A DNA stretch of 36,838 bases from a virus: positions 1 through 36,838 of IMG/VR virus record IMGVR_UViG_3300043470_000555. One strand, written 5' to 3'. Numbering within the stretch: the first letter of the stretch is position 1; each line of letters begins with the position of its first letter. The notes beneath the pieces were generated by a model. It saw nothing but the letters and a program-made list of their open reading frames with translations, made no database searches and had not been told where the DNA came from. Below are positions 1 through 36,838 of this stretch, in pieces. Both the position numbers and the translations under genes were made by a program.

Positions 1-188
1 CTACTATAAAATTAATTCAAGAACAACTTAAAAGTACCATAAATAACTATGAACCAAGAGTAGAATTAATTTCAGTTGAAGTTTATAGTTTAATAGACGA
101 CAATAGAGTAGTAATAAAGATAATTTATGCTCTTAGAAATAGAGAAGAGCCAATTCAAGTAGAGTTTATTTTGGAAAGAGTAAGATAA
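1..188 (+). CDS. 25: Baseplate wedge protein gp25-like, C-terminal fragment
   Basis: An open frame runs from the window edge (first full codon at 3) to TAA at 186-188, so only the last 61 residues are visible. The fragment ends in EPIQVEFILERVR. It has the helix then beta-alpha-beta pattern, with NNYEPRVEL and a run of alternating hydrophobic strands, that is typical of the C-terminus of the GPW/gp25 family. That family is a baseplate-wedge component which in T4 joins the inner ring of the baseplate and anchors the sheath. The gene lies one base upstream of the gp6 gene, the same gp25-gp6 neighbourhood seen in T4-like phages. The call rests on this context plus the C-terminal pattern, because the N-terminal part is outside the window. 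Confidence 0.75.
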   Translation, partial: TIKLIQEQLKSTINNYEPRVELISVEVYSLIDDNRVVIKIIYALRNREEPIQVEFILERVR

Positions 189-189
189 A

Positions 190-1977
190 ATGGCAAAGAC
201 ACCTATTACTGAACTTGATTTCTTTGCGATTAAAGAACAATTTAAAACATATTTAAAAACACAGACATCTTTTAAAGACTATAACTTTGAAGGCTCAAAC
301 ATGTCTATTCTATTGGATGTATTAGCATATAATACGTTTCAGAATAACTTTTATACAAATATGGCATTATCAGAAATGTTCCTTGATACTGCACAATTAA
401 AAAATTCTATTGTGTCTCACGCAAAAGAACTTAACTATTTGCCAAAATCTTCTACTTCTGCCAAGGCAATTGTAAGAGTGACATTTACAGATACCAATGG
501 AGCAAGTACCGTTACAATTCCAAAGGGAACTAAATTTACATCTTCATCTAATGGTAATTCTTTTAACTTTGTAACTGCACAAGTTTTCCTTGCAAGAAAA
601 ACTGCTGTATCTGCCGATGGTTTAACTGCAACCTACGTAGCGGATCAAGTTGAAATTTTTGAAGGTGAAATATTTACAAACTTTGAAACTGAAGGTTATT
701 TTGTAGAAGACACAGCATTCAAGTGCGTATTATCAAGTGAAAATGTTGATATTTTATCAGTAGCAGTAAGCACTGATGATAATGAATTGCAATATACATA
801 TAAAACAGACATATTTGGTGTTGAACCAACAGATCGTGTATTCTATATCGAACCATACTTTGACGATAGATATGCTGTAGTTTTTGGTAGAAATACATTT
901 GGTTTACAACCAAGCCCAGATGAAAAGATACAAATTGAATATCGTGTGTGTAATGAAGATGCTTCAAATGGCGCATCTAAATTTGCAACATCATTTAAAA
1001 CTGGTGTGAGAGTAGAAACAATTCAAGCTGCAGCTGGTGGTGCACCTAAAGAAACACTTGAAAGTATTCGTTTCTTTGCTCCCCGTTCTATTCAAATTCA
1101 AGAAAGAGCTGTTACAACTAAAGATTATGAGATCTTGCTTAAACAAAAATACAATGAAATACAGGCAGTTTCTGTTTATGGTGGCGAGAATCTTGAACCA
1201 CCACAATTTGGAAAGGTTGCTATTTCTGTAGTGCTCGAAGGTACAAATGATCTTTCGGAAAGTAGAAAGAATGAGTTTAAAAGATATCTCATTGATAAAA
1301 CTCCATTGACCATTGAACCTATATTTGTAAGTCCAGAATTTATGTATGTCGACGCTTTGGTCAACATATATTACTCATATAAGCAGACAAATAGAACTGA
1401 AAGTGAATTAGAAAATTTAATCAGAAAAGTAATGTTTGATTATGATACAGTTAATTTAAGTGCATTTGGTGCTACTCTCCGAACTTCAAAATTAATGGCA
1501 CTGATAGATGATGTAGATGATGCAATACTAAGTAATAGTCTTGAATTAAGAGCTATTATTGAATATTCACCTCCGCTACTATTACCACAGAACCCGACAT
1601 TTAAATTTGGATCTCCACTTATAAAACCATACCCGTTCGTAAATTCATCCGGTTTTGCAGATTTTAAACCTACTATTGCAAGTTCTATATTCTCTTACAA
1701 TGGTATATGTGCGCTATTACAAGATAATGGTTCTGGTATCATACAGATTATTACCAGCGATACTATAAATACCAGAGTATTGAATGCAAGTGCTGGTACA
1801 GTAGACTACACAACTGGTACTTTAAGATTAGTTAATTTTACTACGGATGATTATTCAGGTTCTGCTATTAAAATATTCGCAAGAAAGAAAGAAGCGGATA
1901 TTATTGCTCCAAAAAATAGACTTCTTCAATTAAGAGATGAAGATATTAGAATAATCTTTAACGAGGTTTCTTCATAA
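190..1977 (+). CDS. 6: Baseplate wedge subunit gp6-like
   Basis: This 595-residue protein is close in size to T4 gp6 (about 660). In T4, gp6 dimerises into the ring that holds the wedges together and opens when the baseplate changes shape. The N-terminus (about 5-100) has the family pattern: LDFFAIKEQFKTYLK, a GSNMSILLDVLAYNTFQNNF stretch with many Tyr, Phe and Asn, then LYL-type helices ending in KELNYLPKS. Residues about 100-460 look like a Baseplate_J-type region, with FAPRSIQIQERAVTTKDYE where related proteins have their conserved mid-segment. The start ATG follows the gp25 stop by one base. The stop overlaps the next start (TAATG), so the two are translationally coupled. No break or odd composition was seen. 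Confidence 0.92.
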   Translation: MAKTPITELDFFAIKEQFKTYLKTQTSFKDYNFEGSNMSILLDVLAYNTFQNNFYTNMALSEMFLDTAQLKNSIVSHAKELNYLPKSSTSAKAIVRVTFTDTNGASTVTIPKGTKFTSSSNGNSFNFVTAQVFLARKTAVSADGLTATYVADQVEIFEGEIFTNFETEGYFVEDTAFKCVLSSENVDILSVAVSTDDNELQYTYKTDIFGVEPTDRVFYIEPYFDDRYAVVFGRNTFGLQPSPDEKIQIEYRVCNEDASNGASKFATSFKTGVRVETIQAAAGGAPKETLESIRFFAPRSIQIQERAVTTKDYEILLKQKYNEIQAVSVYGGENLEPPQFGKVAISVVLEGTNDLSESRKNEFKRYLIDKTPLTIEPIFVSPEFMYVDALVNIYYSYKQTNRTESELENLIRKVMFDYDTVNLSAFGATLRTSKLMALIDDVDDAILSNSLELRAIIEYSPPLLLPQNPTFKFGSPLIKPYPFVNSSGFADFKPTIASSIFSYNGICALLQDNGSGIIQIITSDTINTRVLNASAGTVDYTTGTLRLVNFTTDDYSGSAIKIFARKKEADIIAPKNRLLQLRDEDIRIIFNEVSS

Positions 1978-4304
1978 TGGATATTGAAAAATTTATAGCA
2001 TATCAGATAGAAAAACAATTCCCTTCGCTCTTTAGAGAGGAAGGTACTGAATTAGTAGCACTGATAAAATACTATTATGAATTTTTGGAAACAGATGTTT
2101 CTGCATTTTATGTACAGGGTACTAAAATAGTAGATGGAGTAAGCCAAACATTTTCAGAAAAATTCAAGATAAGAAAAGATGCAGAACAAAGACTTTTTGA
2201 TCTAAAAAAGATACCTTCATATTCTAATTTAGTGTTAAAAGAAGATAAAAATCAAAGTGTTTATAATAACAGAAGATTATTTGAATTTAGAGATATAGAT
2301 AATACTCTTGAAGATATGGTAATATTCTTTAAAAATAAGTATATGAAAGATCTGCAATTAGATGGTAACAATACACGATTTATTGTAAAAAATATTCTTG
2401 ATCTATATCGAAGACGAGGCACACCTGATGGTGTCGAACTCTTCTTTAGATTATTTTATAATGAAAATATTGAAATATATTATCCTTCAGAGGCTATATT
2501 AAAACCTTCTACCTCATCTTGGAATCAAGGCATATTTTTACAACTTTATCCAAAAGAAATAACAGAACTTAAAGATTTAACAGGGCGATCTATATACGGA
2601 TCTATTTCCAAAGCCGAAGGTATTGTCAATAGAATTTCATTTACACTTGTAAATAATGCCCTAATACCTATTTTATTTTTGAGTAGTGTAAAAGGTAACT
2701 TTATAGGGTACGATGACATATTCAGTATCATAGATGGAACTATTGTAAATTTTGGAATAGTATATGGATCATTGGATTCTGTCAATATAAATCAAACTGA
2801 TCCTAGGGCAACAACCGGAAATGAAATTGGAGACTTAGTAAACGTAACTTATGCAGGCGCCCGCGGCGGCAAAGCAATAGTTACAGATGTTTCACAAACA
2901 ATCAGTGGTGAAATAACTTATGAGTTTTTAGAAACTGGATTTGGTTACACAGAAGAAAATACATTATTGCTGGTGTCAAATCAAATTATATTTCCATTTA
3001 AGTTTACTACTGAATCACCAGATTTAATTGACGACTTGGTAGTATTGGAAACCGTACAAGACCAATTCGGTAATGTTGGTAAAGTAATAGGCGGGAACGA
3101 AACCATTTTTGGTATAAAAATGGATGAGGGGATGCAATTTACTTCCAATTCCGTTATTACAACCACAAGAGCAGTAGACAATACTATAGTGATATCAGGT
3201 GCTGAAATCATAATAGATAGTCCTAATATTATAATTGTAAATAAAACAGCTAATAATTATTTTAGTGATAATGACATTTACTATTTTGATCTAGTAACAC
3301 CTAAAAATGATTCTTCTCCGGGGCCTTTATATCCAGAAACAGCAAACACAGAAATACTTTCGGTTAAATTAAATGAATTAGATAATGAAGAAACTGTATC
3401 TCTTATTGTAGATATAATTGGCAATTTCTTAGATGTACAACTCGATTCAGTAAACTATAATGATCCACCCGCATTAACTGTAATGAGCGGTAATACCGAT
3501 CCAGTTGATGCTAATACTCCATTAAACGAAGCATTTAATTTGGAACCATTTACTATTGGTTCAATCAAAAAGTTCATAAACATAAAGCCAGGAACAGATT
3601 ATAAGAATAAAGTATTTGCTGTTGCATATGATCCAGTTATGAAAAATTTTGATGTATATAATCAGATTATCACATTGGAAACTATATCCGCAACACTTGA
3701 AGTCGGAAGTATTATAACACAAGGTAGCGGCCCATCGGAAATTTCTGGGAAAATAATTAAAATTGTTGAAAATACCATATTTGTACTTCCTTATTCTTAT
3801 TATGGATTTACAAGTAATCCCATTACATTCAATGGAAATAATTTTAATGTTCTAAGTATCAGTAGAGATTATAGTTCGGCACCAATTGGATTTAATGCTA
3901 ATATTAATGCAATTACCGAATTTGCTGTAGGAAAAATATTAAATGTTGAAGTAACAAATTCTGGATATGGTTATGGCGATAAAGAAGAAGTAACTATTAC
4001 CGATGATTTTGGAGATGTACTTGCGGTTGGTGTGGCAAATGCAAGAGGCCAAGGTAGAATTGAAGGTAGATGGTCCTCGAAGGAATCGCACTTAAATTTC
4101 CAAAGCGGAAAGGTACTTCAAGATAGTGACTATTACCAAGAATATTCATACGAGATACAGTCACAAACGGATATAAATACCTATAAATCTACTCTTACTG
4201 AAGTATCACATCTTGCAGGAACAAAAATATTTGGAAAATTTGTTTTAAAAGACGAGGCAAAGGTAAATACTACTGCTAGATTTTCTATAATAAGAAACAC
4301 TTGA
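1977..4304 (+). CDS. 7: Baseplate wedge protein gp7-like
   Basis: A 775-residue protein at the position gp7 holds in the T4 order 25-6-7-8. T4 gp7 (about 1030 residues) starts wedge assembly and binds gp10 and gp8. The best signature is at residues about 20-45 (VALIKYYYEFLETD) and 130-170 (DLYRRRGTPDGVELFFRLFY, then a short acidic stretch). From memory this resembles the C-terminal helical part of T4 gp7, where a YIQYLSDG helix and a KGIEASYKFLFKVLYNEE helix occur in the same order. The remainder is beta-rich with repeated GxGY turns (about residues 320 and 660), as in phage Ig-like or beta-prism modules. It therefore looks like the gp7 core helices followed by a different beta-rich C-terminus. 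Start overlaps the gp6 stop by one base. A TATAAATA lies inside the gene at 4172. Confidence 0.75.
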   Translation: MDIEKFIAYQIEKQFPSLFREEGTELVALIKYYYEFLETDVSAFYVQGTKIVDGVSQTFSEKFKIRKDAEQRLFDLKKIPSYSNLVLKEDKNQSVYNNRRLFEFRDIDNTLEDMVIFFKNKYMKDLQLDGNNTRFIVKNILDLYRRRGTPDGVELFFRLFYNENIEIYYPSEAILKPSTSSWNQGIFLQLYPKEITELKDLTGRSIYGSISKAEGIVNRISFTLVNNALIPILFLSSVKGNFIGYDDIFSIIDGTIVNFGIVYGSLDSVNINQTDPRATTGNEIGDLVNVTYAGARGGKAIVTDVSQTISGEITYEFLETGFGYTEENTLLLVSNQIIFPFKFTTESPDLIDDLVVLETVQDQFGNVGKVIGGNETIFGIKMDEGMQFTSNSVITTTRAVDNTIVISGAEIIIDSPNIIIVNKTANNYFSDNDIYYFDLVTPKNDSSPGPLYPETANTEILSVKLNELDNEETVSLIVDIIGNFLDVQLDSVNYNDPPALTVMSGNTDPVDANTPLNEAFNLEPFTIGSIKKFINIKPGTDYKNKVFAVAYDPVMKNFDVYNQIITLETISATLEVGSIITQGSGPSEISGKIIKIVENTIFVLPYSYYGFTSNPITFNGNNFNVLSISRDYSSAPIGFNANINAITEFAVGKILNVEVTNSGYGYGDKEEVTITDDFGDVLAVGVANARGQGRIEGRWSSKESHLNFQSGKVLQDSDYYQEYSYEIQSQTDINTYKSTLTEVSHLAGTKIFGKFVLKDEAKVNTTARFSIIRNT

Positions 4305-4311
4305 GGGAAAA

Positions 4312-6099
4312 ATGTCAATTATAACAAATAAATTTAAGACAAGTAATGTTACAGATTTCAAGCAAGATTTTATAGATTCAGATTACTATGTTTTTGTTTC
4401 TTCTACACAAATAACACAGACAAATGATTCCGAGTATTATATAAATGAATTTTTAGAGAATACACTTTTTGGTAAAAAAATAAACCCCGATGAAGTATTC
4501 TTTATGATAGATAATAATAGATGGCAATCTGGTTTAATTTATGAAAAGTACGATGATAAATCAGATCTATCAGATAAAAAATTCTATGCAATAGTCTATC
4601 CTACTGATAATAGTACTGGCGATTATAGAGTGTACAAGTGTCTTTCAAATGATCATGGTGCTAAATCTTTCAATCCACCAAATTATGATCCAGATACAGA
4701 TGAACAAATTTATAGAATGGGTGATGGTTATGTTTGGAAATTTATGTACGTGATATCTACTGTAGAATACCAAAAATATTCCGCACTTCAATATTTTCCA
4801 ATCGTGTATCCCACTGCTGTAATTACAAACGTTGTTGCAACGGGAACTGCAATTACATATTTCGCGGACAATATTTTTAAACCTGGTATGATTGTAACTG
4901 TAAAAGGTATTATACCAAATCAATTTAATGTTACTGATAGAGTGATTACTGCCGCATCAATTACTTCATTTACAATTAGCGGTACTGAAACTGGATCGTA
5001 TCAAATAACATCACAAGGTGAATGTGTTGTAAAAAATGGGCTCGTTAATAAGCGATCCATTGATCACATTGAAGTTGAAAATTATGATTTAAATAAAGGA
5101 TATGAATTAAGATCTGGAATAATAGAAGAAGTCGGTGAAACTAATATTACAATATCATCACCTAAGCTAGATTTAAATCCTTTAGCTAATTATTATTCCG
5201 GCCAGACCTTTTATGTTATAGATACAAATAATTATGCAAATACATATACTATAGATACATATAGTTATAACGAATCTACCAAAAAAGCAATTATCACACT
5301 TTTAGATAAAGATTCGTTTATTGATATTAATTTTGATTTTGAAATTTTCCCTAAAATTGAAATAGCGGGGGATGGTACTGGTGCAGAAGCTGTGCCCAAA
5401 ATAAACAGTCTAGGTACAATAGAAACTATATTAATTCTAAATAAAGGTAGTGGTTATACACGTGCAACAGCAAGAATAGTAACACCTCTTTATGGGTTTG
5501 ATACTGTATCAGCATTATCAACTGATGTTGAAGCAATATTAAGACCTATTTTATCACCTAAAAATGGGCATGGTTATAATTTTGAAACTGAATTACTATC
5601 TAGAAGAGCACATGTATATACATCTTTAACTGATACTGATAATATAACTATACCATCATCAAATGTGTATACTAGAATAGGTATTGTAAAAAATCCAGAA
5701 TTTACATCTAATACAGATTTATTTGATAACAGATTAAAACTTACACTTAGTTCAAGCATTTTAACTGTTGGTGAAACTGTGACTCAAAGTTATCAACAAC
5801 CTATTTCATTTTCCTCTGAAGTTCATGCTGTTGATGGAAATATAGCATATTTGTGTAATTATCACGGACCATATAGAACGTATCCTTCTGCAAACAGTTC
5901 TGCAGAAGGATATGAAGATATTCCAATAAACATAAAGAGTTCTATTATATCATCTCAAAATCAGATATTGAATATAAATAACATTATAAGACCGAATTAC
6001 ATCCAGAAAACTGGGGATGTATATTATGTAACTAATTTTGTTCCGATCACTCGAACAACTACTTCGAATGAAGAATATAAGATCGTATTAGAATTTTAA
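4312..6099 (+). CDS. 8: Baseplate wedge protein gp8-like
   Basis: This 595-residue protein is longer than T4 gp8 (334). N-terminal features match gp8: SIITNKFKTSNVTDF, then a Tyr-rich strand region and the GDGYVWKFMYVIS segment near residue 140, comparable to GDGYVWEYLFEIP in T4 gp8. The C-terminus (YYVTNFVPITRTTTSNEEYKIVLEF) parallels the end of T4 gp8, which has NRPPI followed by a final strand ILFTF. The extra ~260 residues lie between these two signatures. They contain a GxGY-type beta motif (NKGSGYTRATARI) like that in the preceding gene. In T4, gp8 forms part of the wedge arm with gp7 and gp10. A GAGGGA ribosome-binding site at 4303-4308 precedes the ATG. A perfect 12-bp hairpin (5881-5912) and a TATAAATA (5973) lie near the 3' end. 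Confidence 0.8.
   Translation: MSIITNKFKTSNVTDFKQDFIDSDYYVFVSSTQITQTNDSEYYINEFLENTLFGKKINPDEVFFMIDNNRWQSGLIYEKYDDKSDLSDKKFYAIVYPTDNSTGDYRVYKCLSNDHGAKSFNPPNYDPDTDEQIYRMGDGYVWKFMYVISTVEYQKYSALQYFPIVYPTAVITNVVATGTAITYFADNIFKPGMIVTVKGIIPNQFNVTDRVITAASITSFTISGTETGSYQITSQGECVVKNGLVNKRSIDHIEVENYDLNKGYELRSGIIEEVGETNITISSPKLDLNPLANYYSGQTFYVIDTNNYANTYTIDTYSYNESTKKAIITLLDKDSFIDINFDFEIFPKIEIAGDGTGAEAVPKINSLGTIETILILNKGSGYTRATARIVTPLYGFDTVSALSTDVEAILRPILSPKNGHGYNFETELLSRRAHVYTSLTDTDNITIPSSNVYTRIGIVKNPEFTSNTDLFDNRLKLTLSSSILTVGETVTQSYQQPISFSSEVHAVDGNIAYLCNYHGPYRTYPSANSSAEGYEDIPINIKSSIISSQNQILNINNIIRPNYIQKTGDVYYVTNFVPITRTTTSNEEYKIVLEF
5881..5912 (+). repeat. Perfect 12-bp inverted repeat inside the gp8-like gene
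   Basis: TATCCTTCTGCA at 5881-5892 is the exact reverse complement of TGCAGAAGGATA at 5901-5912, with an 8-base loop. No T-run follows, so a rho-independent terminator is unlikely. The segment codes for a YPSANSSAEGY stretch. It lies about 200 bases upstream of the next gene and 61 bases upstream of an intragenic TATAAATA. Confidence 0.6.
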
Positions 6100-6108
6100 G
6101 GATAAAAA

Positions 6109-9100
6109 ATGCCAATTCGCACTAATCTAAATGAGTCTCCATACTATGATGATTACGATATTACTAAACAGTACCATAGAGTTTTATTCAGACCTGGTTA
6201 TGCAGTTCAAGCAAGAGAACTGACTCAGCTTCAAACAATTCTACAAAATCAAGTAGAACAATTTGGTGATAATATCTTTAAAGAAGGTAGTATTATTAAA
6301 GGGTGTAACTTTACTGAATTATCAGCATTAAGTTATGTAAAAGTAACAGATACTGCGGTCAATATCATAAATCCCCTGTTAGAAATAACAGTAAATGAAC
6401 TTGTTGGTGGGATTGATCCAGAAACTGGAATTGAAACATTTTATGAAATTGAAGGTGCTATAACTGGGCTGAAAGCATTGATTATAGCTGCGGCATTTGG
6501 TTTTGAAACTAATGATCCCGATTTAAATACATTCTTTATTAATTATCTAAATTCAAACGAAGCACAAGAAAAAGTTTTTGATCAGAATGAAACTTTAGAA
6601 ATTTATAGATATACAATAACTGATGATGTAACAAGTGTCGGTGTAAAAGTAGCAGAATTTTCAGTGACATCAAGAGCAAATCATGTTGGAAAATCATTTG
6701 GTGTACAATCTGCTATAGGTATTACATATCAAAAAGGTCACTTCTTATATGCCAAAGAACAAATTGTAATACTAACAAAGTACACAAATGTACCAAATAA
6801 CATTTCAGTTGGTTATAGAGTAAGGGAAAGCTTAATTAGCCCTCTGACCGATAATACACTCTATGATAATTCGATTGGTACACCTAATTTTAATGCCCCT
6901 GGTGCAAACAGATTAAAATTAGAACCTGTACTTATTGCAATTTCAACCGTGGAAGCAGATGGAGATCCTACATTCTTTACACTTGCCCGTTATATTAACG
7001 GAAGTGCTGTTCAGGTTAGAGACGTTTCTCAGTATAATGTACTTGGTGAGGAAATGGCTCGTCGTACATTCGAAGAATCTGGCAATTATATTGTGCGCGG
7101 CTTTAAAACAAAAGTTATCAACACCGCAAATGGAGCTATACAGGCAGCAGTGGAACCAGGTGTAGCATATGTCAAAGGCTATAGAATAGAAACTAAGGGC
7201 GAGATCTTTGTTCCTATTGACCAATTGGAACTTTCTGATACTGAGACACAAGCAAATCAACCTGTATCTTTCAATTACGGATCATATGTTGATATTGCAA
7301 ATACAGATTCAATGGGAACACTTCCAGTTGGAACATACGCAACCGCTTCTCTAAAAAATATTAGTAATACTACAATTGGTACTGTAAGAGTAAGAAACTT
7401 TACCCCAGATAGAGTATATGTTTCAAACATCAGAATGGGTGCAAATAATTTTAGTGATGTAGCTTCTATTGATGGAGCTGCAGGTTCTGTAAAAATTATT
7501 CCTACTATAAAACAGAAAAGTAATGACACTTCAATTTTTAATGTCGGTGAAACATTTCTTAAAAGTGTAACAGATATCAGTATTCCCGTAAGAAAAGCAA
7601 GAGCATTAACTAATATTGCAGACACGTTTACTTTGACTTCACTCTCGGGTGAAGATTTTAATGTTCAACTCGATGATACCCTTATTGTAGATACAACACA
7701 AGATAATCTTCAGATATCCAGTATTGTAAAAGATAGTTCAACTCAATTGACTATTAATTTAGTGGCAGGCCAAACACCAGCTGCTACAGGGACTATTTAC
7801 TACAATTCCAGAGTACAACTTGCAGAACCATACGACAAATTAGATACAACACTTTATGTCAAAGCAACATTCTCTGCTGGAACAACAAAATATAGTCTTG
7901 GTTTCCCAGATGTGTATCAATTAGTAAGCATAACAGATTCTGGAAGTAATGATGTTACTAATAGTTTTAGATTAATAGAAAATCAGCAAGATCATTACTA
8001 TGATCTTTCATACATTGAATATATACCTGGTCGCCCAGTTCCTGCCAATGGTCTTATGACCATTAGAGTAAAAGCATTCAAAGTAAGTACTGCAACAGGA
8101 TCATATTTCTTTACAGTTGATAGTTATCCAAATACAATAGATCTAAGTTATATTCCTTCATATAAAACATCATCTGGCACAACATTAAATCTAAGAGATT
8201 GTGTAGACTTTAGACCACATGCAGCAAATACTGTAGCATATGCAAGTGCCGAAGTACTGGGAACAGCTCCTACTGTAAGCACAGCCGTAGGTGCAAATCC
8301 TACGTTTACTGGTACTTTCTTAATACCAGCGCTTAATTCTGCGGCAACACTTGATTACGAATATTATCTTAATAGAACTGATATTATAACAATAGATTCG
8401 TATGGTAAATTTTCTGCAACAAAAGGTAAACCTTCAAGAAAATCTCGGTCACCTACTATCGGTGACGATAAATTAGTCATTTCAGAAATTTACGTACCCG
8501 GGTTTCCTGCCATATCTTCTGATAGAGCATCACAGGAAAATAAACCAGCATTGGCAATAAAATCCAAGACTTTGGGCGCGAAAACATATACGATGAAAGA
8601 AATCGGAGATCTTGACAGTAAAATCAGTAAACTTTTCTACTATATGTCCGTATCATTATTGGAAGCATCTACACAAAATCTAAATATCACAGATGAAGCT
8701 GGTATTACTAGATTTAAAAATGGTATTCTCGTAGATCCATTCAATGATTTATCAATAGCAGATGTTAAGAATCCAGAATTTAATGCATCACTAGATTTTA
8801 CAGAAAAATCACTTTTACCTGCTGTTAAAACAATACCTATTAATCTAAAATATAAAACATCCTCGAATGTTTCATTACACCCAAGTAGTGCAGAAATAGA
8901 TGCTGCAACTCTTGCAACATCAATTAACACACCGTTAATTACACAACCTTATGCAACAAGCTTTAGAAATTGTGTAAGTAATTTCTATGACTATATTGGA
9001 ACTGGTTTCTTATTTCCAGAATATGATGGTGCATATGATACTGTAACAGCACCATCTCCAAATATAAACATTGACATTGCAACACCATTTATTGAATATA

Positions 9101-11469
9101 CTGAAGCACTACAGGAATTTGTACCATTAACTTCAACTCAATCAACTTTGCTAGAATCACGTATAGAAGAAATTGGAAGAACAACTTCAGGCAAAGGTAA
9201 AGGTCGAAGTACTACCGTTAGCACACAGCAAACTGATATTATTCAAGATATAACTCGTTCCCTTCAAGTTTCCGAAGGTCGTGTTAATGAGCAAAATCTA
9301 GGTGAATTTGTTACAAACTTCAACTTCAATCCATTTATGAGATCAAGAGAAGTTAAAATCTTGATGCACGGTTTAAGACCAAATACACGTCATTATTTCT
9401 TCTTTGATGATATTGATGTGAATTCAAGTGTTATCCCTGGCTTAGTTCCTTCATCAGATTCTGTTCGTGATGTAGTTGCAAAAGGGACTACAGTTGCAAG
9501 TGTCATTACAAATTCTAATGGTAGTCTTGCAGCAATATTCACAATACCATCTGCAGCATTCTATGTCGGCGATAGAGTTCTATTGGTATCTGATGTTGAT
9601 AATATAGATTCTGTATCATCTGCAGGAACATCTGGTGGTTCAATTACTTATAGAGCATATAATTTCTCTGTAAATAAGCAAAGTCTAACTCTCACGACAC
9701 GTGAACCTGAAATAAGAGTTTCAGAAACTTCAACAACTAGAACTGTAGTAAATAGACCTGTAGCAGTAACTACAGGAAACTCTGATCCACTAGCACAAAC
9801 ATTCTTTATAAAATCTGCAATGGCAAACGGAGCAGATTGTATCTTTGCTTCACGTGTTGACTTGTTCTTCAAGAGAAAAAGTGTTACCAACGGTGTCACA
9901 GTCATGCTAAGAGAAGTCATTAATGGCTATCCAGCTGCGGAAATAATACCTTTCTCTAAAGTGCACTTAAATGCAAGTGATGTTGCAATTTCAGATAATG
10001 GTTTGACTGCAACATCTGTATTCTTCAAAGCACCTGTAAGACTTGATGTTGAAAAAGAATATGCAATTGTTATTATGCCTGATGCAGGTGATCCTGATTA
10101 TCTAATATATACTTCAAAGGTGGGTCTAACTGATCTAATTACAGATTCTCCTGTAGTTATGGACTGGGGTGACGGTGTTCTATTCACTTCTACAAATAAT
10201 AGAGCATGGCAGTCATACCAAGATGAAGACATCAAGTTTACACTTTATAGAAGAGAATTCAGTCAATCAACTGGAACTGTAACTCTTACAAATGAAGATA
10301 ACGAGTTCTTGACTCTTTCAAATATTACTGGTGACTTCCAAAATGGAGAACTCGTATACGTACTCAAATCTGTCGGCGGTGGAACATCAAATACGATATC
10401 TCTTTCTGCTGGAAATACTACTTCTACAGGGACAGCACTTTCAACTACATACAATCAATATGACTATGTATATGTTGAAAGTGGCGCAAATAAAGATTTA
10501 ATGAAGATCGTAGAAGCTCCTACGTCGGGAGCTATGATATTTGATAAACCTTCTAAATTTACCGGATCATTTATTGCAAATCCTGCTGTAATAGGTAAAA
10601 TTGTTTACTATACCAATAGAAATCCTGAACTTATGATACTCGAAGGTTCATCAGCAAGTCTAACTAAGGTATTATCTCCTGGTGATACTATTGTAGGATT
10701 TGTAACTGAAGCATCGGCAACAATTTCAACAGTTGATAATGTTGAATTGAGTTACATGCAACCAATCATATTAAAAACAAATAACAGTGTTACTGATGTT
10801 ACAATGACTGGTACATTCACAGATCCTTCAGATACTGATGTGACATATACAAGAAATATTCCATTTAATAATAAGACAACATTTAACGAAAAAGGCTGTA
10901 TTATTTTCAGTAAATCAAATGGTGTTAAACCGTTTGACATAACATTAACTCTTACTAATGGAAATAATACTACCGCATCACCATTTGTAGATGTCGAAAC
11001 TGCTACTATGTTAGCATATCAATATAAAGTTGGTGCTAATACAGATAACACTTCTGCATATATTTCACGGACAATTGAATTGGCTGAAAATCTAGATGCA
11101 GAAGATTTTATTCTCTACACTACAGCATACAGACCCTTAAATACAAGTATTAATGTTTATGTCAAAGTTCAACATGCTTCTGATCCAGTTGCATTTGAAC
11201 TAAATGATTGGATACCATTAGAATTAGTTGAAGGTGCTGAAGTTTATTCATCAACAAGTAATACTAATGATTTTAAAGAGTTTGTATATAAATTACCAGA
11301 AACTGAAAAGGTCGGCGGTGTATTAACATATTCCAATACTTCCGGTGAATATTCTGGTTATAGAAAATTTGCTGTAAAGATAGAATTTATAGTTGATGAG
11401 GTATCCGGAAGATTACCAATCGGTTCAATACCAAGACTTCTCGATTATAGGGGGATTGCACTTACATGA
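6109..11469 (+). CDS. Large DUF4815-type baseplate/fibre-connector structural protein
   Basis: A 1786-residue protein in the slot where T4 has gp9 and gp10. The N-terminus (PIRTNLNESPYYDDYD, then RVLFRPGYAVQARELTQLQT and ILQNQVEQFGDNIF) is the hallmark opening of DUF4815 proteins in T4-like marine phages. Later segments look like separate beta domains. Around residues 1020-1110 there is a low-complexity linker (TTSGKGKGRSTTV) followed by MRSREVKILMHGLRPNTRHY. Residues about 1225-1385 resemble a jelly-roll domain (LAQTFFIKS ... RAWQSYQDEDIKFTLYRREF), and the last third is Ser/Thr-rich beta repeats. The likely role is an outer baseplate scaffold to which fibres attach, inferred from size, position and the fibre genes that follow. 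AAGGAT at 6099-6104 serves as the ribosome-binding site. The stop overlaps the next ATG (ATGA). Confidence 0.75.
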   Translation: MPIRTNLNESPYYDDYDITKQYHRVLFRPGYAVQARELTQLQTILQNQVEQFGDNIFKEGSIIKGCNFTELSALSYVKVTDTAVNIINPLLEITVNELVGGIDPETGIETFYEIEGAITGLKALIIAAAFGFETNDPDLNTFFINYLNSNEAQEKVFDQNETLEIYRYTITDDVTSVGVKVAEFSVTSRANHVGKSFGVQSAIGITYQKGHFLYAKEQIVILTKYTNVPNNISVGYRVRESLISPLTDNTLYDNSIGTPNFNAPGANRLKLEPVLIAISTVEADGDPTFFTLARYINGSAVQVRDVSQYNVLGEEMARRTFEESGNYIVRGFKTKVINTANGAIQAAVEPGVAYVKGYRIETKGEIFVPIDQLELSDTETQANQPVSFNYGSYVDIANTDSMGTLPVGTYATASLKNISNTTIGTVRVRNFTPDRVYVSNIRMGANNFSDVASIDGAAGSVKIIPTIKQKSNDTSIFNVGETFLKSVTDISIPVRKARALTNIADTFTLTSLSGEDFNVQLDDTLIVDTTQDNLQISSIVKDSSTQLTINLVAGQTPAATGTIYYNSRVQLAEPYDKLDTTLYVKATFSAGTTKYSLGFPDVYQLVSITDSGSNDVTNSFRLIENQQDHYYDLSYIEYIPGRPVPANGLMTIRVKAFKVSTATGSYFFTVDSYPNTIDLSYIPSYKTSSGTTLNLRDCVDFRPHAANTVAYASAEVLGTAPTVSTAVGANPTFTGTFLIPALNSAATLDYEYYLNRTDIITIDSYGKFSATKGKPSRKSRSPTIGDDKLVISEIYVPGFPAISSDRASQENKPALAIKSKTLGAKTYTMKEIGDLDSKISKLFYYMSVSLLEASTQNLNITDEAGITRFKNGILVDPFNDLSIADVKNPEFNASLDFTEKSLLPAVKTIPINLKYKTSSNVSLHPSSAEIDAATLATSINTPLITQPYATSFRNCVSNFYDYIGTGFLFPEYDGAYDTVTAPSPNINIDIATPFIEYTEALQEFVPLTSTQSTLLESRIEEIGRTTSGKGKGRSTTVSTQQTDIIQDITRSLQVSEGRVNEQNLGEFVTNFNFNPFMRSREVKILMHGLRPNTRHYFFFDDIDVNSSVIPGLVPSSDSVRDVVAKGTTVASVITNSNGSLAAIFTIPSAAFYVGDRVLLVSDVDNIDSVSSAGTSGGSITYRAYNFSVNKQSLTLTTREPEIRVSETSTTRTVVNRPVAVTTGNSDPLAQTFFIKSAMANGADCIFASRVDLFFKRKSVTNGVTVMLREVINGYPAAEIIPFSKVHLNASDVAISDNGLTATSVFFKAPVRLDVEKEYAIVIMPDAGDPDYLIYTSKVGLTDLITDSPVVMDWGDGVLFTSTNNRAWQSYQDEDIKFTLYRREFSQSTGTVTLTNEDNEFLTLSNITGDFQNGELVYVLKSVGGGTSNTISLSAGNTTSTGTALSTTYNQYDYVYVESGANKDLMKIVEAPTSGAMIFDKPSKFTGSFIANPAVIGKIVYYTNRNPELMILEGSSASLTKVLSPGDTIVGFVTEASATISTVDNVELSYMQPIILKTNNSVTDVTMTGTFTDPSDTDVTYTRNIPFNNKTTFNEKGCIIFSKSNGVKPFDITLTLTNGNNTTASPFVDVETATMLAYQYKVGANTDNTSAYISRTIELAENLDAEDFILYTTAYRPLNTSINVYVKVQHASDPVAFELNDWIPLELVEGAEVYSSTSNTNDFKEFVYKLPETEKVGGVLTYSNTSGEYSGYRKFAVKIEFIVDEVSGRLPIGSIPRLLDYRGIALT

Positions 11470-11666
11470 TTAGAGACGAAAGAACAAAGGCATTAATTAA
11501 TACCGATGCGGATGCCCTTTATAAATACAAAATGGAAAGAGATAAAGTACGAAAGATGACTTCTATGCAGAAAGAAATAGATCATCTTTATTCTCAAGTA
11601 GAAAATTTATATAAACTCTTAGAAGATAGAATAGAGAAGAATAATGGCAAAATCCGCAATAACTGA
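11466..11666 (+). CDS. Small coiled-coil protein
   Basis: A 66-residue, highly charged protein (MIRDERTKALINTDADALYK ...). From about residue 25 to the end it has a heptad-like run (MTSMQKEIDHLYSQVENLYKLLED) that should form a coiled coil. It has no signal peptide or membrane segment. It is coupled on both sides: its ATG overlaps the upstream stop (ATGA), and its last 23 bases overlap the start of the following S74 fibre gene in another frame. Short coiled-coil proteins between baseplate and fibre genes are common in T4-like phages and may act as fibre attachment or oligomerisation pieces. I do not recognise a named family. Confidence 0.75.
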   Translation: MIRDERTKALINTDADALYKYKMERDKVRKMTSMQKEIDHLYSQVENLYKLLEDRIEKNNGKIRNN

Positions 11667-12885
11667 AGTATCTGCTAATAATACATTTCAAGTTTGGTTA
11701 GACAAAACAAATGAACTTGTAAATCTTGTTCAAAGTGATATAGTTACTGCTTCTCTTGCTTCTGCAAATGGTGACATTACAATCGGTAATGCAACACTTG
11801 ATGGTAATTTTAGAGCCAATACTATAACTGCATTTGACCTATTAAGAGTAGATTCTATAAGTCCAAATGTTGGATCTACAGCAATAGAATTTACTGCTCC
11901 AGTTAATATAGTCACAAACCAGACAGTTTTGGAAAGACTTTCAAGTACAACTGGCCCGAGATTATCATTTTATAATACTATAGACTCTGATTGGCAAATT
12001 GGTTTTGAAAATAATACAACAAAGAAGTTTGTAATTACTAATGGCGGAGGTGCTCTTAAATTAGATACTTCCGGAAATCTAGAAATCACTGGTATTTTTT
12101 CTGGTACTGCTCAAACCGCAAATACAGTCACTCTTGTCGCTACAAATACCACAAATGCTACACATTTTCCAGTTTTTGTGGATGCAGCAACTGGAAATGA
12201 AAATGTAAGAACAGATACTGGTTTTACATATAATCCAAGTACTGGTGCTTTAACTGCGACAGGCTTTGTTGGAGCATTAACTGGTAGCGTCACAGGTAAT
12301 GTTACAGGAAATGTAACTGGTAACGTATCTGGTAGTGCTGGTTCTGTAACTAGTTTCACAGGTCGTACCACTAATGATCTCAGTGAAGGTACAACTAATC
12401 GTTATTACACCGATCCTCGCGCGCGACTTGCAATTAGTGGATCCACAGGTGTCACGTATAATGCTACAAGCGGTGCTATATCTATAGGCCAAGCGGTTGG
12501 CATCGGTAACAATGTGCAATTTGCAAATCTTACTACAACCGGAACTATTTCTTCAACTGGCGCAATATCATCAAATGGTGACATTACAGCATTCGCATCA
12601 TCATCTGATATACGAAAGAAAGAAAATATTGTAAGAATAGATAATGCACTTGAAAAGGTTCTGCAAATAGGCGGTTATACTTACAACTTTAAAAATGATG
12701 ATAGAAAAATAACCGGTGTTATTGCTCAAGAATTAGAAAAAGTATTACCAGAAGCAGTCTATGAAATAGATGATGAAGCATTTGGCGGAAAATCTAAAGC
12801 TGTACGATATGGTAATATTGTTGGTCTTCTTATAGAAGCTATTAAAGAGTTAAAAACAGAATTAGACGAAATAAAAGGAAGATAA
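11644..12885 (+). CDS. Tail fibre protein with C-terminal S74 chaperone domain
   Basis: A 413-residue fibre-type protein. The N-terminal two-thirds is Thr/Asn/Gly-rich beta sequence, including a tandem GNVTGNVTGNVSGS stretch near residue 222 and a TNDLSEGTTNRYYTDPRAR segment typical of phage fibre shafts. The C-terminal ~95 residues form a Peptidase_S74 intramolecular chaperone: SSDIRKKENI with the putative nucleophile Ser321, then YTYNFKNDDRKITGVIAQEL, and a final long helix LLIEAIKELKTELDEIKGR. In the S74 family this domain drives trimerisation of the fibre and then cuts itself off just before the serine. The gene starts inside the preceding coiled-coil gene. A TATAAATA lies 124 bases upstream at 11520. 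Confidence 0.85.
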   Translation: MAKSAITEVSANNTFQVWLDKTNELVNLVQSDIVTASLASANGDITIGNATLDGNFRANTITAFDLLRVDSISPNVGSTAIEFTAPVNIVTNQTVLERLSSTTGPRLSFYNTIDSDWQIGFENNTTKKFVITNGGGALKLDTSGNLEITGIFSGTAQTANTVTLVATNTTNATHFPVFVDAATGNENVRTDTGFTYNPSTGALTATGFVGALTGSVTGNVTGNVTGNVSGSAGSVTSFTGRTTNDLSEGTTNRYYTDPRARLAISGSTGVTYNATSGAISIGQAVGIGNNVQFANLTTTGTISSTGAISSNGDITAFASSSDIRKKENIVRIDNALEKVLQIGGYTYNFKNDDRKITGVIAQELEKVLPEAVYEIDDEAFGGKSKAVRYGNIVGLLIEAIKELKTELDEIKGR

Positions 12886-12914
12886 AATGCTTTTACCATC
12901 TTTCGGCATTTTAT
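12882..12914 (+). terminator. AT-rich hairpin, possible weak terminator
   Basis: ATAAAATGC (12882-12890) pairs exactly with GCATTTTAT (12906-12914) around a 15-base loop. A short T-run (CTTTTT) follows about six bases later, and a late promoter starts 69 bases downstream. The stem is mostly A-T, so termination would be weak. The position between a finished operon and a new late promoter is the main support. Confidence 0.3.
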
Positions 12915-12973
12915 GTAAACTTTTTAAAGAAAATGATAAAGACCAGTGTTATGTTAGAGTCAGAATAATATGA
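12887..12973 (+). CDS. Possible 28-residue small protein
   Basis: An ATG one base after the S74 fibre stop opens a 28-codon frame ending at TGA 12971-12973. The product is MLLPSFGILCKLF followed by a charged tail (KENDKDQCYVRVRII), so it has a short hydrophobic N-terminus too short for a clear membrane helix. The support is a good ribosome-binding site (AAGGAAG at 12875-12881, about six bases before the ATG) and the operon-like spacing. It ends just before the late promoter at 12983. No family recognised. It could be chance, since a 28-codon frame is weak evidence on its own. Confidence 0.3.
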   Translation: MLLPSFGILCKLFKENDKDQCYVRVRII

Positions 12974-12982
12974 TTCTAAAAT

Positions 12983-12990
12983 TATAAATA
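12983..12990 (+). promoter_or_regulatory. T4-type late promoter for fibre module A
   Basis: Exact TATAAATA, the T4 late-promoter octamer read by the gp55/gp33/gp45 late system. It sits in the 125-base gap before the 13011 gene, 28 bases upstream of its ATG, with no -35 element needed for this class. An AAAAAAGG ribosome-binding site follows at 12994-13001. Confidence 0.7.
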
Positions 12991-13010
12991 ACTAAAAAAG
13001 GTATAGTTAA

Positions 13011-15188
13011 ATGTCAAAAATCTCTCAATTAGGTCCATTACTTGCAGATGAAACTGCATCCAGCGACCTTTTTGTTATGGTAAATCTTGTGCAAGGTGAC
13101 AATGGTACAAAAAATATCACAAGATCTGAACTAGCAAAAGCCTTACAAAAAGAACCTTTTACTAATATCAATATAACTGGTGGCACTATAAACAATGTCA
13201 CAATGTCAAATAGTGTAATTAATACTACTTCCATTGCAAGTCCTACTATTAGCAATCCAGCAATTACTGGTGGTTCTATTTCCAGTGCTACAATCAATAC
13301 AAGTACTATAAATAATTCAGCATTAAATCAACCAATATTTGGAAATTTAAATGAATACGCGGCACCGTTAGATGATAATGATGAATTTATAATCCGTGAA
13401 GCACAAAATGGATCTACTGTTACAATTAAATTCTCTGATTTAAATGATGAAATTGCAGAGCAGTTAAAGAAAGTAAACAAAGTGTATGTAGCTGCTGATG
13501 CTGACGCCGGCGGCAATGGAAGTTATATGAAACCATATCAAACACTAGAACAAGCATTTGCTTTTATGAATTCAATAAATTATCCAATTTCAATTTCAGT
13601 AATGCCAGGTAATTACTATACGGAAGGGAATCTTTCACTTCCAGATAAATGTTCAGTCGTGTCAACAAATGGTCAATATGCAACAAATATACATCTATAT
13701 GATCCAACTAATGGACCGGGTGTAGATTGGTACTTACATGATCCAATCGAAGAAAATTGTTTCTTGGTCGGATCTGGATGCTATATTCAAGGTTTCGGTT
13801 TCAGAAATATGAGAGTAGATGATTTTGATGATCCTACAAAAGGATTTGCTGTTGCATTCAGACCAGGTGCTACAATACTTAGATCGCCATATATAAAAGA
13901 TTGCAGTCAGGTAAGTAACTATACAGAAAGAGCTATTGCGGCGCCGTTAGATCCAGTTAATGCTAATCCTCTTGTTGGTAGAGGTGGCGGTGTTCTTCTT
14001 GCAGATCGCGCGGTTTTAGATTATGATACAATTTTCCCATATATGTTAGCTTTTGGTGCTACACCAAGATCGCCAAATGGGATGGGATATGTTGCAAAGA
14101 ATGGTGCTGGCATTAACGGTATCGGTTCTATTACAATTTTCCAAAGATGTGCTTTCTATGCACTTAATGGTGGTCAAGTCACACTCAATAACTCCGGCAC
14201 ACAATTCGGTGATATATCAATGCGGGCCAAAGGTTTTACCTATGTAGTAGAACCATATGAATTAACTGGTGTAGAAAAGAATGATTTAATTTTTGCAAAT
14301 ACAGCAGCAGAAACAATAGATAATGCACGTGACGATATTATAGAAGATATGTGGGAACGAATATACAGCGACTATGTTGTAGGTCTTGGATATGAAATAG
14401 ATGAAGCACTTACTAGACGAGATGCAAACAGTTTTATTCAATCAATTTATTATGATTTAATTTCAGCAGGCCAAACAAGTTCTAGAAACTTTGCAGCTTC
14501 ATTCTTTGACTATAAGGCAGATCACGTATTTCAAGTATTTAATCCATCGGATGAAGATGCAATATATATTGGAAGTGTTTCCGCTATTAGCGGTGAAGGC
14601 GGTCTTCCAGATGCAAATACAGTAGAACCAAATTCAGCATATATTGTTTATGATCCGGATGGAGAACCTATAAATATATATAAAGGTGATGTTTATGTTT
14701 CCGATGGATCTACTTGGACCAATACTGGTCCTAATGATACAACATTGCTAGATTCATTTATATTTGCATACGAAAGAATGAAAATATATATGTTAACATT
14801 GACTGCAGATACAGCGCAGCAGGATATGATCTCTACATTAATTAATAACATTATTATTAAAACTTTGTTGAATCCATCTAAACTATTATTTGGCAGTCTT
14901 ATTGAAAGTTTGGCACATCAGTTTAACTTGGCGGGCGCAGGTGTAAATAAAAATGCGCTGCCACTTAACTTCAGAAGAGTCGGAAAGCCATTGCCTGCTA
15001 GCGGATCAGTATTAAAGGAAGATAGTGGTCGAGTAAGATGGTCAGGTGCAGATGAATTAAACAACCAGTATTTTGCTGGAGGTTTAAAAATTAACGGTAG
15101 GACCGGTCGTCTGGAAGGAAGACCTTTCACATCATCAGTTAGAAGATTAGCAAGAAGAGCAGCAAATAGTAGGGTATCAATTACATGA
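13011..15188 (+). CDS. Beta-helix-like tail fibre protein, module A
   Basis: A 725-residue fibre protein. Residues about 45-110 carry a short-repeat region rich in T, S, N and I (TISNPAITGGSISSATINTS), which suggests a beta-helix or pentapeptide-like shaft. Residues about 155-420 look like a pectate-lyase-type beta-helix (YVAADADAGGNGS ... YQTLEQAF ... ISVMPGNYYTEG), but I see no catalytic motif, so a structural or binding role is more likely than an enzyme. This part is clearly paralogous to the 33211 gene: both have PLVGRG-GV, GATP-S-NG-GYVAKNGA and TQFGD-M in the same order, and both end in a GGxKI-TGxLxGxPF segment followed by an Arg/Ala-rich tail. It is first in an operon behind TATAAATA at 12983. 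Its stop overlaps the next ATG (ATGA). Confidence 0.8.
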   Translation: MSKISQLGPLLADETASSDLFVMVNLVQGDNGTKNITRSELAKALQKEPFTNINITGGTINNVTMSNSVINTTSIASPTISNPAITGGSISSATINTSTINNSALNQPIFGNLNEYAAPLDDNDEFIIREAQNGSTVTIKFSDLNDEIAEQLKKVNKVYVAADADAGGNGSYMKPYQTLEQAFAFMNSINYPISISVMPGNYYTEGNLSLPDKCSVVSTNGQYATNIHLYDPTNGPGVDWYLHDPIEENCFLVGSGCYIQGFGFRNMRVDDFDDPTKGFAVAFRPGATILRSPYIKDCSQVSNYTERAIAAPLDPVNANPLVGRGGGVLLADRAVLDYDTIFPYMLAFGATPRSPNGMGYVAKNGAGINGIGSITIFQRCAFYALNGGQVTLNNSGTQFGDISMRAKGFTYVVEPYELTGVEKNDLIFANTAAETIDNARDDIIEDMWERIYSDYVVGLGYEIDEALTRRDANSFIQSIYYDLISAGQTSSRNFAASFFDYKADHVFQVFNPSDEDAIYIGSVSAISGEGGLPDANTVEPNSAYIVYDPDGEPINIYKGDVYVSDGSTWTNTGPNDTTLLDSFIFAYERMKIYMLTLTADTAQQDMISTLINNIIIKTLLNPSKLLFGSLIESLAHQFNLAGAGVNKNALPLNFRRVGKPLPASGSVLKEDSGRVRWSGADELNNQYFAGGLKINGRTGRLEGRPFTSSVRRLARRAANSRVSIT

Positions 15189-15631
15189 CAATAACAAAAC
15201 TTATAACAAGTCAGGCTCCTGATGCAAAACCCGTCGGAGTTTCTAAATCTATAACTAGTGCTGGTTGGACTACTTTAATAGAAGTGCCAGAATATGAAAT
15301 ACCCGAAGAAACATTCGGCGGGGGAACCATTACTGTACCAGGTGTTGCTGAAATTATCAGCCCTTTACTTATTACTAATATAAGTGCGGCAAGCATCGAT
15401 GTAGATATACGAATTTATAGAAATACCGATACTACTAACTATTTAATTGCTACACAATTACCAATACCAGCATTTGATATTTTGCCACTTCCGTTAAATG
15501 GTCAATTTATTGCTAGTGGTGATAAACTAGAAATTACTAGTTCTGCAGCTAGTGGCATTAATGTGACAATATCTTATACAGTGGGTCAAGCTGAACAGGA
15601 TGATGTAGACGGAATAGTGGAGACCGTATAA
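15185..15631 (+). CDS. Small beta-rich fibre-module protein, module A
   Basis: A 148-residue protein with alternating hydrophobic strands, few charged residues, no Cys and no signal peptide; a compact beta-sandwich is likely. I do not recognise a named family. It sits between a beta-helix fibre and a collagen-like fibre. The same position in module B is held by a 154-residue protein (34839-35303) with a similar pattern: an early I/VxEAPxF-xxP type strand (here TLIEVPEYEIPEE), then a VP-or-IP strand before a PLxG turn (here LPIPAFDILPLPLNGQ), then GDxLxIT. The likely role is a fibre joint or cap, inferred only from that conserved arrangement. It is coupled to both neighbours: ATGA at its start and a one-base stop/start overlap at its end. 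Confidence 0.7.
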   Translation: MTITKLITSQAPDAKPVGVSKSITSAGWTTLIEVPEYEIPEETFGGGTITVPGVAEIISPLLITNISAASIDVDIRIYRNTDTTNYLIATQLPIPAFDILPLPLNGQFIASGDKLEITSSAASGINVTISYTVGQAEQDDVDGIVETV

Positions 15632-18600
15632 TGGCTTTTAGGACAATCCGCGGTAAAACTTCTCTTCTTGGACAAGGATCTAAGTTAGAAACACCAATTA
15701 ACCTAGACCCTCAAAACTTTGAGGGTGCTATTGTTTATGGTGATGATACATTTGTTTACTATTCAAATGGAACTCTGTGGATTAGATTAAATGAAGGTCT
15801 CCAAGGTTTACAAGGACTTCAGGGTATCCAAGGTTTGCAGGGATTTCAAGGCTTGCAGGGTATACCTGGTCAAGGATTACAGGGTCTACAAGGTTACCAA
15901 GGTATACAAGGTATTCAAGGCCAGGTAGGTCAAGGTATTCAAGGTATCCAGGGACCTCAAGGCATTCAGGGCGAACAAGGTACACAAGGAATTCAGGGCC
16001 CTCAAGGAATTCAGGGCCAACAAGGTATTCAGGGAACTCAAGGTATAATAGGACCTCAGGGTCTCCAGGGATCACAGGGTGTTCAAGGTAATCAGGGTAT
16101 TCAGGGTCAGCAAGGTATTCAAGGTTCCACTGGTGAGCAAGGTATTCAGGGTCTTGTCGGGCAGCAAGGACTTCAAGGTATACAAGGTTCAATAGGAATT
16201 CAAGGTATACAGGGTGCTCAAGGCATTCAAGGAACTCAAGGTATTCAAGGAACTCAGGGAACACAAGGTGAACAGGGTATTCAAGGAACTCAGGGTGAAC
16301 AAGGTATTCAAGGAATACAGGGTACTATAGGACCACAAGGAATACAAGGAACTCAGGGGAACCAGGGAACTCAAGGTGTTCAAGGAACTCAGGGGAACCA
16401 GGGAACTCAAGGTGTTCAAGGTACACAGGGTATTCAAGGTACTCAAGGGCCACAGGGTATTCAGGGACTTGTCGGTCAGCAAGGACTTCAAGGTATACAA
16501 GGTTCGATAGGAACTCAAGGTATTCAAGGTACACAGGGGACACAGGGTATTCAGGGGCCACAGGGTACTCAAGGTGTTCAAGGTATCCAAGGATATCAAG
16601 GAATTCAGGGATCTCAAGGTATTCAGGGGCCACAGGGTACTCAAGGTGTTCAAGGTACTCAAGGTCGCCAAGGTCTTCAAGGAACTTATGGGCCATCATT
16701 AACAATTATCGGATCTGTTCTTGATGTTTCAAATTACACACCCCCAGATGATGAACAAGATGTTTTAAATACTGCATTTAACACTGCAGTTGCGGGCAAT
16801 GGTGTGATAGATCAAGCATCTGGCAATCTCTGGGTTTATGATGGTGTTAATTGGAACAATGTTGGACAAATTCAAGGTCCACAAGGCGCCCAAGGTACAC
16901 AGGGTATAACAGGATCAGGAATTCAAGGTATTATTGGAAGCCAAGGTATTCAAGGTAATCAAGGTATCCAGGGGCCGCAAGGAACTCAAGGAACTCAAGG
17001 TATCCAGGGACCACAAGGTATCCAAGGACCTCAGGGTATTCAAGGTTCTATTGGCATTCAAGGTATTCAGGGTCCACAAGGTATCCAAGGGACACAGGGT
17101 ACTCAGGGTATTCAAGGTTCTATTGGTTCCCAAGGTATTCAAGGCTCTATTGGTTTCCAAGGTATTCAAGGCACTCAGGGTGAACAGGGTGTCCAAGGTA
17201 TACAAGGTTTGATAGGAACTCAAGGTATTCAGGGACCACAGGGTATTCAAGGAACTCAAGGCCGACAAGGTATTCAAGGTCTATTTGGTATTCAAGGTAA
17301 CCAAGGTATTCAGGGTAACCAAGGTATTCAAGGTCTATTTGGTATTCAAGGTATTCAGGGTATTCAAGGTTCTATTGGTATTCAAGGTATTCAGGGACCA
17401 CAGGGTATTCAAGGATCTCAAGGTATTCAGGGTATACAAGGATCTATTGGCGCTCAAGGTATTCAAGGCACTCAAGGTATTCAAGGCACTCAAGGTATTA
17501 TTGGAAGCCAAGGTATTCAAGGTAATCAAGGTACTCAAGGTATACAAGGTCAAGTAGGACAGGGTATTCAAGGTTTACAAGGACCTCAAGGTCAACAAGG
17601 TGTGCAAGGAACTCAGGGCCCGCAAGGAACTCAAGGTGTTCAAGGTCAAATCGGTCAACAAGGTATCCAAGGCTCTCAGGGTGTTCAAGGTATTCAAGGC
17701 ATTCTTGGTAATCAAGGTATTCAAGGTATTTCAGGATTTGTCGGAGCAGTAGGTTCTCAAGGTGTCCAAGGTATTCAAGGTCTATTTGGTAATCAAGGTA
17801 TTCAAGGCCGTCAAGGTATTATAGGGCCAATAGGTGTTCAAGGTCTAAGAGGCGCTCAAGGTGTCCAAGGAACTCAAGGAACTCAGGGTGTTCAAGGTTT
17901 ACAAGGTCTTGTTGGCCAAGGTATTCAGGGACTTCAAGGTGTTCAAGGTACATTCGGACCTGCGCTTACTGTTATTGGAAGTATTAGTGTAGCAAGTGAT
18001 GCGGCACTTAAAATTGCGTTTCCAAGTGCAGTTTCAGGTAATGCTGTAATTGAAACCAGTACCGGTAAATTATGGGTTTATGATGGTGTAAATTGGTCTG
18101 AAGTAGGTCAATTCGTTGGAGCTCAAGGTATTCAGGGGCGCCAAGGTGTTCAAGGCATTCAGGGACTTGTTGGTCAAGGCATACAAGGTATTCAGGGACC
18201 TCAAGGTACTCAAGGTCTACAAGGTGTCCAAGGAATTCAAGGTTCAACTGGGTCTCAAGGTAGACAAGGTGTCCAAGGTATACAAGGTCTTGTGGGCCAA
18301 GGCCTACAGGGGCTTCAAGGTCGACAAGGTATACAGGGTGTTCCTGGGTCATTTGCCGCTCAAGGTATCCAGGGTGTTCAAGGTATATCCGGTCAAAGTT
18401 TCAATCAAGGCCTACAAGGTGTTCAGGGTACACAAGGCCGTCAAGGTTTCCAGGGAATATCGGGTCAAAGTTTTAACCAAGGTGTTCAAGGTGTTCAAGG
18501 GCAATCTGGTTCCGCAGTATTACAAGGTTTCCAGGGACTTCAAGGTACCGATGGTTTGTTTGCAGGACAAGGTATTCAAGGTCGCCAAGGTGTCCAAGGC

Positions 18601-19623
18601 CAATCTGGATCTGCTGTTGCTCAAGGTTTCCAGGGACTTCAAGGTACTTCAGGCTCTGCTGTTGCACAAGGTTATCAAGGTATACAAGGACAGTCTGGAT
18701 CTGCTGTAGCCCAAGGTTTCCAGGGACTTCAAGGTACTTCAGGGCAAAGTTTCAACCAAGGCTTACAAGGTGTTCAAGGACAATCTGGTAATGCGGTTGC
18801 TCAAGGTTTCCAAGGACTTCAAGGTACTTCTGGTCAAAGCTTTAATCAAGGTCTCCAAGGTATTCAGGGTGTTCAGGGCGGCGGAGGTGTTATTGGTAAC
18901 CAAGGTCTACAAGGTCGCCAAGGTGTCCAAGGAACTATTGGTGGTCAAGGTATTCAAGGTCTTTCAGGTGTAAGTTTCAACCAAGGTCTCCAAGGTCTAC
19001 AAGGTCGCCAAGGTGTACAAGGAACTATTGGTGGTCAAGGTCTTTCAGGTGTTGGTGCTAACGGTTCACAGGGTATCCAAGGTATCCAAGGTATTCAAGG
19101 TCGCCAAGGTATTCAGGGTACTTTAGGTCTGCAAGGTATAACAGGAGTTGGGTCACAAGGTATTCAAGGGATCTTTGGTATCCAAGGTATTCAAGGTACT
19201 ACAGGTGTTACTGCCGACCAAACAGTAAATACTTCGAGTAACGTACGATTTAACAGTCTTGGGGTAGGAACTACCGCATCTGGAACTGCAGGTGAAATTA
19301 GAGCAACTAATAATATTACTGCTTATTATTCCGATGATAGACTTAAAACTAGACTTGGGTTAATTGAAAATGCACTTGAAAAAGTTAAAACACTTGATGG
19401 TTTCTATTATGAAGCAAATGAAATTGCTCAGAGAATGGGTTACAAACCAATAAGAGAAGTCGGTATTTCTGCTCAGAAAGTGAAAGAAATTTTACCAGAA
19501 ATTGTTGCTCCAGCTCCAATTGATGAAAGATATCTGACTGTAAGATATGAAAAAATAGTTCCACTTCTAATTGAAGCAATTAAAGAACTATCTGTAAAAA
19601 TTGAAAGTCTGGAAGGGAAATAA
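15631..19623 (+). CDS. Gln-rich collagen-like long tail fibre with S74 chaperone
   Basis: A 1330-residue fibre. Residues 1-55 are a globular start (with FVYYSNGTLWIRLNEG). From residue 56 the chain is collagen-like Gly-X-Y, with Gln overwhelmingly at Y (GIQ, GLQ, GTQ, GVQ, GPQ). Two globular interruptions break the collagen at about 354-415 and 778-829. They are related to each other: each has a PxLTxIGS start and a LWVYDGVNW segment. The third collagen part (about 830-1193) adds GQSGSAVAQGFQGLQG-type longer units. The C-terminus is an S74 domain (YYSDDRLKTRLG, putative nucleophile Ser1234, final helix LLIEAIKELSVKIESLEGK), which would trimerise the fibre, as a collagen triple helix needs. 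It is the likely gp37-like distal fibre, since an adhesin gene follows directly. Confidence 0.88.
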   Translation: MAFRTIRGKTSLLGQGSKLETPINLDPQNFEGAIVYGDDTFVYYSNGTLWIRLNEGLQGLQGLQGIQGLQGFQGLQGIPGQGLQGLQGYQGIQGIQGQVGQGIQGIQGPQGIQGEQGTQGIQGPQGIQGQQGIQGTQGIIGPQGLQGSQGVQGNQGIQGQQGIQGSTGEQGIQGLVGQQGLQGIQGSIGIQGIQGAQGIQGTQGIQGTQGTQGEQGIQGTQGEQGIQGIQGTIGPQGIQGTQGNQGTQGVQGTQGNQGTQGVQGTQGIQGTQGPQGIQGLVGQQGLQGIQGSIGTQGIQGTQGTQGIQGPQGTQGVQGIQGYQGIQGSQGIQGPQGTQGVQGTQGRQGLQGTYGPSLTIIGSVLDVSNYTPPDDEQDVLNTAFNTAVAGNGVIDQASGNLWVYDGVNWNNVGQIQGPQGAQGTQGITGSGIQGIIGSQGIQGNQGIQGPQGTQGTQGIQGPQGIQGPQGIQGSIGIQGIQGPQGIQGTQGTQGIQGSIGSQGIQGSIGFQGIQGTQGEQGVQGIQGLIGTQGIQGPQGIQGTQGRQGIQGLFGIQGNQGIQGNQGIQGLFGIQGIQGIQGSIGIQGIQGPQGIQGSQGIQGIQGSIGAQGIQGTQGIQGTQGIIGSQGIQGNQGTQGIQGQVGQGIQGLQGPQGQQGVQGTQGPQGTQGVQGQIGQQGIQGSQGVQGIQGILGNQGIQGISGFVGAVGSQGVQGIQGLFGNQGIQGRQGIIGPIGVQGLRGAQGVQGTQGTQGVQGLQGLVGQGIQGLQGVQGTFGPALTVIGSISVASDAALKIAFPSAVSGNAVIETSTGKLWVYDGVNWSEVGQFVGAQGIQGRQGVQGIQGLVGQGIQGIQGPQGTQGLQGVQGIQGSTGSQGRQGVQGIQGLVGQGLQGLQGRQGIQGVPGSFAAQGIQGVQGISGQSFNQGLQGVQGTQGRQGFQGISGQSFNQGVQGVQGQSGSAVLQGFQGLQGTDGLFAGQGIQGRQGVQGQSGSAVAQGFQGLQGTSGSAVAQGYQGIQGQSGSAVAQGFQGLQGTSGQSFNQGLQGVQGQSGNAVAQGFQGLQGTSGQSFNQGLQGIQGVQGGGGVIGNQGLQGRQGVQGTIGGQGIQGLSGVSFNQGLQGLQGRQGVQGTIGGQGLSGVGANGSQGIQGIQGIQGRQGIQGTLGLQGITGVGSQGIQGIFGIQGIQGTTGVTADQTVNTSSNVRFNSLGVGTTASGTAGEIRATNNITAYYSDDRLKTRLGLIENALEKVKTLDGFYYEANEIAQRMGYKPIREVGISAQKVKEILPEIVAPAPIDERYLTVRYEKIVPLLIEAIKELSVKIESLEGK
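15796..19210 (+). repeat. Gly-X-Gln collagen-coding tandem repeat tract
   Basis: Degenerate 9-base units of the type CAAGGTATT repeat over about 3.4 kb, interrupted at about 16690-16875 and 17962-18115 by the two globular inserts. Exact longer repeats lie inside it: a 36-base unit occurs twice in tandem at 16345-16380 and 16381-16416, and a ~60-base block at about 16150 recurs with few changes at about 16468. Confidence 0.9.
16345..16416 (+). repeat. Perfect 36-bp tandem duplication in the Gln-rich collagen tract
   Basis: The 36-base unit at 16345-16380 is repeated exactly at 16381-16416. It encodes GTQGNQGTQGVQ twice in a row. The lack of any silent change suggests recent slippage or recombination. 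Confidence 0.85.
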
Positions 19624-19626
19624 GTA

Positions 19627-20667
19627 ATGACCCTTCCACTATTTCCTAACGGAATATCAACAAATCAAATGAATGTCGAGTTGGCAAGAACTGACACGAC
19701 AACTCTGACTATGAATGAAAATATTGTTCGGGATATGCTGGCAGGAGATACGCCAAATCTTGCGGCAGCACCATATGCAAATTTATCACAAATATCATTT
19801 TCGGATGGACACGGAAAAGATGCACCATTTAGAGCATCAATTTCTACTAATGCAAATGATGTTAATGTTAGAACATATTTAATAGGACTTGGATGGGATC
19901 AAGCTAAAAGAGTTGTATTAACAATAGATTCGGGTATTACGGTATCAACAACCAGTTCAGGTGCAGGTTTTTATGCCCTTACAGTTTCTGGCTCATTTCC
20001 TAAAGGTATTCGTATTGTTAATAACGGTACTATAGCAGGAAAAGGCGGTCCTGGTGGAAATGGTGGTGGTTCTCCAGCAACAAATTCAACATCATTACGA
20101 GGTACTGCTGGAGGTTCTGGAGGTGCTGCATTATATGCTAGCACTGCGGTGACTGTTATTAATAATGGTACTATAGCTGGTGGTGGCGGCGGCGGCGGCG
20201 GCAGTGCTGGTGTATATGCTGTTATGACTGCAAATGCTAAAAAGTTATGGGCCGGGGGTCCTGGCGGTGGAGGTGGTGCAGGCGGCACTGGAGGTACTGG
20301 AGGTACTCGCGGCACAACAACATGGCAATCTCCTATTATTCCTGCAATAACATATCCGACAAATGGTTCTAGTGGCACTGCCACAGCAGGAGGAAGTGGT
20401 GGTGATGGTGGTAACTATGCATTTAATGATGGATCCGGTGGTAGCGGCGGGTTGATCTGGTCAAATCCACCAAATGGTGGTAGCGGTGGGGCTTTGGGCA
20501 GTGCCGGAACAAGTGGAAATTCTGCAGGCGGGGCATTTGGTTCCGCGACTATTGTTAATGGATCTGCAGGCGGCGCTGGTGGAGCTGCAGGTCTTGCAGT
20601 TAAAGGGTCAAATTATGTTACTTTTTCTACATTAGGAACTGTAGCAGGCGGGACAGAAACAGTTTAA
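19627..20667 (+). CDS. Polyglycine-rich receptor-binding adhesin, gp38-like
   Basis: A 346-residue protein directly downstream of the long S74 fibre. Residues about 1-130 are ordinary sequence (start MTLPLFPNGISTNQMNVELA). Residues about 130-335 are extremely Gly-rich, with an INNGTIAGKGGPGGNGGG motif that recurs as INNGTIAGGGGGGGGSAG, and blocks such as GGTGGTGGTRGTTTW. In T2 and S16 phages, gp38 adhesins carry such glycine blocks as stacked polyglycine-II helices with host-specific loops between them, and the gene follows the gp37 fibre gene, as here. I therefore infer the receptor-recognising fibre tip. The intervening loops (KLWAGG, TWQSPIIPAITYPTNG, LIWSNPPNGG) would be the specificity segments. 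Start is three bases after the fibre stop. Confidence 0.7.
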   Translation: MTLPLFPNGISTNQMNVELARTDTTTLTMNENIVRDMLAGDTPNLAAAPYANLSQISFSDGHGKDAPFRASISTNANDVNVRTYLIGLGWDQAKRVVLTIDSGITVSTTSSGAGFYALTVSGSFPKGIRIVNNGTIAGKGGPGGNGGGSPATNSTSLRGTAGGSGGAALYASTAVTVINNGTIAGGGGGGGGSAGVYAVMTANAKKLWAGGPGGGGGAGGTGGTGGTRGTTTWQSPIIPAITYPTNGSSGTATAGGSGGDGGNYAFNDGSGGSGGLIWSNPPNGGSGGALGSAGTSGNSAGGAFGSATIVNGSAGGAGGAAGLAVKGSNYVTFSTLGTVAGGTETV

Positions 20668-20679
20668 TAGGAAAACAAC

Positions 20680-21120
20680 ATGCAAATCAAATATACATAT
20701 AAAGTATTAAATGTTGATACAAATGGAAGAACTATGGAAGTTAAATATACATCACCAACTCATGGTGATATGAATGTATATACAAGAATTCCATATGAAG
20801 GTGAAACTTTAGAAGCTGTAATAGTCCAATATTCACCTGTTGCATATTGGATAGAAAAAGATGCAGTAGTTCAAACTATAGATGTTGCAGCTGCATTCGG
20901 TGCAATTGATTATTCTGATGAACCTACATTGGAAGAGCGCTCAGGACAAATGAGAGCAATCCGTAATCAACTGCTTCTTCTTTGTGACTATACACAACTT
21001 CCAGATGCACCTGCTTCGATCAATAAAGAAGCTTGGTCACTATATCGTCAAGAATTAAGAGATGTGACATCACAAGCTGGTTTCCCAGACAATATTGTAT
21101 GGCCGACACCGCCTCAGTAA
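20680..21120 (+). CDS. Phage tail assembly chaperone (Phage_tail_APC type)
   Basis: A 146-residue protein. Its C-terminal half fits the Phage_tail_APC family very well: RNQLLLLCDYTQLPDAP, then AWSLYRQELRD, and a final FPDNIVWPTPP. These proteins are encoded beside fibre and adhesin genes and are thought to help fibre-tip folding or attachment. The N-terminal ~75 residues (IKYTYKVLNVDTNGRTMEVKY ...) are beta-rich. A GGAAAAC stretch precedes the ATG, 12 bases after the adhesin stop, so adhesin and chaperone look like one unit. The stop is immediately followed by the next late promoter. Confidence 0.85.
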   Translation: MQIKYTYKVLNVDTNGRTMEVKYTSPTHGDMNVYTRIPYEGETLEAVIVQYSPVAYWIEKDAVVQTIDVAAAFGAIDYSDEPTLEERSGQMRAIRNQLLLLCDYTQLPDAPASINKEAWSLYRQELRDVTSQAGFPDNIVWPTPPQ

Positions 21121-21128
21121 TATAAATA
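21121..21128 (+). promoter_or_regulatory. T4-type late promoter for the RCC1 operon
   Basis: Exact TATAAATA starting at the base after the chaperone stop codon and 44 bases before the ATG at 21165. The leader holds AAAGGGG as a ribosome-binding site (21151-21157). It would drive 21165-26226. Confidence 0.7.
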
Positions 21129-21164
21129 CTTGTATAGCCGAGTACTCATGAAAGGGGCGCGAAG

Positions 21165-21419
21165 ATGGCAATCAAGATTCAAGGCACTACGATCATCAAT
21201 GATCAAACTGCTTACATAGATTTAGCTGGAACTACAGCAGTCAAAGTTCCTGCGGGAACAACTGGTCAGCAACCAACTGGTGTTCTAGGTCAGTTGCGCT
21301 ACAATACTACAACAAATTCGTTTGAAGGTTATAGTAATGCTGGTTGGGGTTCCATTGGCGGCGGTGGCGGAGCAGGTACTGATGAATTTGCAAGAACAAT
21401 AGCATTTTTAGGATTATAA
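21165..21419 (+). CDS. Small fibre-type protein heading the RCC1 operon
   Basis: An 84-residue protein. The N-terminal part (MAIKIQGTTIINDQTAYIDL) is a beta strand set. The middle has LGQLRYNTTTNSFEGYSNAGW, a motif seen in many phage fibre and neck-fibre proteins. A SIGGGGGAGT linker and a hydrophobic tail (FARTIAFLGL) follow. The stop is separated by one base from the ATG of the first RCC1 propeller gene, so the pair looks like a split anchor-plus-head protein (inference). It has no signal peptide. Confidence 0.7.
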   Translation: MAIKIQGTTIINDQTAYIDLAGTTAVKVPAGTTGQQPTGVLGQLRYNTTTNSFEGYSNAGWGSIGGGGGAGTDEFARTIAFLGL

Positions 21420-21420
21420 T

Positions 21421-22746
21421 ATGATACCTGTAAATAGTCTCATTACAAAATTAAATTCTGCTATAGCAACTGGTGGATTGACTAGTCTTGAATTAGCACA
21501 AGTTTTTGGTGCAATAGAATCAATAGAAAAAAGTGGTATAGGAGTTGTTACTGCAACTTTAAATTTACCGCCTGCTGCCAATAATAAAGGTAGATTTGTA
21601 TACATCACTTCTGAAAGTAAATATGTATATAGCAATGGTATTACTTGGGACATTAATAATATACTTAGATTTCCAGATGCCAATGGATATGCATGGGGCA
21701 CCGCTGTCTATGGTAGACTTGGCGATGGTACTACTGTTGCTAAATCATCACCTGTTTCTGTAATAGGTGGTTTTACAGATTGGGTTCAACTAAATGCTGG
21801 CTCTCAACATAGTTTTGGTATTCGTGCAAATGGGACTGCATGGGCGTGGGGTGCCGCCACCTCGGGAAAACTAGGTGATGGAACAACTGTTTCTAAATCA
21901 TCTCCTGTATCGGTTGCAGGTGGGTACACTGATTGGGTTCAAGTAAGTGCAGGTGCCACACATAGTCTTGGCTTAAGAGCAAATGGGACTGCGTGGGCAT
22001 GGGGCGCTGGTACAAACGGAAGACTTGGTGACAACACTGCAGTAGCAAAATCGGCTCCTGTATCGGTTGCAGGTGGTTTTATAGATTGGGTGCAAGTAAG
22101 TGCTGGCGCCATTCATAGTCTCGGTGTAAGAGCAAATGGAACCGCATGGGCTTGGGGTTCTGGTGCAAGTGGTATTTTGGGGGACAATACCACAGTATCC
22201 AAATCGTCTCCAGTTTTGGTGGTAGGTGGCTTTACAGATTGGATTCAAGTAAGTGCTGGTGCCACACATAGTCTTGGCTTAAGAGCAAATGGAACTGCTT
22301 GGGCATGGGGGCCGAGCACAAATGGCAGACTTGGTGATGGAACAATAGTTTCTAAATTGTCTCCAGTTTCAGTGGTAGGTGGTTTTACGGATTGGATTCA
22401 AGTAAGTGCGGGCGGCTTGAGCAGCGGGCATAGTGTCGGTCTTCGAGCTAATGGAACTGCTTGGGCATGGGGTTATAATACTAACGGTCAATTAGGTGAT
22501 GGTACGGTTTCATCTAGAACATCACCAGTATCTGTAGTTGGTGGTTTTACAGATTGGGTTCAAGTAAATGCCGGGACCTCTAATAGTGTCGGTCTTCGAG
22601 CTAATGGAACTGCTTGGGCTTGGGGTGCTGCTATTTTAGGTGACAACACGGCAGTAGGTAAATTGTCTCCAGTATCTATAGTGGGATCCCTCAATTGGGT
22701 TCAAATAAGCACAAATGTTGCCCATATGTTAGGAATTAAAGCATGA
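21421..22746 (+). CDS. Seven-repeat RCC1 beta-propeller protein 1
   Basis: A 441-residue protein with an ~85-residue N-terminal part (helical hairpin LITKLNSAIATGG ... FGAIESIEKSG, then a strand motif FVYITSESKYVYSNGITW) and seven tandem RCC1-type repeats of about 51 residues. The repeat core reads SPVSVVGGFTDW, then VQVSAG, HSLGLRANG and TAWAWG, ending in GRLGDGT. Seven repeats is exactly one closed seven-bladed propeller. The fifth repeat has a small insertion (AGGLSSGHS) and the last is shortened. In eukaryotes RCC1 is a Ran exchange factor; here, among fibre genes, a receptor-binding head is the more reasonable inference. The stop overlaps the next start (ATGA). Confidence 0.88.
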   Translation: MIPVNSLITKLNSAIATGGLTSLELAQVFGAIESIEKSGIGVVTATLNLPPAANNKGRFVYITSESKYVYSNGITWDINNILRFPDANGYAWGTAVYGRLGDGTTVAKSSPVSVIGGFTDWVQLNAGSQHSFGIRANGTAWAWGAATSGKLGDGTTVSKSSPVSVAGGYTDWVQVSAGATHSLGLRANGTAWAWGAGTNGRLGDNTAVAKSAPVSVAGGFIDWVQVSAGAIHSLGVRANGTAWAWGSGASGILGDNTTVSKSSPVLVVGGFTDWIQVSAGATHSLGLRANGTAWAWGPSTNGRLGDGTIVSKLSPVSVVGGFTDWIQVSAGGLSSGHSVGLRANGTAWAWGYNTNGQLGDGTVSSRTSPVSVVGGFTDWVQVNAGTSNSVGLRANGTAWAWGAAILGDNTAVGKLSPVSIVGSLNWVQISTNVAHMLGIKA

Positions 22747-24077
22747 CAGCAATATTAAATATTATTGAAATTATAGTAGATAAAATTACTAATTCTACAA
22801 CAGAACAAGAATTTCTATTCCTTTCTAAGATTATAGAAAAATTAAATGTAAATAAAGTAAAAACTGTAACTTTATATACAGATATGTTTGATGATTCTTA
22901 TACATATGGTGATCTGTATTTTGTAGAAACTGAAAATTCTCTATATTATAGTTTTGGCCCTAATAGACTTAAGGTAGTAGAAGGAAGTCCAAGTCTATTC
23001 TCATTTGGCGAAAATGGATCTGGACAATTAGGCGATAATACCGGTATAGGAAAGCAATCACCAGTTTCAGTAGTTGGTGGTTTTACAGATTGGATTTATT
23101 CGAGTTCTGGATTTAGTCATAATCATGTAATTAGATCTAATGGTACTTTATGGGGTTGGGGATATAACGGCAACGGCCGAATAGGTGACAATACTGTTAC
23201 AGTTAGATCATCACCTGTATCTGTTGTAGGTGGTTTTACAGATTGGACAGAAGTAAGTGCTGGAAATGCATTTTCTCTAGGTTTAAGAGCAAACGGAACT
23301 GCCTGGGCCTGGGGTAATAATACTAGGGGCCAATTAGGTGATGAAACAATAGTTTCTAAATTATCTCCTGTATCTGTAGTCGGTGGTTATGTTGATTGGA
23401 TTCAAGTAAGTGCTGGGCCAGCCTCATTCCCGCATAGTGTAGGTTTAAGAGCAAACGGAACTGCCTGGTCCTGGGGTAATAATGGTAACGGACAGCTTGG
23501 AGATAACACTTTAGTATCCAAATCTTCCCCTGTATCGGTTGTAGGTGGTTTTACAGATTGGACACAAGTAAGCGCCGGAGGTTACCATAGTTTGGGAATT
23601 AGAGAAAATGGAACTGCGTGGGCGTGGGGAGCGAACACAAATGGAAGACTTGGTGATAATACTACAGTAGGTAAATCGTCTCCAGTGTCAGTAGTTGGTG
23701 GGTACACTGATTGGGTTCAAGTAAGTGCAGGTGATCGTCATAATCTCGGTATAAGAGCAAATGGAACTGCTTGGGCATGGGGTTATAATCTATATGGAAG
23801 ACTTGGCGATGGAACGACTGTTTCTAAATCATCTCCTGTGTCAGTTGTAGGTGGTTTTACAGATTGGGTTCAAGTAAGTGCTAATATACATAGTGTAGGA
23901 TTAAGATTAAATGGTACAGCATGGGGCTGGGGTGGAAATGGTAGTGGCCGCTTAGGTGATGGTACTGTTACTAGTAGATTATCACCAGCATCTGTCATTG
24001 GTGGATTTGGCAATTTTAATGATTGGGTTCAACTAAATGCTGGTGGTGCATTTAGTGTCGGTATAAGAACATTATAA
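22743..24077 (+). CDS. Seven-repeat RCC1 beta-propeller protein 2
   Basis: A 444-residue paralogue of its neighbours. The N-terminal ~80 residues (ILNIIEIIVDKITNSTTEQE ... FLSKIIEKLNVNKV, then DLYFVETENSLYYSFGPN) have the same helix-then-strand plan as in propeller 1 but quite different residues. Seven repeats of about 51 residues follow, starting at LFSFGENGSGQLGD and ending in FNDWVQLNAGGAFSVGIRTL. Insertions occur in repeat 3 (GPASFPHS) and repeat 7 (GGFGNFND). The repeats are much more alike across the three genes than the N-terminal parts, as expected if repeats recombine or are under common constraint. It is coupled to propeller 1 by ATGA. Role inferred: fibre head or virion-surface adhesin. 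Confidence 0.88.
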   Translation: MTAILNIIEIIVDKITNSTTEQEFLFLSKIIEKLNVNKVKTVTLYTDMFDDSYTYGDLYFVETENSLYYSFGPNRLKVVEGSPSLFSFGENGSGQLGDNTGIGKQSPVSVVGGFTDWIYSSSGFSHNHVIRSNGTLWGWGYNGNGRIGDNTVTVRSSPVSVVGGFTDWTEVSAGNAFSLGLRANGTAWAWGNNTRGQLGDETIVSKLSPVSVVGGYVDWIQVSAGPASFPHSVGLRANGTAWSWGNNGNGQLGDNTLVSKSSPVSVVGGFTDWTQVSAGGYHSLGIRENGTAWAWGANTNGRLGDNTTVGKSSPVSVVGGYTDWVQVSAGDRHNLGIRANGTAWAWGYNLYGRLGDGTTVSKSSPVSVVGGFTDWVQVSANIHSVGLRLNGTAWGWGGNGSGRLGDGTVTSRLSPASVIGGFGNFNDWVQLNAGGAFSVGIRTL

Positions 24078-24094
24078 TATAAGGATTAAGTAAT

Positions 24095-24733
24095 ATGTCA
24101 TATGGAATAGTACACAAAAATAGAGTAGTTGTAGGACCAATGGCTTGGTCCCAAAAGTATTTTACATCAGCTCTTAAAATTCGTCATAAAATAGATGCAA
24201 ATATACCTGGCATTGAACCAGAAATATTGCCATATGTAATTGACAATGATACTAAAATTCATAGAGTTGTCGAAAATAGACCAGAATTAAATACTATGAT
24301 TCATTATTATTATGGCCCAATTTGGGATTTTTCTAATGATATTATAATTGCAAATTATGAAGTAAAAGATATTTCTATTGAAGTTGCAAAAGATAATTTT
24401 AGATCGGTATTGGCATCTGAAAGATACAAAAAAGAAATTTCAAATACTAAATTGACTTTACAAAATCTTGAAATAACCATTGATACCTCCCGAGAAAGAA
24501 GAAATGTATACATACAAAAGTTTTTAACTATGAATGATGGTGAAGTAATAAATTGGAAATTTTCCGAAGGTTGGTTAACTATATCTAAAGAAGAATTAAG
24601 TATTATAGCTAAAGCATGTGCAGATTATATTCAAGATACATTTAATTGGGAAAAGTCATTAAATGAGCAAATTGATTCTTGCTTAACTACTGAAGAACTT
24701 TTAAATTTAGATTTTATTAACAAATTGGCTTAA
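24095..24733 (+). CDS. DUF4376-type tail fibre assembly protein
   Basis: A 212-residue protein. The C-terminal ~110 residues have the DUF4376 pattern: an RYKKEISNTKLTLQNLEITI start, a beta hairpin with MNDGEVINWKFSEGWLTISK, then helices AKACADYIQDTFNWEKSLNEQ ending in TTEELLNLDF. DUF4376 proteins sit beside phage fibre genes and are regarded as assembly factors. The N-terminal ~90 residues (GIVHKNRVVVGPMAWSQKYF ...) form a separate domain that I do not recognise. The gene lies between the second and third RCC1 genes, so it may help these heads fold or attach. AAGGAT at 24081-24086 is the ribosome-binding site. Confidence 0.7.
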   Translation: MSYGIVHKNRVVVGPMAWSQKYFTSALKIRHKIDANIPGIEPEILPYVIDNDTKIHRVVENRPELNTMIHYYYGPIWDFSNDIIIANYEVKDISIEVAKDNFRSVLASERYKKEISNTKLTLQNLEITIDTSRERRNVYIQKFLTMNDGEVINWKFSEGWLTISKEELSIIAKACADYIQDTFNWEKSLNEQIDSCLTTEELLNLDFINKLA

Positions 24734-24738
24734 GTATA

Positions 24739-26226
24739 ATGGTATCAATAGTTAAAACAAATGCTGTAACAGAATTAGGTACATTAATAAGTGGATTATC
24801 TCTTTCTACCGAGACAACCAGTGAATTAGTTTTAATCCTAAAGACTGCATCTTTGGGTGATGTAGATTCTTCAACAATAAAAACAGAATTATTATCTAGA
24901 TTAAATTCTGCTAATACTGCTACTAGTTTGGAAGAAATTGCTACATTAACAGCAGCTCTTCATCTTATAACTGAAAATAGAACAATTTTTGTAACAGATT
25001 TAACAGATTTAACTTTATTACAAGTAGATCCAGGTACAGTTGTTTTTGTTATAAATGAAAATTTACCATATGTTTATAGAAGTGATGATACTTGGGTTTT
25101 ACTATTTCCAACATTGCAAAATCCAAAACCTTTAAATAATCTTTGGACTTGGGGTACGAATACTAACGGACAGTTGGGTGATGCAACAACAGTTTCTAAA
25201 TCATCTCCGGTATCTGTAGTCGGTGATTATGTTGATTGGGTTCAAGTAGAAGCATTATCTTCTCATACTGTTGCTTTAAGAGCAAATGGAACCGCTTGGG
25301 CTTGGGGTCTTAATGATACAGGGCAACTAGGTGATGGAACTACAGTTTCTAAATCATCTCCTGTATCTGTAGTCGGCGGTTTTAGTGATTGGACCCAACT
25401 TAGTGGTGGATTTAAACACAGTTTAGGATTAAGAGGAAATGGAACATTATGGGCATGGGGTTATAATTTTGCTGGAGAACTTGGAGATGGTACTACAGTA
25501 GATAAATCATCACCAGTTTCAGTTGTAGGTGGTTTCACTAATTGGACACAAGTAAGTTCAGGGCAGAGACATATTGTAGCTCTCAGAGCAAATGGGACCG
25601 CATGGGGTTGGGGTGATAATTCATTCGGAAGAATTGGTGATGGTACTACAGCAAATAGTTCGTCACCTGTATCAGTAGTAGGTGGATTTACTAATTGGAT
25701 ACAAGTAAGTGGCGGTGGGGTACACAGTTTGGGTGTCCAAGCAAACGGAACTGCTTGGGCTTGGGGTGGTAATTCAGCTGGTTCGTTAGGAGACGGTACA
25801 ACAACAAATACATCATCCCCAGTATCAGTTGTTGGTGGTTTTACTGATTGGACACAAGTAAGTGCTGGAAGTAATCATAGTTTAGGACTAAAATCAAATG
25901 GAATTGCTTATGCCTGGGGTTCTGGTCAAGATGGAAAATTAGGTGATGATACTGTTGTGGCTAAATCATCACCAGTATTAGTTGTCGGCGGTTTTACCGA
26001 TTGGGTACAATTGGATGGAGGGCAGTCACATAGTCTAGGTTTAAGAGCAAACGGAACCGCGTGGGCTTGGGGAATTAATACAGCTGGAGAATTGGGAGAT
26101 AATACCGCAACAACAAACACATCATCACCTGTATCAGTTGTTGGTGGTTTTACTGATTGGGTGCAAATAAGTGCCGCAACTTCAGTCGGTACCTCGACAC
26201 ATAGTGCAGGAATCCGCGGCGGCTAA
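24739..26226 (+). CDS. Seven-repeat RCC1 beta-propeller protein 3
   Basis: A 495-residue paralogue with the longest N-terminal part of the three (about 130 residues): two helical segments (ELGTLISGLSLSTETTSELV and SLEEIATLTAALHLITENR), then a strand motif VVFVINENLPYVYRSDDTW. Seven RCC1 repeats follow, from LWTWGTNTNGQLGD to the end. Repeats 4, 5 and 7 use a different linker (TTANSSSPV, TTTNTSSPV and TATTNTSSPV) from the TVSKSSPV type common in the other two genes. The last repeat has an insertion (AATSVGTSTHS). It starts five bases after the DUF4376 stop. It closes the operon: a late promoter lies five bases beyond its stop. Confidence 0.88.
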   Translation: MVSIVKTNAVTELGTLISGLSLSTETTSELVLILKTASLGDVDSSTIKTELLSRLNSANTATSLEEIATLTAALHLITENRTIFVTDLTDLTLLQVDPGTVVFVINENLPYVYRSDDTWVLLFPTLQNPKPLNNLWTWGTNTNGQLGDATTVSKSSPVSVVGDYVDWVQVEALSSHTVALRANGTAWAWGLNDTGQLGDGTTVSKSSPVSVVGGFSDWTQLSGGFKHSLGLRGNGTLWAWGYNFAGELGDGTTVDKSSPVSVVGGFTNWTQVSSGQRHIVALRANGTAWGWGDNSFGRIGDGTTANSSSPVSVVGGFTNWIQVSGGGVHSLGVQANGTAWAWGGNSAGSLGDGTTTNTSSPVSVVGGFTDWTQVSAGSNHSLGLKSNGIAYAWGSGQDGKLGDDTVVAKSSPVLVVGGFTDWVQLDGGQSHSLGLRANGTAWAWGINTAGELGDNTATTNTSSPVSVVGGFTDWVQISAATSVGTSTHSAGIRGG

Positions 26227-26230
26227 TCTA

Positions 26231-26238
26231 TATAAATA
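26231..26238 (+). promoter_or_regulatory. T4-type late promoter for the sugar-modification operon
   Basis: Exact TATAAATA, 39 bases before the ATG at 26270, in the 43-base gap after the third RCC1 gene. A strong GAGGTG ribosome-binding site follows (26257-26262). It would drive the nine-gene set 26270-32510. Confidence 0.7.
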
Positions 26239-26269
26239 AATCTATATTATTACTATGAGGTGAAAAATT

Positions 26270-26815
26270 ATGAAACTAAATATTGGTGCCGGAGATACAA
26301 AACTCGAAGGCTTTATTACATTTGATTACGATAAAAATGCAAATCCAGATTACATCGTAAATTTAGAAAAAGATAAGTTTCCACTTGAAGATAATTCGGT
26401 AGAAACAGTGGTTGCTCATCATATTCTAGAGCATCTTGGTGATGGCTACTTCCATTGCCTTAAAGAACTATATCGTGTATGTAAACACGGTGCAATACTA
26501 GATATTCGTGTTCCACACCCTAGACATGATTCATTCCTTGCAGATCCAACACACAGAAGACCAATTACTGTAGTTGGATTACAGCTTTTCAGTCAAAAAT
26601 TCAATAAACACTGTCGTGAAGAAGGTTATGCTTCTTCTCGGCTTGGTGAATACTTTGAAGTTGATTTTGAAGTTTTGGATTATAGATACACACCAGACGA
26701 TAATGCAAGATTAAAACTTCAAAATTTATCTGCACAAGAAATTGAAGATTATGCAAATGAGCATAATAATATTGTTAGTGAAATTCAGATTAAATTAATT
26801 GTAAATAAAGAATGA
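26270..26815 (+). CDS. Class I SAM-dependent methyltransferase
   Basis: A 181-residue protein of the small phage methyltransferase type. Motif I is LNIGAGDT (residues 3-10) followed by an acidic strand end (FITFDYD) that would hold the ribose of S-adenosylmethionine. The post-motif region reads FPLEDNSVETVVAHHILEHL with the conserved HxLEH, then LKELYRVCKHGAILDIRVPH. The substrate cannot be read from sequence. As first gene of an operon with two glycosyltransferases, a sulfotransferase and ADP-heptose genes, a sugar or glycan substrate is reasonable. It has the strongest ribosome-binding site in the operon (GAGGTG). The stop overlaps the next start (ATGA). Confidence 0.82.
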   Translation: MKLNIGAGDTKLEGFITFDYDKNANPDYIVNLEKDKFPLEDNSVETVVAHHILEHLGDGYFHCLKELYRVCKHGAILDIRVPHPRHDSFLADPTHRRPITVVGLQLFSQKFNKHCREEGYASSRLGEYFEVDFEVLDYRYTPDDNARLKLQNLSAQEIEDYANEHNNIVSEIQIKLIVNKE

Positions 26816-28146
26816 TAGAATATCTTAAACCCGTCGTAATAGACTTAATAAATTGTGATGAACGAAAAAAGGCATGGGATCTGATTGATTTTTATCTATC
26901 TCATGCCAAAACAATATCTGATTATGATGCGCTCGGATATGTATCTTTAAAATCTGATAAGAGAGATACATATTTACATTGTGCAGAAGCAACATATGCA
27001 CTTGCAAATACACCAGAACAAATATATAATACTAGAATTAATCTATACAAAGCATATAATATGATGAACTATCCAGAAAAAGCATTGTATTATATAGAAC
27101 ACAATTTAAGTATTAAACCTGAAGATTTTGATGCATTATGTCAAAAGGCTTCTAATATTTCTTTACTTGGAGATAAAGAAAAGGCAGAACAAATTATATT
27201 TGATTTAATGGATAAATTTCCACAAAGAAAATATGATCTAGATGTTATGCTTTGCGGAAAATATTTGCGTGAAGGGCAATTAAAGAAAGGCATGCATGCC
27301 TTTCTTGGAAAATATAAAGGTAATGGTGTATTTTCTGATAAGCTAAAAATGACACAGTGGGATGGTATTATAAGCCCAGGTAAAACAATATATGTTGATG
27401 GAGAAGGTGGAATTGGAGATGAAATAATCAATATACGTTTCTTTGATTATCTTAAAAAATTTGGAATGCGACCAATTTTATACTCTGTAGGAAAATACAG
27501 AAAAGATACAAATTCACTTTTCCACAGGCACGGTTATGAAATAGTAAATGATATATATTCTATAGATCCTCGATGCACATGGGTGCCATTAATGAGCATT
27601 CCATCAGTTTTAGACTTAACTGAAGATGATCTTTGGAAAGGTACTTATTTAAAACCTTTGAAAAATCCAAAGAATATAATAAAATCAGACAAATTCAAAA
27701 TAGGCATTAAATGCTCTGGGAATCCATATTTTGCACAGGATGAATATAGAAAAATTGCAATAGAACAGATGTTAAGTTATCTTCCAGAAAATTCTGAAAT
27801 CTATTACATCGACAAGGAAGAAAAGAATCATCCGCGAGTAATAGATTTAAGTTCTAGAATTGAAAGCTGGGAAGATACACTCGACTTCATAGATCAGATG
27901 GATTGTATTGTATCTTCGTGCACAAGTCTAGTACACGCAGCAGGTGCTATGGGAAAAACTACATTTGTTGCTATTCCTATTGCTGAATATTACATATGGA
28001 CAACAAGTAGAAAAGATAATTCATCTCCTTGGTATGGTGATAATTTTAAAGTTATGAGACAAACTAAAATCAGAGATTGGGATAATCCACTTTCCGAAAT
28101 AAGTAAACACGTTATTAAATTAATGAATGAGGTGAAACGTGACTAA
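26812..28146 (+). CDS. TPR protein with GT-B (GT9/OGT-like) glycosyltransferase domain
   Basis: A 444-residue two-part protein. Residues about 40-170 contain TPR-like helical pairs (for example NMMNYPEKALYYIEHNLSIK and SLLGDKEKAEQIIFDLMDKF). Residues about 185-435 look like a GT-B transferase: YVDGEGGIGDEIINIRFF (near 195-212) resembles the heptosyltransferase GxGxGD start, and MDCIVSSCTSLVHAAGAMGK near 370-390 is the nucleotide-sugar-binding segment of GT9/OGT-type enzymes. The TPR-plus-GT-B plan is that of O-GlcNAc-transferase-like protein glycosyltransferases, so the acceptor may be a protein such as a fibre (inference). The GT9-like motif would suit a heptose donor, and ADP-heptose genes lie downstream. 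Stop overlaps the next start. Confidence 0.75.
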   Translation: MIEYLKPVVIDLINCDERKKAWDLIDFYLSHAKTISDYDALGYVSLKSDKRDTYLHCAEATYALANTPEQIYNTRINLYKAYNMMNYPEKALYYIEHNLSIKPEDFDALCQKASNISLLGDKEKAEQIIFDLMDKFPQRKYDLDVMLCGKYLREGQLKKGMHAFLGKYKGNGVFSDKLKMTQWDGIISPGKTIYVDGEGGIGDEIINIRFFDYLKKFGMRPILYSVGKYRKDTNSLFHRHGYEIVNDIYSIDPRCTWVPLMSIPSVLDLTEDDLWKGTYLKPLKNPKNIIKSDKFKIGIKCSGNPYFAQDEYRKIAIEQMLSYLPENSEIYYIDKEEKNHPRVIDLSSRIESWEDTLDFIDQMDCIVSSCTSLVHAAGAMGKTTFVAIPIAEYYIWTTSRKDNSSPWYGDNFKVMRQTKIRDWDNPLSEISKHVIKLMNEVKRD

Positions 28147-28909
28147 ACAATACCATTTTATTACTGGCCTTCCAAGATCTGGCTCGACCCTTTTGAGTTC
28201 TATTCTTAGACAAAATCCAAATTTCCATTCTTCAATTACAGATCCACTTGCAATGATGGTGAAAGGTATTATTGAAACTTCAAATGATGGACCTGGAATA
28301 AAAGTCGAAGTTCCAGTTGAACGAAGAAAGAATACTATAGGAGGATTATTTGAAGGATTTTATAAACACATTGACAAACCAGTAATCTTTAATACTAACA
28401 GGGCATGGACTCTTCTTACCCCACAAATTAAAGATATGTTTCCAAAATCAAAGCTTTTGGTATGTGTTCGTGATATAAATTGGATTATTGATTCATTTGA
28501 AACTGCTCACAGAAAAAATCCATTTACGGTGAATACTGTTACTGGCGGACTTGACGGTACTGTTTATTCAAGAGTAGAATTACTCATGGAAGAAAAAGGT
28601 ATTGTAGGTTTTCCTTATCTAGGACTTAAACAAGCAATTACAAGTTCTGAAAAGAATATGCTAATGCTTATTGAATACAATGAATTATGTAAAAATCCTG
28701 AAAGAATGATGAAATCAATTTACAATTTCATCGGTCAAGATTATTATGAACACGACTTTGATGATGTCGAAGCAAGTTGGGATGAATATGATGCAGAAAT
28801 TGGAATTAATTTACATCAAGTACGCAAGAAAGTAGAGTTTATTCCTAGACAATTTATTATACCACCTGATATTCTTCAAAAGTATTCCAATATGGAAGTC
28901 TGGCGATAA
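28139..28909 (+). CDS. Sulfotransferase
   Basis: A 256-residue PAPS-dependent sulfotransferase. The N-terminal 5'-phosphosulfate loop is very clear: FITGLPRSGSTLLSSIL (residues 7-23). The 3'-phosphate-binding region follows a strand as LLVCVRDINWIIDSFETAHR (about 102-122), with the usual Arg and the Asp/Ser. The C-terminus (ERMMKSIYNFIGQDYYEHDF) fits the family's late helix. The start is GTG at 28139, overlapping the upstream stop. No signal peptide is seen, so it should act in the cytoplasm. The acceptor is unknown; sulfation of a sugar on a phage fibre or on host surface glycan is the likely use given the neighbours. Stop and next start overlap as TAATG. Confidence 0.82.
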   Translation: MTKQYHFITGLPRSGSTLLSSILRQNPNFHSSITDPLAMMVKGIIETSNDGPGIKVEVPVERRKNTIGGLFEGFYKHIDKPVIFNTNRAWTLLTPQIKDMFPKSKLLVCVRDINWIIDSFETAHRKNPFTVNTVTGGLDGTVYSRVELLMEEKGIVGFPYLGLKQAITSSEKNMLMLIEYNELCKNPERMMKSIYNFIGQDYYEHDFDDVEASWDEYDAEIGINLHQVRKKVEFIPRQFIIPPDILQKYSNMEVWR

Positions 28910-29688
28910 TGTCTTTAGATATTATTCTAAGAACTTGTGATCATTCAAATGTTCATGCCGATTGGAGAGTTCGGTATGTAGATAAAACAAAAATGGATAT
29001 CATCAAAGGATGTGTTAAATCATTACTGAATAGTTGTAAACGACTTGATAATGTTTCTATAACTATACTTGATGATCATTCAAGTGATGAAACTGTAAAT
29101 TGGTTAGAAACCGAGTTGAATAATAGTAAAATACCAGGTAAGTTAATAAGACTAGAAGGTGTAGGTTATAATAATTCATCACACGAACAATGGAAACTTT
29201 GTCGAGATAGTAATGCAGATTTAGTCTATTCAATAGAAGATGATTATTTACATTGCTCAACAGCAATACAAGAAATGATAGATTCTTTTGAATTATTCTC
29301 TCATAGATTAAAAAGAGATGATATTGTCTTATATCCGTTTGACGAACCTTCGGAATATAATCCACCAAATAGAAAAGATTTTATAGTTCATGGGTCTGCA
29401 AGACATTGGAGAACAGGTGTATTTACAACCCAAGTTCTTTTCTGCAAGCCAAAACTATTTAGAGAACATTGGGATTTATTTGAAACATTGTCTCTCAAAT
29501 ATAATGGAGATTACTTAAATCCTCGCACTGAACACTTTGAGGAATCAAATACGATTTGGAAATTATGGACTGAAGGCAATATAATTAGATTTAATCCCAT
29601 ACCCAGTCTTGCATTACATTTGCAATTCATAGAACAGAAAGACCCATTTATCAATTGGGAAGAATGGTGGAGAGAATACACAAAATGA
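28909..29688 (+). CDS. Family 2 (GT-A) glycosyltransferase
   Basis: A 259-residue GT-A type transferase. The N-terminal LDIILRTCDHSN is the first strand, SITILDDHSSDET (about 51-63) is the nucleotide-binding DDxSxD segment of GT2 enzymes, and LVYSIEDDYLHC with E110-D111-D112 supplies the metal-binding DxD-type motif. There are no transmembrane helices, so it is a soluble transferase. The sugar and acceptor cannot be read. It sits between the sulfotransferase and a gene of unknown function, with stop/start overlaps on both sides (TAATG and ATGA), and is clearly part of the modification operon. Confidence 0.8.
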   Translation: MSLDIILRTCDHSNVHADWRVRYVDKTKMDIIKGCVKSLLNSCKRLDNVSITILDDHSSDETVNWLETELNNSKIPGKLIRLEGVGYNNSSHEQWKLCRDSNADLVYSIEDDYLHCSTAIQEMIDSFELFSHRLKRDDIVLYPFDEPSEYNPPNRKDFIVHGSARHWRTGVFTTQVLFCKPKLFREHWDLFETLSLKYNGDYLNPRTEHFEESNTIWKLWTEGNIIRFNPIPSLALHLQFIEQKDPFINWEEWWREYTK

Positions 29689-30227
29689 GCAATAATTTTC
29701 CTGTAAATAGATCAGTTATTAACTATATACACGCTCGAGATTATTTCCCAAAAGGTGAAATTGAATCCCTTCGTCCATTAGTAAACGATGTTCATTGGAC
29801 CGAAAAGAAATTCGGCCAAGAAATGGAACACTTTAATCTAATCTTTAAAGATATTGATATTGTTCTCGGAAAAATGTCTGGTGATCTTTTAGAAATAGAT
29901 CGACCAAATTCTGGAACTTTAAGAAAAACAATGCACGAAATCATACACTTTGAAGATTTTGAAGATCTTAATGATTGGCGCTTTATTGTTGCATTAGATG
30001 AGAATGAGTTTAAAACATATATTCACAAAGATGGTTATAAGAGTTTATTGGATTACATTAAAGATGAAAATGAAGAAAAACCGATGTTAGAATATTTAAA
30101 TAAAGAACACTGGGAAGAAGAAGCAACTATCAAGATGAAACCAAATGATGTTCTATTTTATAGACCATGGCTATTTCATTCATTTCAAGATGGTATTCTA
30201 CACTACTACAAATTAAAGGTTATTTAA
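29685..30227 (+). CDS. Unknown protein, possible double-stranded beta-helix (oxygenase-like) fold
   Basis: A 180-residue protein. I chose the ATG at 29685 because it forms an ATGA overlap with the upstream stop; an in-frame ATG at 29655 would add ten residues read from inside the previous gene. The C-terminal MKPNDVLFYRPWLFHSFQDG resembles the last part of the double-stranded beta-helix of 2-oxoglutarate/Fe(II) oxygenases, with a possible distal His, and MHEIIHFEDFEDLNDWRFIVAL might hold the other metal ligands. The canonical HxD is not clear, so an enzyme call is not safe. It is coupled to the adenylyltransferase by TAATG. Function unknown; a sugar-tailoring role would fit the operon. Confidence 0.55.
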   Translation: MSNNFPVNRSVINYIHARDYFPKGEIESLRPLVNDVHWTEKKFGQEMEHFNLIFKDIDIVLGKMSGDLLEIDRPNSGTLRKTMHEIIHFEDFEDLNDWRFIVALDENEFKTYIHKDGYKSLLDYIKDENEEKPMLEYLNKEHWEEEATIKMKPNDVLFYRPWLFHSFQDGILHYYKLKVI

Positions 30228-30634
30228 TGCGGGTTTTTGTGAATGGATCATTTGACCTTTTACACACAGGACATCTAGATCTACTATTTTATGCCAAAAG
30301 TCTCGGTAAACACTTGCATGTTGCAATAGACTCAGATGAACGAATACAAGAATTAAAAGGTTTTGATAGACCTGTAAACCCTTTACATATCCGAAAGGCT
30401 ATCATGCATGCTCTCAAGCCAGTCGATAGTGTGAGTGTATTTAGCACCGATGAGGACTTGATAAATACCATCAGAGGTTATTCACCAGACATTATGGTGA
30501 AGGGTTCTGATTGGGTCGGTAAAAAAGTTATCGGATCAGAATACTGTGGAAAAGTTATATTTTATGAGAGAGTGAACAATGAATCCACCACAAAAATCAT
30601 TCAAAATTTTATTGATCGGCGACAGTTGCTATGA
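30227..30634 (+). CDS. hldE-C (rfaE2-like): Heptose 1-phosphate adenylyltransferase (HldE C-domain type)
   Basis: A 135-residue nucleotidyltransferase, the size of the C-terminal domain of E. coli HldE. MRVFVNGSFDLLHTGH carries the HxGH motif (His13, His16). It matches the HldE C-domain segment by segment: ALEAVD-type and RPVNPL segments (DRPVNPLHIRKAIMHAL), a PDIMVKGSDW segment, and NESTTKIIQNF for the ATP-loop ISTTxII-type signature. The reaction in that family is heptose 1-phosphate plus ATP to ADP-heptose. The ATG at 30227 is the natural start because it overlaps the upstream stop (TAATG); the in-frame ATG at 30167 lies inside the previous gene. In E. coli this domain is fused to the kinase; here it is a separate gene placed before it. 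Confidence 0.85.
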   Translation: MRVFVNGSFDLLHTGHLDLLFYAKSLGKHLHVAIDSDERIQELKGFDRPVNPLHIRKAIMHALKPVDSVSVFSTDEDLINTIRGYSPDIMVKGSDWVGKKVIGSEYCGKVIFYERVNNESTTKIIQNFIDRRQLL

Positions 30635-31349
30635 TGTATATCACTTTGGTGAAGTCAAACGGATAAGTCCAGAAGCTCCAATTCCAATCTTTGATCTGAA
30701 ATATTCAACAAAGAAATATGGAATGGCTTCAAATGTGTACGAGAACTTGAAAGCACTCGGTGCGACCGTTCATATACACACAAGTTTCAAAGAAACAAAG
30801 AATCGCTATATAGATATCAAGTCAAAACAGCAACTTTTACGTGTTGATGAAAAGAACAATAAAACTGATTTTAATGAAATCGAGTATGAATATATTGAAT
30901 ATGATTCGTATGATGCAATAGTTATTTCAGATTATGGCAAAGGTTTCTTCAATAGATCAGATTATGATATTCTAAGAGAAAATTTTGAAGGCCCTATTTT
31001 CATAGATACTAAAGATTCTTATCTGGATCATTACGAAGGTGCTATTGTCAAAATAAATCAACATGAATATGAAAAATCTGATAAAGGTTTTAGATTAGAA
31101 AATCTTATTGTCACTTACGGTGGTGAAAAAGTGACATGGAAGGATAAAGTATTTTATCCACCGAAAGTAGAAACACATGACGTATGTGGGGCAGGTGATA
31201 CATTTTTGGCAGCACTTGCTATAAGATATCTCGAATCTGAATCACTAGAAGAATCAATCGAATTTGCAATGAATGCAGCTGCGGTCACTGTAAAACATAC
31301 AGGGGTTTATGCTCCTACAAGAGAGGAAATAGAACATGACAAGACTTGA
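30579..31349 (+). CDS. hldE-N (rfaE1-like): Heptose 7-phosphate kinase (HldE N-domain type, PfkB family)
   Basis: A 256-residue PfkB/ribokinase-family protein. KRISPEAPIPIF near residue 28 is the signature of the HldE kinase domain, followed by a GMASNVYENLKALGA segment and IVISDYGKGFF. The catalytic loop is DVCGAGDTFLAAL with the base Asp207 in GAGD. HldE kinase phosphorylates D-glycero-D-manno-heptose 7-phosphate at C1. At 256 residues it is shorter than the E. coli kinase domain (about 315), mostly through a short middle. Its start overlaps the upstream gene by 56 bases in another frame, with GAGAGAG as a possible ribosome-binding site just upstream. The end overlaps the cupin gene by 14 bases. 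Confidence 0.85.
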   Translation: MNPPQKSFKILLIGDSCYDVYHFGEVKRISPEAPIPIFDLKYSTKKYGMASNVYENLKALGATVHIHTSFKETKNRYIDIKSKQQLLRVDEKNNKTDFNEIEYEYIEYDSYDAIVISDYGKGFFNRSDYDILRENFEGPIFIDTKDSYLDHYEGAIVKINQHEYEKSDKGFRLENLIVTYGGEKVTWKDKVFYPPKVETHDVCGAGDTFLAALAIRYLESESLEESIEFAMNAAAVTVKHTGVYAPTREEIEHDKT

Positions 31350-31695
31350 AGGGCGAATAGAAAAAGGCTGGGGAAGTGAACTAATTTGGGCAACAAATGA
31401 TAAGTATTGTGGAAAGTTACTACACTTTAAGAATGATGCAAAATTTTCAATGCACTTTCATGCTGAAAAAGATGAAACGTGGTATATCTTAACAGGTAAA
31501 TTCATTGTTAGTTGGATAGATACAAAAACAGCGGAAAAGAAATCACTAGAATTGAGACCTGGTTCTACATGGAGAAATGTACCTCTTGTACCTCACCAAT
31601 TAGAGTGTCTTGAAGAAGGTACAATCATTGAGGTTTCAACACCAGATTCAGTTGAAGATAACTATAGAGTTAGCCCAGGAGACAGTCAAAAATGA
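31336..31695 (+). CDS. Small cupin, sugar-phosphate isomerase-like
   Basis: A 119-residue single-domain cupin. The first cupin motif is SMHFHAEKDETWYILTG, with metal ligands His40, His42 and Glu47, and the second is RPGSTWRNVPLVPHQLE with His87. The GWGSELIWATNDKYCGKLLHF start is like small mannose-6-phosphate-isomerase-type and other sugar cupins. All four usual metal ligands are present, so it should be active. The operon has the HldE kinase and adenylyltransferase and HldD but no GmhA (heptose isomerase) in this window, so an isomerase or epimerase step on a sugar phosphate is an attractive but unproven role. It overlaps both neighbours (14 bases upstream, ATGA downstream). Confidence 0.75.
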   Translation: MTRLEGRIEKGWGSELIWATNDKYCGKLLHFKNDAKFSMHFHAEKDETWYILTGKFIVSWIDTKTAEKKSLELRPGSTWRNVPLVPHQLECLEEGTIIEVSTPDSVEDNYRVSPGDSQK

Positions 31696-32510
31696 AAGTA
31701 TTAGTAACTGGTCACAAAGGCTTTATCGGCCAAAATATGTGTAAGGCTATTCTTGCTGAAGGTTGGGAGTTGGAAACTTTTGATATAGTCGATAATCCAA
31801 CAGCAAGACCAAAAGATCTAAATTATGATGGTGTTAATTGTGTCATGCATTTAGGTGCAATCAGTTCTACAACAGAGACTGATGTTCATAAAATTATGGA
31901 CTTGAATTTGTGTTGGTCTATAGAACTATTAGAAGAATGCAGAGAAAGAGGGATTGATATGCAATTTGCATCTTCTGCATCTGTATATGGTCAAAATAGA
32001 AATGCTAGAATTTTATGTGAAGATGACATTTGCTATCCTGTAAATTATTATGCACTCAGTAAATACATGTTCGAGAAATATGCAAATAAAAGAACTTATG
32101 TTGCATCTACATTACAAATTTTCCGATATTTCAATGTTTATGGTCCGCATGAAGAACACAAAGGATCACAAGCAAGCCCATTTACTCAATTTGCTAAACA
32201 GGCAAAAGAAAATGGTGTGATTAAAATATTTAAAGGTTCTCGTGAGTTTACACGTGATTTTGTGCATGTAGATACAGTAGTTGCTGCACACATACGAGCT
32301 TTAAGTAAAATAGATCTATTTGCTGGGGGAACCTATAATGTTGGTTCAGGCTATTCAAGAAGTTTTCTTGATGTTGCCAAAGACATTGCCCTCTTGTATA
32401 ATGCAGAGATAAAAGAAATTCCATTTCCTGAAAATCTTAAAGAACATTATCAGTATCACACCCAAGCAGATATTAGTAAATTAAATGATTTATTATTTTA
32501 TGGATTATAA
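31692..32510 (+). CDS. hldD: ADP-glyceromanno-heptose 6-epimerase, HldD-like
   Basis: A 272-residue short-chain (extended) reductase. It has the GHKGFIG nucleotide-binding loop (residues 7-13), an SSAS segment and the YxxxK pair Tyr120/Lys124. Several stretches are specific to HldD rather than general epimerases: LGAISSTTETD, FRYFNVYGP followed by HKGSQAS, EFTRDFVHVDT, and IPFPENLKEHYQYHTQAD, each with a close counterpart in E. coli HldD. HldD converts ADP-D-glycero- to ADP-L-glycero-D-manno-heptose. The protein stops at NDLLFYGL, about 20-30 residues earlier than E. coli HldD (310); a short continuation exists in another frame. Last gene of the modification operon; start overlaps the cupin stop. 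Confidence 0.88.
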   Translation: MKVLVTGHKGFIGQNMCKAILAEGWELETFDIVDNPTARPKDLNYDGVNCVMHLGAISSTTETDVHKIMDLNLCWSIELLEECRERGIDMQFASSASVYGQNRNARILCEDDICYPVNYYALSKYMFEKYANKRTYVASTLQIFRYFNVYGPHEEHKGSQASPFTQFAKQAKENGVIKIFKGSREFTRDFVHVDTVVAAHIRALSKIDLFAGGTYNVGSGYSRSFLDVAKDIALLYNAEIKEIPFPENLKEHYQYHTQADISKLNDLLFYGL

Positions 32511-32554
32511 TCCAATTATACCATACTTTCAGTCTTTGTCAATGGAATAAATAG

Positions 32555-32591
32555 ACACCTTCTATTATAAATAGAAATAAAAGAAGGGTGT
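32555..32591 (+). promoter_or_regulatory. Hairpin hiding the ribosome-binding site, with late promoter in its loop
   Basis: ACACCTTCT (32555-32563) pairs with AGAAGGGTGT (32582-32591) as nine base pairs with one bulged G. The 3' arm contains the GAAGGG ribosome-binding site of the 32597 gene. The 18-base loop (32564-32581) contains TATAAATA. RNA that reads through from the upstream operon would fold and hide the site. RNA started at the late promoter (expected start near 32579) would lack the 5' arm and be free. T4 uses this arrangement for genes such as e and soc. Confidence 0.5.
32566..32573 (+). promoter_or_regulatory. T4-type late promoter for the small structural genes
   Basis: Exact TATAAATA in the 86-base gap between hldD and the next gene, 31 bases before the ATG at 32597. 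It is placed in the loop of the hairpin 32555-32591. Confidence 0.7.
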
Positions 32592-32596
32592 GTTCA

Positions 32597-32935
32597 ATGT
32601 CAACCAGAGCAAACTTATACGTAGATCAAGGTGTAGATTTTGTTACATCGCTAAATCTTTTCACAGATGTGGGTGATGAATTTGATATCACAACGCAAGA
32701 ATTTTCATGTGATGTTCGTAAAGTATATTCAAGTACTATTATATTTAGTGCTGACATTATGGTAGAACCAGGTAATGTTCCTGGTTTACTAGAAATGGAA
32801 TTTTCAGGTATTGTTACTGCTAATACAGATCCAGGTAAATATCAATATGATTTAATAATGACGAGCTCGAGCGGAAAAAGAGAGAAAATCTTAGAAGGTT
32901 TACTATTTCTACTTCCTACAATTACTAGAGGTTAA
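32597..32935 (+). CDS. Small virion structural protein
   Basis: A 112-residue protein beginning MSTRANLYVDQGVDF. I place the start at the ATG 32597, eight bases after GAAGGG; an in-frame GTG at 32588 overlaps the ribosome-binding site itself and is unlikely. The sequence is beta-rich (SCDVRKVYSSTIIFSADIMV ... GLLEMEFSGIVTANTDPGKYQYDLIM), with the length and pattern of an Ig-like or baseplate beta-sandwich domain. Similar MSTRANLYVDQG proteins are common in T4-like marine phages next to fibre genes, but I know of no named function. It is three bases from the next gene's ATG. Its translation is probably gated by the hairpin described at 32555. Confidence 0.72.
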   Translation: MSTRANLYVDQGVDFVTSLNLFTDVGDEFDITTQEFSCDVRKVYSSTIIFSADIMVEPGNVPGLLEMEFSGIVTANTDPGKYQYDLIMTSSSGKREKILEGLLFLLPTITRG

Positions 32936-32937
32936 GC

Positions 32938-33138
32938 ATGGCAATTAATGTTACAATTACACCTGCTGCCAATATTGAAGTAAGAAGAAAATCAAATCCT
33001 AGAATCTTAATTAATCAATCAGATTTGTCTATTAAAAATTTAGGAGATGGTTCTCTTCTAATTTATGATATATTAACACAAAAATTTGTTGCATCAAGAC
33101 TTCTAGAAAAGCAAGAAATTGACGGTGGTGAGTTTTAA
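32938..33138 (+). CDS. Small structural or fibre-associated protein
   Basis: A 66-residue protein (MAINVTITPAANIEVRRKSN ... GGEF) with beta-strand pattern and one short amphipathic stretch near its end (FVASRLLEKQEID). No family recognised and no signal peptide. It begins two bases after the previous stop and ends exactly before the TATAAATA at 33139, so it shares the short late operon 32597-33138. A virion-component role is inferred from position only. Confidence 0.6.
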   Translation: MAINVTITPAANIEVRRKSNPRILINQSDLSIKNLGDGSLLIYDILTQKFVASRLLEKQEIDGGEF

Positions 33139-33146
33139 TATAAATA
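33139..33146 (+). promoter_or_regulatory. T4-type late promoter for fibre module B
   Basis: Exact TATAAATA beginning at the base after the 33138 stop and 72 bases before the ATG at 33211, the longest leader of the five late promoters here. Confidence 0.7.
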
Positions 33147-33154
33147 TCCATAAT

Positions 33155-33181
33155 AGTTATGGTAACAAAGTTTTCATAACT
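33155..33181 (+). promoter_or_regulatory. Hairpin in the leader of the module B operon
   Basis: AGTTATG (33155-33161) pairs exactly with CATAACT (33175-33181) around a 13-base loop. It lies just downstream of the late promoter (expected RNA start near 33152) and 30 bases before the ATG, so it would form near the 5' end of the transcript. It does not cover the GTGAGGA ribosome-binding site (33200-33206). A 5' RNA-stabilising hairpin is one possibility. Confidence 0.4.
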
Positions 33182-33210
33182 AAAAGGTTATTAACACCAC
33201 GTGAGGATAA

Positions 33211-34836
33211 ATGCCAACAAGAATAAAACTCAAAAGAACTGGTGTCCCCGGTAGAGTTCCAACTACAAATCAGTTGGCACTTGGAGAGCTTTCAGTTAAT
33301 ACTTATGATGGTAAAATATCTCTCAAGCGCAGACAGGGTGAATTAGAAGAGATAGTTAATTTTATCTCTAGCAATCCAGTTGAGAATGTCATATATGTTC
33401 AAAAGAATGGAAGTGATGCAAATACTGTTTCTGGATCAACGTGGGATGAAGCTTATCTTACTATAGAGAGAGCAGTAGATGCTGCTTGGGCACGAGACGG
33501 GCTTTTAACACTTATAGATATCGGACCGGGTGAATATGAAACGCGCGGAAATATTGATCTTCCTGATGATTGTATTGTAAGAGGTGTTCATAGATCTGTT
33601 ATTGTTAAGCCAGAAAGTGGTTTTGAAGAAAACAATGTATTTGGATTAGGTTCAGGTTGTTTTGTCGAAGGAATACTTTTTGAAGGTTGGAGACTTGATG
33701 ATTTAGATGATCCAACGGTAGGGTTTGCTTTCTGTTTTAGACAAGGCTCTGTGATAAGAAGAGCCCCTTATGTTCACAAATGTGCTGTAAGAACTAATCC
33801 TTATTGGGACAATGTCGCCCCACCACTCGATCGAGAAAATGGAAATCCATTAGTAGGCCGTGGTGCTGGTGTAGTTATAGCAGATGGGTCTGTGTGTTCA
33901 CAATACTCAATTTATCCGAATATTATGACATGGGGAGCAACACCTGTAAGTCACAACGGTATTGGATATGTTGCTAAAAATGGCGCGCTGATAAATGCTG
34001 TCAATGCCATAAGTATTTGGGCTCATAAACACTTTTTAGCTTTATCTGGTGGCCAAATAATACTTTCATCATGTTCTACTCAATTTGGCGATTACACTAT
34101 GGTTTCAAGTGGAAGTAGAAATATTATAGTACCAACAGAAGTACCTGAAAATACTTTAACAATACAAACTACAGCATCAACTGCGATTGATACAGCTACA
34201 AGTACCATCATAAATAATATGTGGAATAGTTTAGTAGCACAAAATTATACAGTTGGTTGGAATGCTGAAGATGAAGCATTCACAAGAAGAGATGCTGCAA
34301 CACTTTTACAATCTTTAGAATGGGTTCTTCAAACCGCTAATCAAAAACCAATGCTCGATTTTGCAAAAGGTTTATTTGATACAAATGGTAATAAAGCATA
34401 TAATTTAGATAAAGAAGAAGCTTTTATATATTCATTTACGTTTATGCGAGATGCAATACTTGCATTACCAAACGTAAATAACAGTGCTGACAGTATAGTA
34501 TCAGCACTAGTCGCAGCTCTTATTAATACAATCGAAAATCCGGTCACATCAATACAACCATCTACTATTACTGCAATTAGTCATACTTGGACTGCTATTA
34601 TGGCAGGTGTTGCACTTACAAAGATACCACCTGCAAGAAATGAAACTAATATTGAAGAAAGTATATTAGAATTAAATAATGGTGTTGTAATAGCATCAGG
34701 GCAAGATGATCAAGGCTCTGCACTCTTTATTGGTGGTATGAAGATTGATGCAGATACTGGTGAATTAACAGGCCCGCCATTTGAACAAGCAGTTAATAGA
34801 ATAGCAACAAGAACCGCCATCGCAAGGAGCTTTTAA
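33211..34836 (+). CDS. Beta-helix-like tail fibre protein, module B
   Basis: A 541-residue paralogue of the 13011 gene. The N-terminus is different and short: MPTRIKLKRTGVPGRVPTTN followed by LALGELSVNTYDGKISLKR, a start common in T4-like fibre proteins. From about residue 60 it follows the paralogue: YVQKNGSDANTVSGSTWDEA, IGPGEYETRGNIDLPDDC, LDDLDDPTVGFAFCFRQGS, NPLVGRGAGVVIADGS, GIGYVAKNGA and STQFGDYTM, with the C-terminus IGGMKIDADTGELTGPPF and an Arg/Ala-rich tail. It lacks the T/S/N repeat shaft of module A (about 110 residues). The fold is probably a right-handed beta-helix without a visible active site. It has a 72-base leader with a hairpin. Confidence 0.8.
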   Translation: MPTRIKLKRTGVPGRVPTTNQLALGELSVNTYDGKISLKRRQGELEEIVNFISSNPVENVIYVQKNGSDANTVSGSTWDEAYLTIERAVDAAWARDGLLTLIDIGPGEYETRGNIDLPDDCIVRGVHRSVIVKPESGFEENNVFGLGSGCFVEGILFEGWRLDDLDDPTVGFAFCFRQGSVIRRAPYVHKCAVRTNPYWDNVAPPLDRENGNPLVGRGAGVVIADGSVCSQYSIYPNIMTWGATPVSHNGIGYVAKNGALINAVNAISIWAHKHFLALSGGQIILSSCSTQFGDYTMVSSGSRNIIVPTEVPENTLTIQTTASTAIDTATSTIINNMWNSLVAQNYTVGWNAEDEAFTRRDAATLLQSLEWVLQTANQKPMLDFAKGLFDTNGNKAYNLDKEEAFIYSFTFMRDAILALPNVNNSADSIVSALVAALINTIENPVTSIQPSTITAISHTWTAIMAGVALTKIPPARNETNIEESILELNNGVVIASGQDDQGSALFIGGMKIDADTGELTGPPFEQAVNRIATRTAIARSF

Positions 34837-34838
34837 TA

Positions 34839-35303
34839 ATGGCTAGAATTACTTGTAGAACACCTTCTACTGGAAAATCTCTTAGACTCGCACAAAGTAA
34901 TATAGATAATACTTATGTTGTTATTGCAGAAGCTCCAGATTTTTCAGTTCCAGATGCATCAAATAAATTTACAGAGCGCGATCCTACTGATGTTGGAAGA
35001 GCTATTAGACCAGGTGAAATATTTTTCTTAACTCCATTAGCCGCAAGAAATAAAGATACCGAAACGAGATGGTTTGAAACTATTTTAGTAACAGAGGATT
35101 TTGAAACAATCGAGATTGGAAAAGTAGAAGTACCTGCTGGTGATACGGCTTTTATCCCTCTACAAGGTAGAAGTATCTTTAAACGAATAGCTAATACTGT
35201 TATTGGTGATACGGTTCAAGTTCGTGCAGAAGTTTCAAATGTGTTTGATATTTGGATTGCTGCGGAAGAAAAACTATCAAGCGAGCACGTTGGAGTAGTT
35301 TAA
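34839..35303 (+). CDS. Small beta-rich fibre-module protein, module B
   Basis: A 154-residue protein with the same position as the 148-residue module A protein. Matching features are an early strand with EAPDFSVPD (module A: EVPEYEIPE), a late IGKVEVPAGDTAFIPLQGR segment (module A: LPIPAFDILPLPLNGQ), and a GDTVQV strand (module A: GDKLEI). Overall identity is low by eye, so I call them diverged paralogues or analogues. It has no Cys and no signal peptide. The start is two bases after the previous stop and the next collagen-like gene starts five bases after its end. Likely a fibre joint or cap. Confidence 0.7.
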   Translation: MARITCRTPSTGKSLRLAQSNIDNTYVVIAEAPDFSVPDASNKFTERDPTDVGRAIRPGEIFFLTPLAARNKDTETRWFETILVTEDFETIEIGKVEVPAGDTAFIPLQGRSIFKRIANTVIGDTVQVRAEVSNVFDIWIAAEEKLSSEHVGVV

Positions 35304-35308
35304 ATTAA

Positions 35309-36838
35309 ATGACAAAATTTTTATCAGATAGAGTAAAGAAAACTCCACCATCAAAAGTATCTGCAGAAAGATACCAGTTTTTAAAACTTTCAGAAGCTGA
35401 ACCAGATCTTGGGGTGCCAGCTGCAAATAACTATGTACTCACATCTGATACAGATGGAAATAGATTGTGGACTGACTCTGTTATTTTACAAGGTTTTACT
35501 GGATCCAAAGGTGATATAGGATTTACTGGCTCAAAAGGTGATATAGGATTTACTGGATCTTTGGGTTTCACAGGCTCACTTGGCTTTACTGGTTCCAAGG
35601 GTGATATAGGATTTACAGGATCCAAAGGTGATGTAGGTTTCACTGGTTCATTAGGTTTCACTGGATCCAAGGGTGATATCGGATTTACTGGTTCTAGTGG
35701 TTTCACTGGTTCTATTGGATTTACTGGTTCCAAGGGTGACATAGGATTTACTGGATCAAAAGGTGATATAGGTTTCACTGGTTCTATCGGTTTCACTGGA
35801 TCCAAAGGTGACATAGGTTTCACTGGATCCAAGGGTGATATCGGATTTACTGGTTCTAGTGGTTTCACTGGTTCTATTGGATTTACTGGTTCCAAGGGTG
35901 ACATAGGATTTACTGGATCAAAAGGTGACATTGGATTTACTGGTTCAATTGGTTTCACTGGATCATTAGGTTTTACTGGATCTAAAGGTGACATAGGATT
36001 TACTGGTTCTATTGGATTTACTGGATCTATTGGATTTACTGGTTCCAAGGGTGACATAGGATTTACTGGATCAAAAGGTGATATAGGTTTCACTGGTTCA
36101 TTAGGTTTTACAGGCTCCAAAGGTGACATAGGTTTCACTGGATCCAAAGGTGACATTGGATTTACTGGTTCGATTGGTTTCACTGGTTCCAAGGGTGATA
36201 TAGGATTTACAGGATCAAAGGGTGACATTGGATTTACGGGATCTAAAGGTGACATTGGATTTACTGGTTCAATTGGTTTCACTGGATCATTAGGTTTTAC
36301 TGGATCTAAAGGTGACATAGGATTTACTGGTTCTATTGGATTTACTGGATCTAAAGGTGACATAGGATTTACTGGTTCTATTGGATTTACTGGATCATTA
36401 GGTTTCACTGGGTCCAAAGGTGATACAGGATTTACTGGATCATTAGGTTTTACTGGGTCCAAAGGTGACATAGGATTTACTGGTTCGACTGGTTTTACTG
36501 GATCTAAAGGTGACATAGGTTTTACTGGCTCAAAAGGTGACATAGGTTTCACTGGATCATTAGGTTTTACTGGATCTAAAGGTGACATAGGTTTCACTGG
36601 TTCTATCGGATTTACTGGTTCATTAGGTTTCACTGGTTCTATCGGTTTCACTGGATCCAAAGGTGATACTGGTTTCACTGGATCTATCGGTTTCACAGGT
36701 TCACAAGGTTTCACAGGTTCAAAGGGTGATATAGGTTTTACTGGATCTATAGGTTTTACTGGATCTAAAGGTGATATAGGATTTACTGGTTCCAAGGGTG
36801 ACATAGGATTTACTGGATCAAAAGGTGATATAGGTTTC
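35309..36838 (+). CDS. Proline-free KGD collagen-like fibre, 5' part (runs off window)
   Basis: An ATG at 35309, five bases after the previous stop, opens a frame of 510 codons that is still open at the window edge. Residues 1-61 are globular ([20 protein letters not shown] ... [20 protein letters not shown], then DGNRLWTD). From residue 62 everything visible is Gly-X-Y collagen: mainly GFT-GSK-GDI nonapeptides mixed with GFT-GSL or GFT-GSI hexapeptides. I see no proline in the collagen part. Lys-Gly-Asp is repeated many times; Lys-Gly-Asp/Glu is known to stabilise bacterial-type collagens through axial salt bridges without hydroxyproline. It is the third gene of module B, as the Gln-rich collagen is of module A. 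The C-terminus, perhaps with an S74 domain, lies outside. Confidence 0.85.
35492..36838 (+). repeat. KGD collagen-coding tandem repeat tract
   Basis: Near-identical 9-base units (GGATTTACT, GGATCCAAA, GGTGACATA and variants) run to the window edge. A 115-base stretch is repeated without any mismatch at 35652-35766 and 35814-35928 (offset 162 bases, a multiple of nine). A further block of about 60 bases near 35719 recurs near 36037 and at the window end from about 36779. Confidence 0.9.

Follow-up and report, generated by a model that had tools for sequence, protein, structure and literature searches.

What is modified by the products of a phage operon that carries genes for methylation, glycosyl transfer, sulfation and sugar-nucleotide synthesis between two groups of fibre-type genes? 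The question was addressed in the window, that is, the whole stretch of DNA that was analysed (36,838 nucleotides of IMG/VR record IMGVR_UViG_3300043470_000555). Nine co-directional ORFs span 26270-32510 on the plus strand and all eight junctions between them overlap (by 4, 8, 1, 4, 1, 56, 14 and 4 bases), in agreement with the nine-gene operon placed there by the initial annotation; fibre-type genes do lie on both sides of it. The gp6 of the window phage has its closest match in Sinorhizobium phage phiM7 (37%), with cyanophages at about 31%. The features of the region are:

21421-22746, plus strand: RCC1-repeat (beta-propeller) fibre-type gene (PF00415)
22743-24077, plus strand: second RCC1-repeat fibre-type gene (PF00415)
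24095-24733, plus strand: DUF4376 gene amid the RCC1 genes (whole RCC1/DUF4376 group, 21421-26226)
24739-26226, plus strand: third RCC1-repeat fibre-type gene (PF00415)
26231-26238, plus strand: putative T4-type late promoter motif TATAAATA of the operon, by motif placement
26270-26815, plus strand: methyltransferase P0001 (PF08241, phrog_6636)
26812-28146, plus strand: P0002, 444 aa, predicted TPR and GT-B glycosyltransferase (model fold)
28139-28909, plus strand: P0003, putative PAPS-type sulfotransferase (PF13469, PF00685, invariant residues)
28909-29688, plus strand: GT2-type glycosyltransferase P0004 (PF00535, marginal)
29685-30227, plus strand: P0005, predicted 2OG-Fe(II) oxygenase fold (model fold)
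30227-30634, plus strand: HldC-like adenylyltransferase P0006 (TIGR02199)
30579-31349, plus strand: HldA-like PfkB kinase P0007, shortened (TIGR02198, PDB profile match)
31336-31695, plus strand: cupin P0008 (phrog_7851, alignment)
31692-32510, plus strand: HldD-like epimerase P0009 (TIGR02197, PDB match 1eq2)
32515-32542, minus strand: perfect sigma70-type promoter reading antisense to the operon, its -10 box preceded by TG
32566-32573, plus strand: TATAAATA ahead of the downstream fibre unit

Comparison with relatives divides the operon into two modules. Module A comprises the methyltransferase, TPR-glycosyltransferase and sulfotransferase genes, often with the GT2 gene; module B comprises the HldC-like, HldA-like, cupin and HldD-like genes. 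Module B was found without module A in cyanophages, and hldA was absent from the fetched stretch in 14 of 19 glycosyltransferase (GT) lineages (clusters at 85% identity of the 56 loci that gave a hit, copies being frequent among these). A single indivisible heptose-sulfate operon was ruled out because the two modules occur apart. The proposal of one heptose-pathway operon was also not borne out in that the ADP-heptose pathway is incomplete in the window (a fragment), where neither the GmhA isomerase nor the GmhB phosphatase was found (no match to TIGR00441, TIGR00213 or TIGR01689).

Among the module A products, the methyltransferase and sulfotransferase assignments were confirmed, both lying above family cut-off. 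P0001 scores 27.1 bits against PF08241 (cut-off 21.2) and resembles the C-terminal part of UTS52179.1 from phage BUCT-ZZ01 (33.5% over 182 columns, E 1.5e-29). P0003 scores 52.1 bits against PF13469 (cut-off 27) and 42.8 against PF00685 (cut-off 22), and in a profile search of the PDB the protein-tyrosine sulfotransferases were closest (5e-8). Its residues G10, P12, R13, G15, R111 and S119, which we take to belong to the PAPS motifs, are invariant in 15 aligned sequences; by family match and motifs, P0003 is assigned as a PAPS-dependent sulfotransferase. Four of 12 module contigs encode APS kinase, which makes PAPS, three of them within or just past the cluster; none of the 3 heptose-only contigs does. 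Of the two glycosyltransferases originally proposed, the GT2 enzyme P0004 is only marginally above cut-off (PF00535, 23.5 versus 23.3 bits), and the other, P0002, is recognised from its model fold, with no family match. The gene that the initial annotation had left unnamed is P0005, whose model (pLDDT 85.4) matches SnoN 5ep9 (Z 12.7, rmsd 3.7, 152 aligned) and is predicted to have the double-stranded beta-helix fold of 2OG-Fe(II) oxygenases; of its HxD...H triad, H114 and H165 are invariant, while D116 of the window protein is absent from some of the 14 aligned sequences.

The build of P0002 is central to the question of the acceptor. Family searches with this protein gave no match at E 0.001. 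Its model (pLDDT 89.8) has an N-terminal TPR domain spanning residues 1-165 and a C-terminal GT-B domain in one chain. In fold comparisons of this predicted model, where families unlisted among the matches are not thereby excluded, the GT domain is close to WaaF (Z 17.5, rmsd 3.3, 233 aligned), the GT9 enzyme 3tov (Z 17.1), TibC (Z 16.2, rmsd 3.3, 245 aligned) and WaaC (Z 15.6). Other glycosyltransferases and epimerases score Z 11.4 or lower; two plant chloroplast NDH-complex chains nonetheless reach Z 15.4 and 14.0. In Foldseek the top rows are SPY and OGT, with E from 6e-7 upward and TM-scores of just 0.2-0.4. D203 is invariant in 17 sequences; aligned ranges begin at residue 191 of the model and residue 1 of WaaC, an offset which, on range starts alone, fits D13 of WaaC, presumably the catalytic Asp after the first strand. 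Counting against a heptosyltransferase, P0002 has C-T-S-x-x-H at the stretch that we take to be D-T-G-x-x-H in WaaC. Since none of 17 family members matches Pfam GT9 (PF01075) at E <= 0.1, P0002 is called heptosyltransferase-like and not a GT9 member. It is thus predicted from the model to be built as a protein glycosyltransferase, with a heptosyltransferase-like GT-B domain in an OGT/FlmG-like architecture. The one locus from a scan for a bacterial homologue was dropped as such. This locus, L077, is a 5.9 kb contig labelled as a Chlamydiae MAG; it has RCC1 genes on both sides and is perhaps a mis-binned phage contig.

FlmG of Caulobacter crescentus, in the part of the report available to us (PMC7591256), likewise has an N-terminal TPR and a C-terminal GT-B domain and is cytoplasmic; its TPR domain binds the protein acceptor, a surface filament protein, with the difference that this is flagellin and the sugar is pseudaminic acid. 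P0002 differs further in its heptosyltransferase-like GT domain, its sulfotransferase and methyltransferase neighbours and in being phage-borne. TibC transfers heptose from an ADP-heptose onto a protein with repetitive beta structure; it is not known to have a TPR domain, and its acceptor is a beta-helix adhesin. Its catalytic fold (PDB 4rap, 4rb4) is among the closest to that of P0002, although TibC is dodecameric with iron (PDB title). In mycobacteriophages (Che8, Rita), phage glycosyltransferases are thought to modify a virion protein, according to work cited in PMC11256854. The target there is the capsid as opposed to the fibre proposed here. We know of no sulfation or heptose in mycobacteriophage capsid glycosylation.

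A candidate acceptor lies next to module A. PF00415 matches 6-7 stretches in each of the three RCC1 proteins (E 2e-48 or lower), whose genes adjoin baseplate and fibre genes; we infer from this location that they are probably virion fibres. It has been proposed, in the accessible portion of a paper on phage phAPEC6 (PMC7247149), that its eleven RCC1-like proteins order DNA inside the capsid, and section 22 of another suggests a metabolite for a related cyanophage cluster (PMC7824862). By analogy, the RCC1 proteins could be internal DNA-organising proteins that are modified there, or the products could go elsewhere, into a small sulfated sugar metabolite or a modification of DNA. This we regard as very improbable: in the window and many relatives the RCC1 genes stand among fibre genes with a DUF4376 or tail-fibre-family gene, and family searches found DNA-modification families absent from the operon.

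A search for the operon beside fibre genes in relatives, as the initial annotation had suggested, showed module A adjoining RCC1 genes in 18 of 19 GT lineages, which are independent in part only. The RCC1 gene is within 3.1 kb of the GT in these 18 and within 0.7 kb in 12; in the lone exception just 1.5 kb upstream was available. When five lineages fetched via the RCC1 query alone were dropped, 13 of 14 retained RCC1. Per locus, RCC1 accompanies the GT in 51 of 56, the other five (L025, L056, L058, L060 and L061) each having 1.5 kb or less upstream. In the reverse direction, 11 of 14 RCC1-seeded loci (four of the 14 being copies of the window) have a GT and/or a sulfotransferase, and the remaining three stop at a contig edge. 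Using the Pfam model on whole contigs previously known from the loci, and including the near-duplicates L003/L004 and L026/L029, RCC1 was detected in 12 of 12 module contigs versus 0 of 3 heptose-only contigs. Among 50,697 phage records, the RCC1 query matched 20 (E 1e-5), P0002 matched 5 (E 0.01) and four matched both (P = 9e-14; 2e-10 without the S-SRM01 duplicate). S-SRM01, a phage of Synechococcus, has the sulfotransferase along with the GT. RCC1 was detected by profile, as a regular expression misses L020 and others. The control set comprises 11 lineages (15 loci) without L042, which is a truncated duplicate of the L026-type operon; the Fisher P of 9e-8 for linkage was computed with L042 still counted as a control lineage. 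Neither GT nor sulfotransferase was found in the distant-RCC1 phages L078-L082, of which L082 is undetected by the RCC1 profile. The L078 gene lies amid other glycosyltransferase and methyltransferase genes, with weak methyltransferase and epimerase profile matches.

The sulfotransferase is less bound to RCC1 than the GT is: 3 of 10 sulfotransferase-matching phage records match the RCC1 query, L019 and L044 have a sulfotransferase without RCC1, and none was found beside the GT of BUCT-ZZ01. Repeats of the RCC1 proteins (324, against just 5 control repeats) contain many conserved Ser/Thr residues plus an NGT, any of which would be no more than a candidate acceptor site. Among the papers listed by literature searches, thin on subscription journals and preprints, none links phage RCC1 proteins with a glycosyltransferase or sulfotransferase.

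RCC1 and sugar genes might simply hitch-hike together, both being found in the hypervariable region that T4-like phages use for host recognition, without a functional link. Both do occur in the plastic fibre region, where, according to the part consulted of one study (PMC7029224), further GT genes gather too; the RCC1-less cyanophages S-SSM7, S-CAM1 and Sf-FS3 have a heptose cassette beside neck genes, and gene order is not constant in the divergent L017, L059 and L074. We nevertheless judge mere co-location improbable, since many loci that are only about 60% identical retain the order RCC1-methyltransferase-GT-sulfotransferase in differing settings (amid non-structural genes in L050; ahead of neck and terminase genes in L053) and fusions of two kinds adjoin RCC1: sulfotransferase with GT in L073 and L075, and GT with methyltransferase in BUCT-ZZ01.

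Module B was previously known from cyanophages, where the sources available read it as LPS genes. The initial annotation of an HldE-type kinase and adenylyltransferase, as separate genes in an order reversed relative to HldE, is correct as to arrangement; as to identity, these products and the epimerase have the best NCBIfam family in each case yet fall below equivalog cut-offs (HldA, 134.3 versus 345 bits; HldC, 112.9 versus 181.5; HldD, 208.1 versus 274.6), and are therefore named '-like'. P0006 matches TIGR02199 at 1e-32 (next unrelated family, 60.2 bits) and CTP_transf_like with 55.9 bits (cut-off 21); the PDB is no help in telling families apart, with 5x9q 'putative cytidylyltransferase' at 1.2e-15 and further cytidylyltransferases at 2e-14. 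P0007 matches TIGR02198 (5e-39) and PfkB (56.3 bits; cut-off 25.8), and its best PDB profile match is 4e84 heptose 7-phosphate kinase (E 1.2e-34; ribokinase next, 2e-13). P0009 matches TIGR02197 (2e-61), the Epimerase family (118.9 bits; cut-off 20.9) and, best in the PDB, E. coli HldD 1eq2 (E 5.8e-42). The cupin assignment holds by phrog_7851, although the Pfam score is below cut-off (23.5 versus 27.2). H40, H42, E47 and H87 of P0008 are invariant in 13 sequences and its matches in the PDB are spread over oxalate decarboxylase, quercetinase and D-lyxose isomerase; we would guess at a sugar isomerase, possibly standing in for GmhA, of which a match was found in one of 15 related contigs, below cut-off. 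ADP-heptose is the likely donor in the window phage. It would be unsafe to take heptose as the universal sugar, as hldA is missing from the fetched stretch in 14 of the 19 lineages and S. elongatus, host species of BUCT-ZZ01, was not among the matches in a GmhA search of control genomes.

Heptose and GT9 enzymes classically make the LPS core, which favours remodelling of the host surface, in which the infected cell has its LPS or capsule altered and other phages are excluded. Cyanophage sugar clusters are so read in the portions consulted of three papers (PMC7824862, PMC2984593, PMC7029224). The same cassette of HldC-, HldA-, cupin and HldD-like genes occurs in the cyanophage LPS clusters T4-GC 304, 305, 307 and 308 (PMC3037559, in part). 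It lies beside neck genes in the three RCC1-less phages named above and between tail-fibre genes in P-SSM2, with no RCC1 or TPR-GT found alongside; overall, RCC1 is present at 0 of 15 heptose cassette loci from cyanophages and other contigs, again as surface remodelling would have it. Annotations in the cyanophage regions include a HAD phosphatase in six and a carbamoyltransferase in four. The cyanophage 'phosphoheptose isomerase' T4-GC 306 was rejected as a GmhA: 7 of 7 tested members match TIGR01689 of the HAD phosphatase family (best E 1e-8, below its cut-off) and share a DxDxT motif. Their PDB match is 9iqw, a 'capsule biosynthesis protein' (E 1e-17); a GmhB-like role would be our guess.

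Timing was the other point raised originally. TATAAATA occurs 11 times in the window, always on the plus strand. This count is not rare (6.6 expected; 11 reached in 6 of 100 shuffles) and the evidence is therefore the placement: six of the 11 matches fill 6 of the 7 listed intergenic gaps of at least 30 bp (binomial P = 1.6e-8), and in 20,000 gap shuffles the maximum was 4 gaps, reached once. The case for a T4-type late promoter ahead of the window operon is thus convincing at the level of sequence, while conservation is lacking: of 16 loci, the motif lies no more than 110 bp ahead of the methyltransferase in the window and L051 alone, and at -115 in the L026 type. In several relatives the promoter is sigma70-like instead of late. 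L052 has a perfect sigma70 promoter upstream of the methyltransferase (0 of 300 shuffles), and L024, L053, L056, L068 and L040 have 10-of-12 matches there (reached by 2-6% of shuffles each), which is compatible with remodelling of the host. L026 has a perfect sigma70-type promoter at the same position as the antisense one at 32515-32542. Even so, host-surface remodelling appears unlikely to us, as it leaves unexplained the two-way linkage of TPR-GT and RCC1, the sulfotransferase-GT and GT-methyltransferase fusions beside RCC1 and the TPR acceptor-type domain on the GT.

On balance we favour dedicated glycosylation and sulfation of the RCC1 fibre-type proteins by module A, with an ADP-heptose cassette added in this phage. 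The virion target proposed initially gains from the linkage in both directions and from the protein-GT build of P0002, and it depends on the RCC1 proteins being fibres, as their location suggests. The TPR domain of P0002 would grip the adjoining RCC1-repeat proteins in the cytoplasm and its GT-B domain would add the first sugar, presumably heptose; the GT2 enzyme may lengthen the glycan, and the PAPS sulfotransferase and the methyltransferase would complete the same group, unless the sulfotransferase works on the protein itself. The exchangeable cassette would boost the ADP-heptose donor, with the absent phosphatase and isomerase steps coming from the host, or the isomerase possibly from the cupin. 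That this scheme is widespread, RCC1 propellers being heptosylated or otherwise glycosylated by the TPR enzyme and then sulfated and methylated into sulfated fibre glycoproteins whose decoration depends on interchangeable donor cassettes, is a bolder proposal to which we give somewhat less than an even chance. A likely role of decorated fibre heads would be to shift host binding or to shield the fibres.

Published accounts treat the sugar genes of T4-like cyanophages and of phages related to them as LPS genes whose use is unclear, and even as filler DNA. Should the module act on fibre-type proteins of the phage itself, the purpose of these genes would have an answer that can be tested directly. 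Cytoplasmic protein glycosylation, which acts on flagellins and autotransporters, would then have phage tail proteins among its substrates as well, sulfation would become a phage virion modification, and the decoration could affect fibre stability, the range of hosts and how host defences recognise the phage.

The window is a 36,838-base virus record from IMG/VR whose left side carries T4-type baseplate wedge genes; its operon consists of nine genes whose neighbours overlap by 1 to 56 bases. The functions that the initial annotation had assigned to these genes were borne out, and a fold is now proposed for the ninth gene, which it had left unnamed. The features concerned are:

26270-32510, + strand: nine-gene operon
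29685-30227, + strand: ninth gene, with the predicted fold of a 2-oxoglutarate/iron oxygenase (the metal-binding Asp is absent from some relatives)
32515-32542, - strand: perfect sigma70-type promoter (12/12), antisense into the operon end, just before the next late promoter

The 56-base overlap precedes the kinase gene and recurs in locus L070, where the kinase resembles that of the window at the N-terminus. The operon is flanked on either side by long genes with collagen-like repeats (GxQGIQG and GFTGSKGDI; 15631-19623 and 35309-36838), and 11644-12885 encodes a fibre-type protein with an S74 endosialidase chaperone domain at its C-terminus.

When the nine proteins were compared by tblastn with the fetched loci, the operon split into module A (methyltransferase, TPR-GT, sulfotransferase and often GT2) and module B (the HldC-, HldA-, cupin and HldD-like proteins). 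Profile searches gave 56 loci with a match to the TPR-GT (a TPR plus GT-B glycosyltransferase), which form 19 lineages at 85% identity. The initial annotation had suggested looking for the same operon beside fibre genes in related phages; what recurs beside fibre-type genes is chiefly module A. An RCC1-repeat gene lies within 3.1 kb of the TPR-GT gene in 18 of the 19 lineages (within 0.7 kb in 12 of those 18), and the lone exception, L061, has only 1,465 bases of upstream sequence. The fetched stretches contain the sulfotransferase in 17/19 lineages, the methyltransferase in 15/19, GT2 in 10/19 and hldA in only 5/19. Five lineages (L066, L068, L073, L074 and L075) came solely via the RCC1 query; once they are left out, RCC1 is near the TPR-GT in 13 of 14. 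In the reverse test, 14 loci (including four near-copies of the window) were fetched with the RCC1 protein of the window; 11 contain the TPR-GT and/or the sulfotransferase, and the other three (L065, L067 and L071) stop at a contig edge. No RCC1 gene was found in the 15 hldA-bearing loci without a TPR-GT (a sixteenth, L042, was dropped as a cut copy). The Pfam RCC1 model, run on the 15 whole contigs behind the loci, matched 12/12 with the module, 0/3 with module B alone and 0/14 control genomes; this is the same finding by another model, the sample not being new.

Among 50,697 phage records, the RCC1 query matches 20 and the second operon protein (P0002, the TPR-GT) matches 5; both match in four, namely S-SRM01 (twice), AG-345-E08 and BUCT-ZZ01. 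In five further phages whose RCC1 proteins are distant (L078-L082), neither TPR-GT nor sulfotransferase was found within ~20 kb. The tie of the sulfotransferase to RCC1 is looser, since the RCC1 query matches only 3 of the 10 phage records in which the sulfotransferase is matched, and L019 and L044 possess it without RCC1. The 5.9-kb contig L077 (VGMB01000109.1), assigned to a Chlamydiae MAG but perhaps a misbinned phage sequence, has the TPR-GT flanked by RCC1 genes on both sides.

Where two genes are fused in one species, their products commonly work together. In L073 and L075, the gene immediately after RCC1 encodes a single chain comprising sulfotransferase and TPR-GT (597 and 590 residues, respectively). 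In BUCT-ZZ01, which infects Synechococcus elongatus PCC 7942, the product of the gene behind RCC1 ('BNR repeat') combines TPR-GT and methyltransferase in a single chain.

P0002 has no family match in Pfam, NCBIfam or PHROG at E 0.001; weak TPR matches occur in some relatives. Its structure was modelled from 15 sequences of the window and viral contigs (pLDDT 89.8, pTM 0.86), with a predicted helical, TPR-like N-terminal part (~1-165) and a GT-B part (~190-441). VIA-align places E. coli heptosyltransferase II (1psw; Z 17.5, rmsd 3.3 A, 233 aligned) nearest to the latter, followed by a Veillonella GT9 enzyme (17.1), TibC (16.2; ADP-heptose complex 16.1) and WaaC (15.6); two plant chloroplast NDH-complex chains (15.4 and 14.0) fall between these and the remaining glycosyltransferases and epimerases (at most 11.4). 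Whole-chain Foldseek matches include SPY and O-GlcNAc transferases, which are the prototypical TPR plus GT-B protein glycosyltransferases, at low TM-scores (0.2-0.4). The modelled build is also that of Caulobacter FlmG, whose TPR domain is described, in the part of PMC7591256 concerned with it, as binding the acceptor flagellins by itself. A further small gene family occurs near the modules (L026 12172-12963, L053 13536-14471 and L007 8718-9665); the first two give weak, sub-cut-off Glyco_transf_9 matches and the third was assigned by eye from its N-terminus.

All or most of module B is present in cyanophages P-SSM2, S-SSM7, S-CAM1, S-SM2, S-T4 and Sf-FS3, and in viral contigs L005-L011. Its genes are T4-GC 304, 305, 307 and 308, which passages of earlier papers treat as LPS genes, maybe functionally linked or 'stuffer DNA' (PMC3037559), as LPS genes possibly altering the host surface (PMC2984593), or as sugar clusters serving O-antigen variation (PMC7824862, section 22). 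Against solved structures, the kinase family profile is closest to heptose 7-phosphate kinase 4e84 (E 1.2e-34; ribokinases 2e-13 or worse) and the epimerase to E. coli HldD (5.8e-42). The adenylyltransferase is not discriminated in this way (5x9q, 1.2e-15; other cytidylyltransferases, 2e-14); the NCBIfam HldC model does discriminate (112.9 bits versus 60.2 for glycerol-3-phosphate cytidylyltransferase). All three score under the NCBI equivalog cut-offs and are therefore named HldA-, HldC- and HldD-like. A single 385-residue protein of L074 joins kinase and adenylyltransferase in HldE order. GmhA, GmhB and the HAD family of cyanophage cassettes were searched for in the window and none was found; one of 15 related contigs has a sub-cut-off GmhA-like match. 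The cyanophage label 'phosphoheptose isomerase' (L012 15728-16072; T4-GC 306 of other cyanophages) appears wrong, these ~110-aa proteins resembling HAD phosphatases and possibly being GmhB-like.

The PAPS-motif residues of the sulfotransferase are kept in 15/15 aligned relatives. Protein-tyrosine sulfotransferases rank first when its profile is compared with solved structures, so direct sulfation of protein is a possibility. PAPS is made by APS kinase, which is encoded in 4/12 module contigs versus 0/3 module-B-only contigs: within the cluster in L050 and L074, ~0.6 kb past the end of L066 and ~29 kb off in the L055 contig. In viral contig L050 (13053-13886), the APS kinase domain is fused to a nucleotidyltransferase-like domain.

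The operon had been proposed to be expressed late. In the window, the T4-type late promoter motif TATAAATA occupies 6/7 gaps of 30 bp or more (sites include 26231, 32566 and 33139), and the fibre and sugar units therefore look like late units. Among 16 loci examined, however, the motif lies within 110 bp upstream of the methyltransferase gene in just two, the window and L051. Upstream of the same gene, L052 has a perfect sigma70 promoter (matched in 0/300 shuffles), and L024, L053, L056, L068 and L040 have sigma70-type 10/12 matches (attained by 2-6% of the shuffles in each case). Judged from these motifs, late timing would at most be a trait of certain lineages, and timing lends the proposed target little support. 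In L052, L053, L056 and L068, TTGACA or TTGATT is followed after 17 bases by TATAAT, ~50-60 bp before the methyltransferase gene, the late motif being absent there. As for the promoter at 32515-32542, 0.04 perfect sites are expected in the window, and 3/100 shuffles contain one; L026, whose HldD is 55% identical, has one at the equivalent place (18964-18991, - strand). Antisense RNA from the promoter in the window could hold the operon silent early.

Eleven RCC1-like proteins of jumbo phage phAPEC6 are proposed, in the relevant passage of PMC7247149, to help order DNA. In the window the RCC1 genes lie amid fibre genes, and several relatives (e.g. L053) pair RCC1 with a tail-fibre-family gene; the RCC1 proteins are most likely fibres. 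A dedicated system acting on RCC1 proteins, as fibre modification, is the best-supported reading and a rather probable one. This much of the initial fibre-modification proposal gains support, but the heptose cassette is not near the module in most relatives. Because the window combines the donor cassette with a heptosyltransferase-like fold, we judge the chances that its phage uses heptose to be about even; in most relatives, where the module has no donor cassette nearby, the donor would differ or be supplied by the host.
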